Below are positions 1 to 64,000 of a stretch of 64,000 bases of DNA, piece after piece. The notes beneath the pieces were generated by a model. The model made no database searches and was not told the DNA's origin. It worked only from the letters and a program-made list of their open reading frames with translations. The stretch's first letter is position 1. Every line of letters begins with the position of its first letter. The translations under genes and the position numbers were made by a program. This DNA is from Tepidanaerobacter syntrophicus (lineage in GTDB: Bacteria > Bacillota > Thermosediminibacteria > Thermosediminibacterales > Tepidanaerobacteraceae): NCBI RefSeq assembly GCF_001485475.2, contig NZ_DF977001.1:124001-188000 (forward strand), given 5' to 3'.

Positions 1-803
1 TTGCATTTTTTGATCGCATCTATTACCGCATCAAGATTATCCTTCACTACTATTTGATGTATTTTGCCGATGGTTTCTATTTTTAGTATATGTTCATTGC
101 TCTTTATCTCTTCCGGAAACTCACCTTTAAACGCAACTTGAATCTTTCTCACATTACTTTTAAGGTTTTCAACACTATCTTCCAACAACATCTTACCTTC
201 ATGGATAATGCCAATATGGTCGCAAATTTGCTCCAATTGCCCCAAATTATGGCTTGAAATCAAAACAGTAGTTTCATTTGCGCTTACTTCGTCGACAATT
301 AAGTTTAAAACCTTTTGTTTAACAACAGGATCTAAGCCCGATGTGGGTTCGTCCAATATAAGTATATTGGGCATTATAGATAAGCTCAAAAGTATGGCAA
401 GCTGCGTTTTCATGCCTTTTGATAAATATTTGATTTTTTTATTGCCGTCGAGTTTGAAAAGTTTCATTAATTGAATATATCTTTTATCATTCCAAAACGG
501 GTAAGTATCCTTATAAAACTCGACTATCTCACCGATTTTAAAGGAGGGATAGAAATACTGATAATCCGATACATAGCCTATTCTGGACTTTATATTAGTA
601 TTATCTTTGATGTTCTCGCCCGAGATTAGAACTTCACCTTTTTCCGGTTTATATATATCTACTAAGTTTTTTATCAAGGTTGTTTTGCCTGCCCCATTAG
701 GTCCTATCAAACCATATATCGAACCGCTTTTTATCCTAAGGTTTATGTCATCTAGGATCTTTGTTCCTCCTAAAGATTTATCTAAATTTTTAACTTCAAT
801 CAT
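1..803 (-). CDS. ABC transporter ATP-binding protein, 3' end cut by window edge (YtrB-like)
   Basis: Energises an ABC transporter at the inner face of the membrane. I translated the minus strand from the ATG at 801-803 and the frame stays open to base 1, so about 267 residues are present and the C-terminus is missing. Visible motifs in order are Walker A (GPNGAGKTT), the signature LSKGMKTQ, Walker B with ILILDEPTSGLD, and a switch histidine in SSHNLGQL. The start lies 2 bp after the stop of the GntR regulator gene, as in ytrAB-type operons where a YtrA regulator controls an ABC exporter. The permease would be outside the window. The substrate cannot be told from the sequence. Confidence 0.9.
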   Translation of the reverse strand, partial: MIEVKNLDKSLGGTKILDDINLRIKSGSIYGLIGPNGAGKTTLIKNLVDIYKPEKGEVLISGENIKDNTNIKSRIGYVSDYQYFYPSFKIGEIVEFYKDTYPFWNDKRYIQLMKLFKLDGNKKIKYLSKGMKTQLAILLSLSIMPNILILDEPTSGLDPVVKQKVLNLIVDEVSANETTVLISSHNLGQLEQICDHIGIIHEGKMLLEDSVENLKSNVRKIQVAFKGEFPEEIKSNEHILKIETIGKIHQIVVKDNLDAVIDAIKKC

Positions 804-805
804 TT

Positions 806-1189
806 TTATGCTCTCTCCTCCATTTCCTCAGCTAATCCTTGAATGAAAGCCATAAGCTCTTCTTTGCTAAACCCCATATACAAGGCTTCAATGATGCCCT
901 TTCTAAACGTTTTTTTTAGTTCTTCCATTTTGCTACTGTCTTTTTTTGGTTTATATTCTTTTGAGATAAATGTCCCTTTCCCTTGAATTGTAACTATTAC
1001 CCCTTCTCTCTCTAATTCTTTATATGCCTTTTGAACAGTGTTTGGGTTTAAAGTCATCATTTTAGCCATATCTCTAATAGATGGCAGCTTTTCCCCCGGT
1101 TCAAATAAGCCCTTCAATATACCTTCTTTTATATTGTTTACAATTTGCGCATAAATAGGCGTGCTGCTGGTTACATCAATATAAATCAA
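806..1189 (-). CDS. GntR family transcriptional regulator, YtrA subfamily
   Basis: A short (127 aa) winged-helix regulator. Residues about 10-75 form the GntR DNA-binding domain, with the typical stretch GEKLPSIRDMAKMM followed by NPNTVQKAYKELEREG. Only about 45 residues follow, which fits the YtrA subfamily (short dimerising tail) rather than the FadR, HutC or MocR classes. YtrA proteins usually repress the ABC operon in which they sit, and here the ABC ATPase follows after 2 bp. A matching promoter with palindromic sequence lies just upstream (1219-1278), suggesting autoregulation. The inducer is unknown; cell-envelope antibiotics are typical for the family. Confidence 0.9.
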   Translation of the reverse strand: MIYIDVTSSTPIYAQIVNNIKEGILKGLFEPGEKLPSIRDMAKMMTLNPNTVQKAYKELEREGVIVTIQGKGTFISKEYKPKKDSSKMEELKKTFRKGIIEALYMGFSKEELMAFIQGLAEEMEERA

Positions 1190-1218
1190 TTTTTCACCTC
1201 CAACGGCATTATGTATAT

Positions 1219-1278
1219 AGTGTACTATGAGTATTAATACATTAGATACATAGTAACTTATAAAAAAAATAAAGTCAA
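1219..1278 (-). promoter_or_regulatory. Promoter and probable GntR operator for the ytrA-like operon
   Basis: On the minus strand TTGACT (1278-1273) and TACTAT (1255-1250) are separated by 17 bp, a good sigma-A promoter. Overlapping and just downstream are an inverted repeat (AGTTACTATG at 1258-1249, CATAGTACACT at 1229-1219) and, in its centre, the perfect palindrome GTATTAATAC at 1231-1240. The position suits repression by the adjacent GntR protein. Confidence 0.6.
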
Positions 1279-1432
1279 GGTTTGTCCCTGACTTTTATTC
1301 TTGCTCCTGTATTTCTATTTTTTTAATATCCGGGTGGCCGTTAAAGGATAGAAACTTTTTATCCCAGAAACCGCCTGTCATCCCGAAAATAGTTTCAAAA
1401 TAGTTTCTCTGCTTTATATCTTAAAAGCTATT

Positions 1433-1475
1433 TGTCATCCTGAACGCAGCAACAGATCTTTGGAGGGATTCTTCG
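1433..1475. repeat. Degenerate copy of a dispersed TGTCATCCTGA-type repeat
   Basis: The stretch TGTCATCCTGAACGCAGC, followed after a gap by an ATTCTTCG ending, resembles the short repeat (TGTCATTCTGAGCG... GAAGAATCT) that I recall from intergenic regions of many bacteria, including clostridia. A second fragment (TGTCATCCCGA) lies at 1376-1386. The rest of the gene-free stretch 1279-1505 shows nothing else I can name. Confidence 0.35.
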
Positions 1476-1505
1476 TCTAGTTTTCTGTATGACTATAGTA
1501 AGATA

Positions 1506-1560
1506 CAAAAAGAGCTGTCGCTTTGCAAGATTATTTTCCTTGCAGTGCAACAGCTCTTTT
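1506..1560 (-). terminator. Intrinsic terminator of the transhydrogenase operon
   Basis: Long hairpin 12 bp after the pntB stop: AAAAGAGCTGT and its complement (outer arms 1507-1517 and 1550-1560) with a further inner stem, followed on the minus strand by a T run. Confidence 0.8.
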
Positions 1561-1571
1561 ATAGACATTCC

Positions 1572-2999
1572 TTAAATATTGTTTTTCGAACTTAATGTAA
1601 CTTCTTCTTGCTCTATGCTCTTGATTAGTTTTTTAAGTGTTTCCGAAGCATCGCCAAGCAGTAAATGCACATGAGGTAATTCATATAGGGAATTGTCAAC
1701 TCCCGAATAGCCCGGCTTTGTATCTAAATTACATACAATAACACTTTTTGCCTTATCTACTTCCAGCACCGGCATTCCATATATAGGGGTGCCCTCAGCG
1801 GTGTTGGCTGCAGGATTTATTACATCACACGCTCCGACTACAAGCACTACATCTGTTTCGGCAAATTCCGGGTTTATGGCATCCATCTCGCATAATTTTT
1901 CGTAAGGCACATCCACTTCTGCCAAAAGCACATTCATATGGCCGGGCATACGGCCTGCCACCGGATGTATAGCAAACTTTACTTCCTTGCCTTGGGACTC
2001 CAATAAGTCATATAATTCTTTTACATAGCTTTGTGCTTGTGCTATAGCCATTCCATAGCCTGGAACAATTATGACCTTTTTTGCTTCTTTTAAAAGTTGT
2101 GCAGGAGTTTTTTTATGTTCAGGCGATTCTTCATTTCTTTTTACAGCTGTTATTTTCCCTTCAGATTTCTTTGCTTGTGCTGAGTTATTTAATTGTGATC
2201 CCTTTAAAATATCGACCAGTGATCTATTCATGGCGCTACACATAATCTGTGTAAGTATCAAGCCGGAAGCACCTACAATGGCTCCGACTGCTACTAAAAG
2301 CGGATCCCCTATCGTAAAGCCGCAAATAGCTCCTGCAAGTCCTGACAGAGAATTTAAAAGCGATATTGTAATCGGCATGTCAGCGCCGCCGACCCTAATA
2401 GCAAAGAATACACCGTAGGTTAATGAAAGTAAAGCAGTAACAATAGAAAAAGTTCCGGAATTTGCTGCATTCGAAAATAAAGCAAGGATTATAAATACAG
2501 CAACAGCTAATAAGATACTATTTGAGATTTGATTGTGCTTTTTAAGAATTATAGGTTTTTGGGATATTTTTCGCGCAAGTTTTGCTGCTGCCACCAGGCT
2601 TCCACTTAACGTTATTGCTCCTACTGCTAACGCCAACTGGCTTGTGATTCTGGAAAAAGTTGTCATATAGGGGTACTTTTCATAAATTTCTACAAGTGCA
2701 ACTAGGGCAGAAGCTCCCCCTCCAAGACCGTTTAATAGGGCTACCATTTGAGGCATCTCAATCATCTTAACCCTTTTAGCAATTGCGTAGCCGATAACCC
2801 CTCCAAGGAGAATCGCAATCCATAAAAGAGGCATGTCTATGATGCCATTATATATAAGCACAACTATAATAGCGACAAACATAGCTATTGCCCCTATCCT
2901 GTTGCCTAGAACTGCAGTTTTGGGTGAGCTCATCAATTTAATTCCCAGAAGAACCAGAGCTGATAAAACAACAGAAATAACTTCGTAAGTTCCTATCAT
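1572..2999 (-). CDS. pntB: NAD(P) transhydrogenase subunit beta
   Basis: Membrane and NADP-binding subunit of the proton-translocating transhydrogenase, which exchanges hydride between NADH and NADP+. The first ~270 residues are a series of hydrophobic membrane helices. The C-terminal ~190 residues form the NADP(H)-binding domain III, with the fingerprint VPGYGMAIAQAQ, then AIHPVAGRMPGHMNVLLAE, and later VIVCNLDTKPGYSGVDN. About 475 aa, the usual length. I prefer the ATG at 2999 over the in-frame GTG at 3005 because GAGAGG ends 7-8 bases before it. It is the last gene of the pntAA-pntAB-pntB operon and lies 14 bp after pntAB. Confidence 0.95.
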   Translation of the reverse strand: MIGTYEVISVVLSALVLLGIKLMSSPKTAVLGNRIGAIAMFVAIIVVLIYNGIIDMPLLWIAILLGGVIGYAIAKRVKMIEMPQMVALLNGLGGGASALVALVEIYEKYPYMTTFSRITSQLALAVGAITLSGSLVAAAKLARKISQKPIILKKHNQISNSILLAVAVFIILALFSNAANSGTFSIVTALLSLTYGVFFAIRVGGADMPITISLLNSLSGLAGAICGFTIGDPLLVAVGAIVGASGLILTQIMCSAMNRSLVDILKGSQLNNSAQAKKSEGKITAVKRNEESPEHKKTPAQLLKEAKKVIIVPGYGMAIAQAQSYVKELYDLLESQGKEVKFAIHPVAGRMPGHMNVLLAEVDVPYEKLCEMDAINPEFAETDVVLVVGACDVINPAANTAEGTPIYGMPVLEVDKAKSVIVCNLDTKPGYSGVDNSLYELPHVHLLLGDASETLKKLIKSIEQEEVTLSSKNNI

Positions 3000-3013
3000 G
3001 GGCACACCTCTCT

Positions 3014-3286
3014 TTAACTTTTAAACATTTTTAGCATTCTGTCGGTAACAAGAAACCCTCCTATAAGGTTGATCGCTGCAAGTACTATGGCAATAAATCC
3101 AAGCAATTTACTTGATAGCGATACAGCAAACGCTGTCGAAACCAACGATCCAAGTATCGTTACACCTGATATTGCATTTGTACCTGACATCAGGGGAGTA
3201 TGAAGCAGGGAAGGGACTTCTTTGATAACTTTATATCCCAGGATGCCGGCAACCACAAAGACAGTTATAAGAAATAGTTCCTTCAA
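3014..3286 (-). CDS. pntAB: NAD(P) transhydrogenase subunit alpha 2 (membrane part)
   Basis: Small 90-aa membrane subunit with three or four hydrophobic helices and the conserved loop HTPLMSGTNAISG, which is diagnostic of the membrane segment of transhydrogenase alpha. Together with pntAA and pntB it gives the three-subunit form of the enzyme, in which alpha is split in two. The start is TTG at 3286 behind GGGTGAGG. It lies 15 bp after pntAA. Confidence 0.93.
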   Translation of the reverse strand: MKELFLITVFVVAGILGYKVIKEVPSLLHTPLMSGTNAISGVTILGSLVSTAFAVSLSSKLLGFIAIVLAAINLIGGFLVTDRMLKMFKS

Positions 3287-3301
3287 TTTGCCTCACCCTT
3301 T

Positions 3302-4483
3302 CTATATTGCAAGAACTTCACGTGCCCCGACATGATACAAATTCCCGTCCTTAGTCACTAAACTCGAAGCTATAATTTCATCATCTGTATCTATTATTAT
3401 TTTGCCGTCTTTGACAAACGATGCAATAAAATTATATATATTATGAGCGAACATCCATGTTGAACTTATAGGCACCATTCCCGGGATATTTTTTGTTCCA
3501 TCTATGCTTACACTATATTGAACTATAAGTTCTCCTCCTTTAGTCAGCTCACAATTTCCTCCCTGATCAATGGCAACATCCACAATAGCAGATCCTGGTT
3601 TCATCTGTTTTACCATTTCTTCTGTAACTAAGACCGGAGCTAATCTTCCAGGGACTAATGCTGTTAATATTAAGATATCAGATTTTATGACATAATCCTT
3701 TATAGATTCTTGCTCTTTTAAAATCCATTCCTTTGGCAAGGACTGAGCATATCCGCCTTCACCTATAGCAACGTCAGCCGGAACACCTGTTTCTACAATT
3801 TTTGCACCTAGGCTTTTTGCATGTTCCGCCGCCTCTGGTCTGATATCGGCAGCATAGACTACTGCTCCAAGCCGTTTAGCCGTTGCTATCGCCTGCAATC
3901 CGGCTACACCTGTTCCAATTACCATGACCGTTGAAGGTTGTATCATTCCAACAGCCGTACCTATCATAGGAATAAACTTAGGCAGGCGGTCAGCTGCCAT
4001 CAAAACACTTTTATAACCTGCCACTGTGCTCATCGATGTCAGGGCATCCATAGACTGTGCTCTAGAGATTCGGGGAATGCCGTCAAGCGTTAAACTAATG
4101 ACTCTTTTCTCCATAAGTTTTTTTACCATTTCATGATTGGAAGGAGCTGCTGGGTGCAAGAATGTTATTAAAACCTGTCCTTCATGCATTAAATCCACTT
4201 CATGCACACCCAACTCTTCATTAAATAATGGCTCTTTAACTTTTAGTATTATATCTGATTCGGTATATAGTTGTTGTATATCCTCGATGATAACTGCTCC
4301 AACTTTCTCATATTCGGCATCAGCAAAATACGACCCGACTCCCGCTCCCTTTTCGACAAAAACTTTAGCGCCACCATCAGTTAGTTTTTTTACCGTTTCG
4401 GGAATAGCAGCTACTCGCCTTTCTCCATTCATTATTTCTTTCGGTATACCAAAATATAATCCTTTAAATTGACTGCTAGACAT
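3302..4483 (-). CDS. pntAA: NAD(P) transhydrogenase subunit alpha 1 (NAD-binding part)
   Basis: Soluble NAD(H)-binding domain I of the transhydrogenase, 393 aa. It is related to alanine dehydrogenase but carries the transhydrogenase hallmarks: GIPKEIMNGERRVA at the N-terminus, RAQSMDALTSMSTVAGYK, the Rossmann motif VIGTGVAGLQAIATAKRLGA and ALVPGRLAPVLVTEEMV. The neighbouring pntAB and pntB settle the choice against alanine dehydrogenase. The start is an ATG behind AAGGGGG. A sigma-54 promoter lies 51-66 bp upstream, so the operon is probably switched on by the ACT-domain activator encoded at 4847-6046. Confidence 0.95.
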   Translation of the reverse strand: MSSSQFKGLYFGIPKEIMNGERRVAAIPETVKKLTDGGAKVFVEKGAGVGSYFADAEYEKVGAVIIEDIQQLYTESDIILKVKEPLFNEELGVHEVDLMHEGQVLITFLHPAAPSNHEMVKKLMEKRVISLTLDGIPRISRAQSMDALTSMSTVAGYKSVLMAADRLPKFIPMIGTAVGMIQPSTVMVIGTGVAGLQAIATAKRLGAVVYAADIRPEAAEHAKSLGAKIVETGVPADVAIGEGGYAQSLPKEWILKEQESIKDYVIKSDILILTALVPGRLAPVLVTEEMVKQMKPGSAIVDVAIDQGGNCELTKGGELIVQYSVSIDGTKNIPGMVPISSTWMFAHNIYNFIASFVKDGKIIIDTDDEIIASSLVTKDGNLYHVGAREVLAI

Positions 4484-4533
4484 TATGAGACCCCCTTATT
4501 GATATTTAAAATGCTTTGCTTATATATTTAATT

Positions 4534-4549
4534 TGCAAGAAACATGCCA
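4534..4549 (-). promoter_or_regulatory. Sigma-54 (-24/-12) promoter of the pnt operon
   Basis: On the minus strand TGGCATGTTTCTTGCA matches the consensus TGGCAC-N5-TTGCA, with the GG and GC doublets exactly 10 bases apart. It lies 51 bp before the pntAA start. The gene for sigma-54 itself is in this window (rpoN, 23278-24681), and a sigma-54 activator gene is directly upstream. Confidence 0.85.
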
Positions 4550-4670
4550 TAAAGTTTTAAAAGTTCCGTAATATTATAATGCGCTTGACGATGCTCTAAA
4601 TTGCTGTTCTAGTGCAGTTTTCTGAGGTTTATTATAAAAACCGTTTTTTTAAAATCGTTTATATAAAAAC

Positions 4671-4694
4671 ATATGGTAACTTAAGTTACCATAT
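4671..4694. promoter_or_regulatory. Perfect 24-bp palindrome, probable activator site 1
   Basis: ATATGGTAACTT followed immediately by its exact reverse complement. It lies about 125 bp upstream of the sigma-54 promoter, the usual distance for an enhancer-type upstream activating sequence. There is no loop, so it is better read as a protein site than as an RNA hairpin. Confidence 0.75.
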
Positions 4695-4807
4695 ATTAGT
4701 TTCGAGCGGTAGTTTTTGTTACCTGATTATACAGGAATTAGCAAAGTTAATTCAAAAGGAACGATTTAATCCCAAATTTCAGAAGTTATTTAGTTATTTG
4801 TAAAAAA

Positions 4808-4831
4808 ATATGGTAACTTAAGTTACCATAT
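4808..4831. promoter_or_regulatory. Perfect 24-bp palindrome, probable activator site 2
   Basis: Exact copy of the palindrome at 4671-4694, 137 bp further upstream and only 16 bp beyond the stop codon of the activator gene. Two identical sites upstream of a sigma-54 promoter are typical of cooperative enhancer binding. The rest of the gene-free stretch 4484-4846 is AT-rich; apart from the promoter and a lone GTTACC half-site near 4718 I see nothing in it. Confidence 0.75.
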
Positions 4832-4846
4832 GTCGCAAAATCAGCA

Positions 4847-6046
4847 TTATTCAATATTATATTTCTTCATCTTTTTAATCAAGGCAGGGTGTGATATCCC
4901 TAAAGCTTTAGACGCTTTTCTAATAGAGCCATGTTTAGATAAGGCTTCACTTATTACTTTGCTCTCAAGCTGTTCGACGATTGTTTTAAGGGGCACATCC
5001 TCCATTTCCGGTAATTCAAGCTCATTATGTCCTTCAAAGTGGAGGTTGTCTATGTCGATTATTCTTCCAGGCGTAAGATTTACGGCTCTTTCTATCAAGT
5101 TTTGCAGCTCTCTTACATTGCCGGGCCAATCATAATTTACAAGAAATGCCATCGCTTTTGCTGTAAGGGTTTTAGGCGGTTTCCCGAGAGAATTGACATA
5201 TCTTGAAAGAAAATATTCGGCAAGAAGGGGAATATCCGCTCTACGTTCTCTAAGAGATGGTATTGTAATGGGAACAACATTTAAGCGATAATAAAGATCT
5301 TCTCGAAACTCACCTTTTTGAACCATCTTTTCTAAGTTTCGATTAGTTGCTGCAATTATTCTTACATTAATTGGCTTTTCTTTATAACCGCCTATTCTCC
5401 TGATTTTCATTTCTTGTATGACTCTGAGCAATTTCGCCTGAGTGCTTAAAGAAAGATCGCCTACTTCATCCAGAAATACAGTTCCTTTATCTGCTATTTC
5501 AAGCAAGCCCGCCTTGCCGCCTTTTTTGGCTCCGCTAAAGGCGCCCTCTTCATAGCCGAACAGCTCGCTTTCCAATAGTGTATCAGGTAGCGCTGCGCAA
5601 TTTACAGGATAAAATGAGAATTTATTTCTCGGACTTGCAAGATGAATAGCTTTTGCAAAAAGTTCCTTACCTGTTCCGCTCTCACCTAGAATCAAAATAG
5701 TGCTGCTTCCCTCAGCCGCAAGTCTTGCCCTGAAAATCGCTTTCTTTAGCGCGCTGCTTTCTCCTAAAATAGAACTGAAGGGATCGTCTTTTGGCGCATC
5801 AGGCACAGTACATCTTACTTCTTCAACCTTTTTTATGTTGGGAATTGGCGCAAGATCAAGCATTATCTTCTTTTTTATTTCTTCATTTTCACATTCCAGC
5901 TCAAAGTACATTAGATTTGGTAAAACTTCCAATGCCAAAATACTAATATTATACTTTGCTATAATCCTGCTGGTATCATAAACCATGCCGGTTCTATCTT
6001 CGAACTCAATCCGCAGCCTGAAAGCCCCCACCGTATCCACCACCAA
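4847..6046 (-). CDS. Sigma-54-dependent transcriptional activator with N-terminal ACT domain (TyrR-like)
   Basis: Bacterial enhancer-binding protein. Residues ~7-75 look like the TyrR-type ACT domain (FRLRIEFEDRTGMVYDTSRI), which in the family binds amino acids. Residues ~90-325 are the AAA+ domain: Walker A GESGTGKELFAKAIH, Walker B GTVFLDEVGD, arginine-finger region FREDLYYRLNVVPI and WPGNVRELQN. The C-terminal ~40 residues are a Fis-type helix-turn-helix (IRKASKALGISHPALIKKM). The PAS domain of TyrR is missing. The sigma-54 contact loop reads GAFSGA rather than GAFTGA, a conservative change. The start is uncertain: TTG at 6046, or GTG at 6031 behind a GGTGGTGG. It lies directly upstream of the pnt operon and its two palindromes, which are its likely targets. 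Confidence 0.9.
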   Translation of the reverse strand: MVVDTVGAFRLRIEFEDRTGMVYDTSRIIAKYNISILALEVLPNLMYFELECENEEIKKKIMLDLAPIPNIKKVEEVRCTVPDAPKDDPFSSILGESSALKKAIFRARLAAEGSSTILILGESGTGKELFAKAIHLASPRNKFSFYPVNCAALPDTLLESELFGYEEGAFSGAKKGGKAGLLEIADKGTVFLDEVGDLSLSTQAKLLRVIQEMKIRRIGGYKEKPINVRIIAATNRNLEKMVQKGEFREDLYYRLNVVPITIPSLRERRADIPLLAEYFLSRYVNSLGKPPKTLTAKAMAFLVNYDWPGNVRELQNLIERAVNLTPGRIIDIDNLHFEGHNELELPEMEDVPLKTIVEQLESKVISEALSKHGSIRKASKALGISHPALIKKMKKYNIE

Positions 6047-6131
6047 TTAACATAATATGTCGCTATATACATTCTATCGTAAATGCAAGTTTTATTCCAG
6101 TTAGGGAGGCTTTAAGGCAGCCGGCTTTTAA

Positions 6132-6638
6132 TTAATTTGGTAAAAGATCTACTTCCATTAAAGGGTCGCCTGTGCTAATATTTCTATTCTCTGTAATTTC
6201 CATCGAAGCTATTTTATCTTTCTCCGGCAAAATTATCGGCGTTTGTAAAAGGTAACCGCTATTTTTAATGAAATCTATGTCAAATTCTACAATCGCATCA
6301 CCAGCTCTTACTTTTTGGCCTTCTTTTACTAAAATCTTAAAGCCTTTTCCATTTAAGTTCACTGTATCAAGGCCTATATGGACTAAAACTGCAAGGCCTT
6401 CCTTCGACTCAAAAACAATAGCATGGCCTGTGGGAAATAGCTGCTTTATTTTTCCGTCAAAAGGTGCTACCACTACTCCTTCTGAAGGTTCGATGGCAAT
6501 CCCGTCGCCTACCATCTTATTTGCAAAAACTTCATCTTTTACTTCGGCAAGATCTATAATTTTTCCGCTTACAGGAGCCATTACAGTAACAGATTTATTT
6601 GTTTTGCGGTTTCTATTTGCGAAAACAAGTCCAAACAC
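6132..6638 (-). CDS. PTS glucose-type EIIA component
   Basis: Cytoplasmic phosphocarrier of the phosphotransferase system, 168 aa, Crr/EIIA-Glc family. The motifs are VMAPVSGKIIDL, DGIAIEPSEGVVVAPFDG, GHAIVFES and LAVLVHIGLDTVNLNG, where the His of VHIGLDTV is the phosphorylated residue. The start is GTG at 6638 behind AAGGAGG. It is the last gene of the operon that begins with a glucose-family EIIBC (10541-11941) lacking its own EIIA domain, so it probably phosphorylates that EIIB. It lies 29 bp after the LicT-type gene. Confidence 0.92.
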   Translation of the reverse strand: MFGLVFANRNRKTNKSVTVMAPVSGKIIDLAEVKDEVFANKMVGDGIAIEPSEGVVVAPFDGKIKQLFPTGHAIVFESKEGLAVLVHIGLDTVNLNGKGFKILVKEGQKVRAGDAIVEFDIDFIKNSGYLLQTPIILPEKDKIASMEITENRNISTGDPLMEVDLLPN

Positions 6639-6667
6639 CTGAATCCTCCTTATACACTACCAAAATC

Positions 6668-7510
6668 TTAGTTTTTATCTAATTCATTTAATGAATCTTT
6701 TATTCTTTGAATGTGCAAAGCTAAATACCCTATCTCGTCTTCCGTCGGTGATTTTCCCAGTCTTTCTCTTATATATTCAGCAAGTTTATTTGCAATACTA
6801 TAGCTGTCGGCAAATTCACTTTTTATTTTTTTAAGCAAGGGATTTTTTATAGTTGTATTACTGTTTATCCGATCTAAGGCAAATCTTAAATGAACTAACA
6901 GTCTTGCATAATTGGCATCTTGCCTGTTGAGTTTAGCGTTCAGTTCTCCTTCTGCAATTTCAACCATTTTGTTTATCATAGTTGTATTCTCAACAGTCTT
7001 TGCTAAATCCCTATTTATTCTTGAAGAATGTATGTGCATAGCAATAAAACCTTTTTCGCCATCAGGAATATTTGTTTCAAACTTTTCTTCAATCATTTCG
7101 GCTGCCTGACATGCCAGCTCATATTCTCGAGAATACAAAGCTTTAATTTCCTCTATAAATGGATTTGTAATCTCAAGACCAGTCTTTAGCCTTTCTAAAG
7201 TGAATCCAATATGATCAGCCAAAGCTACATGAATATGTTCATTTAGAGGCTCCTGCAGCTCCTTTGATACCATAGATATAATTTCTTCCGTAACGCCTAT
7301 TATGTCCTCGTTGAAATTATTTAGTTGTTCAAGCTTATTCTTGTCGACAAAGCTAAACACCTTCTCAATTTTTTCATTATCTATCATGCCACCCGGTTTC
7401 GCATCAAAACCAAGTCCTTTCCCAACAAGGACGACTTCTTTTTGGTTTAATCTATCCTTTGCCATTATTACATTATTGTTAAAAACTTTTATAATGCGAA
7501 ATCTATGCAC
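6668..7510 (-). CDS. BglG/LicT family transcriptional antiterminator
   Basis: RNA-binding antiterminator controlled by PTS phosphorylation. The N-terminal ~55 residues are the CAT RNA-binding domain (FRIIKVFNNNVIMAKD, then GKGLGFDAKPGGMID). Two PRD domains follow, with candidate phospho-histidines in ALADHIGF, AMHIHSSR, LLVHLRFALDR and ALHIQRIK. The frame is open further upstream, but I take GTG at 7510 as the start because GGAGG (7519-7523) is well placed and the translation then begins as LicT proteins do. The likely target is the RNA element at 12031-12059 in the leader of the same operon, making this an autoregulated system. Confidence 0.93.
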   Translation of the reverse strand: MHRFRIIKVFNNNVIMAKDRLNQKEVVLVGKGLGFDAKPGGMIDNEKIEKVFSFVDKNKLEQLNNFNEDIIGVTEEIISMVSKELQEPLNEHIHVALADHIGFTLERLKTGLEITNPFIEEIKALYSREYELACQAAEMIEEKFETNIPDGEKGFIAMHIHSSRINRDLAKTVENTTMINKMVEIAEGELNAKLNRQDANYARLLVHLRFALDRINSNTTIKNPLLKKIKSEFADSYSIANKLAEYIRERLGKSPTEDEIGYLALHIQRIKDSLNELDKN

Positions 7511-7541
7511 TATAAAATCCTCCATTGCTCGAGAATCTATT

Positions 7542-8576
7542 TCACTTTTTAATTCTCTCAAATATTTGATTTGCTAAATACTCAAAATTTATATCTGGAT
7601 TAGCTTTCCTTAACTCTATATAAATATTATCCGGTATTGAATCAATTCCACTTAGCGCTCCGGATATTGAGCACGAAATAGCAGCTACAGTATCTGTATC
7701 ATTCCCCATTGTTGCGCAAACACTAGCGGATTTTATTGGATCTCCATTAACACCTACAAAAACACCAATAGCTGCAGGAACCGCTTCAACAACCGGCATG
7801 CCACAACCTATATTTTGGCTTATCATCATACATATTTCTTCTAAGGTATCACATTTTAAAGCTAGCATGGCACTTAGTTTTATACGAGAGGCAATACTGC
7901 TGCCCGGTACAACTTTTGCAATTCTTTTACCGATTATTAAGCCTTGTTCTGCGCCGTATAAAGCAGATTTATAAACTGAAATAGGATTGGCAGTTGGCGT
8001 TAAAGCATTGGAAATAGCAGCGGCTACAGAACATGCCCCAGACATAGCAAGAGTTGTAGCATGAGTTGGTTGACAAATCATACAGGCATCTCTAATTGCT
8101 GCATCTAGATTACCTGGGTTAAATAAACCTGCTGGTGCTATTTTCATCGCGCATCCATTTGAAGTTCCTATTCCTACCTCCTGCGCTAAATTTCTTCCTA
8201 CTTCTATAGGATCTGTGCCCTTCCGAAATTCTTCAATAGCCTTCCTTGTCGTTGGTCCTGCAAACCTTTTAAAATCATCTTCATTATCTGCCCATTTTAA
8301 AAGCGCTCGAGCAACTGCTTCAGCTATTATATCCCCGTTTTCGTCTTCAAGATAAGCATTTATTATTCCAACTGTTTGACCTGTATCATCAGTAATTTGA
8401 CCAGCTCTTCTGCCACATGAAAATGGTCTGTCAACATCTGGCGGATAAAAATGATCTATCAAGCCACCAAATTTTTTCATAATTTGTTCCATAGTCATTT
8501 GTTCGCTAGCAGTACCAAATGCATCTCCAACAGCGCAACCAACTATACAGCCAAGTATTTTTTCGAACAACTCCAA
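7542..8576 (-). CDS. ADP-ribosylglycohydrolase family protein
   Basis: Member of the DraG/ARH family of magnesium-dependent hydrolases that cleave N-glycosidic bonds to ribose, 344 aa. The metal-binding aspartates are visible in QITDDTGQTVG near residue 60 and GNDTDTVAAISCSISGALSG near residue 290. The start is TTG at 8576 behind AAGGAGG. Members of this broad family found in catabolic operons probably act on small ribosides rather than on ADP-ribosylated proteins. Here it lies between psuG and the antiterminator gene, which points to a nucleoside-like substrate. The exact substrate is unknown. Confidence 0.9.
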   Translation of the reverse strand: MELFEKILGCIVGCAVGDAFGTASEQMTMEQIMKKFGGLIDHFYPPDVDRPFSCGRRAGQITDDTGQTVGIINAYLEDENGDIIAEAVARALLKWADNEDDFKRFAGPTTRKAIEEFRKGTDPIEVGRNLAQEVGIGTSNGCAMKIAPAGLFNPGNLDAAIRDACMICQPTHATTLAMSGACSVAAAISNALTPTANPISVYKSALYGAEQGLIIGKRIAKVVPGSSIASRIKLSAMLALKCDTLEEICMMISQNIGCGMPVVEAVPAAIGVFVGVNGDPIKSASVCATMGNDTDTVAAISCSISGALSGIDSIPDNIYIELRKANPDINFEYLANQIFERIKK

Positions 8577-8612
8577 TTGAGATAAGCCTCCTTCGAGTTT
8601 TTATCTTAACTA

Positions 8613-9551
8613 TTATAGGCAATTAGCAGGTAGCTTTGAATAGGCTGCGGCTATTCTTGAACCTATTTTAGCATTATTGTAGACTAATTGTAAGTTAGCT
8701 TCAAGGCTTTTGCCTTCAGTCTTCTCAACTATGCGTTTTAGCAGAAAGGGTGTTAAATCCTTTCCTTTTACTCCTAATTTCTCACTTTCTTCTATTGCTT
8801 CGTCTATAATAGAATCTATATACTCTTTATCTAATGAGCTTTCTTCGGGTATAGGATTAGCTACTAATATACCGCCCTTTAGTTTTAGCGTATCTTGGAC
8901 ATATACTAATTTTGCAATTTCCTCTACACTATCTAATCGCAAATTTAACTTAAGACCGCTATTGCGAGTGAAAAAAGCTGGCAGTTCATCTGTTTTAAAG
9001 CCTATCACAGGAACTCCCTTTGTTTCTAAATATTCTAATGTGCGTGGCAAATCTAGAATGGATTTAGCACCGGCACAAATAACAGTAACAGGTGTTTGAG
9101 CCAGTTCTTCTAAATCTGCAGACACATCTAGTGTTTTTTCGTATTCCCTATGAACGCCACCTATACCGCCAGTTACAAAAAATTTTATTCCAGCCATATT
9201 GGCACACAGCATCGTAGCAGCTACTGTTGTTGCCCCTACACCTTTTGAAGCAATCACCGCTGCAATATCCCTTCGCGATACTTTTGCAATATCAGAATTT
9301 GTTGCTAGAATCTTTAGATCTTCTTCATTTATCCCTATTTTAATCTTACCATCCATAATTGCTATCGTTGCAGGAATTGCACCATTTTCTCGAACAATTT
9401 CTTCAACCTTATGAGCCATTTCTATATTTTGAGGATATGGCATTCCATGAGAAATTATAGTCGATTCAAGTGCAACAACTGGTAGATGATTATTGATTGC
9501 ATCTTTTATTTCTTGATTAAACTCTACAAAATTGTTGTAATTAGTCTTCAT
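8613..9551 (-). CDS. psuG: Pseudouridine-5'-phosphate glycosidase
   Basis: Cleaves (reversibly) the C-glycosidic bond of pseudouridine 5'-phosphate to uracil and ribose 5-phosphate. It has 312 aa, the usual size. The conserved segments are all present: PVVALESTIISHGMPYPQN (catalytic Glu), KVSRRDIAAVIASKGVGATT, FFVTGGIGGVHR and VICAGAKSILDLPRTLEYLE (catalytic Lys). The usual partner, the PfkB-type pseudouridine kinase PsuK, is absent from this operon; instead a PTS transporter is encoded upstream, which could deliver an already phosphorylated nucleoside. It lies 4 bp after the eIF2B-like gene. Confidence 0.94.
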   Translation of the reverse strand: MKTNYNNFVEFNQEIKDAINNHLPVVALESTIISHGMPYPQNIEMAHKVEEIVRENGAIPATIAIMDGKIKIGINEEDLKILATNSDIAKVSRRDIAAVIASKGVGATTVAATMLCANMAGIKFFVTGGIGGVHREYEKTLDVSADLEELAQTPVTVICAGAKSILDLPRTLEYLETKGVPVIGFKTDELPAFFTRNSGLKLNLRLDSVEEIAKLVYVQDTLKLKGGILVANPIPEESSLDKEYIDSIIDEAIEESEKLGVKGKDLTPFLLKRIVEKTEGKSLEANLQLVYNNAKIGSRIAAAYSKLPANCL

Positions 9552-9555
9552 TTTG

Positions 9556-10509
9556 TTATTCCATCACCTTTCCTTCGAGTTTACTCCAAAAACCAGCTAT
9601 TTGAGCAGGAGATACTATGCCATATTCACATATAATCGATTTAAGATCTGTTGCAGGCGTTAGATCAAAAAATTGATTAATGATTTCAATTCCATCTAAG
9701 CTATCAAAATCTCCTTTTGACACAATTTCAGTTTCCGATCTTCTTTCCAATTTAATCTTGTAGCCATAAAGTGTTCTAAGATCTAGCTTGTAAAGTTCGC
9801 TCGCTATATAAACAGGTTTTTTACACAAACAAGCCAATTTACTAATCATAGCAGTACCCATTTTATTAGCCACTGAGCCATCATAGCAAATAGAATCAGC
9901 TCCCATGATTACATAATCAGCTTTTGGTAAAAATTCATATATAGAAGCGTCTGTAATATAAATTGCCCTTATATTTAATTTTTGTAAAATCTTTATAGCT
10001 ACTCTTGATTCTCGAAGCGGCCTTGATTCAGTACAAATTACAGTAAAGTTTTTACCTTTTTCCGCAGCTTTAATAAAAATTTCCATTAATGTACTACTGT
10101 AACTATGCATCATAATAATATCATTTTCTTGAACTAAATTTGATCCATATTCTCCTACTCGGCTCACTGCTTCAAAGGAATAATCTATAATATTTGAGCA
10201 AACATGGCTAACTTCTTTTTTGACTCTTTCTACATCTTTAACATTTTCTATTTTTTTCAATGTGTTTTTTACTATATACCATGTATTATATATAGTTGCC
10301 ATTGTTGGTTTCAAATCAATTATCTGTTTTGCTACATCTTCATATCGATTTATCAAACTATCTTTTGAAGAAAAGGTTTCCTGCTCAGAAACCAATTTAA
10401 ATGCCCATGCCGCAGCACGGCCAAAGGGACTGCCACCTTTTACATTCATATTTCTTATTTCTTCAATTACGTGGTCTGCAGATTTAAACTCGATATCTTT
10501 TACTTCCAT
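9556..10509 (-). CDS. eIF2B alpha/beta/delta-like protein (ribose-1,5-bisphosphate isomerase/MtnA superfamily)
   Basis: About 317 aa. The C-terminal half shows the superfamily fingerprints: IIMMHSYSSTLMEIFIKA, VICTESRPLRESRVA, ADYVIMGADSICYDGSVANK (conserved Asp) and a final LTPATDLKSIICEYGIVSPAQI resembling the T-P-P-x-Y-I ... EEG end of archaeal ribose-1,5-bisphosphate isomerase. Where MtnA and that isomerase have a catalytic Cys (H-C-N), this protein has Ser (MHSYSS), so the reaction may differ. The start is ATG at 10509 behind AGGAAGG. An aldose-phosphate isomerase would fit beside two ribosyl hydrolases, but the substrate is not known. Confidence 0.8.
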   Translation of the reverse strand: MEVKDIEFKSADHVIEEIRNMNVKGGSPFGRAAAWAFKLVSEQETFSSKDSLINRYEDVAKQIIDLKPTMATIYNTWYIVKNTLKKIENVKDVERVKKEVSHVCSNIIDYSFEAVSRVGEYGSNLVQENDIIMMHSYSSTLMEIFIKAAEKGKNFTVICTESRPLRESRVAIKILQKLNIRAIYITDASIYEFLPKADYVIMGADSICYDGSVANKMGTAMISKLACLCKKPVYIASELYKLDLRTLYGYKIKLERRSETEIVSKGDFDSLDGIEIINQFFDLTPATDLKSIICEYGIVSPAQIAGFWSKLEGKVME

Positions 10510-10540
10510 ATTTTTCACCTTCCTATAATTCTTATAATTC

Positions 10541-11941
10541 TTACTCAATTGATTCATCAATTCCAAAAATATATGTCAAAACAAAAGTTACCAACGCTCC
10601 TACTAAGACCCCAGTTAATAAACCGCTAAAACCAGGTCCTAAGTATGCTGGGATTGTATATAAACTAAATGCAACTGGCGCAGTTGTACCTGCGTGGCTT
10701 GCACCTGTTATAGCACCTCCTATAGCACCACCTATGCAAACAAACAGAAAAGGTTTTTTATACTTAAGGTTAACCCCATACATTACCGGTTCAATTACGC
10801 TTCCAGCAAAAAAACTAGTTAAGCTTAAGGCAAAAGCATTTCTCTTTATTTCAGGATTCTTTGCTTTTAGTGAAACAGCTAGTCCTGCGGCAATTTGGCA
10901 GATTAAGCTCGGCGCATGTGTCATTATTACCGTATCTCTGCCAAATCTAGCAATATTGGGAACAGTAATCATCGACAGCAAAACTATATGCATGCCAAAA
11001 ATAATGAGAATTTGCCATACTCCTCCAATTAATGCCCCGGCTAGAATCGGACTGAATGCATATAAACTTGTAAAAAGTGAAGAAAGAGCATTGCCACCCC
11101 ATACGCCAATGGGACCTAAGAATAAAATTGTAAGAGGAACTATTATTAATGCACTTAAAAAAGGTATTGCTATACTGTGTGAAGCTTTGGGAAGATATTT
11201 CTTTAATATTTGTTCAAATTTTGAAAGAAAATAAATAGCTAATATTGCCGGTATAACAGAACAAGGATAATAAACATTTGTTACTTTAATCCCTAGGAAT
11301 GTCACTTGCTCCATCGTTGCAAATAAGTTACTAAATTTAGGATTGATCAAAACACACAAAATCATCAGCGATACTGCAATATTTGTCTGGAATTTTTTAG
11401 CTGCTGACCAACCGATAATTATAGGGAAGAAGTCATATAGCGTGTCCGCAATAATATTTAGAATTTGATATGTTGAATTGTCGGTAGGTACTTTAAAAAC
11501 AACACTTAAAAGAACGCAAAATGTTTTTATGAATCCTGAAGCAACTAGTGCAGGAATAACAGGTGTTACAATTTCTGACAGAGTTGTTAAAAATAAATCA
11601 AGATACTTTTTTACAGTTCCTTTTTCTTCGGTTTTTTTAGAGGAATCTTCGGCAATAGCTGAATATCCTTCATCTTTGCCGTCTATACTTTCTTTTTGCA
11701 TTGAAAGAATTTCTCGATAAACTTCGTCTACGATTCCCCCTAAGACTATTTGATATTGGTCACCCAACTTAATGACTTGGAGGACACCCGGTAATTTTTT
11801 GAGCTGTTCCACGTTTACCTTAGAATCGTTTTTTGCAACAAATCTTAGTCTTGTCATGCAGTAAGAGATATTGTGAATGTTAGAAGAGCCGCCAATGTTT
11901 TCTAAAATCTCTTTTGCAAGTTCTTTATTGTTGTTGGACAT
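10541..11941 (-). CDS. PTS glucose/beta-glucoside-type EIIBC component
   Basis: Membrane permease that imports and phosphorylates its substrate. Residues ~1-85 are the EIIB domain with the phosphocysteine motif CMTRLRF. Residues ~110-466 are the EIIC domain with about ten hydrophobic helices, starting at EIVTPVIPALVASGF. There is no EIIA domain; the separate EIIA is at 6132-6638. I place the start at ATG 11941 behind GGAAG, since the longer open frame runs back into the leader terminator. It is the first gene of the operon. Sequence class alone would suggest a sugar, but the downstream genes suggest a ribosylated compound. Confidence 0.92.
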   Translation of the reverse strand: MSNNNKELAKEILENIGGSSNIHNISYCMTRLRFVAKNDSKVNVEQLKKLPGVLQVIKLGDQYQIVLGGIVDEVYREILSMQKESIDGKDEGYSAIAEDSSKKTEEKGTVKKYLDLFLTTLSEIVTPVIPALVASGFIKTFCVLLSVVFKVPTDNSTYQILNIIADTLYDFFPIIIGWSAAKKFQTNIAVSLMILCVLINPKFSNLFATMEQVTFLGIKVTNVYYPCSVIPAILAIYFLSKFEQILKKYLPKASHSIAIPFLSALIIVPLTILFLGPIGVWGGNALSSLFTSLYAFSPILAGALIGGVWQILIIFGMHIVLLSMITVPNIARFGRDTVIMTHAPSLICQIAAGLAVSLKAKNPEIKRNAFALSLTSFFAGSVIEPVMYGVNLKYKKPFLFVCIGGAIGGAITGASHAGTTAPVAFSLYTIPAYLGPGFSGLLTGVLVGALVTFVLTYIFGIDESIE

Positions 11942-11982
11942 TAAAACACTTCCTTTCATTGTTTTTAATATTTTTTTGTTAT

Positions 11983-12035
11983 AAACAAAAAGAGCCGGAA
12001 AAGAATATGCTTTTTTACATATCCTTTCCCAGCTC
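11983..12035 (-). terminator. Leader terminator controlled by LicT-type antitermination
   Basis: Minus-strand hairpin: GAGCTGGGAAAGGATATG pairs with CATATTCTTTTCCGGCTC, followed by TTTTTG. It lies between the promoter and the EIIBC start, and its 5' arm overlaps the 3' end of the antiterminator element at 12031-12059, the classic arrangement for mutually exclusive structures. Confidence 0.9.
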
Positions 12036-12059
12036 ATGCCTGCAAAACAGTAACACGCT
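12031..12059 (-). promoter_or_regulatory. Ribonucleic antiterminator (RAT) for the LicT-type protein
   Basis: The minus strand reads GTGTTACTG, a short spacer, then GCAGGCATGAGC, close to the RAT pattern of sac/bgl leaders (TGTTACTG ... GCAGGCAAGACC). When bound by the antiterminator encoded at 6668-7510 it would prevent formation of the adjacent terminator. Confidence 0.85.
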
Positions 12060-12109
12060 GGTTAAATATCGCTAATATTTTTTATTTAGTTGACTGCTGA
12101 ACTATGTTT

Positions 12110-12138
12110 AGTATAGCAGGGATTTTTGTATAGTTCAA
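12110..12138 (-). promoter_or_regulatory. Promoter of the PTS/psuG operon
   Basis: TTGAAC (12138-12133) and TATACT (12115-12110) are separated by 17 bp on the minus strand. TGAACTAT overlapping the -35 box is repeated inverted as ATAGTTCA downstream of the -10 box (near 12098-12105), a possible operator. The remaining stretch to the MFS stop at 12257 shows no hairpin or gene. Confidence 0.75.
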
Positions 12139-12256
12139 GTCTTTTTTTAGATATCCTCATTCTGCAAAATGCTGACTGCTACTCGGGCCTGAAACGATTT
12201 TTTATCTTAAATACGGTTTTTGTAAGGGTCTTGACAAATTCTTAAAGAGAAGTTTG

Positions 12257-13489
12257 CTATAGTTCTTCAACCTTTATATTTTTCTTTTTGCTCCAAAAAT
12301 ATATGATTATAGCTGAAGCAAGCCCGATTATCCCTGATATCAAAAATGTCATACCGGCACCATAATGTTCGGATAATGTGCCTGCATACATAGAACCAAC
12401 GGTTGTCATGCCCGAAAACACTAATGTGTAAAAGCTCATAACACGTCCTCTTATATAATCCTCTGAATTTATTTGAATAATTGAGTTGCAAGATGCAGTA
12501 AATGTTATCATGAAAAATCCTGTAAGTGCCAGAAAAACCATTGAAAGATAATAATTATGCATCATGCCTAGAATTCCTTGAAATAGTGAAAGGCCGGCTG
12601 CTCCAAGGAATAGTATTCCCATTTTAGGTTCTGAGCCTGCTGTTGCAGCAAGTGTCAAAGCGCCTGTCAAAGCGCCAATTCCCATAGCTGCCATAAGGGT
12701 TCCATACTGAGATGCTTCCATTCCCAAGTCTATCTTGGTAAAGACAGGAACAAGCACATTAAAATTCATCGTAAATACGTTTATAAGGAGCATAAGGAGC
12801 ATTGGAACATAGATATTTGGTGTCTTAAATACATATTTGACTCCTTCTGTCATGTCGTGAATAACAGTTGCATTAGTTCTGCTGTTTTGCCTTTTTTCTT
12901 TTACATCCATTAACAGCAAACCTGTTATAACAGCGATATATGATATTCCGTTTAACAAAAAGCATAATCCTATGCCTAAATACCCTATAAGTATGCCAGC
13001 GACTGCAGGGCCAATTATACGAGCCAGGTTGAATACAGATGAATTTAGAGCTATTGCATTTAATAAATCATCCTTTCCTACAAGATCTATCATTAGAGCC
13101 TGCCTTGCGGGATTGTCTATGCTGTTTAGTGCTCCTAGAATTAAAGCCGTGATGGCTATGTGCCAATACTGCGCTTTGCCGGAAAATGTAAGAATCGAAA
13201 GAGTAAATGCAACAATCATTAGTCCTATTTGAGTAAATATAACTAGTTTTCTTTTGGGGAATCTATCAACGTATACACCTGCAAAAAGCGCCAGGAATAA
13301 CACAGGTAAGGTTTGTAATGTTGTTATAAAACCTAAAAGGAAGGGAGAGTTTGTAAGCTTGAGGATAAGCCATGCCTGCCCAATATTTTGCATCCATGTG
13401 CCTATCAATGATATGCACTGGCCGAGCCAAAAAAGTCGAAAGTTCCGGTGGGTAAGCGCCGGAAATGATAACTTAAGTCTTGTTATCAA
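12257..13489 (-). CDS. MFS transporter (EntS-like exporter family)
   Basis: Inner-membrane carrier of 410 aa with about twelve hydrophobic helices. The N-terminus FPALTHRNFRLFWLGQCISL, the WMQNIGQAWLILKLT segment and GVYVDRFPKRKLVIF (the MFS loop 2-3 motif) are typical of the EntS/major-facilitator family of putative exporters. The only available start is TTG at 13489, with GAGGTG 14 bases upstream, so translation may be weak or the start may lie a little downstream. Stands alone between hppA and the PTS operon. Substrate unknown. Confidence 0.88.
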   Translation of the reverse strand: MITRLKLSFPALTHRNFRLFWLGQCISLIGTWMQNIGQAWLILKLTNSPFLLGFITTLQTLPVLFLALFAGVYVDRFPKRKLVIFTQIGLMIVAFTLSILTFSGKAQYWHIAITALILGALNSIDNPARQALMIDLVGKDDLLNAIALNSSVFNLARIIGPAVAGILIGYLGIGLCFLLNGISYIAVITGLLLMDVKEKRQNSRTNATVIHDMTEGVKYVFKTPNIYVPMLLMLLINVFTMNFNVLVPVFTKIDLGMEASQYGTLMAAMGIGALTGALTLAATAGSEPKMGILFLGAAGLSLFQGILGMMHNYYLSMVFLALTGFFMITFTASCNSIIQINSEDYIRGRVMSFYTLVFSGMTTVGSMYAGTLSEHYGAGMTFLISGIIGLASAIIIYFWSKKKNIKVEEL

Positions 13490-13590
13490 GTTCGTAGTAT
13501 GTCACCTCGTGTAGACCGCTTGACTTTAAAATTTCTAATTTATTTTATACCTTTTTTTCTCATAAGTATAGGATTAAATTTTGTATAATT

Positions 13591-15594
13591 TTAAATAAAT
13601 AATGGCGCAAACACGAGAGCTACAATCGTCATTAGTTTTATTAAAATATTCATAGAAGGACCTGCTGTATCTTTAAACGGATCGCCTACTGTATCACCAA
13701 CAACTGCGGCGGCATGCGTAGGTGTGCCTTTTCCGCCAAAATTTCCTGCCTCAATAAATTTCTTGGCATTGTCCCATGCGCCACCAGAGTTAGACATCTG
13801 AATAGCAAGCATAACACCTGTCAGCAGTGCACCTGCAACAAGACCTCCAAGTGCCTCGGCTCCGAGCACATATCCTACAAGCAGTGGCGCTATTACCGCC
13901 ATAAGGCCAGGTAAAACCATCTCTCTTATGGCAGCTGCCGTACTTATATCCACGCATCTTGCATAATCCGGTTTTGCTTTTTCTTCCATAATGCCCGGAA
14001 TTTCTCTAAATTGCCGTCTAACTTCCTCTATCATCTGAAACGCCGCTTTGCCTACAGCTTCCATTGCCATGGACGCGAATAAGAATGGAAGCATTGCTCC
14101 GATTAAAAGACCTGCAATAACGCTTGCGTCTAATAAGTTTATTCCATTATCCAATCCAACTGCAGTAGTATAAGCCGAAAACAAAGCAAGAGCGGTAAGC
14201 GCAGCGGACCCTATCGCAAATCCCTTTCCTATCGCAGCTGTAGTATTGCCTACAGAGTCAAGTTTATCGGTGATTTTGCGAACATCTTCCGGAAGTTCCG
14301 CCATTTCAGCTATTCCACCGGCATTGTCTGCAATAGGACCATATGCATCAACTGCCACAGTCATTCCTGTGGTCGATAGCATCCCTATAGCTGCCAATGC
14401 TATACCATAGAGTCCTGAAAATTTGTATGAAATAAGAATAGAAGCCACGATGAACAGTACCGGGAGTGCTGTTGATTTCATTCCCACTGCAAGACCTGAT
14501 ATGATATTTGTTGCAGCACCAGTCTGCGAAGATTTTGCAATTTCTTTCACAGGAGGGTAGTCAGACGAAGTATAATATTCGGTAACGATACCAATAACAC
14601 TGCCGACAACTATACCTGACGCTGCTGCAAAAAATGCATTCAGTTCTCCTAAAATCATCTTGCTTAAAAAATAGGTGAAAATCATTGATGCGATTGCGCT
14701 TATAAAAGTCCCATTTGTAAGAGCTTTTTGAGGATTGGCGCCGCTTGCTAAATTTACAAAAAATACCCCTATAATTGCACTTAAAATTCCCGCCGCAGCA
14801 AGCACAAGGGGAAAAACAATTCCCTTTATGCCAAAAGCCTGACCTGTTACATTGGATACTGCCACAGCTCCTATAGCCATTCCTGAAACAATTGAGCCTA
14901 CATAAGATTCAAAAAGATCAGCTCCCATTCCTGCTACATCGCCTACATTATCGCCCACATTATCTGCTATAACAGCTGGATTTCTAGGATCATCTTCAGG
15001 AATGCCTGCTTCAACCTTTCCTACTAAGTCAGCTCCCACGTCGGCAGCTTTAGTATATATTCCTCCGCCAACCCTTGCAAACAATGCAATCGAGCTTGCG
15101 CCCAAGGCAAAACCGTTAATTACGTCAAAACTTTTAACATCCGCAGGATTTCCAAAAAGGCAGTACATTATACCTAATCCCAAAAGACCCAATCCTACAA
15201 CTGACATACCCATAACCGCCCCGCCTGAAAATGCTATCCCCAAGGCCTTGTTTTGGCTTTCCTGGGCAGCATGGGCTGTTCTGACATTTGCCTTAGTAGC
15301 AACATTCATACCTATAAAACCGGCTAAAACCGACGCGATGCTGCCGCAAACATAACATATGGCTGTCTGCCAACCGATTAAAAAGCCTATTATGCAGAAC
15401 ATAGCTGCAACAAAAACTATCAAAACCCTATACTCCCTCAAAAGAAAAGCCATTGCGCCTTCTTGAATTGCTTTTGAGATTTCCTGCATTTTCTCGTTAC
15501 CTGCAGGGTTCTTAACTATTCTAAGAGCAAGAACTAGAACAAAAATCAAAGCAACAATTCCCATTATTATAGCCCATATCACCAGATTTTCCAT
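13591..15594 (-). CDS. hppA: Membrane-bound pyrophosphatase, K+-dependent, probably Na+-pumping
   Basis: Couples pyrophosphate hydrolysis to ion export, 667 aa, about 16 membrane helices. The active-site segments are [55 protein letters not shown] and [30 protein letters not shown] has Ala where K+-independent enzymes have Lys, and [10 protein letters not shown] places the gate glutamate as in sodium-type enzymes such as that of Thermotoga maritima, not as in proton pumps (DLFGSFAES). I infer a K+-requiring sodium pump. It lies 43 bp after secG and is probably co-transcribed with it. Confidence 0.95.
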
Positions 15595-15637
15595 CGTGCA
15601 ACTACCTCCAATGTTGTTAAAGATTGTAAAACAGGCA

Positions 15638-15865
15638 CTACCTCAAAAATACAATCATTATAACCGACATGGCTAAAAACACAAAAGCAAAAATCTCCGT
15701 ATATCTAGCTAGCTTATCATCAATTCCTTTTTTCTTGCCAAACAATTTTTCGGCTCCTCCAGCAATACTCCCAGCCAAGCCTGCAGACTTTCCGGATTGG
15801 AGTAAAACTAAAGCAATTAGGCCAACGCATATGGCTAAATAAATGATCGTAAGAAAAAGCTCCAT
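15638..15865 (-). CDS. secG: Preprotein translocase subunit SecG
   Basis: Small membrane subunit of the Sec translocon, 75 aa. Two hydrophobic helices flank the conserved [19 protein letters not shown] and [17 protein letters not shown] segments. The start is ATG at 15865 behind GGGAGGGGG; the longer upstream frame would run through the promoter. It is the first gene of a probable secG-hppA transcript. Confidence 0.93.
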
Positions 15866-15896
15866 ATCATTACCCCCTCCCAAATCAATATTAATG

Positions 15897-15925
15897 ATTA
15901 TAACACACGGTTTTTTAAAAGACAA
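15897..15925 (-). promoter_or_regulatory. Promoter of secG
   Basis: Minus-strand TTGTCT (15925-15920), 17-bp spacer, consensus TATAAT (15902-15897), about 30 bp before the secG ATG. Confidence 0.8.
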
Positions 15926-16031
15926 CTCTTTTACATATAAATGTGATATACTATTATTATCATTTTTACAGATTATGCTTTACTATTCATTTAGTAAAAT
16001 GTAAATCTGGTAATATGGTCCAATTATTATT

Positions 16032-16059
16032 AAATTAGCCGGAAAGCTCCGGCTAATTT
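16032..16059 (-). terminator. Terminator after eno
   Basis: Inverted repeat ATTAGCCGGA / TCCGGCTAAT with a short loop, followed by an AT-rich tract, about 53 bp beyond the eno stop. It closes the glycolytic operon and separates it from secG. Confidence 0.7.
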
Positions 16060-16112
16060 AATCTTATATATGCTGCTCTTATCTTTGCTGTTTGCTTTAT
16101 ATGAAATAATAT

Positions 16113-18966
<2,854 letters not shown>

Positions 18967-18981
18967 TTTATTCAACTCCTG

Positions 18982-19737
18982 CTACAGATTAAAAGCACAG
19001 ATTCTATAAAAACTTTCTGGATCAAGACTTGCTCCGCCAACTAGGGCTCCATCAATATCAGCTTCGTTCATAAGCTCTTTTATGTTATCTGGCTTGACAC
19101 TGCCGCCATAAAGGATTCTGATATTTTCTGCGACGTTTTTAGAATACAATTCCCCAATTTTTTCCCTTATAGCTTTAATTACTTCTTCAGCATCTTTTGA
19201 TGATGCGGTCTTGCCGGTGCCTATAGCCCATATCGGTTCATAAGCAAACACTATTTTTCCAACTTCAGATGAAGGAATATCCTTTAGTGCTTTTTCGACT
19301 TGAGAAGTCACCCATGCCATAGTAATTCCTTCTTCACGTTGGCTTAGGGTTTCTCCCACGCATACAATCGGCAAAAGGCCGTGCTTTAAAGCTGACTTTA
19401 TTTTTTTATTGACAGTTTCATCAGTTTCTGCAAAATACTGGCGTCGTTCTGAGTGGCCTATGATAACATACTCACATGGAACTTCTTTTAACATTAATGG
19501 CGAAATTTCACCGGTAAACGCGCCATTATCTTCCCAGTGCATATTTTGTGCCCCAAGCTTTACATTCGTGTTTGCAAGTTTTTCAGCTGCCGTAAAAAGA
19601 TTTGTAAATGGCGGGCAGATAACTATATCTGATGCAATGTTTCTTACCTTCGGCAGAAAATTGTCAAGGAAGTCAATAGTATCTTTTCTTGTATTATTCA
19701 TCTTCCAATTTCCAGCGATTAACGGTTTTCTTGACAT
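18982..19737 (-). CDS. tpiA: Triosephosphate isomerase
   Basis: Interconverts dihydroxyacetone phosphate and glyceraldehyde 3-phosphate; 251 aa, normal length. It shows AGNWKMN (catalytic Lys), IGHSERRQYFAETDE (catalytic His), FAYEPIWAIGTGKTAS (catalytic Glu) and LYGGSVKPDN with GALVGGASLD at the phosphate site. ATG 19737 follows GGAGG at 8 bases; the frame opens 6 bases earlier at a TTG too close to that site. It lies 16 bp after pgk. Confidence 0.98.
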   Translation of the reverse strand: MSRKPLIAGNWKMNNTRKDTIDFLDNFLPKVRNIASDIVICPPFTNLFTAAEKLANTNVKLGAQNMHWEDNGAFTGEISPLMLKEVPCEYVIIGHSERRQYFAETDETVNKKIKSALKHGLLPIVCVGETLSQREEGITMAWVTSQVEKALKDIPSSEVGKIVFAYEPIWAIGTGKTASSKDAEEVIKAIREKIGELYSKNVAENIRILYGGSVKPDNIKELMNEADIDGALVGGASLDPESFYRICAFNL

Positions 19738-19753
19738 AATCAATACCTCCGAT

Positions 19754-20938
19754 TTATTTATCGTTAAGTGCGGCTACTCCCGGCAGTTCTTTACCCTCAA
19801 GAAATTCCAAAGATGCGCCTCCGCCTGTGGAAACATGGGTCATAGAGTTTGCAAGACCCAGTTGTTCTACTGCCGCCACTGAATCTCCGCCTCCTACTAT
19901 AGTTATGGCTTCCGATTCAGCCATGGCTTTTGCAATAGCTAAGGTTCCGGCATCATATGGTTTTATTTCAAATACACCCATGGGACCGTTCCAAACTACC
20001 GTTTTTGCTCCTTTGATAATTTCAGTAAATTTCTCTCTTGTCTTTTCTCCTATATCAACACCGATTTTATCCGACGGTATATTCTTTACTGAAACTGTTT
20101 CATAAGGCAAGCCTTCTTTTATCTCGGAAGTTACTACCACATCTTCCGGAAGCAGCAATTTTACGTTTTTCTCTTGGGCTTCTTTTAGAAGTGAGGCCGC
20201 CAGCTCTATCTTATCTTCCTCTAAAAGTGATTTTCCAATCTCATATCCTTGACTTTTAAGAAATGTAAATGCCATTCCACCGCCGATTAAAAGTGCATCA
20301 ACTTTATTTAAAAGATTTTTTATTACACCAATTTTGTCTCCCACTTTTGCGCCGCCTAAAATTGCTACAAAGGGTCTTTGGGGATTTTCAAGGGCGCTGC
20401 CCATTATTTCAATTTCTTTTTGCATTAAGTATCCTGCGCCTGCGGGTAGAAATTTTGCAATGCCTGCCGTGGAAGCATGGGCTCTGTGGGCTGTGCCAAA
20501 AGCATCATTTATGAATATGTCGCCTAGTTTCGCAAGCTTTTTAGCAAATTCAATATCATTTTTTTCTTCTTCTTCATGAAATCTGACATTTTCTAAGAGT
20601 AATACATCTTTTGATTTCATTTGGGATACGATTTTTTCTACTTCTTCGCCTACGCAATCCGGCGCCAAAATAACCTCTTTATTAAGTAGCTCTGAAAGTC
20701 TTTTTGCAACAGGTGCCAGACTGTATTTTGGGTTCGGCTTACCCTTCGGCCTGCCAAGGTGGGACATTAGAATAACCTTTGCACCCTTGTCGATAAGATA
20801 ATTTATCGTGGGAATCGCAGCTCTTATACGGGTATCGTCAGTTATATTTCCTGCATCATCAAGGGGTACGTTAAAGTCGACTCTAACGAGCACCCTTTTA
20901 TTTTCAACATCAAAATCTTCTATTGTCTTTTTATTCAT
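19754..20938 (-). CDS. pgk: Phosphoglycerate kinase
   Basis: Transfers the acyl phosphate of 1,3-bisphosphoglycerate to ADP; 394 aa. It shows [80 protein letters not shown] and the nucleotide-site [18 protein letters not shown] 20938 has GGAGG 8 bases upstream. It overlaps the end of cggR by 8 bp, so the two are translationally linked. Confidence 0.98.
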
Positions 20939-21971
20939 CTTCTTTACCTCCTTCAAGCTCTAATAATTTTCTTGCTGCTCCTTCATCCGTAATTAAAACA
21001 GTAGGGCTATGGTATTTTAAAAACGCTTGAATTGCCGGAGCCTTATTTTTTCCTCCTGCTATTGCGATTACAATACGAATGTTTTTTAAGTCTCCTATTG
21101 TAAGGCCTACACTGCTGGTCATATGGACAACTTGTCCGTTTTTATTAAAATAAAAACCAAAGGCTTCAGCTACTGCACCTTTTTCTTTTATTTTTTTTAT
21201 TTCATCTTCCGAAAGACCTCGTCTGCGTCCTATTTCTTCTGCGCCGCCAATGCCATGCAAAAGTATATCGGCACTGCGCACGATTTTTAATATTTCTCGT
21301 ATGCCGGGCTCATTTATTACAGATTCCATAGTTTCAGGACTCAGGTTATCAGGAACGTAGAGCAGCTTGTATTGAGCTTTAAGCTTTTTTGCAAGCTCTG
21401 CCGCTGTGGTATTTGACTCAATTTCTACTTTCTCTCCAAGGCCGCCCCTTCCGGGAACCACAGTAATATTTTCTACGCCCGGTACTTCTTCCATTGCAGG
21501 GGGTATCTGCGCCATAGTAGTGCCACCTGTTACTGCAATAACATCGCCGCTATTTATAACCTTTTTTAAATAGCAGGCTGCTTCTTTGCCAAGCTGCATT
21601 TTTACTGTTTCATCTTCATCTGAGTCTCCCGGAACTATGGAAACATAGCTGCAGTTAAATTGCTCTTTTATTCGCTGGGCTATGGGATTTAGACCTCTTA
21701 AATGATATATAAAATGCTCCAATTTAAAGATGATGTTTTCGCCGGCCGGTGTAAGTTCCATTCCTTTAGGACTAACCTTTATTAGCCCTTGCGTCTCCAG
21801 GCGTTTTACCTCTGTCCTGAGCTGCCTTTCAGATAATGAAAGAATTAATGAGAGTGCTCTTCGACCTATGGGCTGGTTAAAATATATATTGCGCAGTATA
21901 GTGTAACGATTTTCAATGGCAAGCGATATTTCAGGAGCTACTTGCTGAAGTAGTTTCACCAATTCTTCCAT
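20931..21971 (-). CDS. cggR: Central glycolytic genes regulator (SorC/DeoR family)
   Basis: Represses the gap operon; fructose-1,6-bisphosphate is the known inducer in Bacillus. 346 aa. Residues ~20-75 are a winged helix ([29 protein letters not shown]) and the rest is a sugar-phosphate-binding domain with [40 protein letters not shown] and [20 protein letters not shown]. Here it follows gap instead of preceding it, and overlaps pgk. Its probable operator is at 23117-23161. Confidence 0.95.
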
Positions 21972-22001
21972 TTAATGTTCTCCTTAAATAATATACAAGC
22001 A

Positions 22002-22047
22002 AATGGCTGAAAATCCCTCTTTAAAGAAAGCAAGAATTTCCAGCCAC
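22002..22047 (-). other. Stem-loop between gap and cggR
   Basis: Imperfect inverted repeat (GGCTGAAAAT at 22005-22014 against GAATTTCCAGCC at 22034-22045) in the 90-bp gap-cggR spacer, with no T run after it. It may protect the 3' end of a processed gap mRNA or give partial termination. Confidence 0.45.
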
Positions 22048-22061
22048 CGCCTTTTTATAAC

Positions 22062-23108
<1,047 letters not shown>

Positions 23109-23116
23109 TTAAAGTA

Positions 23117-23170
23117 ATATAAGGGTCATTTTATGTCCCTTATATATATTTATCGTCCCGAAAAGTCCAA
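23117..23170 (-). promoter_or_regulatory. gap promoter with CggR-type operator
   Basis: Minus strand: TTGGAC (23170-23165), about 18 bp, TATATA (23146-23141). Two repeats follow the family pattern: CGGGAC (23160-23155) and GGGACATAAAATGACC (23139-23124); the latter differs from my recollection of the Bacillus subtilis CggR site GGGACATATAATGTCC at two positions. The second repeat sits in a perfect 9-bp inverted repeat (ATATAAGGG at 23117-23125, CCCTTATAT at 23137-23145). Confidence 0.75.
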
Positions 23171-23200
23171 AAAAAGGTTTTTGTTGTAAACAAAAACAGC
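23168..23200 (-). terminator. Terminator after rpoN
   Basis: Minus-strand GTTTTTGTT, 3-base loop, AACAAAAAC, then C and seven T. It lies about 80 bp after the rpoN stop and just before the gap promoter. A possible upstream promoter (TTGAAT, 17 bp, TATATA near 23213-23241) would make it a leader attenuator instead. Confidence 0.6.
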
Positions 23201-23277
23201 CTATAAACATATATAATCAACTCTGTAATCTTATTCAACAAAAACCCTTAAAATCCTGCTATGAATAAAAATTTAAT

Positions 23278-24681
23278 TTAATATCTTTTTCTTTTTGCCG
23301 ACGAGAGAATACCGGCTTCTTCCCTGTATTTGGAAACTGTTCTGCGGGATATTGAAATGCCTTTGTCTTTTAGTATATCAGCAATTTTTTGGTCGCTCAA
23401 GGGGTTGTAAGGATCTTCAGTATCGATTATTTCTTGAATCATCTTTTTTATGCTCTCAGATGAAGTAGAAGTACCGTTTTCATTATCAAGGCCGCTTTGA
23501 AAGAAAAACTTTAGTTCAAATACTCCCCTGGGAGTCTGGACATATTTGCCGCTAATTGCCCTTGAGACTGTAGATTCATGAACTCCCACTTTATCGGCTA
23601 TTTCCTTCATTGTAAGAGGTTTAAGATATATAAGTCCATTTTCTAAAAAATCTTTCTGAACTTCTACGATAGATTGTATAACTTTATGAAGCGTCACACG
23701 TCTTTGTTCAATGCTTTTTATAAGCCACATTGCCGAATCCAGTCGACTTGACAAAAACTTTGAAATATTTGATTCTTTGTCTTCAGAGCTTAAAAGGGAG
23801 CGATAATAAGAATTTATCGAAAGTCTGGGTGAAATTGTATCATTCATTATTACAAGATACTCATCTCCAATTTTTTCAACAACAGCATCAGGGACTATAT
23901 AGCACACATCGTTAAGTGATGCAAAATTTCTTCCGGGTTTCGGATCTAAGGTAACTAATATATCCTTTAAGTCTTGGACCTCGCTTACACTAATGTTAAG
24001 GGACTCTGCAATTTTTGAAAAACGAGCTTCAGCAAGGTCTGTAAGATGATTTATTACCAACTCTTTTATTTTCGGTGCATCGATACCTCTTTGATCAATC
24101 TGAATAAGTAGACATTCTGTTAGATTTCGTGCACCAACTCCGGCAGGATCAAAAGTTTGGATGATTTTCAGGGCTTCTTCTACCTCATCTTCATCTACTT
24201 TCAAAATCTTTGCAACTTCTTTTGTTGTTATTGAAAGATAGCCGTTTTTATCTATGTTGCCTATTAGGAATTCACCGATCTTGAGGATAGTTTTAGATAC
24301 AGAAGAAACATGGAGCTGCATCATAAGGTGGTCTTGTAGAGTTGGCGTAGAGGATACAAAATTTTCATACCCTGCCCCTTCTTCTTTTTGCTCGCGCTGA
24401 ACTCTTATAGGAGTGCTGTTGGCCTCATCCTGAAAATATTCGTCCCAGTCAATGCTGTCATCAGTATTACTATCTTCTTTCTCTTCAGTTTTATCTTCGA
24501 CTTCGTCAACTTTAGGATCGTCTTCCCCAACATCCAGCAGTGGATTTTCCAGGAGCTGATCTTCTATATATTGATCCAGCTCAAGTGTGGAAAGCTGCAG
24601 GATCGTTATGGCCTGTCTAAGTTCAGGCGTCATAACCAGTTTTTGAGTCTGCGACAACTTCAATCCGAAATTCATTTGCAT
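23278..24681 (-). CDS. rpoN: RNA polymerase sigma-54 factor
   Basis: Sigma factor for -24/-12 promoters, dependent on AAA+ activators; 467 aa. The N-terminal region I (LKLSQTQKLVMTPELRQAI, glutamine/leucine-rich), an acidic region II (~45-90), the core-binding domain, the HTH segment MKEIADKVGVHESTVSRAISGKYVQTP and the C-terminal RpoN box RRTVSKYREE are all present. ATG 24681 has GGGGG 7 bases upstream. A target promoter and activator are in this window (4534-6046). Confidence 0.97.
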   Translation of the reverse strand: MQMNFGLKLSQTQKLVMTPELRQAITILQLSTLELDQYIEDQLLENPLLDVGEDDPKVDEVEDKTEEKEDSNTDDSIDWDEYFQDEANSTPIRVQREQKEEGAGYENFVSSTPTLQDHLMMQLHVSSVSKTILKIGEFLIGNIDKNGYLSITTKEVAKILKVDEDEVEEALKIIQTFDPAGVGARNLTECLLIQIDQRGIDAPKIKELVINHLTDLAEARFSKIAESLNISVSEVQDLKDILVTLDPKPGRNFASLNDVCYIVPDAVVEKIGDEYLVIMNDTISPRLSINSYYRSLLSSEDKESNISKFLSSRLDSAMWLIKSIEQRRVTLHKVIQSIVEVQKDFLENGLIYLKPLTMKEIADKVGVHESTVSRAISGKYVQTPRGVFELKFFFQSGLDNENGTSTSSESIKKMIQEIIDTEDPYNPLSDQKIADILKDKGISISRRTVSKYREEAGILSSAKRKRY

Positions 24682-24887
24682 TTTTATACCCCCAAAATAA
24701 TGCAAAACCCACCTAAAAACAAGAATATATTTTTCTATCTAACATATCTATTCTATAAAAGTAATTATTAATCCTCTTTTTATAATATAATTAAAATACT
24801 TTATTTCATTTAATAAATTATCCCAATATGCGGAATCGATATTATTATAGCATAAAGCGTGCCAATTGAAAAGTTTACGGAAAAATT

Positions 24888-24923
24888 AAAAAGCAAGGAT
24901 ATAGCTTATTACCTTGCTTTTTA
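24888..24923 (-). terminator. Terminator after asd (copy 1)
   Basis: AAAAAGCAAGG / CCTTGCTTTTT hairpin ending in a minus-strand T run, 13 bp beyond the asd stop. Confidence 0.85.
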
Positions 24924-24935
24924 ATGGAATCTTTG

Positions 24936-25952
24936 TCATATTAAATTGTCTTTTATCATAGTTTCAGCAATTTGCACTGCATTTAAGGCTGCGCCTTTTC
25001 GCAGGTTGTCTCCTACTATCCAAAGATTTAAACCGCAATCTATGCTAAAGTCTTCTCTAATTCTGCCTACATATACATCGTCTTTTCCTGAAACATATAT
25101 TGGCATGGGGTATTTTAGTTCTTTTGGCGCATCTTCCACTTTTACACCAGGTGCTTTCGCAAGTATTTCTCTGACCTTTTCCACAGAAATTTTTTCATAT
25201 GTTTCCACATTAACTGCCTCCGAATGGCAATTCATTACCGGCACCCTTACAGTGGTAGCAGTCACCGCGATAGTATCATCTAGAATCTTTCTGGTTTCAT
25301 GCACCATTTTCCACTCTTCAAGGCTGTAGCCTGTATCATCAAAAACATCAATATGAGGCAATGTGTTAAATGCTATCTGATAAGGATACACTTCATTTTT
25401 AATAGCTTTTTCTCCTTCTAAAATAGCTTTTGATTGGGTTTTTAATTCTTCTATTGCCTCAAGCCCTGTACCTGATACGGCTTGATATGTTGAAACAACA
25501 ACTCTTTTAACCTTTGCCACATCATGAATTGGTTTTAAAACAACAACCATTTGGATTGTAGAACAGTTCGGATTTGCAATTATGCCCTTGTGTCCCCTAA
25601 GGTCTTCAGGGTTGACTTCTGGAACTACAAGTGGCACTTCATTGTCTAATCTAAATGCGTTGCTGTTGTCTATTACAACAGCTCCGTGTTTTACAGCTTC
25701 CGGAGCAAGCTCTGTGCTTACACTTTTTCCGGCAGAAAAAAGTGCTATATCAATCCCACTAAAAGAAGAAGGGGAGGCTTCCTGGACTTTTACTTCTTTT
25801 CCACAAAACTTTATGACATTTCCATTAGATCTAGATGAAGCTAAGGGAAGAATGTTGTTTACAGGAAAGTTTCTCTCTTCTAAAATTTGCAGCATGGTTT
25901 GTCCTACTGCTCCAGTAGCTCCGACTATGGCCACATTGTACTTTTTCTTCAT
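24936..25952 (-). CDS. asd: Aspartate-semialdehyde dehydrogenase, copy 1
   Basis: Reduces aspartyl phosphate to aspartate semialdehyde for lysine, threonine and methionine synthesis; 338 aa. It shows VAIVGATGAVGQTMLQIL, FSAGKSVSTELAPEAV, IANPNCSTIQMVVVLKPIHD (catalytic Cys), STYQAVSGTG and RVPVMNCHSEAVNVET (active-site His). A single-gene transcript with its own promoter and a striking 5' inverted repeat. A close paralogue lies at 27464-28477; the two share most of these segments. Confidence 0.96.
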   Translation of the reverse strand: MKKKYNVAIVGATGAVGQTMLQILEERNFPVNNILPLASSRSNGNVIKFCGKEVKVQEASPSSFSGIDIALFSAGKSVSTELAPEAVKHGAVVIDNSNAFRLDNEVPLVVPEVNPEDLRGHKGIIANPNCSTIQMVVVLKPIHDVAKVKRVVVSTYQAVSGTGLEAIEELKTQSKAILEGEKAIKNEVYPYQIAFNTLPHIDVFDDTGYSLEEWKMVHETRKILDDTIAVTATTVRVPVMNCHSEAVNVETYEKISVEKVREILAKAPGVKVEDAPKELKYPMPIYVSGKDDVYVGRIREDFSIDCGLNLWIVGDNLRKGAALNAVQIAETMIKDNLI

Positions 25953-25989
25953 TTTCTACCACTCCTTGTGCTTTTATGTATATTTACTT

Positions 25990-26029
25990 TATATTATCTG
26001 ATGAGTGCAATCGCTCATCAGATAATATA
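25990..26029. promoter_or_regulatory. Perfect 16-bp inverted repeat at the asd transcription start
   Basis: Arms 25990-26005 (starting TATATTATCTGATGAG) and 26014-26029 are exact complements with an 8-base loop. The predicted asd start site falls at the first base of the repeat, so it is either an operator just after +1 or a 5'-terminal mRNA hairpin. No T run follows, so it is not a terminator. Confidence 0.7.
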
Positions 26030-26035
26030 GGAAAT

Positions 26036-26064
26036 ATCTTAATATAATAATTGGCAAAAATCAA
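26036..26064 (-). promoter_or_regulatory. Promoter of asd copy 1
   Basis: Minus strand TTGATT (26064-26059), 17 bp, TAAGAT (26041-26036). The rest of the gene-free stretch 25953-26265 is AT-rich, with only the inverted repeat and the lysC terminator. Confidence 0.65.
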
Positions 26065-26216
26065 TAGTTTTATGAAATTTTTCTGTTAAAAACATATTAA
26101 TTATTTTGTCCGCCATATAAATACATTTGTATTCTTTTTAGAAACATTTAGCATAATATATTCGACATAAAATCCTATTATCCTTTTTTTGCAATTATCT
26201 TTTTATTTATAGCAAA

Positions 26217-26256
26217 GAAAAACTGCCACTATCGCATTGATAAATGGCAGTTTTTT
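26217..26256 (-). terminator. Terminator after lysC
   Basis: AAAAACTGCCA / TGGCAGTTTTTT hairpin 10 bp beyond the lysC stop, with a T run on the minus strand. Confidence 0.85.
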
Positions 26257-26265
26257 AAAGGTTTA

Positions 26266-27441
26266 TTAGAAATATCTATGGAAAATAATATCTACTGCTT
26301 TTGTTGCATCCTTATCATTTATTATAAACTTGCTGCAATTATTTCGGCTTTGATGAATGACAACAGGTATATTATTTTCTAAAAACAGTTCGGTAATCTC
26401 TTTATTTAACATTCTTGAATCAACGGTTGACTTGTAAACAACAGAAACTTTAGCTATATCATGATAAAACTCCACATTACTCTTAAGCTCTTCTGCAAGT
26501 ATTTTAGCCGACTTTTCCTGTTCGCTGTCAATTAATACTATGCTTGCCCCTGCGCTGTCTAAATAGACGGAACCGTCGCAGCTGAGCTTAAGTAGTTTTT
26601 CAGTTTCTTTGTCATTATATTTATCCGCTCTGCTAAATTTAGCCTCCACAAGATTTCTTTGAAGGGGTATACCTGAAATAGTTAAATCGCTCTCTGCAGG
26701 TCCGATGATAGTGCCGCCGTCTTCTTCAAAAGTAGATTTAACTTTTAAGGGGGTATTAAATTTTTTTGCAGCTTTTACAGCCCTGGGATGAATTACTTTT
26801 GCGCCATTATCAGCCATTGCAATAACTTCATCATAGGATATTTTGGAGATAAAAGGAGCTTCCGGAACAATTCGCGGATCGGTAACAGCTATTCCGGGCA
26901 CATCAGTATATATTTCCACCAGTTCTGCCTCGAGATATCCTCCTAATGCCGCTGCAGATGTATCACTTCCGCCCCTGCCTAAGGTTGTGATTTCTCCTTT
27001 TTCTGTCTGACCCTGAAATCCTGCTACAACGACTATATTGCCTTCTCTAAGTTTCTCTTTAATTGGCTTTGGATCAACTTTTATTATCTCGGCATTACCG
27101 AAATCCGCAGTCGTTAAAATGCCTGCCTGAAATCCCGTCATTGCCTCGGTTTTAAAGCCTTGTGATTCTATATATGAAGCCATAACCGCAGTTGAAATAA
27201 TTTCGCCGCATGCCATAATAAGATCTTTTTTCTTTGGAGAAACCTCTCCTCCTCCTTCGGTTTTTAAAAGATGTATTAATGTATCTGTAGCATAAGGATC
27301 TCCCATTCTTCCCATTGCGGATACCACAACCACTACATCGTATCCCATATTTTTTGCTTTAGCGATATGGCCCAAAGCAGCTCTGCGGTTTTCAGGGGAT
27401 TTAACAGATGTTCCCCCAAATTTTTGTACGATAATGGCCAT
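26266..27441 (-). CDS. lysC: Aspartate kinase
   Basis: Phosphorylates aspartate, first step of the aspartate family; 391 aa. The kinase domain shows IVQKFGGTSVKSPENR, VVVVVSAMGRMGDPYATD, FQGQTEKGEITTLGRGGSDTSA and EIYTDVPGIAVTDPR. The C-terminal ~130 residues are two ACT domains for feedback control. It follows asd copy 2 by 22 bp with a good AGGAGG site, so the two form an operon. No lysine riboswitch is visible upstream of the pair. Confidence 0.95.
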   Translation of the reverse strand: MAIIVQKFGGTSVKSPENRRAALGHIAKAKNMGYDVVVVVSAMGRMGDPYATDTLIHLLKTEGGGEVSPKKKDLIMACGEIISTAVMASYIESQGFKTEAMTGFQAGILTTADFGNAEIIKVDPKPIKEKLREGNIVVVAGFQGQTEKGEITTLGRGGSDTSAAALGGYLEAELVEIYTDVPGIAVTDPRIVPEAPFISKISYDEVIAMADNGAKVIHPRAVKAAKKFNTPLKVKSTFEEDGGTIIGPAESDLTISGIPLQRNLVEAKFSRADKYNDKETEKLLKLSCDGSVYLDSAGASIVLIDSEQEKSAKILAEELKSNVEFYHDIAKVSVVYKSTVDSRMLNKEITELFLENNIPVVIHQSRNNCSKFIINDKDATKAVDIIFHRYF

Positions 27442-27463
27442 ATAGTTGCCCTCCTTTGTTACA

Positions 27464-28477
27464 TTAAATTATGCTATATTTAATTAAGGTCTCTGCAATC
27501 TGAACAGCATTTAGCGCCGCTCCTTTTCTTAAATTATCTGCCACAACCCACATGTTAATTCCATTTTCTACGGAAAAATCTTTACGTATCCTGCCGACAT
27601 AAACTTCATCCGTGCCTGTAAGTTCCGCAGCTAAAGGGTAGGTATTAGAGGAAATGTCGTCTAATACCTTAACACCGGGTGCATGATTTAAAAGTTCTCT
27701 TACATCTTCTGCATCAATAGGCTTTTGTGTTTCCACATTTATGGATTCCGAATGGCAGCGTATCACCGGAACTCTAACCGCCGTCGGGCTTATTTTAATA
27801 TCGTTGTTGTGAAACATTTTGTGTGTTTCATTTACCATTTTCATTTCTTCTTTAGTATAAGCATTGTCTAAAAAAGTATCAATATGGGGAAGGGCGTTAA
27901 AAGCTATTTGATGAGGGTAAACCTTTGGCTTTATTTCTTTATGTTCTAAGTATGCTTTAACTTGCTCTTCCAGTTCCATTATCCCTGGCAATCCGCTGCC
28001 TGATACAGCCTGATAAGTTGAAACAACAATTCTTTTTATTGTATATTTGTCATGAATCGGTTTTAAGGCAACAAGCATCTGAATAGTTGAGCAATTAGGA
28101 TTGGCAATAATCCCGTTATGCCAAGTAACATCTTCGGGATTGACTTCCGGAATTACAAGGGGAACTTTAGGATCCATTCTAAAGGCATTGCTGTTGTCTA
28201 TAACTATACAGCCTTCAGAAACCGCTACAGGAGCAAGATTTTGGCTTGCCCCTTCTCCTGCAGAAAAAAGAGCTATATCCAAATCCTTAAATGCCCCTTT
28301 TTCAGCTACTTCAACTTCTACCTCTTCGCCTTTGTAGGTAACTTTTTTGCCGCGGTTTTCCGCAATATCAAGGGGTTTAATTTTTTCGATGGGAAAATCT
28401 CTCTGCTCCAAGGTTTTCAACATCTCTGTGCCAACAGCTCCCATGGCGCCTACAACACCCACAGAATATTTTTTCAT
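27464..28477 (-). CDS. asd: Aspartate-semialdehyde dehydrogenase, copy 2
   Basis: Second Asd, 337 aa, with VGVVGAMGAVGTEMLKTL, FSAGEGASQNLAPVAV, IANPNCSTIQMLVALKPIHD (catalytic Cys), STYQAVSGSGLPG and RVPVIRCHSESINVET. ATG 28477 has GGGAGG 9 bases upstream; the frame opens 26 codons earlier but that extension does not match the family. Precedes lysC in the same operon and has its own promoter, so it is probably the copy tied to the kinase. Confidence 0.95.
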   Translation of the reverse strand: MKKYSVGVVGAMGAVGTEMLKTLEQRDFPIEKIKPLDIAENRGKKVTYKGEEVEVEVAEKGAFKDLDIALFSAGEGASQNLAPVAVSEGCIVIDNSNAFRMDPKVPLVIPEVNPEDVTWHNGIIANPNCSTIQMLVALKPIHDKYTIKRIVVSTYQAVSGSGLPGIMELEEQVKAYLEHKEIKPKVYPHQIAFNALPHIDTFLDNAYTKEEMKMVNETHKMFHNNDIKISPTAVRVPVIRCHSESINVETQKPIDAEDVRELLNHAPGVKVLDDISSNTYPLAAELTGTDEVYVGRIRKDFSVENGINMWVVADNLRKGAALNAVQIAETLIKYSII

Positions 28478-28577
28478 AACAATTGACCTCCCGGATAAAA
28501 ATTTATTTTTAAATTCGTTTTTTATATAAAAGCATTTACTAATGTTTGTCTTCATGAGACGGACTTACTATATTTCG

Positions 28578-28606
28578 ATTATATTTATCCTACCGTATGA
28601 GGTCAA
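28578..28606 (-). promoter_or_regulatory. Promoter of the asd-lysC operon
   Basis: Minus strand TTGACC (28606-28601), 17 bp, consensus TATAAT (28583-28578). About 95 bp of leader before the ATG with no obvious structure. Confidence 0.8.
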
Positions 28607-28679
28607 CACATCTTATCCTGTGGAATCCTTGCAATGCATAAACTTTAAGCACATTAACAGATTTATAGATATTAGAATT

Positions 28680-29183
28680 TTATTTCATATATTCTTGGGC
28701 AAGTTCAGCATATTCTACCGCCCGGTCTTTGATCATTTTGGTATAATCTTCAGTCAAGCGCCGCACTACTTTTGCGGGCACTCCCATAGCTAAAGAATTA
28801 GCAGGTATTTCTTTTCCTTCGGTTACTAATGCTCCTGCTCCGATTAGTGCCCCTTCTCCTATAACGGCTCCATCAAGAACAATAGCACCCATGCCTATAA
28901 ATGCGCCATCTTTTATAGTGCATCCATGGACGATTGCGCCATGTCCTATTGTAACGTTATTTCCTATTATCGTTGGGTATTTTTCAGCCACATGAACTAT
29001 GCATCTGTCCTGTATATTAGCAAAGGATCCTATTTCGATTTTGTTCACATCGCCTCTTAGGACTGCCCCATGCCAAACGCTGGACTTTTCTCCGATAGAA
29101 ACATCGCCTATTACATCAGCGCTGGGAGCAATAAAACAAGTTTTGCTTATTTTGGGAGCAAAATCTTTAAATTTCCCAATCAT
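28680..29183 (-). CDS. Gamma-carbonic anhydrase family hexapeptide-repeat protein
   Basis: Left-handed beta-helix protein of 167 aa built from hexapeptide repeats such as IGDVSIGEKSSVWHGAVLRGD. The three metal-binding histidines of the gamma carbonic anhydrase family are present in RCIVHVAEK and NVTIGHGAIVHGC. Many relatives (YrdA, PaaY, CaiE) are annotated only generally, and activity as a carbonic anhydrase is not certain. ATG behind CGGAGG. Stands alone between asd-lysC and the plus-strand gene. Confidence 0.88.
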   Translation of the reverse strand: MIGKFKDFAPKISKTCFIAPSADVIGDVSIGEKSSVWHGAVLRGDVNKIEIGSFANIQDRCIVHVAEKYPTIIGNNVTIGHGAIVHGCTIKDGAFIGMGAIVLDGAVIGEGALIGAGALVTEGKEIPANSLAMGVPAKVVRRLTEDYTKMIKDRAVEYAELAQEYMK

Positions 29184-29328
29184 ATTTATACGCCTCCGGG
29201 TTTTTAATTATCGTTTTTGATAGCTTTTACTTAAGTATTTTATTCTACAAAAAATAGAATTTACACTATTATACAATAGTCAAATTGAGATTACCAGAGT
29301 TTTGCAGTAGATGGAACATTTCTCATTT

Positions 29329-29392
29329 TTGCACGTCTGATATATAATGTATATAATTGCAGAAAAAACTTGTAGAAGATTATCTGCAATTA
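29329..29392 (+). promoter_or_regulatory. Promoter and 5' hairpin of the phosphodiester glycosidase gene
   Basis: TTGCAC (29329-29334), 17 bp, TATAAT (29352-29357). Partly overlapping is a 9-bp inverted repeat, TAATTGCAG (29354-29362) and CTGCAATTA (29384-29392). The leader is about 110 bp with two purine-rich GGAGG sites, the second at the true start. Confidence 0.65.
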
Positions 29393-29472
29393 CGGGGGAT
29401 CAGAAACAAGGAGGGATAGTTTAGCGCTTTTTATGCAATCTATTTTTAACAAATACACACGGAGGGAAAGAA

Positions 29473-32400
29473 ATGTTACATAAGTTTAAAAATCATTGGA
29501 AAGATCGTCTTATTCCACTACTTGTTGCTATCCTCATTTTTACATCTTTTTTAACGCCGGCATTCGGCCAGGAGATCCTTTTATATCAGGAAAGCCAAGG
29601 CTTCCCGGTAACAGGAGGCGTAACTTATGAAGAGCAGACTATTTTTACTTCACAGGGCTGGCAAAAAATTCATATTTTAAGAGCAGATCTTACATCTGAT
29701 AATGTTGATATCGACACAATCATAGGAAGTAACGGCCTTTCGCAGCGAGCGCCACTAAATAAGATGGTACAGGATAACGGCGCCATAGCCGGAATCAACG
29801 GAGACTTTTTTATTATGGCCACGCCTTCCGCACCTATAGGGCCTCAAATCAGTAACGGAAAATTAATTTCCACACCGTTAAATTTGCAGGGAATGTCATC
29901 AATTGCCATGACTTATGACAAAATTCCCCAGATACTAACGATGACTTTTTCCGGTAAGCTTATAGCGCCTGATCGTAGCTACTACTTTGTGGATGGCGTG
30001 AACAAAATACGAGATAGCTACAATCACATTTTTGTATACACTCCCGAGTTTGGACAATCAACGCCTAAACTGGGAAACGGCGCCCCTAATTTAACTTTTT
30101 TAACAGTGAAAGACAATACAATCATAAATATCTCAGAGGGTCAAACTACTGAAATTCCAAAAGACGGGCTTGTGCTTATGGCATGGGGCGAGGGTGCAGC
30201 TTTTATGAAGGGTCATTTCCAAATAGGCGACCCGGTAGAACTCGAGCTTTCGATTGCGCCGGATATTTCAAATTTAAAAATGGCTTTGGGCGGGGGAGCT
30301 GTTTTAGTAGACAATGGCGCTATCCCGCAGACTTTTGCCCATAATATAGCAGGAACCCATCCTCGAACGGCAATAGGTTTTACTGCAGATAAAAAGACAA
30401 TGATAATGGTTGTAGTAGATGGCCGTCAGGCACAAAGCCGAGGAATGACTCAGCAGGAATTAGCACAACTTATGCTCAATCTTGGAGCCTACAACGCATT
30501 AAACCTTGATGGCGGCGGATCATCGACTATGGTGGCAAGGCCTTTTTGCCAAACTCAAACGCAGGTGCTAAACAGTGTGTCTGAAGGCGTTCAAAGACTT
30601 ATCACAAATGCCGTGGCTATTTTTGCAAGAGAACCTGTAGGTCAAATTTATGGGCTCAACATTGTATCTTCATCTTTTAACATTGCAAAAAGCGGGCATA
30701 TGACATTTCAAGCTCAAGCATATGATAAAAACTACAATTTGGTAGATTTTGATTCAAGTAAAGTAGTATGGAGTGTGTCAAATGATATCGGCTACTTTGA
30801 AGGTAATGTATTTGTCGCAGAAAAAAGTGGAACAGGAAAAGTAACCGCAAGCTTTGGCGATATTCAGGCGTCTTCTGATATAAGGGTTTTAAAAGACGGT
30901 GTAACGCTTGCTATAGAGCCTTCAAAGGTTCAGTTAAATCCAGGTGCAAAAACCACATTTCGGGTATCTGTAATTGATGCAGAAGGTTTTAAGGCTTTAC
31001 TTGACCCATCGGACATAAAATGGAAAATTGTCGGTGATATCGGTTCAATGAGCGGTTTAGAATTTACCGCAGGTCAGACTCCGGCAAGTGGTGCTGTAAT
31101 AGGAGAATTTTCAGGGCTTACTGCAGGAGCTCTTGTTCAAGTAGGATATTACAGTCAAGTAGTAGATAATTTTGAAACCTTAAATGGCAAAAATTTTACA
31201 TCGTATCCCGCTGATGTAAAAGGAGCATTTAGTATCGTTTCGGCACCGGAACCAGTATATTCAGGACAGGCATCCGGCAGGCTCGATTATGATTTTACAG
31301 CAGGAAATGCTACAAGAGCCGCATACCTTTCCTTTGGAAATAGCGGCAAGGCACTGCCTTTAAATACAAGTAAAATTTCTCTTTGGGTATATGGCGATAA
31401 TCAAGGTGAATGGCTGAGGGTCTCTGTAAATGATGCTTCCGGTAAAGAAACTATTTTAGACCTTGCGCGAAGCGTAGACTGGGATGGTTGGAAACAAATC
31501 GAGGTAACCTTGCCGTCTGGCAAACAGCCTTTTACACTCAAAACAATTTATGTTGTAGAAACAGATCCCGAAGCAAGCATTAAAGGAGCCGTTTATTTCG
31601 ATGACCTTACGGCTTTGATTGCGGGAAATTACAACGAATCTTTGCTGCCTCAACCTACTGTTTGGACTGATACGGCAAATCAAAAAGGAAGTGGATTTAC
31701 ATTTGGCGCAGTAGGAGCAAAGCCTTTGGTGAATCCCGACCAGGAAAGCTATACAAGGACAATGTCTGCTGCCGCTAAAATAATAAATAACTCAAATGCG
31801 TCACTTACTCTTGTAGTAGGGCAACCTTGGGCTGACAACGGCTCATTAAGCAGCCAATTAAAGGATTTTAGGAACTATAAGATGACTGGCAAGGGTTATG
31901 CTGTTTCATCCGAAAAAGGTGCAAATTTCATGCTTTTAGACGCTACAAAAGGCAGTCTTCGATTAACAGACTACAACCAATGGATAAATTTGCAAAAAGA
32001 TTTGGCTTCTCTGGATAAATCAAAGGCCCTTTTTGTGGTATTGGATAGAATGCCTGAGAATTTTTCAGACACATTGGAGGGCGACTTGCTTAAAAAGATC
32101 TTGATTTCCCATGCAAAATCATCTGGTTCCAGCGTATGGGTTATAGGCGGGGCCGGAGCAGCACCTTTTAGCAGTAGAGCAGAAGATGGCGTGCATTTTG
32201 TCTCCATCCCCTCTATAAATTCGCCAGAACCTGCAACTGTAGTTTTTAATGTTTCTGATCAAGCTGTAAATTACCAGGTAATTCCAATTGTTGATCAAAT
32301 CGTATCTGAAACAGTTACTGTAAAAGCAGGTACAGCAACTAACCTTAAAATCTATGGAGTAAGCCCTGCAGGCAGCAAAATGCTTCTTGGCTACCCATAC

Positions 32401-32892
32401 ACATGCGATTGGAAAGTATCTTATTCAAAACCGGTAGGTTTTGATACAAAAACATTGGCTTTTAAAGCAGTAGATCCCGGAACGGCAACAATTGAGGTGA
32501 AAGTCGGAAATATATCTAAGAGCTTCCCGATTATAATTACTGACATATCGGTTGTCGTAAATGGAAAAGAAGTAGTTTTTCCCGATGAGCTTCCTTATGT
32601 AAATCAAGACAACAGAACCATGGTGCCTGTAAGATTTGTATCTGAGAGCCTTGGAGCTCAGGTCGAATGGGATAATGACAATAGAATGGTTATAATCTGC
32701 AAAGACGATAAGACTATAAAGCTTAAAATCGGTGAAAGCAAAGCAGATGTTAATGGTAAAACTGTAACCTTTGATACTTCTGCCATTATACAAAATAGCA
32801 GGACAATGGTTCCGGTAAGATTTATAAGTGAGGCTTTGGGGGCAAAAGTAAGCTGGAATCAAACAATAAAAACAGTAGAAATTCAATATTAA
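29473..32892 (+). CDS. Secreted phosphodiester glycosidase (NAGPA domain) with stalk domain
   Basis: Large exported protein, 1139 aa. Residues 1-32 are a signal peptide ending near TPAFGQ. Residues ~60-385 are the NAGPA-type phosphodiester glycosidase domain, with NGAIAGINGDFF, GTHPRTAIGFT and ALNLDGGGSSTMVAR. The middle (~390-570) has bacterial Ig-like repeats, ~570-720 a carbohydrate-binding-like beta domain (FDDLTAL end), then a region resembling a worn metallophosphatase fold. The last ~110 residues carry two copies of the copper amine oxidase N-terminal/stalk repeat (RTMVPVRFVSESLGAQVEW and RTMVPVRFISEALGAKVSW), common on clostridial surface proteins. Probably acts on cell-wall or capsule phospho-sugars. 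The only large plus-strand gene here. Confidence 0.88.
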   Translation: MLHKFKNHWKDRLIPLLVAILIFTSFLTPAFGQEILLYQESQGFPVTGGVTYEEQTIFTSQGWQKIHILRADLTSDNVDIDTIIGSNGLSQRAPLNKMVQDNGAIAGINGDFFIMATPSAPIGPQISNGKLISTPLNLQGMSSIAMTYDKIPQILTMTFSGKLIAPDRSYYFVDGVNKIRDSYNHIFVYTPEFGQSTPKLGNGAPNLTFLTVKDNTIINISEGQTTEIPKDGLVLMAWGEGAAFMKGHFQIGDPVELELSIAPDISNLKMALGGGAVLVDNGAIPQTFAHNIAGTHPRTAIGFTADKKTMIMVVVDGRQAQSRGMTQQELAQLMLNLGAYNALNLDGGGSSTMVARPFCQTQTQVLNSVSEGVQRLITNAVAIFAREPVGQIYGLNIVSSSFNIAKSGHMTFQAQAYDKNYNLVDFDSSKVVWSVSNDIGYFEGNVFVAEKSGTGKVTASFGDIQASSDIRVLKDGVTLAIEPSKVQLNPGAKTTFRVSVIDAEGFKALLDPSDIKWKIVGDIGSMSGLEFTAGQTPASGAVIGEFSGLTAGALVQVGYYSQVVDNFETLNGKNFTSYPADVKGAFSIVSAPEPVYSGQASGRLDYDFTAGNATRAAYLSFGNSGKALPLNTSKISLWVYGDNQGEWLRVSVNDASGKETILDLARSVDWDGWKQIEVTLPSGKQPFTLKTIYVVETDPEASIKGAVYFDDLTALIAGNYNESLLPQPTVWTDTANQKGSGFTFGAVGAKPLVNPDQESYTRTMSAAAKIINNSNASLTLVVGQPWADNGSLSSQLKDFRNYKMTGKGYAVSSEKGANFMLLDATKGSLRLTDYNQWINLQKDLASLDKSKALFVVLDRMPENFSDTLEGDLLKKILISHAKSSGSSVWVIGGAGAAPFSSRAEDGVHFVSIPSINSPEPATVVFNVSDQAVNYQVIPIVDQIVSETVTVKAGTATNLKIYGVSPAGSKMLLGYPYTCDWKVSYSKPVGFDTKTLAFKAVDPGTATIEVKVGNISKSFPIIITDISVVVNGKEVVFPDELPYVNQDNRTMVPVRFVSESLGAQVEWDNDNRMVIICKDDKTIKLKIGESKADVNGKTVTFDTSAIIQNSRTMVPVRFISEALGAKVSWNQTIKTVEIQY

Positions 32893-32922
32893 TCTTGAAG
32901 TGTAAATAAAATTCCCCATATG

Positions 32923-32960
32923 CAAAAGCCGGCGTTACTTTTAACGCCGGCTTTTGTTTT
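32923..32960. terminator. Bidirectional terminator
   Basis: Perfect 15-bp stem (32923-32937 and 32942-32956, arm CAAAAGCCGGCGTTA) with a 4-base loop, A and T runs on both sides. Serves both the plus-strand glycosidase gene and the minus-strand nifJ. Confidence 0.92.
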
Positions 32961-32961
32961 A

Positions 32962-36510
<3,549 letters not shown>

Positions 36511-36534
36511 TTATTGCTTAAAGTTTGTCTAATA

Positions 36535-36760
36535 TATTGTAAAGGCTCGTGAACTACTCGGCATTGAAATACCGAGCTTCGTAATTCTAGGCCACAAACT
36601 TTAGTTCGTCTGACCTATGCATTACCGGCCTGCTCAATGCCACTAGTGGTCGCTCTTTGTATAGAGGTTCCAGCTACTTCGCTGGATTCCCTGCGGGTTT
36701 CTTAATAGATGCTGCTTGTGACATTTTGCACATTTAACTTCAGATTTATAATTATTCTCA
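36535..36760 (-). mobile_element. Possible IS200/IS605-type element end or associated RNA, degenerate
   Basis: GC-richer than its surroundings and strongly structured. On the minus strand there is a CCAGC/GCTGG hairpin (36670-36685), the palindrome CCACTAGTGG (36640-36649) and, near the end, an 8-9 bp hairpin CTCGGTATT/AATGCCGAG (36557-36576) followed by AGTAGTTCACGAGCC. A subterminal hairpin next to a TTCAC-like end recalls IS200/IS605 right ends. No transposase or TnpB frame remains, though a fragment VKCAKC is readable just before it. Confidence 0.35.
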
Positions 36761-36793
36761 GCCACACAGTTTTTGAAGCCCGATTATTACAAA

Positions 36794-36820
36794 CAAAAGT
36801 ATTATATCACAATACTTTTG
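36794..36820. promoter_or_regulatory. 10-bp inverted repeat upstream of nifJ
   Basis: CAAAAGTATT (36794-36803) and AATACTTTTG (36811-36820) with a 7-base spacer that includes a TATAAT on the minus strand. Possible operator over a promoter for nifJ. The rest of 36821-36904 is AT-rich, with a CAGTATACTG palindrome near 36832 and no gene. Confidence 0.4.
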
Positions 36821-36904
36821 ATTTATCTATACAGTATACTGCATATTAGAATTCAATATTTATTGTATACGCAAATTCTTATTGTATCGCTTTTGCGCCC
36901 TCAT

Positions 36905-37750
36905 TTATGCATTCTGAAAAAAGAGTGCCACAGTACCAGGGCCTGCGTGAGAGCCTATTACAGGTCCTATCCATGACATTATTATATTTTTTACTCCAAA
37001 TTCTTTGATAACCGCTTCTTTAAGTTCTAGCGCAAGTTCCTCATTATCCGCATGACTTATCCCAATTACCTGATCTTGAGGGTTTTTAGCTCGCTGCGCC
37101 ATAATTTCTATCATTTTCTTTACTACATTTTTCCGTCCTCGCACGTTTTCTAGTGGAAGAATCGCTCCGTCTACAAAATGCAAAACCGGCTTTACATTAA
37201 GAAGGCCTCCTACAAAGGCCTGAGTAGCAGAAATCCTTCCTCCGCGCTTTAGGTATTCCAAGGAATCTACTGTAAATATATGTTCCATATGTAATGCATA
37301 AGGTTCTATTACCTGAGCTATTTCTTGGGCTGTTTTGCCTTCTTTTGCCATTTGAGCAGCCTTTAAAACAACCAATCCAAGTCCCAGGCTTGCACACTTT
37401 GTATCTATGATAATTATCTCGTCTGCCTTCAAGTTTTCTTTTGCAAGAAGGGCAGATTCATAACTACTTGTAAGTTTTGAAGAAAGGCCCAACACTAAAG
37501 GTGTCTTCCCTTGGCTTAAATACTCTTTGAAACACTGCATATAAACCGGAACTGTAACTTGCGATGTAGTAGGCACAATTTCTCCTCTTCTAATAGAATC
37601 ATAAAACTCTTTGAGACTTAAATTCGAAATATCTTTTGTCGGATCGTCTTTTAAAGAAACAGGCATTGGCAAAACTTTTATAGGATAATCTTTGATAATA
37701 CCTTCCGGAAGATCAGATGAACTATCAGTTACTATAATTACATTTTCCAT
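36905..37750 (-). CDS. DegV family fatty-acid-binding protein
   Basis: 281 aa two-domain protein that binds a fatty acid; in Firmicutes relatives (FakB) present it to a fatty acid kinase for phosphorylation. It shows IVTDSSSDLPEGII at the start, PTTSQVTVPVYMQCF, LSSKLTSSYESALLAKE, SLEYLKRGGRISATQAFVG and the end SWIGPVIGSHAGPGTVALFF. I place the start at ATG 37750 behind GGAGGTG. It follows the nucleoside salvage genes by 76 bp and could be transcribed with them, but shares no function with them. Confidence 0.92.
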   Translation of the reverse strand: MENVIIVTDSSSDLPEGIIKDYPIKVLPMPVSLKDDPTKDISNLSLKEFYDSIRRGEIVPTTSQVTVPVYMQCFKEYLSQGKTPLVLGLSSKLTSSYESALLAKENLKADEIIIIDTKCASLGLGLVVLKAAQMAKEGKTAQEIAQVIEPYALHMEHIFTVDSLEYLKRGGRISATQAFVGGLLNVKPVLHFVDGAILPLENVRGRKNVVKKMIEIMAQRAKNPQDQVIGISHADNEELALELKEAVIKEFGVKNIIMSWIGPVIGSHAGPGTVALFFQNA

Positions 37751-37826
37751 AAATATCACCTCCAGGCTTCGATTGAGCCAACCCCATTTTATCATTTTAA
37801 AAGGCTTTGTGCAATTAAAGGATCTG

Positions 37827-38645
37827 CTACATTTCAGCTACTGCGCCGCTTATTATTTTTATGAAATCTTTCTTTACTCTCTCTGATGTTTCTATTACTT
37901 CCTGATGTGACAGCTTATTTTTTGAAATTCCTGCAGCCATATTTGTAATGCAAGAAATTCCAAAAACCTTTATATTCATTTGCCTTGCTGCTATGACTTC
38001 CGGTACTGTCGACATGCCTACAGCATCAGCACCGATTATTGACAGCATCTTTATTTCTGCAGGTGTTTCATAGCTTGGACCTTTCAGAAATGCATATACC
38101 CCCTCCTTATAAGCAACCTTATTTTTCTCATAAACTCTCTTTGCCGTTTCTATAAGCTCAGGGTCGTAAGCATAAGTCATATCAAAAAATCTAGGCCCGA
38201 ACTCCGGAATTTCCTCTCCTATAGCCGGATTTTCCCCTGCAAAATTAATATGATCTTTTATAACCATTAAATCTCCGGGTTTGAGGGATGCATTAATTCC
38301 TCCTGCAGCATTTGTCACAATCAATGTGTTGATCCCCAGAAGGCCCATCACCCTAACTCCAAAAACCACTTTTGATATAGGGTGTCCCTCATAAAAATGA
38401 AATCTGCCCTGCATTGCTGCTACATCTTTACCTTCTAATTTTCCAAAAACCAGATTTCCCGCATGCCCTTTTACTGTTGAAACAGGGAATCCGGGAATAT
38501 TTGAATAAGGTATTACTGTCTTATCCTCTATTCCTTCTACAACTTCTCCTAATCCGCTGCCCAAAACTATGCCAATTTTTGGTTGTGTATCTATCTTATT
38601 TTTGATGTGGTCTACAGCCTGCATTACTTCTTCTCTATAAGACAT
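37827..38645 (-). CDS. punA: Purine nucleoside phosphorylase
   Basis: Splits purine (deoxy)nucleosides with phosphate into base and (deoxy)ribose 1-phosphate; trimeric PNP/MTAP family, 272 aa. It shows IGIVLGSGLGEVVEGIED, PGFPVSTVKGHAGNLVFG, MQGRFHFYEGHP, VTNAAGGIN, FLKGPSYETPAEI and VGMSTVPEVIAARQM. ATG 38645 behind GGAGG. Its product feeds deoB, encoded 18 bp upstream. Confidence 0.96.
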   Translation of the reverse strand: MSYREEVMQAVDHIKNKIDTQPKIGIVLGSGLGEVVEGIEDKTVIPYSNIPGFPVSTVKGHAGNLVFGKLEGKDVAAMQGRFHFYEGHPISKVVFGVRVMGLLGINTLIVTNAAGGINASLKPGDLMVIKDHINFAGENPAIGEEIPEFGPRFFDMTYAYDPELIETAKRVYEKNKVAYKEGVYAFLKGPSYETPAEIKMLSIIGADAVGMSTVPEVIAARQMNIKVFGISCITNMAAGISKNKLSHQEVIETSERVKKDFIKIISGAVAEM

Positions 38646-38663
38646 GTGGCATTCCTCCAATTA

Positions 38664-39842
38664 TCATAAACTATATGTTATAAGCTCTTTAAGGCTTTTT
38701 CCATTCTTTAGCTTTTCGCAGCCGAGAAAATCGGCTACCGTTTGGCCCACATCAGAAAAACACGGCAAAGTGTTAAGGTTTACTGCCGGCTTTATCTTGC
38801 TTCCATAAATCAGGACGGGAATATATTCCCTTGAATGGTCAGTGCTTTCAGTGGTTGGATCACATCCATGGTCCGCGGTAATTATCAGCACATCTTCTTC
38901 TTTAAGTTTTGAAATTATTTCAGGAAGACGGGCATCAAATTCTTCTAAGGCTTTTGCATATCCTACAGGATCGTTTCCGTGTCCGTAAAGCATGTCGTAA
39001 TCCACAAGATTTGTAAATACTAGTCCCCGGTCAAGCTCATTCATAGCTAAAATAGTTTTATTTATCCCATCTGTATTCCCATTTGTATGAATCGACTTAG
39101 TTATACCCTGTCCTGCAAAAATATCCCAAATTTTGCCGACGCCGATAACTTCCATCCCGGCAGCCAAAACCTTGTCAAGGAGGGTCTCGTAAGGGGGTTT
39201 TAGTGAAAAATCAGCTCTGTTATATGTTCTTACGTAATTTCCCGATGTACCGGTGAATGGACGTGCTATTACTCTTGCCACTGCGTGTTCTCCCTGAAGT
39301 ATCTCTCTGGCAATTCTGCACATCTCATAAAGTCTTTCAAGTGGAATTATATCTTCGTGAGCTGCTATCTGAAATACAGAATCAGCCGAAGTATATACTA
39401 TTGGGCACTTGGTCTTGACATGCTCATCTCCCAGCTCTTGGATTATTTGCGTGCCTGAGGCCGGCTTGTTGCCTAAGACTTTAGTGCCTGTTCTTTTTTC
39501 AAATTCTTCTATTATTTCTGGAGGAAAGCCATTAGGATATACAGGAAACGGCCTTTCCAGGACGACTCCCGCAAGCTCCCAATGTCCTGTAGTAGTATCT
39601 TTGCCGGGAGATTTTTCGGCTGCCTTGCCATATGCGCCAAGAGGCTTTTTTACCGGCGGCACTCCCATCACATCTATAATATTTCCAATGCCCAGCTTTT
39701 GCATGTTAGGCATATTAAGCCCGCCTACAGCCCGTGCTGTATTTCCCAGCGTGTTGCTTCCCTCATCTCCATATTTTGCAGCATCCGGCATTTCTCCAAC
39801 ACCTACACTGTCAAGCACTATCATAGTAACTTTTTTTATCAT
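38664..39842 (-). CDS. deoB: Phosphopentomutase
   Basis: Converts (deoxy)ribose 1-phosphate to the 5-phosphate; alkaline-phosphatase superfamily with two manganese ions, 392 aa. It shows [30 protein letters not shown] (phosphorylated Thr), [29 protein letters not shown] and [22 protein letters not shown] 39842 chosen because AAAGGG directly precedes the earlier in-frame ATG. Lies between pdp and punA, linking both phosphorylases to central metabolism. Confidence 0.97.
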
Positions 39843-39857
39843 GATGACCATCCCTTT

Positions 39858-41186
39858 TTAAAACTTCGCTATTTTATCTCCTGTTATCTTCGCCCAAATA
39901 ACCTTCCTTTTTTCGGTGGGCTTTAAGTCAAATTCAAAGGCTTCTTTTACTTCATCCTTCGCCCAGTCAAGTTTTGCTCTGTCATTTGCTAAAATTTTTG
40001 CAAAGACTTCGCCCTTATTTACTTCATCTCCCACTTTTTTATATATCCAAATACCCACTGCCGGATCTATCACATCATCCTTCTTTTGCCTGCCTGCTCC
40101 AAGTTTCATGGCTGTAGTGCCTAAACGCACTCCATCGATTTTGCTTACGTAGCCGTCTTGTGCTGCGGTAACTTCAAGTTCATATTTAGCTTGAGGAAAC
40201 AGTGAATAATCCTGGATAACTTTCGGATTTCCTCCCTGGTTTTTTATTATCTCACTAAATTTTTCAAGTGCTTTTCCTGTGTCTATGCTATCTTTTAGTT
40301 TTGCCACGGCCTTTGATTTATCGCTTTCAATTTCAGCCATTCGCATCATTTCTGCAGCAAACTCAAGGCAAAGTGTAAGAAGATCCGGATGTCCGCTTCC
40401 TTTCAACACCTCTATTGCTTCTATAACCTCTATGGCGTTGCCGATAGCAAGACCTAGAGGCTGCTCCATATCAGTAATATAGGCTATAGTTTCTCTTTCC
40501 GCTCTATTTCCTATCTTTACCATTAAACGTCCGAGCTCTAAGGCATCTTCAAAGGTTTTCATAAAGGCACCGCTGCCAAACTTTACATCTAAGATTATTT
40601 TATCGGCACCACCGGCAATTTTTTTACTCATTATTGAGCTTGCTATAAGAGGCATGGAATCTACTGTTGCTGTTACATCCCTTAGTGCATAGAGCATTTT
40701 GTCTGCCGGCACCAGGTTCTTTGACTGGCCTGTTATTGCAGCGCCAATGGTGTTTACTGAATTGATAAAAGTTTTTGCATCCAGTTCGCAGCAAAATCCG
40801 GGAATTGATTCCAGCTTATCTATAGTGCCTCCCGTATGTCCTAAACCTCGTCCGGACATTTTTGCGATCTTTACTCCCACAGAAGAAGCAAGGGGAACTA
40901 AAACCAACGTAGTGGTGTCTGCAATACCTCCTGTAGAATGTTTATCCACTTTAATGCCTTTGATTTCAGATAAATCTACTGTTTCGCCTGAGTAAGCCAT
41001 AGCCATAGTAAGATTTGTTGTCTCATCTTCGTCCATTCCTTTAAAATAAATTGCCATAAGCAGAGCCGATATCTGATAATCAGAAATGCTGCCGTTTACA
41101 TAGCCGTCAATTACAAACTGTATCTCCTCTTTTGAAAGTTTTAATCCCCGCTTCTTTTTTTCAATAATATCTGTCATAAAAAACAC
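39858..41186 (-). CDS. pdp: Pyrimidine-nucleoside phosphorylase
   Basis: Phosphorolysis of uridine, thymidine and deoxyuridine; about 442 aa. It shows LSKEEIQFVIDGYVNGSISDYQ, KGIKVDKHSTGGIADTTTLV, MSGRGLGHTGGTIDKLESI, SKKIAGGADKIILDVKFGSGAFMK and VRLGTTAMKLGAGRQ. The start could be GTG at 41186, giving an N-terminus like Bacillus Pdp, or ATG at 41177; the ribosome binding site (GGCGGTG) favours the GTG. First of the pdp-deoB-punA run, 15 bp before deoB. Confidence 0.95.
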   Translation of the reverse strand: MFFMTDIIEKKKRGLKLSKEEIQFVIDGYVNGSISDYQISALLMAIYFKGMDEDETTNLTMAMAYSGETVDLSEIKGIKVDKHSTGGIADTTTLVLVPLASSVGVKIAKMSGRGLGHTGGTIDKLESIPGFCCELDAKTFINSVNTIGAAITGQSKNLVPADKMLYALRDVTATVDSMPLIASSIMSKKIAGGADKIILDVKFGSGAFMKTFEDALELGRLMVKIGNRAERETIAYITDMEQPLGLAIGNAIEVIEAIEVLKGSGHPDLLTLCLEFAAEMMRMAEIESDKSKAVAKLKDSIDTGKALEKFSEIIKNQGGNPKVIQDYSLFPQAKYELEVTAAQDGYVSKIDGVRLGTTAMKLGAGRQKKDDVIDPAVGIWIYKKVGDEVNKGEVFAKILANDRAKLDWAKDEVKEAFEFDLKPTEKRKVIWAKITGDKIAKF

Positions 41187-41256
41187 GATATCACCGCCCA
41201 TCCAAAAATTTATTTAATTTCTTGCACTACTTATTAAGCTGATTTTACGCCAAAAA

Positions 41257-41649
41257 TCACAGACGAAATGCATAAGGTAAAAGTTCCTCTACGGTCATTG
41301 TTTTTATTTTGGAGCCATCTCTATTTGAAAGATAAATAATAGCAGAAGGTGCAAGCTCAGCTATAACCTGTCTGCAGGCTCCGCAAGGAGAAACCGGTTC
41401 ATCTACATTTGCAGCGACAGCTAAAGCCGCTATATCCTTTTTTCCTTCTGAATAAGCCTTAAAAAGCGTTACTCTTTCAGCACATACGGTAAGCCCATAT
41501 GATGCATTTTCAATATTGCAGCCTAAGATCGTTTCCCCGTCTGCAGTAGCCGCGCAGGCTCCCACGGGAAACTTAGAATAGGGCACATATGCATTTTCCA
41601 TGGCAGATAAGGCTTTTTTGACTAGTTCTTTTTTATTAATTTCAATCAT
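41257..41649 (-). CDS. cdd: Cytidine deaminase
   Basis: Zinc enzyme converting (deoxy)cytidine to (deoxy)uridine, 130 aa, tetrameric family. It shows YSKFPVGACAATADGE, GCNIENASYGLTVCAERV (zinc Cys and catalytic Glu) and SPCGACRQVIAE (zinc cysteines). Its product is the substrate of pdp, 70 bp downstream. It follows the ABC permease gene by 21 bp, so transporter and salvage genes may form one transcript. Confidence 0.97.
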   Translation of the reverse strand: MIEINKKELVKKALSAMENAYVPYSKFPVGACAATADGETILGCNIENASYGLTVCAERVTLFKAYSEGKKDIAALAVAANVDEPVSPCGACRQVIAELAPSAIIYLSNRDGSKIKTMTVEELLPYAFRL

Positions 41650-41670
41650 ATAAAATCCTCCTAAGCAATT

Positions 41671-42516
41671 CTAACGTTCTGTAAACTTCCTTGTTTTGGG
41701 ATCTAAAAAATCTCTAAGTCCGTCTCCTATCAGATTAAAGCCTAAAACCGTTATAAGAATTGCCATACCCGGAAAAGTAGGATACCACCAATGACTTAAT
41801 ATATACTGACGGCCGGTTGAAATCATGGCACCCCATTCAGCAGTGGGAGGCTGTGCTCCAAGACCAATAAAGCTTAAACCGGCAGTAAGCTGTATAGCAA
41901 ATCCTATATCCATGGTAGCTTCCACGATAACAGGCGAAATGCAATTCGGTAGAATGTGTTTAAAGATGATTTTCATATCATTATTGCCGATTGCTTTTGC
42001 AGCCTCCACATATTCAAATTCCTTTAAGGCCAAAATCTGACCTCTTACTATTCTGGTATACCACGGCCACCATGTAAGGCTTACTGCCATCACAGCATTT
42101 GTAAGACTCGGTCCTAAGGCAGCTGCAACTGCCATTGCAAGTATAAATGAGGGGAAGGATAAAAACATGTCAGTAATTCTCATTATTATTTCATCTATCC
42201 ACCCGCCAAAATATCCGCTAATTCCCCCTAATATCACTCCTATAACCGCAGCAAAAGTTACTACCTCTATCCCTACTGCAAGGGATATGCGCGCACCGTA
42301 AACTATTCTGCTGAATATATCTCTTCCCATTTCATCAGTGCCAAAAAGGTGGCGACTGCCCGGTGGTAAAAGCTTATCGCTCATAGAAATTTCTATCGGA
42401 TCAAATTTTGCTATGTAAGGAGCGAATACAGCAACAAGTATCAGCATAATAATAATCAACGTACCTATTAGATTCAAAGGATTTTTAAAGAACTTTAGTA
42501 AAGTTTTTTTGTTCAT
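41671..42516 (-). CDS. ABC transporter permease, DppC/OppC family
   Basis: 281 aa, six predicted membrane helices. It shows the N-terminal extension LLPPGSRHLFGTDEMGRDIFSRIVYG typical of OppC/DppC and the EAA loop YVEAAKAIGNNDMKIIFKHILPN. Pairs with the permease encoded 15 bp upstream and the lipoprotein before that. The usual two ATPase genes (DppD, DppF) do not follow; cdd does. Confidence 0.93.
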   Translation of the reverse strand: MNKKTLLKFFKNPLNLIGTLIIIMLILVAVFAPYIAKFDPIEISMSDKLLPPGSRHLFGTDEMGRDIFSRIVYGARISLAVGIEVVTFAAVIGVILGGISGYFGGWIDEIIMRITDMFLSFPSFILAMAVAAALGPSLTNAVMAVSLTWWPWYTRIVRGQILALKEFEYVEAAKAIGNNDMKIIFKHILPNCISPVIVEATMDIGFAIQLTAGLSFIGLGAQPPTAEWGAMISTGRQYILSHWWYPTFPGMAILITVLGFNLIGDGLRDFLDPKTRKFTER

Positions 42517-42531
42517 TATCAGCTACCTCGA

Positions 42532-43539
42532 TTATTTATAGACGATTCTAGGATCGATAAAGGCATAACTTATATCGACAATTAAGTTTACGATTACAAA
42601 TATTACGGTTGTAATCAGTGTCACTCCCATAATAGCCGGAAAATTTAATGTCATTATGGCATGCACACCGTAGTTTCCTATACCCGGCCACGAAAACACC
42701 GTTTCAGTAAGCACAGCACCTCCTAAAAGCGATGCAAATTGGAGACCGATAATAGTCATCACCGGTAGTATGGCATTTCTTAAAGCATGCTTATAAATTA
42801 CAACTCTTTCGCTAAGTCCCTTAGCTCTTGCTGTCTTAATATAGTCTTCATTCAATACTTCCAAAATGCTCGAGCGAGTCATTCGTGTAAATACAGCCAT
42901 GGAACCGTATCCTAAGGTAAATGCAGGCAATATTAAGTGAAGTATACTACTCTTTAGCGCGAGCCAATCGCCGCTTAAAATGCTGTCGATTATATAAAAA
43001 CCGGTTATATGTGCAGGGGGATTTAGTTCTATTCCTATGCGCCCGCCTATAGGGAGAAGGCCTAATTTTTTGTAAAATAAAAGTTGAAGCAAAAGCCCCA
43101 ACCAAAATATAGGAGTTGATGCACCGAGCAGGCTTGCAATTCTACCTCCGTTATCTATAAATGTATTTTTTCTTGTAGCCGAAACAACTCCCAGCGGCAA
43201 TCCTATAGCTACACTTATTAAAAGTGCAAAAATTGAAAGTTCGGCTGTGGCGGGAAGATATGTTAGGACCTCTTCCCTTACAGGTTTTCTTGTCTCGATA
43301 GAAGTACCCATATCTCCATGCAAAAGATCTGAAATATACATTAAATACTGAACGGGCAGGGGCTTATCAAAACCTAGCTGCTTCCTCAAGGATTCAATCT
43401 GCTCAGGACCTGCATGGGGACCGGCCGCAAGGCGAACCGGATCCCCCGGAATTGCATGTGATATTATAAAAGTTAACAGCGACATGCCAATTAAAACAAC
43501 GATTAGCATTGCAATTCTTCTTGCAATATATGTTGTCAA
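42532..43539 (-). CDS. ABC transporter permease, DppB/OppB family
   Basis: 335 aa with the DppB-type N-terminus (ARRIAMLIVVLIGMSLLTFII then AIPGDPVRL) and the EAA loop YIKTARAKGLSERVVIYKHALRNAILP. The start is TTG at 43539, five bases after GGAGGGG. Forms the membrane pore with the DppC-type protein. Confidence 0.93.
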   Translation of the reverse strand: MTTYIARRIAMLIVVLIGMSLLTFIISHAIPGDPVRLAAGPHAGPEQIESLRKQLGFDKPLPVQYLMYISDLLHGDMGTSIETRKPVREEVLTYLPATAELSIFALLISVAIGLPLGVVSATRKNTFIDNGGRIASLLGASTPIFWLGLLLQLLFYKKLGLLPIGGRIGIELNPPAHITGFYIIDSILSGDWLALKSSILHLILPAFTLGYGSMAVFTRMTRSSILEVLNEDYIKTARAKGLSERVVIYKHALRNAILPVMTIIGLQFASLLGGAVLTETVFSWPGIGNYGVHAIMTLNFPAIMGVTLITTVIFVIVNLIVDISYAFIDPRIVYK

Positions 43540-43554
43540 AATTACCCCTCCAGG

Positions 43555-45174
43555 TCATTCCTTATACATAAAGTAATAGCGATTTACGAGAATCGGGTGA
43601 AATACAAAACCTTTTACCCATGACCTCATAGTCGTAATATTGTCGCGTACAAGTATAAATATTGCCGGACAATCATCGTTTATTATTTGTTGGGCTCTTT
43701 TATAAAGTTCTTCTCTATGGGCCAAATCCGTAGAGCGGCGAGCCTCCTCTAAAAGCTGATCCACTTGCGGATTTGTATAGAAAGATTCGTTTATGCTGCC
43801 TATGGTTCTTGAGCTGTAAAGAGCATAAAGCACATTATCCGGGTCTAAATAGTCAGGATAAAAACCGCTTATAAACATATCAGGTGCAGTTTCCGCTGAT
43901 GCCAACATATCTTTTATGGTTGCCCATGCTAAAACCTGTATGCTGATATCTATCCCAAGTTCTTTCATATCGCTTTGAAACAGTTCTGCAACTTTTTTAT
44001 AGTCTTCAGAGCCTGTCTCTACCATTATTGTAAACTTTAGACCTTTTCCTCCCGGATATCCTGCTTCTTCTAGAAGCTTTTTAGCTTTTTCTACATCTTT
44101 TTCGTAGGGTTTAATGGTTGAATCATGGGCCCACATTCCTGGCGGGAGTGGTCCCTGCATTCTTTTGCCTAAATTGTTAAATACGCCCTTTATGCAGTCA
44201 TCATAAGAAAATCCATACGCCATAGCCTGACGCACTCTTTTATCTTTTAGAGCACCTCTTTGGTTATTAAAAAACAGATTAAGCAAGTTGACGGTACTGT
44301 CAACTTGTACAGTTATATCGGGATTTTTCGAAAGATCTTCTATAACATCTCGCGGTATGGCATTTGCAAAATCTGCATCTCCGCTTTCCAACATAAGTCT
44401 TTGGGAAGAAGATTCTTGAACAACTTTGTACACAACCTTGGAAACGTGTTTTCCTTCCCATCCTCCCCAATAGTCAGGGTTTTTTACCAGCGTAAAGTCT
44501 TGACCCATATTCCAGCTTTCCAGCATATAAGGGCCGGTACCTACCATGTTTTGTCTTAACCAATTTTGTGCCAAGTCTCCATTTTCTTCATGTTCTTTTA
44601 TAGCCTTAGGGCTTATAATCATCGGACCTGAGGGGTTTGCAAGAGCATGAATAAACGGAACAAAGGCGTATTCAAGGTTAAATCTTACGGTGTATTCATC
44701 AACAACATCTATGCTTTTTATCATATCGAACATCCACGCCGGCCCCTGATTAATTTTAAGCAGTCTTTCAAAAGAAGTTTTGACAGCATCTGCGTTAAAT
44801 GGAGCTCCATCTGTAAACTTTATATTCTTTTTAAGGTAGAAGGTCCACACTTTTCCATCACTGCTTGTTTCCCATCTCTCCGCAAGTTGTGGGACAACTT
44901 CATTTGTGCCGCCTTTGTAAGTAACCAATCCCTCATAAACCTGTGAAATAGCTTGCAATGATTCTGGATCATAAGCTATATGAGGATCTAATGTGGTGGG
45001 CTGATCATTATAGGCTACTACCATGGTATCGGGGTTTTTAACTTTCGTCTGATTTTCCTGGGTATTTTTCGAATTGGTCGGTGCCTTATTGGCTGACTGA
45101 GCGCATCCGGCAACTAACGAAACACATAAAATCAGTATTAATAGCAACACTAAAAATTGTCTGACTTTTTTCAT
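43555..45174 (-). CDS. ABC transporter substrate-binding lipoprotein (SBP family 5, peptide/nickel type)
   Basis: 539 aa. The signal peptide (residues ~1-24) ends in the lipobox LVAGCAQ, so the mature protein is lipid-anchored on the cell surface. The mature part follows the DppA/OppA pattern: TLDPHIAYDPESLQAISQVYEGL, YTFYLKKNIKFTDGAP-like segment WTFYLKKNIKFTDGAPFNAD, and ADFANAIPRD. Ligand could be peptides, nickel chelates or other solutes; co-localisation with cdd hints at but does not prove a nucleoside link. First gene of the transporter run, with AGGGGG site. Confidence 0.92.
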   Translation of the reverse strand: MKKVRQFLVLLLILILCVSLVAGCAQSANKAPTNSKNTQENQTKVKNPDTMVVAYNDQPTTLDPHIAYDPESLQAISQVYEGLVTYKGGTNEVVPQLAERWETSSDGKVWTFYLKKNIKFTDGAPFNADAVKTSFERLLKINQGPAWMFDMIKSIDVVDEYTVRFNLEYAFVPFIHALANPSGPMIISPKAIKEHEENGDLAQNWLRQNMVGTGPYMLESWNMGQDFTLVKNPDYWGGWEGKHVSKVVYKVVQESSSQRLMLESGDADFANAIPRDVIEDLSKNPDITVQVDSTVNLLNLFFNNQRGALKDKRVRQAMAYGFSYDDCIKGVFNNLGKRMQGPLPPGMWAHDSTIKPYEKDVEKAKKLLEEAGYPGGKGLKFTIMVETGSEDYKKVAELFQSDMKELGIDISIQVLAWATIKDMLASAETAPDMFISGFYPDYLDPDNVLYALYSSRTIGSINESFYTNPQVDQLLEEARRSTDLAHREELYKRAQQIINDDCPAIFILVRDNITTMRSWVKGFVFHPILVNRYYFMYKE

Positions 45175-45283
45175 GCCATAAACCCCCTAAAATTTTCTCT
45201 ATTTGCCTGGCTGTTGAATATATTTTACCATGAAATCTTAATATTTGAACGCTAATTAAGCATGTGTACATAATACTTGAAGT

Positions 45284-46009
45284 TTATGGTAAAACTGAAA
45301 TTGAAATTAAGGTTTCTTCGCTTTCTCCAGTTGAAACTGCCACCGCTCCCTCCGGATCAACAATCAGGCTATTGCCCAAGCTTACCATTCCAAGATGTGA
45401 ACCTACAAAATTTGATAGCAGAACATAAACCTGGTTTTCAACCGCTCTTGTTATAGGAATCGCCCTATTTTTTTCTAACTTCCATCGGGCCTCTTTAGGA
45501 TTATAAAAATGAGCTGATAGAATATATATAAATTCCGCCCCTTTATTTTTAAGTTCTTTGGCAAGACTTGGATAGTTTTGGTCTCTACATATCATAATTC
45601 CAATTGTTTTGTTTTTATATGTAAAAACAAAAAGGTCTTTTTTACCCGCTTCAAAGTATTCTAATTCTGCTTTTGTAGGATATTTTTTATCATAGCTATA
45701 GGTTCTCCCATTGGGTAAAAATACAGATACACTGTTGTAAAGTTTGCCTTCTTCAGTATAGGGATGTCCTACTGCGACTCCAACTTTTGACGTTTCGCAG
45801 GTTTTGCTAATTTCATCTAAGGCATTTTGCACCAATTCATTTAAATTTTTATCTGATAAAATTTCCGGCGTATAACCGGTAAGCGCCATTTCCGGAAAAC
45901 CAATAAAATCCATATTTTGACAAGAAGCTTCTTTTATGAAGCTGATGATTTTATTCTTGTTAACCTCAAGTTTTTCAGAAACAGACATCTGACATACTCC
46001 AAGTTTCAT
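45284..46009 (-). CDS. Carbon-nitrogen hydrolase (nitrilase superfamily)
   Basis: 241 aa cytoplasmic amidase. The catalytic triad is visible: Glu in FPEMALTGYTP, Lys in YDKKYPTKAELEYFEAG, Cys in IGIMICRDQNYPS. It lacks features that would assign it to NAD synthetase, ureidopropionase or omega-amidase, so the substrate is open. Stands alone; 109 bp separate it from the substrate-binding protein gene downstream. Confidence 0.9.
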   Translation of the reverse strand: MKLGVCQMSVSEKLEVNKNKIISFIKEASCQNMDFIGFPEMALTGYTPEILSDKNLNELVQNALDEISKTCETSKVGVAVGHPYTEEGKLYNSVSVFLPNGRTYSYDKKYPTKAELEYFEAGKKDLFVFTYKNKTIGIMICRDQNYPSLAKELKNKGAEFIYILSAHFYNPKEARWKLEKNRAIPITRAVENQVYVLLSNFVGSHLGMVSLGNSLIVDPEGAVAVSTGESEETLISISVLP

Positions 46010-46107
46010 TTCGCGTTCCCCTTTATCATTAATTTCGAATTGCTTCTATTATACTTTATATTCCCGGGCTATTCAAAAAATTCTTTTGGATTTCTGTCGG
46101 TATGCGA

Positions 46108-46136
46108 TTGACAAAAGGATTTTTTTAATGTAGATG
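46108..46136 (+). promoter_or_regulatory. Promoter candidate for the plus-strand phosphodiesterase gene
   Basis: TTGACA (46108-46113), 17 bp, TAGATG (46131-46136), in the 171-bp region between divergent genes. The -10 box is weak. Confidence 0.45.
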
Positions 46137-46180
46137 TAAAATAGGAATATAACTTTAAAATTTGACAGGAGGGGTCTAAA

Positions 46181-46726
46181 ATGAGAATTGCAATATTAAG
46201 TGATACTCATGGAAGCTTAGATGCTTTTAATAAAGTTTTGGAAATAGCAAAGCCATATGACTATATTATTCATGCAGGAGATATACTTTATCACGGACCG
46301 AGAAATCCCTTGCCCGAAGGCTACAATCCTGCAGAACTTGCAAAAGCCATAAACAAATTGGATGTACCATTTATAGCAGCGGCAGGCAACTGTGATGCAC
46401 CCATTGATCAGGTGGTGCTTTCAGTTCCGATTCAGTCTCCTTATGCATTACTGATAATTGATGGGTGTAAAATTCTCATTACGCATGGTCATCAAACCAC
46501 AGAAGAGGAACTTATTTCACTTGCTAAAAAATGGAAAATTGATATTTTAATAACAGGCCACACTCATGTAAAAGTCTTAGAAAAAAAAGAAGGGCTGATA
46601 CTTTTAAATCCGGGTTCTTGTGCGCTGCCAAAAGACGGTACACCATCTTTTGCTATTTTCGAAAAATCAAATCTATCCCTTGTCAATATTGAAACCGGTG
46701 ACCCTATTAAAAGTATTGCCCTATGA
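46181..46726 (+). CDS. Metallophosphoesterase, YfcE/MJ0936 family phosphodiesterase
   Basis: 181 aa. All five metal motifs are present in order: LSDTHGSLDAF, IIHAGDILYHGP, AAAGNCDAPID, LITHGHQTTEE and ITGHTHVKVLEK, with LLNPGSCALPKDG near the end. The family hydrolyses phosphodiesters with manganese or nickel; physiological substrates are poorly known. AGGAGGGG ribosome binding site. Converges on the ywlG-like gene with only 6 bp between stops. Confidence 0.92.
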   Translation: MRIAILSDTHGSLDAFNKVLEIAKPYDYIIHAGDILYHGPRNPLPEGYNPAELAKAINKLDVPFIAAAGNCDAPIDQVVLSVPIQSPYALLIIDGCKILITHGHQTTEEELISLAKKWKIDILITGHTHVKVLEKKEGLILLNPGSCALPKDGTPSFAIFEKSNLSLVNIETGDPIKSIAL

Positions 46727-46732
46727 AATTTT

Positions 46733-47302
46733 TTATTTTTGACCTGTTTTATCCCACGTCTCAGGTATTACCGCTCGAGCGCCACCGATGAGCTTAGGGC
46801 GGTAACGAGCCGCTACAAGATTGGCTTGTCCTATTTTATTGATGCTAAGCCTTACCGGAACAGCTACATGTTTTATGTGCATTCCTATTAATGTATCCCC
46901 TATATCAAGACCGAAGTGTCCTTTTATGTATTCCACTACCACAGGATGCTCCATTTTCTCGAAAACCATGGTTGCAAAAGCGCCTCCGGCATGCATAGCA
47001 GGTTTTACTGTGACTACTTCTAAATTATATTGTTCTGCTACTTTTTCCTCTACAACCAGTGCGCGATTCAGGTGCTCACAGCACTGAGCAGCAAGTCTGA
47101 CATCATATTTTGGTATGACATTTGCTATGCCTTCCACAACAGCCTCTGCAGCTTCCATGCTGGAATATTTCCCTATTCTCCCGCCCATAATCTCACTTGT
47201 GCTGCAGCCTATCACAAGAATCTGGCCGGGCTTTACAGGGGCTATAGAAAACAGCTCTTCAATTGCTTTTGAAACATTATCGCTAATTGATTTTAAGTCC
47301 AT
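46733..47302 (-). CDS. UPF0340 family protein (YwlG-like)
   Basis: 189 aa protein of a family conserved in Firmicutes, without known function. Recognisable segments are GQILVIGCSTSEIMGGRIGKYSS, VRLAAQCCEHLNRALVVEE, VKPAMHAGGAFATMVFE and DIGDTLIGMHIKHVAVPVR. Conserved Cys and His pairs suggest a metal or cofactor site, but that is only inference. It is a lone gene. Confidence 0.85.
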   Translation of the reverse strand: MDLKSISDNVSKAIEELFSIAPVKPGQILVIGCSTSEIMGGRIGKYSSMEAAEAVVEGIANVIPKYDVRLAAQCCEHLNRALVVEEKVAEQYNLEVVTVKPAMHAGGAFATMVFEKMEHPVVVEYIKGHFGLDIGDTLIGMHIKHVAVPVRLSINKIGQANLVAARYRPKLIGGARAVIPETWDKTGQK

Positions 47303-47510
47303 TTTTTTCCTCCAATCATTGATAATAAATTATAAGAAAGAAAAGTAATCCCCATTTTGTCTGCGATTATTATTATAGCACATCAACCATATTTTTATAA
47401 CTTTTATAATAAGTTTTAAAAAATGAATGATAGTGGCACAATTTAGCTTGAGCTTGATTAGTAGGAAATAATGAATCTTGGGTAATTAAAAATGTGATAA
47501 AAATATACAA

Positions 47511-47690
47511 AAAACTGCCACACAGATTCGAGTGACAGTCCATAGGCACTAATTTTAGATATTTAACCTGTCTACTTGCAGGGGCATATTGCAATGGTGG
47601 TTCGCCCTGAGGCCATAAGCTTCTATTACTAACCAGCGTCTAAAAGTGCTAGTTTTTACTTTGTTCAAGCCCTATGTATTTATTAATTTT
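47511..47690 (-). ncRNA. Structured non-coding block with a terminator-like end, identity unknown
   Basis: In the 466-bp gene-free stretch 47303-47768 the part near 47545-47690 is clearly GC-richer than its flanks. On the minus strand it shows CAGGGC...GCCCCTG pairing (47568-47601), CTAGC...GCTGG pairing upstream, and ends in ACTGTCAC/GTGGCAGT followed by six T (47511-47540), which looks like an intrinsic terminator. It could be a small RNA or a decayed insertion-sequence end. An open frame of 73 codons across it (to 47373) has no ribosome binding site and no family likeness. 47303-47510 shows nothing else. Confidence 0.3.
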
Positions 47691-47698
47691 GTCAAAAA

Positions 47699-47737
47699 GA
47701 AAAAGAGGGTCATATTAAAATTGTTTCCCTCTTTTTC
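47699..47737 (-). terminator. Terminator after the Ula-type EIIC gene
   Basis: GAAAAAGAGGG / CCCTCTTTTTC, 17-base loop, followed by CTTTTTG on the minus strand; 32 bp beyond the EIIC stop. Confidence 0.88.
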
Positions 47738-47768
47738 GAAAAATATAATTGTTGTTATTATATATAAA

Positions 47769-49061
47769 TTAAAATCCTCCTATACCAGCTAAAAGTCGTC
47801 CTATTCCATTCGATATCATTCCTATCCAGCAAAAATCAGGATCAACTACTGTTACACTTTGTGCCGCTAAAATAGAACTGCAACATACAAAATAAAAATA
47901 AGGTAAAATTATAAATAATACACCTTGTAGTGCTCCAGCAGCTATCGCACCTTTAACTCCACCTGTTGAGTTTCCGAAAACTCCTCCAGTGCCACCCATG
48001 AAGAAGAATTCTATCATTGGGGGAACAACAGCTACGCCAACAAGATAACCAAATATAACAGAAGTAAGAATACCCGCAATTGTAGCAGATATAAAACCAA
48101 TTAGAACTGCATTTGGCGCATATGGAAAAACAACAGGGCAATCAAGCGCCGGAACAGCATTGGGAACAACTTTAGAGGCTATTCCTTCAAATGCAACTAA
48201 AATTTCTGCTATCATCATTCTTACGCCTTGCAAAAGTATTGTAAGACCAGCACCAAAGGTTATGCCTTGAATTAAAATAAAAACAACTATATTTTGTGTT
48301 ACTTTAAGTTCTGTAGCAACATAAGATGTACCCGCAAAAGCTACACATATTGCAAAAAGAGCAACAATAACTAATGTAGTTGCACAAACAACTTCTTTTG
48401 CAAAACCAAGTGCTTTTGGAAGTTTAATATCTTCTGTGCTCACCATTTTATCACTTTTAAATAATTTTCCAACTTGCCCACCGAGCCAATAGCCAGTAGC
48501 TCCAAAGTGTCCCATTGCAAGAGGCTGCCCACCTGTTATGTTTCTCATAAAATTATTATTTATTGCCGGAAGAACCACATATGCTATACCAGCTAATATT
48601 GAGCCAATTATGGCAACGGGCATACCTGTGATCCCTGCCGCTGCAAAGCCTACGGTTATTGCAGAGGCCGCATAGAGAAAATGATGTCCTGCAAGGAATA
48701 TATATTTAAGAGGGGTGAGTCTGGCAAGTATTAAATTTACTATAAAAGCCCCTACAATAATATAGGCAACAGTCGAACCATAATTTGTGGTTGCAATATT
48801 AACTACAGATGTAGTCATGGGAACAATTCCTTGCATATTGAAAGCTTCTTTTATTAAAGGCGATAAATAATTTGAAATTACGCCCGACATAACGCCTGCA
48901 CCAGTACTAAGAATAATAACTCCCATAATAGTCTTAAGAGTGCCTGTAATTACCTGATCTGATGATTTTTTTTGCGCAAGAAGACCTATCAGAACAACTA
49001 AACCGATAAGTATTGCTGAATTTCCAAGGAAGTCATTTATTAAGCTCCATAAAAAACTCAT
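47769..49061 (-). CDS. PTS EIIC component, ascorbate/SgaT-UlaA family
   Basis: Membrane permease of 430 aa, about ten to twelve hydrophobic helices. Family segments include GLLAQKKSSDQVITGTLKTIMG, VAYIIVGAFIVNLILARLTPLKYIFLAGHH and FFMGGTGGVFGNSTGGVKGA. UlaA imports L-ascorbate in E. coli, but this family is broad and the substrate here is probably another sugar acid or polyol. It is the last gene of the cluster; EIIB is encoded 209 bp upstream. Confidence 0.92.
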   Translation of the reverse strand: MSFLWSLINDFLGNSAILIGLVVLIGLLAQKKSSDQVITGTLKTIMGVIILSTGAGVMSGVISNYLSPLIKEAFNMQGIVPMTTSVVNIATTNYGSTVAYIIVGAFIVNLILARLTPLKYIFLAGHHFLYAASAITVGFAAAGITGMPVAIIGSILAGIAYVVLPAINNNFMRNITGGQPLAMGHFGATGYWLGGQVGKLFKSDKMVSTEDIKLPKALGFAKEVVCATTLVIVALFAICVAFAGTSYVATELKVTQNIVVFILIQGITFGAGLTILLQGVRMMIAEILVAFEGIASKVVPNAVPALDCPVVFPYAPNAVLIGFISATIAGILTSVIFGYLVGVAVVPPMIEFFFMGGTGGVFGNSTGGVKGAIAAGALQGVLFIILPYFYFVCCSSILAAQSVTVVDPDFCWIGMISNGIGRLLAGIGGF

Positions 49062-49200
49062 TCATAATCCTCCTTCTAAATTTTAAGGCTTTGCAAATCT
49101 TGTTTTTAAAACCGAAATTGTGGATAAAGATTTTTGAAATATTACAGTGATTGTGATATAATTTATTTAATTATTTTAAACTGACTATAATCCTTTAATG

Positions 49201-49239
49201 GCTTCACTCTTTATAATAAAATGTAAACAAGAGCGAAGC
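49201..49239 (-). other. Stem-loop between EIIB and EIIC genes
   Basis: GCTTCGCTCTT and AAGAGTGAAGC (11 pairs, one G-U) with a 17-base loop, in an otherwise AT-rich 209-bp spacer. No T run follows, so it is likelier a processing or stability element than a terminator. Confidence 0.45.
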
Positions 49240-49270
49240 TTCTTTCTTTATATCTGAGTTTTGCCGTGAA

Positions 49271-49570
49271 TTACAGTTTCCCCATTTGCTTTAAGCAAGT
49301 AATAATTTTTGATTTTATTTCATTTTTGTCTACAAAATTACTAACTGGAATTACTTTAAATTGTTTGTCTGCAGGTAGAGCTTTTTTTAAAACGTCAGCT
49401 AATTCAGTAGAAGTAACAACCATGTCAAATGGCGTAGATTTAGCAGTTCCAATATCCGCAACATTTATCGTGTAATCTTTAATACCTAATTCATCAAGGA
49501 TTTTGCCTACTGTAACTCTAAGAATTACGCTGGAGCCAATGCCCAAACCACAAACTGTTAGCACATTCAT
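49271..49570 (-). CDS. PTS EIIB component, ascorbate/lactose-type fold
   Basis: 99 aa cytoplasmic phosphocarrier. The N-terminal MNVLTVCGLGIGSSVILRV holds the phosphocysteine in the CGLGIGSS loop, typical of the SgaB/UlaB family. Pairs with the EIIC gene. No gene for a stand-alone EIIA occurs in the cluster; the regulator at 54304-56427 carries one. Confidence 0.92.
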   Translation of the reverse strand: MNVLTVCGLGIGSSVILRVTVGKILDELGIKDYTINVADIGTAKSTPFDMVVTSTELADVLKKALPADKQFKVIPVSNFVDKNEIKSKIITCLKQMGKL

Positions 49571-49770
49571 TTATACCCCTCCAAATACTCGCACGTAAAT
49601 GCTAAGAAAATATGAAAGCCTGAATAATTTCTTCCTAGTTTACAAAATTCCTTTTCCGCTTCTATTCTTGTTTTTTAAATTATATCTGCTTTTTTTATTC
49701 CATATCCCGCCTTCTTCCTTCTTAAATTAAGTCCAATTGAAACCTAGATTTGCATCAATAGTTAAATATT

Positions 49771-50640
49771 TTATAAAGTTTTTTCATCAACTTTTTCCAA
49801 GCACTCGTGCAGAGCTTCTTTCCAATTGCGGATATTCTTATCAAATATGGTTTCATAAACTAATGTTGATAATGTTGTATTAGCTGGCCGCGGAGCCATT
49901 CTCTTCATATCTTGTATTGTCTTAGGGATTAAGATATTTTCATATTGCAATCCTAATGTTTTTGCGATCTCAACGGCAAATTCATACCGGCTTGCTGTTC
50001 CCTTGTTACCTAAATGGTATAAGCCGTATGCATCACTTTTAATAACTTTTTCAATCATAAAAGCTAAATCTTTTACATACGTAGGATTATCTTTTTGATC
50101 GCATGCTAAAATCATTGGCATATTAGTTTTAAGGGCTTTAACTATCTTCAAAATATAATTTCTATCAGGATGGCCATCTATTCCGTACAGATAAGGAACG
50201 CGTAAAATAAAGCACGGAATACCAGAGGCTTTTACCTCCTCTTCAGATTTTAGTTTACTTTTGCCATAAACATTAATAGGATTTACTTCATCAAACTCAG
50301 TGTATGCGTTTTCCTTTTTACCATCAAATACTGAATTTGAGCTAATATATGCAAATATTGATTTTGCCTTTCTAGCAGCATTTAATAAATTCCTCGTTCC
50401 TAGAGTATTGACTAAGTATGTTTGCTCAGGATTTTCTTCGCATATGTCCAAATCTCTCATTGCGGCAGCATGTATAATTAAATGTGGTTTAATACGGACA
50501 ATTGTTTCAGTTATCGATGAAAAATCTAGAATATTTATATCTTTAGAACCTTTTAAAGAAAACACTTCATCACACTTTGAAAAATGTTCAGCAAGCTCAG
50601 AACCTAATAATCCCGTTGCACCACTTATCACGATTTTCAA
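49771..50640 (-). CDS. RmlD-like sugar nucleotide/dTDP-4-dehydrorhamnose reductase family protein
   Basis: 289 aa short-chain dehydrogenase of the extended RmlD type. It shows the NAD(P) fold MKIVISGATGLLGSELAEHF, VNTLGTRNLLNAARKAKSIFAYISSNSVFDG and the catalytic pair in NVYGKSKLKSEEEV (Tyr-x3-Lys). No other rhamnose genes are near, so a role in the catabolic cluster on a keto sugar or sugar acid is more likely. Overlaps the end of the cyclase gene by 4 bp (ATGA). Confidence 0.85.
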   Translation of the reverse strand: MKIVISGATGLLGSELAEHFSKCDEVFSLKGSKDINILDFSSITETIVRIKPHLIIHAAAMRDLDICEENPEQTYLVNTLGTRNLLNAARKAKSIFAYISSNSVFDGKKENAYTEFDEVNPINVYGKSKLKSEEEVKASGIPCFILRVPYLYGIDGHPDRNYILKIVKALKTNMPMILACDQKDNPTYVKDLAFMIEKVIKSDAYGLYHLGNKGTASRYEFAVEIAKTLGLQYENILIPKTIQDMKRMAPRPANTTLSTLVYETIFDKNIRNWKEALHECLEKVDEKTL

Positions 50641-51278
50641 TTTGCATTCTCCTTTTCTAGCAAAATAGCTCTAGCCGGAGAACCTTCAGCATTTTTAATA
50701 AGCAATGGTAGGCAAATAAACTCGAACACTCCCGAGGTTACATTTTCGAAGTTTAAACCTTCTACTATCCAAACTTCATTTTTTAATAGAGCCTCATGAA
50801 TTTTATATTTAGTATTTTTACTATCCACGCTAAAGTTATCAGTTCCTAAAGCTTTCACACCGTGTCGAATAAAAAAATCAGTAGCTGTTAAATCAAAGTA
50901 ATCAAAATTACGATTATATCGATTTTTCCCAAATTTAAAAAGAAGAATTCTATTACCTTTGTAATATTTTTCCAAAAATTCTTTTGTTACTGTGCAAGGA
51001 TAAGGAATCTCTATAACTTCTGCAATTCCTAAAAGGTTTTGAAGTGGCATTTGATCTATGCTTTTGCCATTCTTTATAAAATGTAAAGGAGCATCCACAT
51101 GGGTTCCGACATGGCTTTCCATTGTAATCCGAGACATATTTGCGCGATCCTCATTGCTTATTGTTCTTATCCACTGAAGCTTAAATCCTTCTAAACTTGG
51201 ATATTTATCCATCTCATTATATAATGGCGAACTAATATCTATAATTTTAGTTCCTTTTAGTAAATCTTGTTCACTCAT
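50637..51278 (-). CDS. Cyclase family protein (kynurenine formamidase-like)
   Basis: 213 aa metal-dependent hydrolase. The signature ESHVGTHVDAPLHFIKNGKSI (H-x-G-T-H-x-D-x-P-x-H) gives the zinc ligands, and GTDNFSVDS lies further on. In the family it opens amides or lactone-like rings; in a sugar-acid operon a lactonase role is a reasonable guess. ATG 51278 has GTGAGG upstream; the frame opens five codons earlier. Confidence 0.87.
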   Translation of the reverse strand: MSEQDLLKGTKIIDISSPLYNEMDKYPSLEGFKLQWIRTISNEDRANMSRITMESHVGTHVDAPLHFIKNGKSIDQMPLQNLLGIAEVIEIPYPCTVTKEFLEKYYKGNRILLFKFGKNRYNRNFDYFDLTATDFFIRHGVKALGTDNFSVDSKNTKYKIHEALLKNEVWIVEGLNFENVTSGVFEFICLPLLIKNAEGSPARAILLEKENAN

Positions 51279-51308
51279 TAAAATTATCCTCACTTTTTTA
51301 CTAAGTTC

Positions 51309-52340
51309 TTATCTACTTTCAAAGGCTGCATTCAAGATATTTTCATCAATTTCTAATCCCTTTTTTATAGCTTTTTCGCGATTCATTGCCTCTATTTCTC
51401 CAGGGAGATAGATTGTATCAAAACCAGGTCGCGGCTTTGAAGCTTTAATTAAATTAATTAGTTCATTGACTTTCTGATAATAAGTCTCTAGTTCCAAAAA
51501 ACTCTCTAAAGAAACGCTTATAATTGTTAAACCTGCATTTTGGCTTTTAGTGGTATCCTTGTGGACAGAAGTTACATAATGTGAAAAACCTGAATTGTTC
51601 AATATTCCTGCAATTACATCAACAATTATTGCTAAGCCAAATCCTTTTGGACCTCCTAACGGGGTTAAAACCCCATTAATTGCTTTAGAAGGATCATCAG
51701 TTGGATAACCGTTTTCGTCAATCGCCCACTCTGGATTGATTTTCTCATTAAGTTCTTTCGCACGATATATTTTAGCCTTAGCCACGCTACTTGTTGCCAT
51801 ATCTAATATAATTGGGATATTTTTGGTAGGAATGCTTACTGAAATAGGGTTTGTCCCAAGAACTGCTTCCATTCCTCCATAGGGAGCTACTGTTGGATTA
51901 GCATTTACCAGCATTATCCCAATAAGCCCGGCATGCGCGATTTTTTCTGTATAATAAGCAAGCATTCCACAGTGATTTGAATTACGGACACCAATCCAAC
52001 TTAATGAATACTTCCTTGCTTTTTCTATAGCAATTTTTGTCGCCATTTCCCCTGCTACTTGGCCAAAACCACCATTAGCATCAATAAGAGTAATAAAATC
52101 CTTTTCTTTAATTATTGTCGGTTCAACTTTTATATTTATTCCACCATCTTTAATACGTCTGAGATATGCGGGAAGCATATTTATCCCATGTGATTTTACC
52201 CCACGCATTTCAGCTTCTACAATTGTATCAGCTACTATTTTAGCATCTTTTTGTTTAACACCGTATTTCATTAAAATTTCTAGGATTTTTTGCTGTAATT
52301 CATCTGGGGCAATTATAATCTTCCCATTTTCGTGCTGCAT
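51309..52340 (-). CDS. Ldh family (YlbC/YiaK-type) 2-oxoacid dehydrogenase
   Basis: 343 aa NAD(P)-dependent enzyme of the malate/L-lactate dehydrogenase-2 family, distinct from Rossmann LDH. It shows ADTIVEAEMRGVKSHGINMLPAYLRRI, VRNSNHCGMLAYYTEKIAHAG (catalytic His) and LGTNPISVSIPTKN, PLGGPKGFGLAIIVDVI. YiaK, 2,3-diketogulonate reductase, belongs here, as do ureidoglycolate and sulfolactate dehydrogenases. The link with Ula-type PTS genes makes a sugar-acid substrate plausible. Confidence 0.9.
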   Translation of the reverse strand: MQHENGKIIIAPDELQQKILEILMKYGVKQKDAKIVADTIVEAEMRGVKSHGINMLPAYLRRIKDGGINIKVEPTIIKEKDFITLIDANGGFGQVAGEMATKIAIEKARKYSLSWIGVRNSNHCGMLAYYTEKIAHAGLIGIMLVNANPTVAPYGGMEAVLGTNPISVSIPTKNIPIILDMATSSVAKAKIYRAKELNEKINPEWAIDENGYPTDDPSKAINGVLTPLGGPKGFGLAIIVDVIAGILNNSGFSHYVTSVHKDTTKSQNAGLTIISVSLESFLELETYYQKVNELINLIKASKPRPGFDTIYLPGEIEAMNREKAIKKGLEIDENILNAAFESR

Positions 52341-52380
52341 CTATTTCACTTCCTTAAATAATACGATAATACGTAATTTG

Positions 52381-53310
52381 TCAGGCATTAGTATTTCTTA
52401 AGCAATCACTAACTATTTCTATGCACTTTTTATCCATTTTACGTAGAGTTTCTTCTTCACAAGCTGCCATATGAGGAGTAGCAACAACATTCTTTAAGTG
52501 AATCAATGGGTTATTTTTAGGAGGCTCTTCTAAAAATACATCTACTGCAGCTCCTCTTATTTTTCCAGAAACTAAGGCTTCGTATAAGGCTTCTTCATTA
52601 ACAATTCCGCCTCGAGCTATATTTAAGAGATAAGCAGAATTTTTCATCAATGAAATTTCCCTTTTATCAATTATGTTTCTTGTTCCGCTTGTTAATGGGA
52701 TATGAATAGTCACAAAATCTGATGTCTTTAATAAATATTCCAACGTTACATAATTGATATCATCTTCTAAAGACCATGTAATATCAGGATAAACATCATA
52801 AACTTGAACTAGCATTTGTAAGCCCTTGCACAATTTAGCTACTTTTTTTCCTATATTGCCGGTTCCAATTATCCCTACGACTTTGCCGCTAACCCGTGTA
52901 CCCATTTCTTTAAAGAAATTTCCGTTTTGCAAATTTAAATATCCTTGTGGTATTTTGCGTGCTATTGCAAATATCATTCCAATAGTAAATTCTGCAACTG
53001 CATCAGAATTAATATTTGGCATATTTTTTACGATTATACCCTTCTTTTGGGCGTAATTTATATCTATATTATCCGTACCAGTACCGAATTTAACTATACA
53101 TTTCAACTTGTTCATTCGATCAATTATAATGGGTGTAACCTTGCTTGTTCCAACTATTAAACCGTCAATTTCATCTAAAATTTCATCATTGGTTTCTTCT
53201 AAATTTAAAAAATAAGGTTTTAAGTTGTTGGAATAAAACTCTTTCTCTAAAACTTCTTTATTTTGGCCATATCCAAATGAATTTGAAGAAATCAAAACAT
53301 TATACATCAT
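52381..53310 (-). CDS. D-isomer-specific 2-hydroxyacid dehydrogenase
   Basis: 309 aa, SerA/hydroxypyruvate reductase-like. NAD fold VGIIGTGNIGKKVAKLCKG; catalytic residues in NIARGGIVNEEALYEAL (Arg is in the preceding fold, Glu in FLEEPPKNNP) and the His of VATPHMAACEEET. No C-terminal ACT domain, so not full-length SerA. Probably interconverts a 2-oxo and a 2-hydroxy acid in this pathway. ATG 53310 behind AGGG. Confidence 0.9.
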   Translation of the reverse strand: MMYNVLISSNSFGYGQNKEVLEKEFYSNNLKPYFLNLEETNDEILDEIDGLIVGTSKVTPIIIDRMNKLKCIVKFGTGTDNIDINYAQKKGIIVKNMPNINSDAVAEFTIGMIFAIARKIPQGYLNLQNGNFFKEMGTRVSGKVVGIIGTGNIGKKVAKLCKGLQMLVQVYDVYPDITWSLEDDINYVTLEYLLKTSDFVTIHIPLTSGTRNIIDKREISLMKNSAYLLNIARGGIVNEEALYEALVSGKIRGAAVDVFLEEPPKNNPLIHLKNVVATPHMAACEEETLRKMDKKCIEIVSDCLRNTNA

Positions 53311-53330
53311 TTTTCTTTGCCCTGTTAAAT

Positions 53331-54218
53331 CTATAATAATTTCAGTTCTTCAAGAGATGATTTAACTTTTACCTTTAGTTCTTCAGATATTGGCAAAAAT
53401 GGTTTTCGCGGATATCCTGAATCAATGCCTCTCATTTCTAATATCGCATGCATTACCGGAACAGTCGGACCAAGTTTGGTAACTGAACGAAGTTTTAGAA
53501 CAAGTTCTTGAGTTTTTTTGGCCTCTTCTTTTTTGCCATTAATATATTCCAAGTACATTTTATTTAGCAATTCAGGAAAAATATTCCCTAAGCCTGTTAC
53601 TGCTCCAATGGCCCCTGCTTCAAAAGCTGCGTAGAAGATTGCTTCCGTTCCTATTATTACATTAAAATCCTGATAATCTTCCACTGCTAGTTTATAATTA
53701 TAGTAATTTACTAAATCGAAGGAGCTATCTTTTATTCCTCTTAATCCATAATCTGCAAGCTTTTTCAAGACTTCTGGTTTAATTGGATTGCCCGAAATGC
53801 TTGGGTTATTATACACAAACACAGGTATATTTACTGCATCAATCAAGCACCGAAAATGTTCGAAAATAGAATCATCGGTTAGAGGATTATAATAAGGTGC
53901 TATAGCTCCTACAGCGTCTGCTCCAATTGATTCCGCATGTTTGGCAAGTTCAACAGTGGTATTGGTATCGGCGGTTCCTACATGAATAATAACAGGTACT
54001 CGCCCATTGACATATTCAATGATGAGTTCAGCAGCTTTTTTTCTCTCTTGGATACTCATTAATGGACCAGAACCATAAGTCCCTACTGGATATAATCCTT
54101 GAACATAAGGCACTACGAAGTCTATTAGTCTCTTCAGTCCGTCTTCATATATTTCTCCCGTTTCAGTAAAGGGAGTCATTAATGGCGGGATGATGCCTTT
54201 AAAATCAATAGCTTTCAT
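53331..54218 (-). CDS. Dihydrodipicolinate synthase/N-acetylneuraminate lyase family aldolase
   Basis: 295 aa TIM-barrel class I aldolase. The Schiff-base lysine is in LRGIKDSSFDLVNY and the tyrosine in VFVYNNPSISGNP. The substrate-binding loop reads GTYGSGPLMS where DapA and NanA have G-T/S-T-G-E, so it is probably neither; 2-keto-3-deoxy sugar-acid aldolases vary here. It would release pyruvate. ATG 54218 behind GGAGG; first structural gene after the regulator. Confidence 0.9.
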   Translation of the reverse strand: MKAIDFKGIIPPLMTPFTETGEIYEDGLKRLIDFVVPYVQGLYPVGTYGSGPLMSIQERKKAAELIIEYVNGRVPVIIHVGTADTNTTVELAKHAESIGADAVGAIAPYYNPLTDDSIFEHFRCLIDAVNIPVFVYNNPSISGNPIKPEVLKKLADYGLRGIKDSSFDLVNYYNYKLAVEDYQDFNVIIGTEAIFYAAFEAGAIGAVTGLGNIFPELLNKMYLEYINGKKEEAKKTQELVLKLRSVTKLGPTVPVMHAILEMRGIDSGYPRKPFLPISEELKVKVKSSLEELKLL

Positions 54219-54303
54219 TTTATTACCTCCATAAAAGTTTAATATAATTTTTGAAGTTAACACAATAGTTAAAATTAATCTATCTTAATATTAATTTTTT
54301 TAA

Positions 54304-56427
54304 CTAGCTCTCTAGTATTTGCAAAACTTCTTTCACATCTGTTGCTAATGTAATTTTATTAACGTTTTCCTCATCACTTAAAACATCCATTAATTGTGAT
54401 ATTGCTTTTAAGTGAGTTTCATGACTTATGGCTCCGATCGTTATAACCAATCTCACAGGATCATTAGCTGCATTGCCAAACTCCACCGGCTCTTTTAATG
54501 TCACGAGGCTCATACAAACTTTTTTCACTCCATCTTCCGGGCGGGCGTGAGGCATTGCTATACCGGGAGCAATGACGATATAGGGACCAAGTTCTTTGAC
54601 GTTTTTTATCATTGCATCAACATACCTGGGTTCTACAAAACCTTCTCTTACTAAAACCTCACCTCCTTTTCTGATTGCCTCTTCCCAATCGCTTGCTTCG
54701 ACATTCAGTTCTATTGTTTTTTCTGTTAATAAATCTTTTAACACTGGCTGGGCAACTCCCTTCGAGCTGTTATAACTTGCAAGATTTAAAAAACTTGATA
54801 ATTCTCTTGCTAATTCCTGCTGATTTTTTATTATGCAGTATTTATCTATAATCTTGAGAATTTCTTCCAATTGGTTTTGATTGTTTGTATAAGCGGATAT
54901 ATTCGGCTGAATCTTTGACAAAAGCCGGTATATTCTTTCTATATCTTTTTCCGGAAGCAGTGGATTCACTACGATTTCAGGTATATCTTTGCTGCCAGTA
55001 GGAATTGTTGAAATTATTAAATCTACTCTATCATTTTTGCTGGTTTCTTCTATCTGGCGGCTTGCAATCGTGTTTACAACATTTATGTTGCTAAATTGAT
55101 TTTTAATTCTCGAAGACAAAAGTTTTGCTGTGCCTACGCCTGTTCCGCAAACCACAACTGCGTTGTATATATTGCTGCATGTCGCTTTATTTCTCTCAAC
55201 TGCTGCACCTATATGAATTGCAATAAAACCAGCTTCTTCATCAGGAATCTTTTTGCCTATATAGTTTTCCAATGGTTTTAGAGATAGTTGAACCGCCTTA
55301 AATATTTCCGGATAATTGCGTTTAATTTCGTGCAAAATTGGATTTTTAAGAGGTAGATTATGTCTGAGGCGATAAATAGTAGGTTCTAAGTGTTTTAAGA
55401 GGCCGTTGTGCAGCTCTGTATCGATTGAAAAATCTTTATTTAACTTTTCTCCTATAGTTTTAATAATCTCATCTGTTAAAATTTGCAGCTGCAACCACTC
55501 TTTGCTTGAAAATATATCAGCTTCTGTAACTTTTCCGCCTAACAGATGTATTGTGATGTAGCCGATTTCATCATCAGGAATCTTAATATTGTAGCTTTCT
55601 TCTAAAAATGCAACCATGCTCGAAGCTACTGCAAATTCTTTGGTAAATTTGAGCCGTGACAATTCTTCTTCCGGCATTACTATATTTTTGTTAAGTTGTA
55701 TACGTTTTATTGCAAGCGCAAGATGAATTACCAATCCGGAATATGCATTATCGGCAAATGTTGTTTTTAACTGCTTTTCAGCTATTTGTATCGACTTTTC
55801 TATAGGCAAAATATCAAGGTCTTGAAACAACTTTTTTATTTGCTTGTCTGCTACTATATTTATTCTTCGATGAATTGGTGTTTTTATAAGGTTTAGCGCT
55901 TTCTCGACTTCCATATTTTCTGATAAAAGGGAAATCACGGCTCTTCTTAAGTCTTGTTCATATCCTTTTACTTTAAGGCCAAAATGCGGCACAGATTCAA
56001 GTTGAAGATTATGATGTGCAAGCCATGTTCTTACTGGCTTTAAATCATTTGAAACGGTGCCTCGACTTACCGACAAAACATCTGCGATTTCATCGATTGT
56101 TATATAATCTTTTGCCTGAAAAAGTTCTGTAAGTATCATAGTCTGTCGTTCTTTAGGAGTTAATACATAGTTATAGCTTGTAATTTCTTCAAGTAATGTC
56201 ATAATTTTTTGTTTTTGAGAAGGCATAGGTGCATATTCGATTCCGGAATTAGGTTTTCTGATTAATTGTGGCAAATCGTTGGCTTTTAAAAAGTCATCAA
56301 TTTTGTCTAAATCATATCTAATTGTTCTTGAAGATACTTTGAACTTTTTAGCAAGCTCTGAAATTTTAATCGGTTTTTCTGATGATATAATTTGACCAAG
56401 CAGCTGCGCGCATCGCTCATCTATCAA
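54304..56427 (-). CDS. PRD-containing transcriptional activator with EIIB and EIIA domains (MtlR/LicR-like)
   Basis: About 707 aa. Two N-terminal helix-turn-helix units (ISELAKKFKVSSRTIRYDLDKI and ITIDEIADVLSVSRGTVSNDL), PRD1 (~170-290, YSGLVIHLALAIKRIQ), PRD2 (~300-400, EEAGFIAIHIGAAVERNK), a Gat-type EIIB domain (VVCGTGVGTAKLLSSRI, phosphocysteine) and a C-terminal EIIA domain (IAPGIAMPHARPEDG, phospho-His). I place the start at TTG 56427, because the ATG at 56454 overlaps a TATAAT box and GGGAG precedes the TTG. It sits at the head of the PTS cluster and probably activates it when unphosphorylated at PRD/EIIB. Confidence 0.9.
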   Translation of the reverse strand: MIDERCAQLLGQIISSEKPIKISELAKKFKVSSRTIRYDLDKIDDFLKANDLPQLIRKPNSGIEYAPMPSQKQKIMTLLEEITSYNYVLTPKERQTMILTELFQAKDYITIDEIADVLSVSRGTVSNDLKPVRTWLAHHNLQLESVPHFGLKVKGYEQDLRRAVISLLSENMEVEKALNLIKTPIHRRINIVADKQIKKLFQDLDILPIEKSIQIAEKQLKTTFADNAYSGLVIHLALAIKRIQLNKNIVMPEEELSRLKFTKEFAVASSMVAFLEESYNIKIPDDEIGYITIHLLGGKVTEADIFSSKEWLQLQILTDEIIKTIGEKLNKDFSIDTELHNGLLKHLEPTIYRLRHNLPLKNPILHEIKRNYPEIFKAVQLSLKPLENYIGKKIPDEEAGFIAIHIGAAVERNKATCSNIYNAVVVCGTGVGTAKLLSSRIKNQFSNINVVNTIASRQIEETSKNDRVDLIISTIPTGSKDIPEIVVNPLLPEKDIERIYRLLSKIQPNISAYTNNQNQLEEILKIIDKYCIIKNQQELARELSSFLNLASYNSSKGVAQPVLKDLLTEKTIELNVEASDWEEAIRKGGEVLVREGFVEPRYVDAMIKNVKELGPYIVIAPGIAMPHARPEDGVKKVCMSLVTLKEPVEFGNAANDPVRLVITIGAISHETHLKAISQLMDVLSDEENVNKITLATDVKEVLQILES

Positions 56428-56591
56428 ATTATAACAACTCCCTTCATTATGCATTATATAGCAGCCCTATTGTTATGAAAAGTCTAATATCTTTCAAAGC
56501 AATTGTGGCAATTGTATACTATACTTACACTAAATGCTGAGGCAGCATCTGTCAAATTAAAAATTGTATAATAGCAATTGAGTACAAAAAT

Positions 56592-56636
56592 AAAAGCCTG
56601 GAATCGGCTATTTTTTATATAGGATTCCGGGCTTAT
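56592..56636 (-). terminator. Terminator after larA
   Basis: AAGCCTGGAATC / GATTCCGGGCTT (12 pairs, one G-U), 17-base loop, followed by TTATTTTTG on the minus strand, 41 bp beyond the stop. Confidence 0.8.
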
Positions 56637-56674
56637 CATTTTCGAATGTAGGAGAAATAAAATTATATAGCAGC

Positions 56675-57952
56675 TCAGTCGTTCTCCACTATCACTGAAA
56701 CACCATCTGGAATTACTGTAATTTTTGCATTATTCCCTTTGAGTTTTAGCGCCTGCTTTATAGCGTCTTCTACTGTGTAAGCATGAATCATATGGCAATC
56801 CTCAATCATTTTAGGATCACACATATCTGTTACAAATATGACGGTATGCTTATCAAGAATCCTTGATAAAATTTGAAATTCCCACTGATCAGGTGCCGTA
56901 TCTTCCGGAGGCACCTTTGCTAATCTATCCAAGATTTCCCTGGGGTTTTTTGCATTTTTCATGTTGTTATAAAAAGACTCTCCACCATGACCATCATTAC
57001 ATGCGGCAACCATTATAATTACTCCGTTCTCGCGGCATGTCGCCTCTGCTGCAGTCATCCCTTTTACGGATTGATAAAGATTTTGGTCTAAAGGATACCC
57101 TCCGTTTGTAGAAATAACAATATCTGCAGGCTTTGCCTTTACGCTCGAAAGTTGTTTTACGAATTTGCACCCTTCCTCATGGGCTAGAATGCTGTCACCA
57201 CTAAAGGCATTTATGATTTTTTTATCTTTATCTATTACAACATTTAATATGAAGGCAAGATTAGCTGCTTTTGCTGCAAATAGCATATCTTTATGTATTG
57301 GATTATTTTCCAGGTTGCCTGTTCTCGCATAAGGACTTGCAATAAATTTTGCGCAATGATTTTCCATGACAGATGTTGCACCTGCCACACCAGGAAGAAT
57401 GCTCTTTCTTCCCCCTGAAAAGCCGGCAAAAAAATGTGGTTCAATAAAGCCCTCAGATATAACTAATTCTGATTTGCAAACCATTTTGTTTAAATATAGC
57501 CTGCCCCCTGAAGGCAAAAGGCCAACATATTCTAGCTGATCATTATCAAAAGCCATATGGTTTATAATGGTTTCATTTTTAACTATTTCTTCTCCGAATT
57601 TATTTATCATTTCTTCTTTCGTTGTCGGCCTGTGAAAACCAGTTGCAATCATAATTTTTATATCTATATTCGGATTTGCCCTTCTAATTGTATCCAATAA
57701 TATAGGCATTGTAATTTTGCTCGGCACGGGTCGTGTATGATCACTGGTTATTATTAAAACTTCTTTCTTTCCTTTTACCAATTCTTCCAGCGTTGGACTT
57801 CCTATAGGATTCGAAAGCGCATTTCTTACTATTTCATCTTGTGGCAAAGATTGTTTATATTCGTCAGCTTTTGAAGTCAATATCCCTAAAAAATTTTCGT
57901 CAGGGATGTTAACATCCAAAAAAGTTTTGTGGTATGGGAGTCTTACCTTCAT
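56675..57952 (-). CDS. larA: Nickel-dependent lactate racemase family protein (LarA-like)
   Basis: 425 aa. LarA uses a nickel-pincer nucleotide to racemise or epimerise 2-hydroxy acids by hydride transfer. The key residues are present: IITSDHTRPVPSK (Asp, Arg), IATGFHRPTTKEEM (His), GFIEPHFFAGFSGGRKSILPG (His and the cofactor Lys) and MENHCAKF (nickel His). The cofactor genes larB, larC and larE are not in the window. Beside a sugar-acid PTS cluster it may act on a longer hydroxy acid than lactate. Own promoter with a palindromic operator. Confidence 0.92.
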   Translation of the reverse strand: MKVRLPYHKTFLDVNIPDENFLGILTSKADEYKQSLPQDEIVRNALSNPIGSPTLEELVKGKKEVLIITSDHTRPVPSKITMPILLDTIRRANPNIDIKIMIATGFHRPTTKEEMINKFGEEIVKNETIINHMAFDNDQLEYVGLLPSGGRLYLNKMVCKSELVISEGFIEPHFFAGFSGGRKSILPGVAGATSVMENHCAKFIASPYARTGNLENNPIHKDMLFAAKAANLAFILNVVIDKDKKIINAFSGDSILAHEEGCKFVKQLSSVKAKPADIVISTNGGYPLDQNLYQSVKGMTAAEATCRENGVIIMVAACNDGHGGESFYNNMKNAKNPREILDRLAKVPPEDTAPDQWEFQILSRILDKHTVIFVTDMCDPKMIEDCHMIHAYTVEDAIKQALKLKGNNAKITVIPDGVSVIVEND

Positions 57953-57993
57953 TTTAAAGTCCTCCTATCAAATTATTAATATTAATAAACCGG

Positions 57994-58022
57994 TATAATG
58001 GTATGGTGGTCTTACCATTATA
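57994..58022 (-). promoter_or_regulatory. larA promoter region with perfect 10-bp inverted repeat
   Basis: TATAATGGTA (57994-58003) and TACCATTATA (58013-58022), 9-base spacer, 42 bp before the larA ATG. The repeat contains the -10 box. TGGTA...TACCA resembles operators of FadR/LldR-type GntR regulators. Confidence 0.6.
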
Positions 58023-58089
58023 TAAATAATATCATAATATTACACAAAATCAAAGTATAGTTATTAATTTAACAATTTTAGTCCTGCTA

Positions 58090-58132
58090 ATAAAAAAGGT
58101 ATCACTAAATAATTCATCTTTGTGATACCTTT
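58090..58132 (-). terminator. Terminator after the PfpI-family gene
   Basis: AAAGGTATCAC / GTGATACCTTT with an 18-base loop and a minus-strand T run. Nothing else is visible between here and the gene stop at 58219. Confidence 0.85.
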
Positions 58133-58218
58133 AGGCTGATGCGGTATAGACAGTAACCGCACTTTGTGGCAAAACTTCGTTCCGATTTCGTTTTGATAAG
58201 GATGGTTTGATTAAACTA

Positions 58219-58734
58219 TCATCCGATCTTTTCAATTATTGCTTTAAGAAATGCCGGCAGGTCATTAGGATTTCTTGATGTTATCAAGTTTCCATCTACA
58301 ACTACTTCTGCGTCTACATATTCTGCGCCTGCATTTACAATATCGTCCTTTATTGAGAAAAACCCGGTTAACTTTTTGCCCTTCAAATTGCAGCAAGAAG
58401 CCATCATCCATGGTCCATGACAAATGGCAGCTATCGGCTTACCTAATTTATCCATTTCCCTTACAAAATTCAGTGTATCTTTGTTCCTGCGCATATGATC
58501 CGGAGAATATCCTCCGGGTATTACAACAGCATCATAATCCTTAGCATTTACTTCCTTGGAAGAATGGGTGCTTTTTTCAGTAAAACCGCTTTTGCTAATA
58601 TACGCCTTGTCCTTTTCCGATCCCACTAAATGAACTTCATAACCAGCTTCTTTAAGTCGATAATAAGGGTATATTAATTCCTTCTCATCAAAAAAATTTT
58701 CTATAAGGACAGCTACCTTTTTAATTTTAATCAC
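58219..58734 (-). CDS. DJ-1/PfpI family protein
   Basis: 171 aa, flavodoxin-like fold. The nucleophile elbow is AAICHGPWMMAS (Cys), with the Glu in VAVLIENFFDEKELIYPY and YDAVVIPGGYSPDHMR. Family members act as proteases, glyoxalases/deglycases or chaperones; the PfpI/YhbO subgroup fits best. The start is GTG at 58734, unusually close to its AAGGA site. Confidence 0.88.
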   Translation of the reverse strand: MIKIKKVAVLIENFFDEKELIYPYYRLKEAGYEVHLVGSEKDKAYISKSGFTEKSTHSSKEVNAKDYDAVVIPGGYSPDHMRRNKDTLNFVREMDKLGKPIAAICHGPWMMASCCNLKGKKLTGFFSIKDDIVNAGAEYVDAEVVVDGNLITSRNPNDLPAFLKAIIEKIG

Positions 58735-58800
58735 TCCTTTTTAAAGTTTGTATAAAATATAAATCAAGTTTAAATATTGAGCATCAATTGACAAAATTTG

Positions 58801-60147
58801 CTAAAGCTCTATCTCAAAAGTCATATCCTCATCTGTTATTATATCTATTACTTCTTCTATATCTATTTCTTTAATAGCATCTTGACTAGTTGCTTCTTCG
58901 TAAGTTTTTTGCAAGATAGATGCTTCTTTTTCTAAACCTTTTGAGTTAAGGTATGAAATATAGTTATTTAAAAACTCACGATTTACAAGTTGTTTTGCAG
59001 AATCTAACATAAGTTGACTGTCATCCACAGTCCTCGGCAATTTCATAAAATATTTCTGCATCGATAGAGCGAGAATTTTTTCGATTGCAATAATATGGGT
59101 CCACAGTGGCATAAAAAAGAAAGATGTAGTGCTTACAATCACATAACACAGTTCTTCATTTTTGTCTTTATTTTCTTCTAGTGTCTCTGATAACGCCTCT
59201 AATATATCTTTGTAAACTTCTTCAATTACTTCTTCTTCCTGCAGCACGGCATCTGCAGCGCCAAATATCAGGTCGGGACAGTATAATTTTAAATAAGCTA
59301 AATCTTCTTTTATCACCTCATTTATTGCCGATAAAAACTTCAGAAATAAGGTGTAAATTATGTAGAATGGAAATTCAAATTCTACTCCATTATTCAGCAA
59401 ATACTCCAATTCACTTTCGAAATTGTATAATGCTTTTATGCCGACAAATTCTTCGAAAATCGGATATTCCTCAAATAATGGTTCCAGTTGTAAAAAAGCG
59501 TCTTCGGAAGAATCATCGGATTCGTTTTCTGCGATTTGATGAAATTTCTCGGCAGCCTCTCCCATTTCCTTCAGGCTTATCTGAAAAAGAACATCAAAAA
59601 AGCCGGTTTGCCATGGATCTGCAAGTCCAAGACTTATCCAATTAAAAATAGTCTTTAGTTCATCATCAGTAAAAAAACTAGTACGGATTATGGATGCCAG
59701 TTCAAGAAGATATTCTTCTATAGACAGGTCCTCAAGCACCTCATCAAATAGATCGTCAAAATTATCGGTATCATTTTCTATAAAAACTTTTGCCGGTATT
59801 CGGAAAAACTTTAGCTCTTCTTTACTGCTGACAAGTTGAAATATAGCTTCTGCCGATTTTTGAATACTATCCAAATCAAGATCATTTTCTTCCCAAAGTT
59901 CGGAGATGATTTTTGCAATCCTTTCAGTATCGGCCTCCCCTGCATCTTCTTTCATTTCAAAGCCGAACATGACACTTACTACCCTTATAAAGTCTTTTCC
60001 ATATTGGTTGATATCAAAATCTTTCTCTAACTCTTTGATTAGTTCTGTTTCAATTTCCTCAATCCTTGGAAGACAGCATTTTTTGTACTTTTTGCCGCTA
60101 CCGCAAATACATTCATCATTTCTTTTTATATCAAATACATTGGGCAT
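58801..60147 (-). CDS. SEC-C motif protein of unknown function
   Basis: 448 aa. The N-terminus has a SEC-C zinc motif, DECICGSGKKYKKCC (residues ~10-25), as found at the C-terminus of SecA. The remainder is strikingly acidic and helical, rich in Glu and Asp, without a domain I recognise and without membrane segments. ATG behind CGGAGG. It stands alone between the PfpI-like and radical SAM genes. No function is claimed. Confidence 0.75.
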   Translation of the reverse strand: MPNVFDIKRNDECICGSGKKYKKCCLPRIEEIETELIKELEKDFDINQYGKDFIRVVSVMFGFEMKEDAGEADTERIAKIISELWEENDLDLDSIQKSAEAIFQLVSSKEELKFFRIPAKVFIENDTDNFDDLFDEVLEDLSIEEYLLELASIIRTSFFTDDELKTIFNWISLGLADPWQTGFFDVLFQISLKEMGEAAEKFHQIAENESDDSSEDAFLQLEPLFEEYPIFEEFVGIKALYNFESELEYLLNNGVEFEFPFYIIYTLFLKFLSAINEVIKEDLAYLKLYCPDLIFGAADAVLQEEEVIEEVYKDILEALSETLEENKDKNEELCYVIVSTTSFFFMPLWTHIIAIEKILALSMQKYFMKLPRTVDDSQLMLDSAKQLVNREFLNNYISYLNSKGLEKEASILQKTYEEATSQDAIKEIDIEEVIDIITDEDMTFEIEL

Positions 60148-60235
60148 TTAGGAACCTCCGTATCATTTCAAAAATATTTGTTCGTTTGCCTTATTCTATC
60201 ATGTAAATTTGTCCACCGTCTACTTTTAATTTTAA

Positions 60236-61129
60236 TTATTCGTCAAAATCCGGAACGTATTCATCAGAAGCGGCTCCTTCTTCTTGAATATAACCGTTTT
60301 CAAGTCCGAGCTCAAAAAAATAATCTATCACTTCATCATATTCTTTTTTGGAAAGGGTTTTATTTATTTCAGGATAATTTTTAGCTTTATAATATGGTGC
60401 ATATTGAGACATAATGCTTACATAAACCCCTTTTGGAAGATTGGCAGATATCCATTGAAGCACTTTTTTTGAATCTTCGACATGACCTGGCAAAACTAAA
60501 TGTCTTATAACAAGGCCCTTTTTTATAATACCGTTTCCATCAAAAACAGGTTCCCCCACCTGAGAAAACATTTCCAGAATCGCTTGGGTTGCGATATCGA
60601 AATAGCCGGGTGCCGCGGAATATTTCAAAGCCAAATCATCGCTAAAATATTTTAGGTCTGGAAGGTACACATCTACCAAGCCCGTGAGCATCTTTAACGT
60701 TTCGACTCTTTCATAGGCGTTGGAATTCCACACTATAGGCAGTGCGAGGCCCTTTTCTTTTGCAAGCTTTACTGCTTCGATTATTTGAACAGAATAAATA
60801 GTGGGAGTTACAAGATTTATATTGTTGACACCATTTTGTTGTAATTCTAAGAATATCTCGGCTAAATCCGTTATAGAAACTTCTCTGCCTGCTCCCTCTT
60901 GGCTTATTTTAAAATTCTGGCAAAATACGCATTTTAAGTTACAGTGAGTGAAAAAGACAGTGCCCGAACCATTTTCTCCACTGATGCAAGGTTCCTCCCA
61001 TTTATGTACAAAATACTTTGACAACACTGCATTTCCCGGCGCCTTGCATACGCCTTTCTGCCCCTTTGTCCTGTCAACACCGCAACAAAAAGGACACAGC
61101 TTGCATTCTTTTAAAATATTCTTTGTCAC
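60236..61129 (-). CDS. Radical SAM protein, PflA-like activating enzyme family
   Basis: 297 aa. The radical SAM cluster motif is FTHCNLKCVFCQNFKIS (C-x3-C-x2-C), preceded by CKLCPFCCGVDRTKGQKGVC, an additional cysteine-rich segment of the YgiQ/PflX-like group (COG1313). The C-terminus YDEVIDYFFELGLENGYIQ is typical. Target protein unknown; no glycyl radical enzyme gene is nearby. GTG start behind AGAGGTG. Confidence 0.88.
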   Translation of the reverse strand: MTKNILKECKLCPFCCGVDRTKGQKGVCKAPGNAVLSKYFVHKWEEPCISGENGSGTVFFTHCNLKCVFCQNFKISQEGAGREVSITDLAEIFLELQQNGVNNINLVTPTIYSVQIIEAVKLAKEKGLALPIVWNSNAYERVETLKMLTGLVDVYLPDLKYFSDDLALKYSAAPGYFDIATQAILEMFSQVGEPVFDGNGIIKKGLVIRHLVLPGHVEDSKKVLQWISANLPKGVYVSIMSQYAPYYKAKNYPEINKTLSKKEYDEVIDYFFELGLENGYIQEEGAASDEYVPDFDE

Positions 61130-61319
61130 TTAAAAGTACACCTCTGTAGGTTGATAATAATCTATGGTTTTTACTGTATATTACTTGCAATAGCAAACTT
61201 TTAATTATTCATCTTCAATAAGTTCGAATTTATCAATATTGAACTTAGACAGCATAAAGTATATCATATTAATAAATATACAAACAGATTTTAAAAAATC
61301 TTATTTCGGGGGCATGCAT

Positions 61320-61718
61320 ATGTATGATGAATTTAAAAAGTTTGCAATGAAGGGTAATGTAATAGATCTTGCAGTTGGTGTTGTAATAGGCGGAGCATTT
61401 GGAAAAATTATAACTTCTCTCGTAAATGATATTATAATGCCTATCCTTGGTATTATAACAGGAAAAATCGACCTTACTTCATTAAAAGTCGTCATAACGC
61501 CGGCTACAGCAGATGTTGCTGAATTATCAATAAAATATGGTCAATTCATACAGTCATTAATTGATTTTCTTTTAGTATCCCTATCAATGTTTTTTGTCAT
61601 AAAAGCGATAAATTCATTTAGCCAAACCGTAAAAGAAGAACCTTCTGTGCCTACGCCATCTAAAGAAGAAGCTTTATTGGAAGAAATACGTGATATCTTA
61701 AAGGAAAATAATCACTAA
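61320..61718 (+). CDS. mscL: Large-conductance mechanosensitive channel
   Basis: Membrane channel that opens on hypo-osmotic stress; 132 aa. It shows MYDEFKKFAMKGNVIDLAVGVVIGGAFGKIITSLVNDIIMP (quoted in parts: FAMKGNVIDLAVGV, GAFGKIITSLVND) in helix 1, a second helix LIDFLLVSLSMFFVIKAI and the C-terminal bundle EEALLEEIRDILKE. ATG 61320 fits GGGGG at 7 bases. Plus strand, divergent from the radical SAM gene and facing the symporter remnant. Confidence 0.95.
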   Translation: MYDEFKKFAMKGNVIDLAVGVVIGGAFGKIITSLVNDIIMPILGIITGKIDLTSLKVVITPATADVAELSIKYGQFIQSLIDFLLVSLSMFFVIKAINSFSQTVKEEPSVPTPSKEEALLEEIRDILKENNH

Positions 61719-61726
61719 TCAAATCT

Positions 61727-62376
61727 TTAAGATTTTCTTGTCAAACTAGATATTATAAGTAAGCATAAAGTAGTAACAACAGCTGCAAGAATTACTGGCC
61801 CTCCAAATACCTCTGTCACCCAATCATTTTGTCCTGCTACTATAGCTGTTAGAGTTCCTGCAATAAGAGCAATTCTTGCGCCTGCAGGAGTTACCATAGA
61901 ATTTTCATAAGTATATTCTCCAGGTTTTCTCCAAAGTAAACCTACTACTATAGTAGGCGCGAGAGCACCAGCGGCCATACTATATAACCAACTTACAAGT
62001 CCTAAAATAAACTGAAATCGCAGTGCGCATAATCTTTTGCAATAACATTTTCAATAAATTCACCCATACTTTTAAATGAAAACCTCGCTAAAAAGCCAGC
62101 CAGTGTCAATGCAAAAACAAGCTTGCCTCCTTCGCTGCCTAAAACCCATACAAGCCAGCTTAAGCCTACATGATAACCTTGATCCGGCGTCCCAACAAAA
62201 TCGGCGGCGCCCCAAACTGTAGCAAGATATGTCCACATTAGCAAAAAAAGTGGAAGCTTTTTGCCTGCAATAGCATAATCGTCAAAGCTTGCAGACCCTT
62301 CTTTAGATACTCTAAAGCCTATCCAAAGCATTACCAAAAGATAGATTATGCTCACTGCCCAAATGATAGTTGTCAT
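61727..62376 (-). pseudogene. Sodium:solute symporter (SSS family), internally deleted remnant
   Basis: The N-terminal ~115 residues (62376 down to about 62020: LWIGFRVSKEGSASFDDYAIAGKKLPL, TYLATVWGAADFVGTPDQGYHVG) and the C-terminal ~85 residues (61978 down to 61727: AAGALAPTIVVGLLWRKPG) of a symporter that should be ~480 aa. The middle ~280 residues are missing and the two parts are in different frames around 62000-62025. It follows the ThDP enzyme gene by 13 bp, so it was probably its partner. Confidence 0.85.
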
Positions 62377-62389
62377 TTTTATACCCCCT

Positions 62390-63970
62390 TTAATTTCTGT
62401 AAGATCGTGGATCTATAACAGCTTGAATAACTACCGGTTTTTTAGAATTCAATTCCTTTTTTAAAATATCTTCCAACTCTTTAATTCTTTCTACTTTGTA
62501 ACCCACTGCTCCAAAACTCTCAGCCAATTTAACCATGTCTGGATTCGTAAATTCAACTCCATAAGGCATAAGCCCTTTTCTTTCTTGATTCATCTTAATA
62601 AGACTCAGAGTTTTATCATCTAAAACAATTATAATTATTGGTATGTCTTCTCTTACCATCGTTTCCAGCTCAGCCATATTCATTCCAAAGCAGCCGTCCC
62701 CTATTATTGCTATAACAGGTTTTTTTGGAAAATATAACTTGGCTGCCATAGCAGTAGGAATTCCTGAACCCATAGATGATAGACCATTTGACATAAAAAA
62801 TGTCTTGGGCTCATATGTTTCCCATATTTGCCCCACTAACATTTTATGAGCGCCTACATCAGAAACGGCTATTGTGTCGTAAGGCATTGTTCGTCGCGCT
62901 GCTTTTACGACTTCAAACGATTCCATTGCCTCGCTTTTTTTAGTTGCCACTGTCTTAATCAAATTCTCCCTAACAGACTTTATATCATTTATGTCCCAAG
63001 AAGCACGATTTACTTGCCTTGTTAATACTTCTAGCATTTTAGATATATTTCCATGAAGTTCTAATTGTGTAGGATAATATTTATCTGTATTGGGCATGTT
63101 ATCTATATCAATAACAGGTGTTTCGCCAAACATCCATTGTTTATCCATTTCAACTACATCAAAACCTATTGTAATTATCAAATCGCTATTTTTTGCATAA
63201 TCCAAAATTATTCTATCGCACAACATTTCTATTACTCCTAAAAATTGGAGATGATTTTCAGGAATAATACCTTTTGCTTTTGGTGTAATTATTACCGGCG
63301 CTCCCAATTTTTCCACAAACTTTACAAATTCCTGATGCGCATTGCATCTAAGCACCCCTAATCCAGCAAAAATTATTGGCTTTTTTGAATTATTAATTAT
63401 TTTAAGAGAGGCAGATATATCCCCTGAAAAAGTAGATTCAGTGGAAATTTTAGATAAATAATAATTCATCTTCTCTTTTTCCATTAAAGCTACATTGCTT
63501 GGAAATGTAAGATGGACAGGTCCTTGTTTTGGGGACATGGCAATAGCAAACGCCTTGCTTAATATTCTTTCGACTGATGATGCTTCAATGGTTGCGCTCC
63601 ACTTTGAAACTGGTTCAAATAATCTAACTAAATCCAAGTGTTGATGTGTTGAAACTTCATAAAAATTAGTGGCCATATTACCTGTAATAGCAATTACAGG
63701 GGCTCTGTCTAAATAAGCGTGAGCTACGCCTGTAATTAGATTTGTGGCTCCCGGCCCAAGTGTAGAAAGACATACTCCCGGTTTTCCAGATATTTCGCCA
63801 GTAGCTGCAGCCATAAAAGCCGCTGTAGATTCATGCTTAGTAAGTATAAACCGGATTCCTTCTTTCTTAAGAGAATCTAGGAAAGATGTTACTTCTCCTC
63901 CTGGATATCCGAATACACATGGTATTCCCTCCTCTTTTAATATTTTTGCAACTATGTCTGAGACCTTCAT
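62390..63970 (-). CDS. Acetolactate-synthase-like thiamine diphosphate enzyme
   Basis: 526 aa of the ThDP decarboxylase/synthase family. The N-terminal Pyr domain shows GIPCVFGYPGGEVTSFLDSL and KHESTAAFMAAATGEISG (catalytic Glu), then LSTLGPGATNLITG. The C-terminal PP domain has IAIIGDGCFGMNMAELETMVRE. It is shorter than typical IlvB, and no regulatory subunit gene follows. The substrate is uncertain: acetolactate synthase, or a 2-oxoacid decarboxylase. The gene after it is a broken symporter. ATG behind GGAGGGAG. Confidence 0.9.
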   Translation of the reverse strand: MKVSDIVAKILKEEGIPCVFGYPGGEVTSFLDSLKKEGIRFILTKHESTAAFMAAATGEISGKPGVCLSTLGPGATNLITGVAHAYLDRAPVIAITGNMATNFYEVSTHQHLDLVRLFEPVSKWSATIEASSVERILSKAFAIAMSPKQGPVHLTFPSNVALMEKEKMNYYLSKISTESTFSGDISASLKIINNSKKPIIFAGLGVLRCNAHQEFVKFVEKLGAPVIITPKAKGIIPENHLQFLGVIEMLCDRIILDYAKNSDLIITIGFDVVEMDKQWMFGETPVIDIDNMPNTDKYYPTQLELHGNISKMLEVLTRQVNRASWDINDIKSVRENLIKTVATKKSEAMESFEVVKAARRTMPYDTIAVSDVGAHKMLVGQIWETYEPKTFFMSNGLSSMGSGIPTAMAAKLYFPKKPVIAIIGDGCFGMNMAELETMVREDIPIIIIVLDDKTLSLIKMNQERKGLMPYGVEFTNPDMVKLAESFGAVGYKVERIKELEDILKKELNSKKPVVIQAVIDPRSYRN

Positions 63971-64000
63971 ATGCTCCCTCCTGTCTTTAATGCAAAATTA

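Follow-up and report, generated by a model that had tools for sequence, protein, structure and literature searches.

The transporter encoded by a Ula-type PTS operon of Tepidanaerobacter syntrophicus probably receives its phosphate from its own regulator. Judged by sequence comparison, the C-terminal EIIA domain of the PRD regulator is likely to be the transporter's EIIA, and the exchangeable EIIB-EIIC-enzyme cassette behind it would need no EIIA gene. The operon occupies positions 47769-56454 (minus strand) of the window, i.e., of the whole stretch of 64,000 nucleotides that was analysed, and the regulator is its first gene. The features are listed below (genes assigned by Pfam/NCBIfam, unless models are named).

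47769..49061 (-), EIIC of the UlaA family (EIIC-GAT/UlaA; PF03611, 357 bits; NCBIfam ascorbate IIC NF006919, 434.9 versus a cut-off of 380)
49200..49240 (-), 11-pair hairpin in the 209-base spacer between EIIB and EIIC
49271..49570 (-), transporter EIIB (PTS_IIB), 99 aa, motif TVCGLGIGSS (PF02302)
49771..50640 (-), RmlD-like SDR reductase
50637..51293 (-), cyclase-family metal hydrolase, kynurenine-formamidase-like, possible lactonase
51309..52340 (-), Ldh_2-family dehydrogenase
52381..53310 (-), D-2-hydroxyacid dehydrogenase (PGDH-like)
53331..54263 (-), DapA/KDG-aldolase family lyase
54304..56454 (-), PRD regulator, 716 aa, HTH-HTH-PRD-PRD-EIIB-EIIA

The frame of the DapA-family lyase is listed from a GTG at 54263; the ATG near 54218 (MKAIDFKG...), about 45 bases further inside, is the more likely start. 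Rfam has no match within the operon. The first-pass annotation had described a Ula-type EIIB and EIIC without a separate EIIA gene, and the gene positions as well as a six-frame search with PF00359 bear this out. The EIIC is of the UlaA type that characterizes the L-ascorbate PTS family (Ula, TC 4.A.7). The separate UlaC-type EIIA gene of that family is missing, the transporter EIIB scores 31 with the NCBIfam ascorbate IIB model (cut-off 138), and Pfam/NCBIfam detect none of the ascorbate-degrading enzymes UlaD/E/F/G in the operon.

The regulator shows the MtlR/LicR-type order of HTH (residues 11-175), two PRDs (206-310 and 325-425), EIIB (430-512) and EIIA (572-716), with His244, 303, 355 and 414 in the PRDs, Cys436 in the EIIB and His636 in the EIIA domain. 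The EIIB domain and the intact EIIA domain with its phospho-His, both claimed before, are located as follows:

54307..54741 (-), regulator EIIA domain, residues 572-716, phospho-His636 in GPYIVIAPGIAMPHARPEDG (PF00359, 136.9 bits; NCBIfam ascorbate IIA, 139 bits)
54919..55167 (-), regulator EIIB domain, residues 430-512, Cys436 (PF02302)

Among solved structures, the EIIA domain is nearest to EIIA components, one of them the EIIA-Mtl in entry 2few. The intact phospho-His is, however, not diagnostic of a transport role, since it is present in every one of the 46 Ula-linked regulators compared, whether or not there is a separate EIIA gene; the Cys of the EIIB domain is equally kept in 46 of 46. 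As the regulators that have a separate EIIA all retain the His, an EIIA domain can serve regulation alone.

The EIIA census was made by domain searches, PF00359 being run in six frames over the whole 2.43 Mb genome. It yielded one match in the window, the regulator's EIIA, and six elsewhere. No frame of the window, therefore, conceals a separate EIIA gene. Three of the six outside matches are free-standing EIIAs, each next to its own EIIB; five EIIA-Lac, one EIIA-Glc and several EIIA-Man are encoded in addition. With a Ula-EIIA profile built on free Ula EIIAs only, the regulator's domain scores 192 bits and the three free EIIAs score 92, 79 and 59. By sequence, the regulator's EIIA is the sole ascorbate-type EIIA domain of the genome. 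A dedicated EIIA for the transporter was looked for elsewhere and not found; the three free EIIAs are of other types.

The same set of EIIB, EIIC and enzymes is found in genomes of Treponema and Erysipelotrichaceae (L051-L054), with cyclase, RmlD, 2-hydroxyacid dehydrogenase, Ldh_2, DapA and a PRD regulator as in the window. The window's EIIC is 75% identical to that of Treponema MAGs and 63% to that of an Erysipelotrichaceae MAG. The transporter EIIB reaches 54-62% in L051 and L054, and across L051-L054 the DapA-family lyase reaches 57-59%, the Ldh_2-family dehydrogenase 46-49% and the D-2-hydroxyacid dehydrogenase 39-42%. Unlike the window, these operons contain a free EIIA gene; it directly follows the 2-hydroxyacid dehydrogenase, where the window has a gap of 40 bases. 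Their regulator belongs to another clade, and its EIIA domain is more divergent; in the Treponema MAG L051, genes for HPr and EI lie next to the operon as well. The nearest relative of the window's regulator is 76% identical and sits at the same locus of the congener Tepidanaerobacter acetatoxydans, there with an unrelated transporter. The regulator is native, and the EIIB-EIIC-enzyme cassette behind it is foreign.

The arrangement of regulator, EIIB and EIIC without EIIA is common among relatives. In four genomes (G044, which is closed, G084, G085 and G120) the regulator's EIIA, lying beside UlaB and UlaA, is the only PF00359 domain, i.e., the only class-2 EIIA. None of the four has an EIIA-Lac, and only G084 has an EIIA-Glc. 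The EIIA-Man of G044 adjoins Dak1/Dak2 and EI, that of G085 adjoins EI. G120 lacks EIIA-Lac, EIIA-Glc and EIIA-Man alike, and its regulator, EIIB, EIIC, EI and HPr are all found on a single contig of 11.5 kb. G374 was dropped as a fifth genome of this kind, no EIIB being found next to its EIIC. An apparent free EIIA of G414, whose assembly is 6% contaminated, was left out of the count of separate genes, as it proved to be the EIIA of the regulator itself, preceded by a stop codon. Natural test cases are G044 and G120, each of which has a single class-2 EIIA.

Where a separate EIIA gene is absent, the regulator's EIIA domain is close to the transport EIIAs. Scored with the free-EIIA profile, the domain reaches 149-192 bits in 33 Ula regulators without such a gene (with a single exception at 83) and 90-152 bits in 13 that have one. 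This contrast goes back to only 2-3 independent changes in the tree of the regulators, and it is not significant when kinship is taken into account.

The first-pass annotation had left the choice between the regulator as EIIA and an EIIA borrowed from elsewhere. Comparative evidence favours the regulator, because the EIIA gene of the related cassettes is missing here and no Ula-type EIIA exists elsewhere in the genome, because other genomes with the same arrangement have no other class-2 EIIA, and because the domain stays near the transport EIIAs when the EIIA gene is absent. Borrowing would mean that a free EIIA of another PTS energizes the transporter in trans, the regulator's EIIA being a mere sensor. 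This genome is rich in EIIAs, three of them free and of class 2, and borrowing therefore keeps some chance; in B. subtilis, glucose-class transporters are known to share EIIAs (PMC6148471), and some systems may borrow, such as the Ula operon L145 (G234), which lacks an EIIA gene and has a regulator with a poor EIIA domain. Yet the free EIIAs here are paired with EIIBs of their own and far from the Ula type by score, no free EIIA of class 2, Lac or Glc is available in G044, G085 and G120, and a domain that only senses would have no need to remain transport-like. We consider borrowing unlikely.

Still less probable is that the regulator's EIIA shares the work with at least one free EIIA, which would make the domain helpful yet dispensable here; the wealth of EIIAs and the known cross-talk (PMC6148471) would permit it, but none of the genome's free EIIAs is of the Ula type. 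Finally, the transporter might not be a group translocator at all; as a facilitator, a sensor or a decayed system it could dispense with any EIIA, in line with the lack of a dedicated gene. This is hard to believe: an EIIB with its Cys motif is retained beside the EIIC here and in related operons, the cassette is conserved together with catabolic enzymes in three lineages, and G120 as well as L051 encode HPr and EI next to the operon.

If the regulator is the donor, phosphate would flow from EI via HPr to His636 of the regulator, on to the 99-aa EIIB and finally to the substrate at the EIIC. The same flow would be sensed by the PRDs and the EIIB domain of the regulator. With substrate present, phosphate would drain to the transporter and the regulator would be active; without substrate, its EIIB domain would stay phosphorylated and the regulator inactive. 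As in its family, the regulator would thus activate the operon when its PTS transports. Since it heads the operon, every induction would yield more EIIA, here with a foreign EIIB-EIIC-enzyme cassette set behind a native regulator. Route and logic are modelled on the MtlR/LicR-type regulators. If this holds, one protein is both gene switch and obligatory link in transport, and flux is sensed without a messenger.

The foreign cassette is not an isolated case. At conserved loci the regulators are 80-98% alike (N-terminal part 81-98% identical), while the transporters (EIIC 31-46%) and the enzymes differ. Two genera (G133/G249) share the same EIIC, at 79-80%, which implies replacement, not fast drift. 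None of the swapped cassettes brought an EIIA gene along. In nucleotide profiles, the similarity at conserved loci is lost within the final 90-180 bases of the regulator gene. Regulator and cassette meet at the 3' end of this gene, in the final codons of the EIIA domain; in the window, these profiles and the sub-domain test place the junction as follows:

54304..54393 (-), cassette-swap junction, last 90 bases of the regulator gene

There the similarity to the T. acetatoxydans gene is 58%; downstream it is 33-51%. Effects in partial Mantel tests were small (r 0.17-0.22), with PRD2 responding to EIIB as well, and we therefore relied on a within-locus permutation. In this sub-domain test only the EIIA tail tracks the cassette (excess 0.42, p 0.0002). 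As the tracking part comprises just the last ~25 residues, it is read as the junction, not as co-evolution, and it is not evidence of contact with EIIB. The idea that the whole EIIA domain travels with the cassette lost support: between genera, pairs sharing a cassette are no closer in EIIA than pairs with different ones.

A wider reading, for which the chances seem evenly balanced, is that a regulator with the only EIIA forms a fixed socket; cassettes for different substrates would recombine in at the 3' EIIA-coding end, and one switch-plus-phosphate-donor would serve whichever transporter is currently present. Incoming catabolic operons would then be regulated and energized upon arrival, and swapping would be a simple route to new sugar-acid pathways already under control.

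That a regulator's EIIA energizes a Ula-type PTS has already been proposed in print: for pneumococcus, Bidossi et al. 2012 (PMC3302838) found it "tempting to suggest". A literature search, with most subscription journals outside it, returned on this subject only that suggestion and no test of it. The pneumococcal ula2 operon (SP2129-SP2131; ulaR2-ulaB2-ulaA2-tktN-tktC) shares with the window a Ula-type EIIB and EIIC without an EIIA gene, and, upstream on the same strand, a regulator that combines PRDs with EIIB and EIIA domains; UlaR2 activates it with ascorbate (PMC4324149). The organism is distant, however, and the enzymes differ, Pfam/NCBIfam finding no transketolase halves in the window's operon. 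Cassettes of the TktN-TktC type also occur in G103, G415, G407 and G408. The pneumococcal proposal was based on the gene content of one species, whereas here genomes without another class-2 EIIA, the missing EIIA gene and cassette swapping are added. Swapping behind a constant regulator appears to be new. If the regulator is the donor, the "EIIA-less" Ula-type operons first noted in pneumococcus are accounted for, and the suggestion of 2012 becomes a testable rule.

MtlR/LicR-type regulators, of the same domain order, act alongside a separate transport EIIA; here, in contrast, there is no candidate of this type apart from the EIIA of the window's regulator. E. coli-type ula (UlaABC, TC 4.A.7) has the UlaA-family EIIC and UlaB-like EIIB in common with the window, which differs in lacking UlaC and homologues of UlaD/E/F/G. 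Within the same regulator clade, the UlaG lactonase belongs to a different cassette (G133).

The substrate is the least certain point. A possible substrate is a sugar-acid lactone resembling ascorbate, which would be phosphorylated during uptake: the cyclase-family hydrolase would open the lactone ring, the dehydrogenases would follow, and the DapA-family lyase would release pyruvate and a second aldehyde. The first-pass annotation could not match the enzyme set to a known pathway, and the matched enzymes do not name one either; the set is, however, no one-off, being conserved in Spirochaetota and Erysipelotrichaceae.

LarA (gene at 56675-57952), formerly counted near this set, has to be taken out of it. 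It lies outside the operon, and a strong hairpin separates it from the regulator:

56585..56640 (-), terminator-like hairpin between larA and the regulator gene (-16.5 kcal/mol, z -4.2)

Because of this hairpin, and because larA adjoins the regulator in T. acetatoxydans too, where the remaining operon differs, LarA is a neighbour and not a member of the pathway.

The operon is read from the minus strand, starting with the regulator gene.

56454-54304, minus strand, PRD regulator, first gene of the operon
54263-53331, minus strand, DapA family
53310-52381, minus strand, D-2-hydroxyacid dehydrogenase (PGDH-like)
52340-51309, minus strand, Ldh_2
51293-50637, minus strand, cyclase family
50640-49771, minus strand, RmlD-like SDR
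49570-49271, minus strand, EIIB
49061-47769, minus strand, EIIC

The regulator has the domain order HTH-HTH-PRD-PRD-EIIB-EIIA, with His244, 303, 355 and 414, Cys436 and His636 present. LarA, which the first-pass annotation had listed as a nearby member of the enzyme set, lies outside the operon: a terminator-like hairpin (56585-56640; −16.5 kcal/mol, z −4.2) stands at the end of larA, upstream of the operon. The spacer between the EIIB and EIIC genes, 209 bases as compared with about 50 in related operons, contains a strong 11-pair hairpin (49200-49240, minus strand; z −3.3). CAATTG boxes (CAATTGCTATTATACAATT, ATACAATTGCCACAATTGC) are repeated 5' of the regulator gene (56500-56590, minus strand) and are possible operator sites.

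That the cluster has no separate EIIA, as claimed initially, is borne out. The host genome (2.43 Mb, 99.95% complete) contains seven PF00359 domains, three in free genes, each accompanied by its own EIIB, and four in multidomain proteins, regulator-like or otherwise, the window's among them. A second EIIC-GAT system, at C5:345266, comes with an EIIB and an EIIA of its own. Against a profile of 15 free EIIAs of Ula operons, two of them nearby fructose-type ones, the regulator's EIIA domain scores 192 bits and looks transport-like; the three free EIIAs reach 92, 79 and 59, and by this profile and the PF00359 search there is therefore no dedicated Ula-type EIIA elsewhere in the host genome. Other EIIA classes are well represented in the genome, which gave 5 EIIA-Lac, 1 EIIA-Glc and 12 EIIA-Man matches, several of them within large regulators.

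In four other genomes, G044 (one closed contig) and the drafts G120, G084 and G085 (97, 97 and 92% complete), the sole PF00359 domain is the one in the regulator adjoining UlaB and UlaA. All four have EI and none has EIIA-Lac; EIIA-Glc occurs only in G084, and EIIA-Man in G044 (in a Dak1-Dak2-EI neighbourhood) and G085 (adjoining EI). Provided that these transporters function, the obvious candidate for the EIIA that serves them is the regulator. In the G120 draft no EIIA beyond the regulator's was found among the four classes searched (PF00359, EIIA-Lac, EIIA-Glc, EIIA-Man). There, a single contig (L139, 64-8557) encodes the regulator with its EIIA, aldolase II, EIIB, EIIC, PTE, HAD, EI and HPr; this phosphorelay is complete and possibly the only sugar PTS of G120.

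The regulator is matched at E ≤ 1e-60 in 60 of 398 genomes of the phylum. Of 46 Ula-linked regulators compared, 13 have a Ula-type EIIA gene nearby and 33 have none. Against the profile of free EIIAs only, the latter reach 149-192 bits, apart from a single one at 83, and the former 90-152. The motifs agree with this difference: regulators that lack a separate EIIA gene have GPYIVIAPGIAMPHARPEDG, and those with one have degraded versions, for example KSNIVIVPHIAMPHAQ. After correction for kinship the contrast is not significant, because the states changed only two to three times on the tree. The exception, L145 in G234 (9441-13141), combines a Ula operon lacking an EIIA gene with a poorly conserved regulator EIIA domain (83 bits) and is a candidate for true EIIA borrowing. 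The relative of the regulator at L169 in G418 (5044-10043) no longer has an EIIA domain. Its neighbours are an amidohydrolase, SFCGS and DUF4312/DUF4311 proteins, and neither Ula EIIB nor EIIC is nearby. This is consistent with EIIA being retained only where a transporter needs it.

Where does the cassette come from? Across genomes of 84,980 species, the nearest EIICs come from three MAGs, two of Treponema and one of Spirochaetaceae (75%), and from an Erysipelotrichaceae MAG (63%). Their operons have the same eight gene types as the window, and also a free EIIA gene directly 3' of the 2-hydroxyacid dehydrogenase. One of them, L051 (Treponema MAG, 648-11321), additionally encodes HPr and EI; with EIIA, EIIB, EIIC, regulator and enzymes together, it is a complete portable PTS. 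In the EIIC tree the window is nested in this group. In the regulator tree (EIIA excluded) it is sister to T. acetatoxydans, far from the regulators of that group. The T. acetatoxydans regulator keeps the same neighbours (larA 95%, PfpI 93%, YwlG 84%), but its transporter differs (EIIB 42%, EIIC 37%), as do the enzymes behind it (PTE, creatininase, SIS and CutC families). The sequences thus show a transporter cassette of foreign origin, its EIIA gene missing, behind a regulator that is native.

Such exchange recurs. Seven species of genus g90 have the five genes upstream in common and regulators 81-95% identical over the whole length, yet their transporters are of five types (EIIC 32-47% between types). 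An upstream flank is likewise common to seven species of genus g183 (for G360 and G414 the stretch compared reaches only the last gene of this flank); their regulators are 75-96% alike and their transporters of six types. G007 versus G011/G005 shows the same. The same cassette is also found behind more than one regulator. G133 and G249 share the UlaG-type ascorbate cassette (EIIC 79-80%; UlaG lactonase 608 bits, cut-off 306), G103, G415, G407 and G408 share TktN-TktC-FBA-SIS, and G410 has the SIS cassette in common with four genomes of the window's order. Since EIIC conservation equals or exceeds the regulator's when the cassette is the same, EIIC identities of 31-46% within a genus mean replacement. 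None of the swapped cassettes carries an EIIA gene; an apparent one in G414 was rejected as the regulator's own EIIA, severed by a stop codon. Another swapped cassette, L048 in G007 (6980-9424), has a pyruvate-formate-lyase-like glycyl-radical enzyme between regulator and EIIB.

In swapped pairs, nucleotide identity is high along the regulator gene and drops within its last 90-180 bases: from 87-90% to 61 and 40% (G011-G007), 92 to 70 to 46% (G103-G344), 93 to 81 to 44% (G408-G410) and 70-87 to 58 to 51% (window-T. acetatoxydans). By label permutation within loci, the EIIA domain alone tracks the cassette (excess 0.151, p 0.007), HTH, PRD1, PRD2 and regulator-EIIB not significantly; its last ~25 residues are 0.68 identical with the same cassette versus 0.39 with a different one (p 0.0002), these p-values being guides, as the pairs are few and related. 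For the remainder of the domain the figures are 0.74 and 0.86. The conserved EIIA core may provide the homology at which cassettes recombine.

Phosphate would pass from EI via HPr and His636 of the regulator to EIIB and the substrate, and the regulator's EIIB domain and PRDs would sense the extent of the drain, as in MtlR-type regulators. For pneumococcus, where ascorbate induces the ula2 operon via UlaR2 (PMC4324149), it has been suggested that a Ula PTS lacking an EIIA is energised by the EIIA of a regulator (PMC3302838); no test of the suggestion was found in the open-access literature searched. As far as we checked, the genomes with the regulator's EIIA as sole class-2 EIIA, the missing EIIA gene of a transferred cassette and the recurrent swapping of cassettes behind a regulator that stays the same, the junction lying at the end of its EIIA, are new.

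As to the substrate, the enzyme set (cyclase-family hydrolase, Ldh_2, PGDH-like and DapA-family proteins) would fit a putative route in which an ascorbate-like lactone is opened, redox-adjusted and split to pyruvate. The nearest solved relatives of the hydrolase are kynurenine formamidases; those of Ldh_2 are sulfolactate, malate/lactate and ureidoglycolate dehydrogenases, YiaK being more distant, and the DapA-family lyase is near KDG aldolases.
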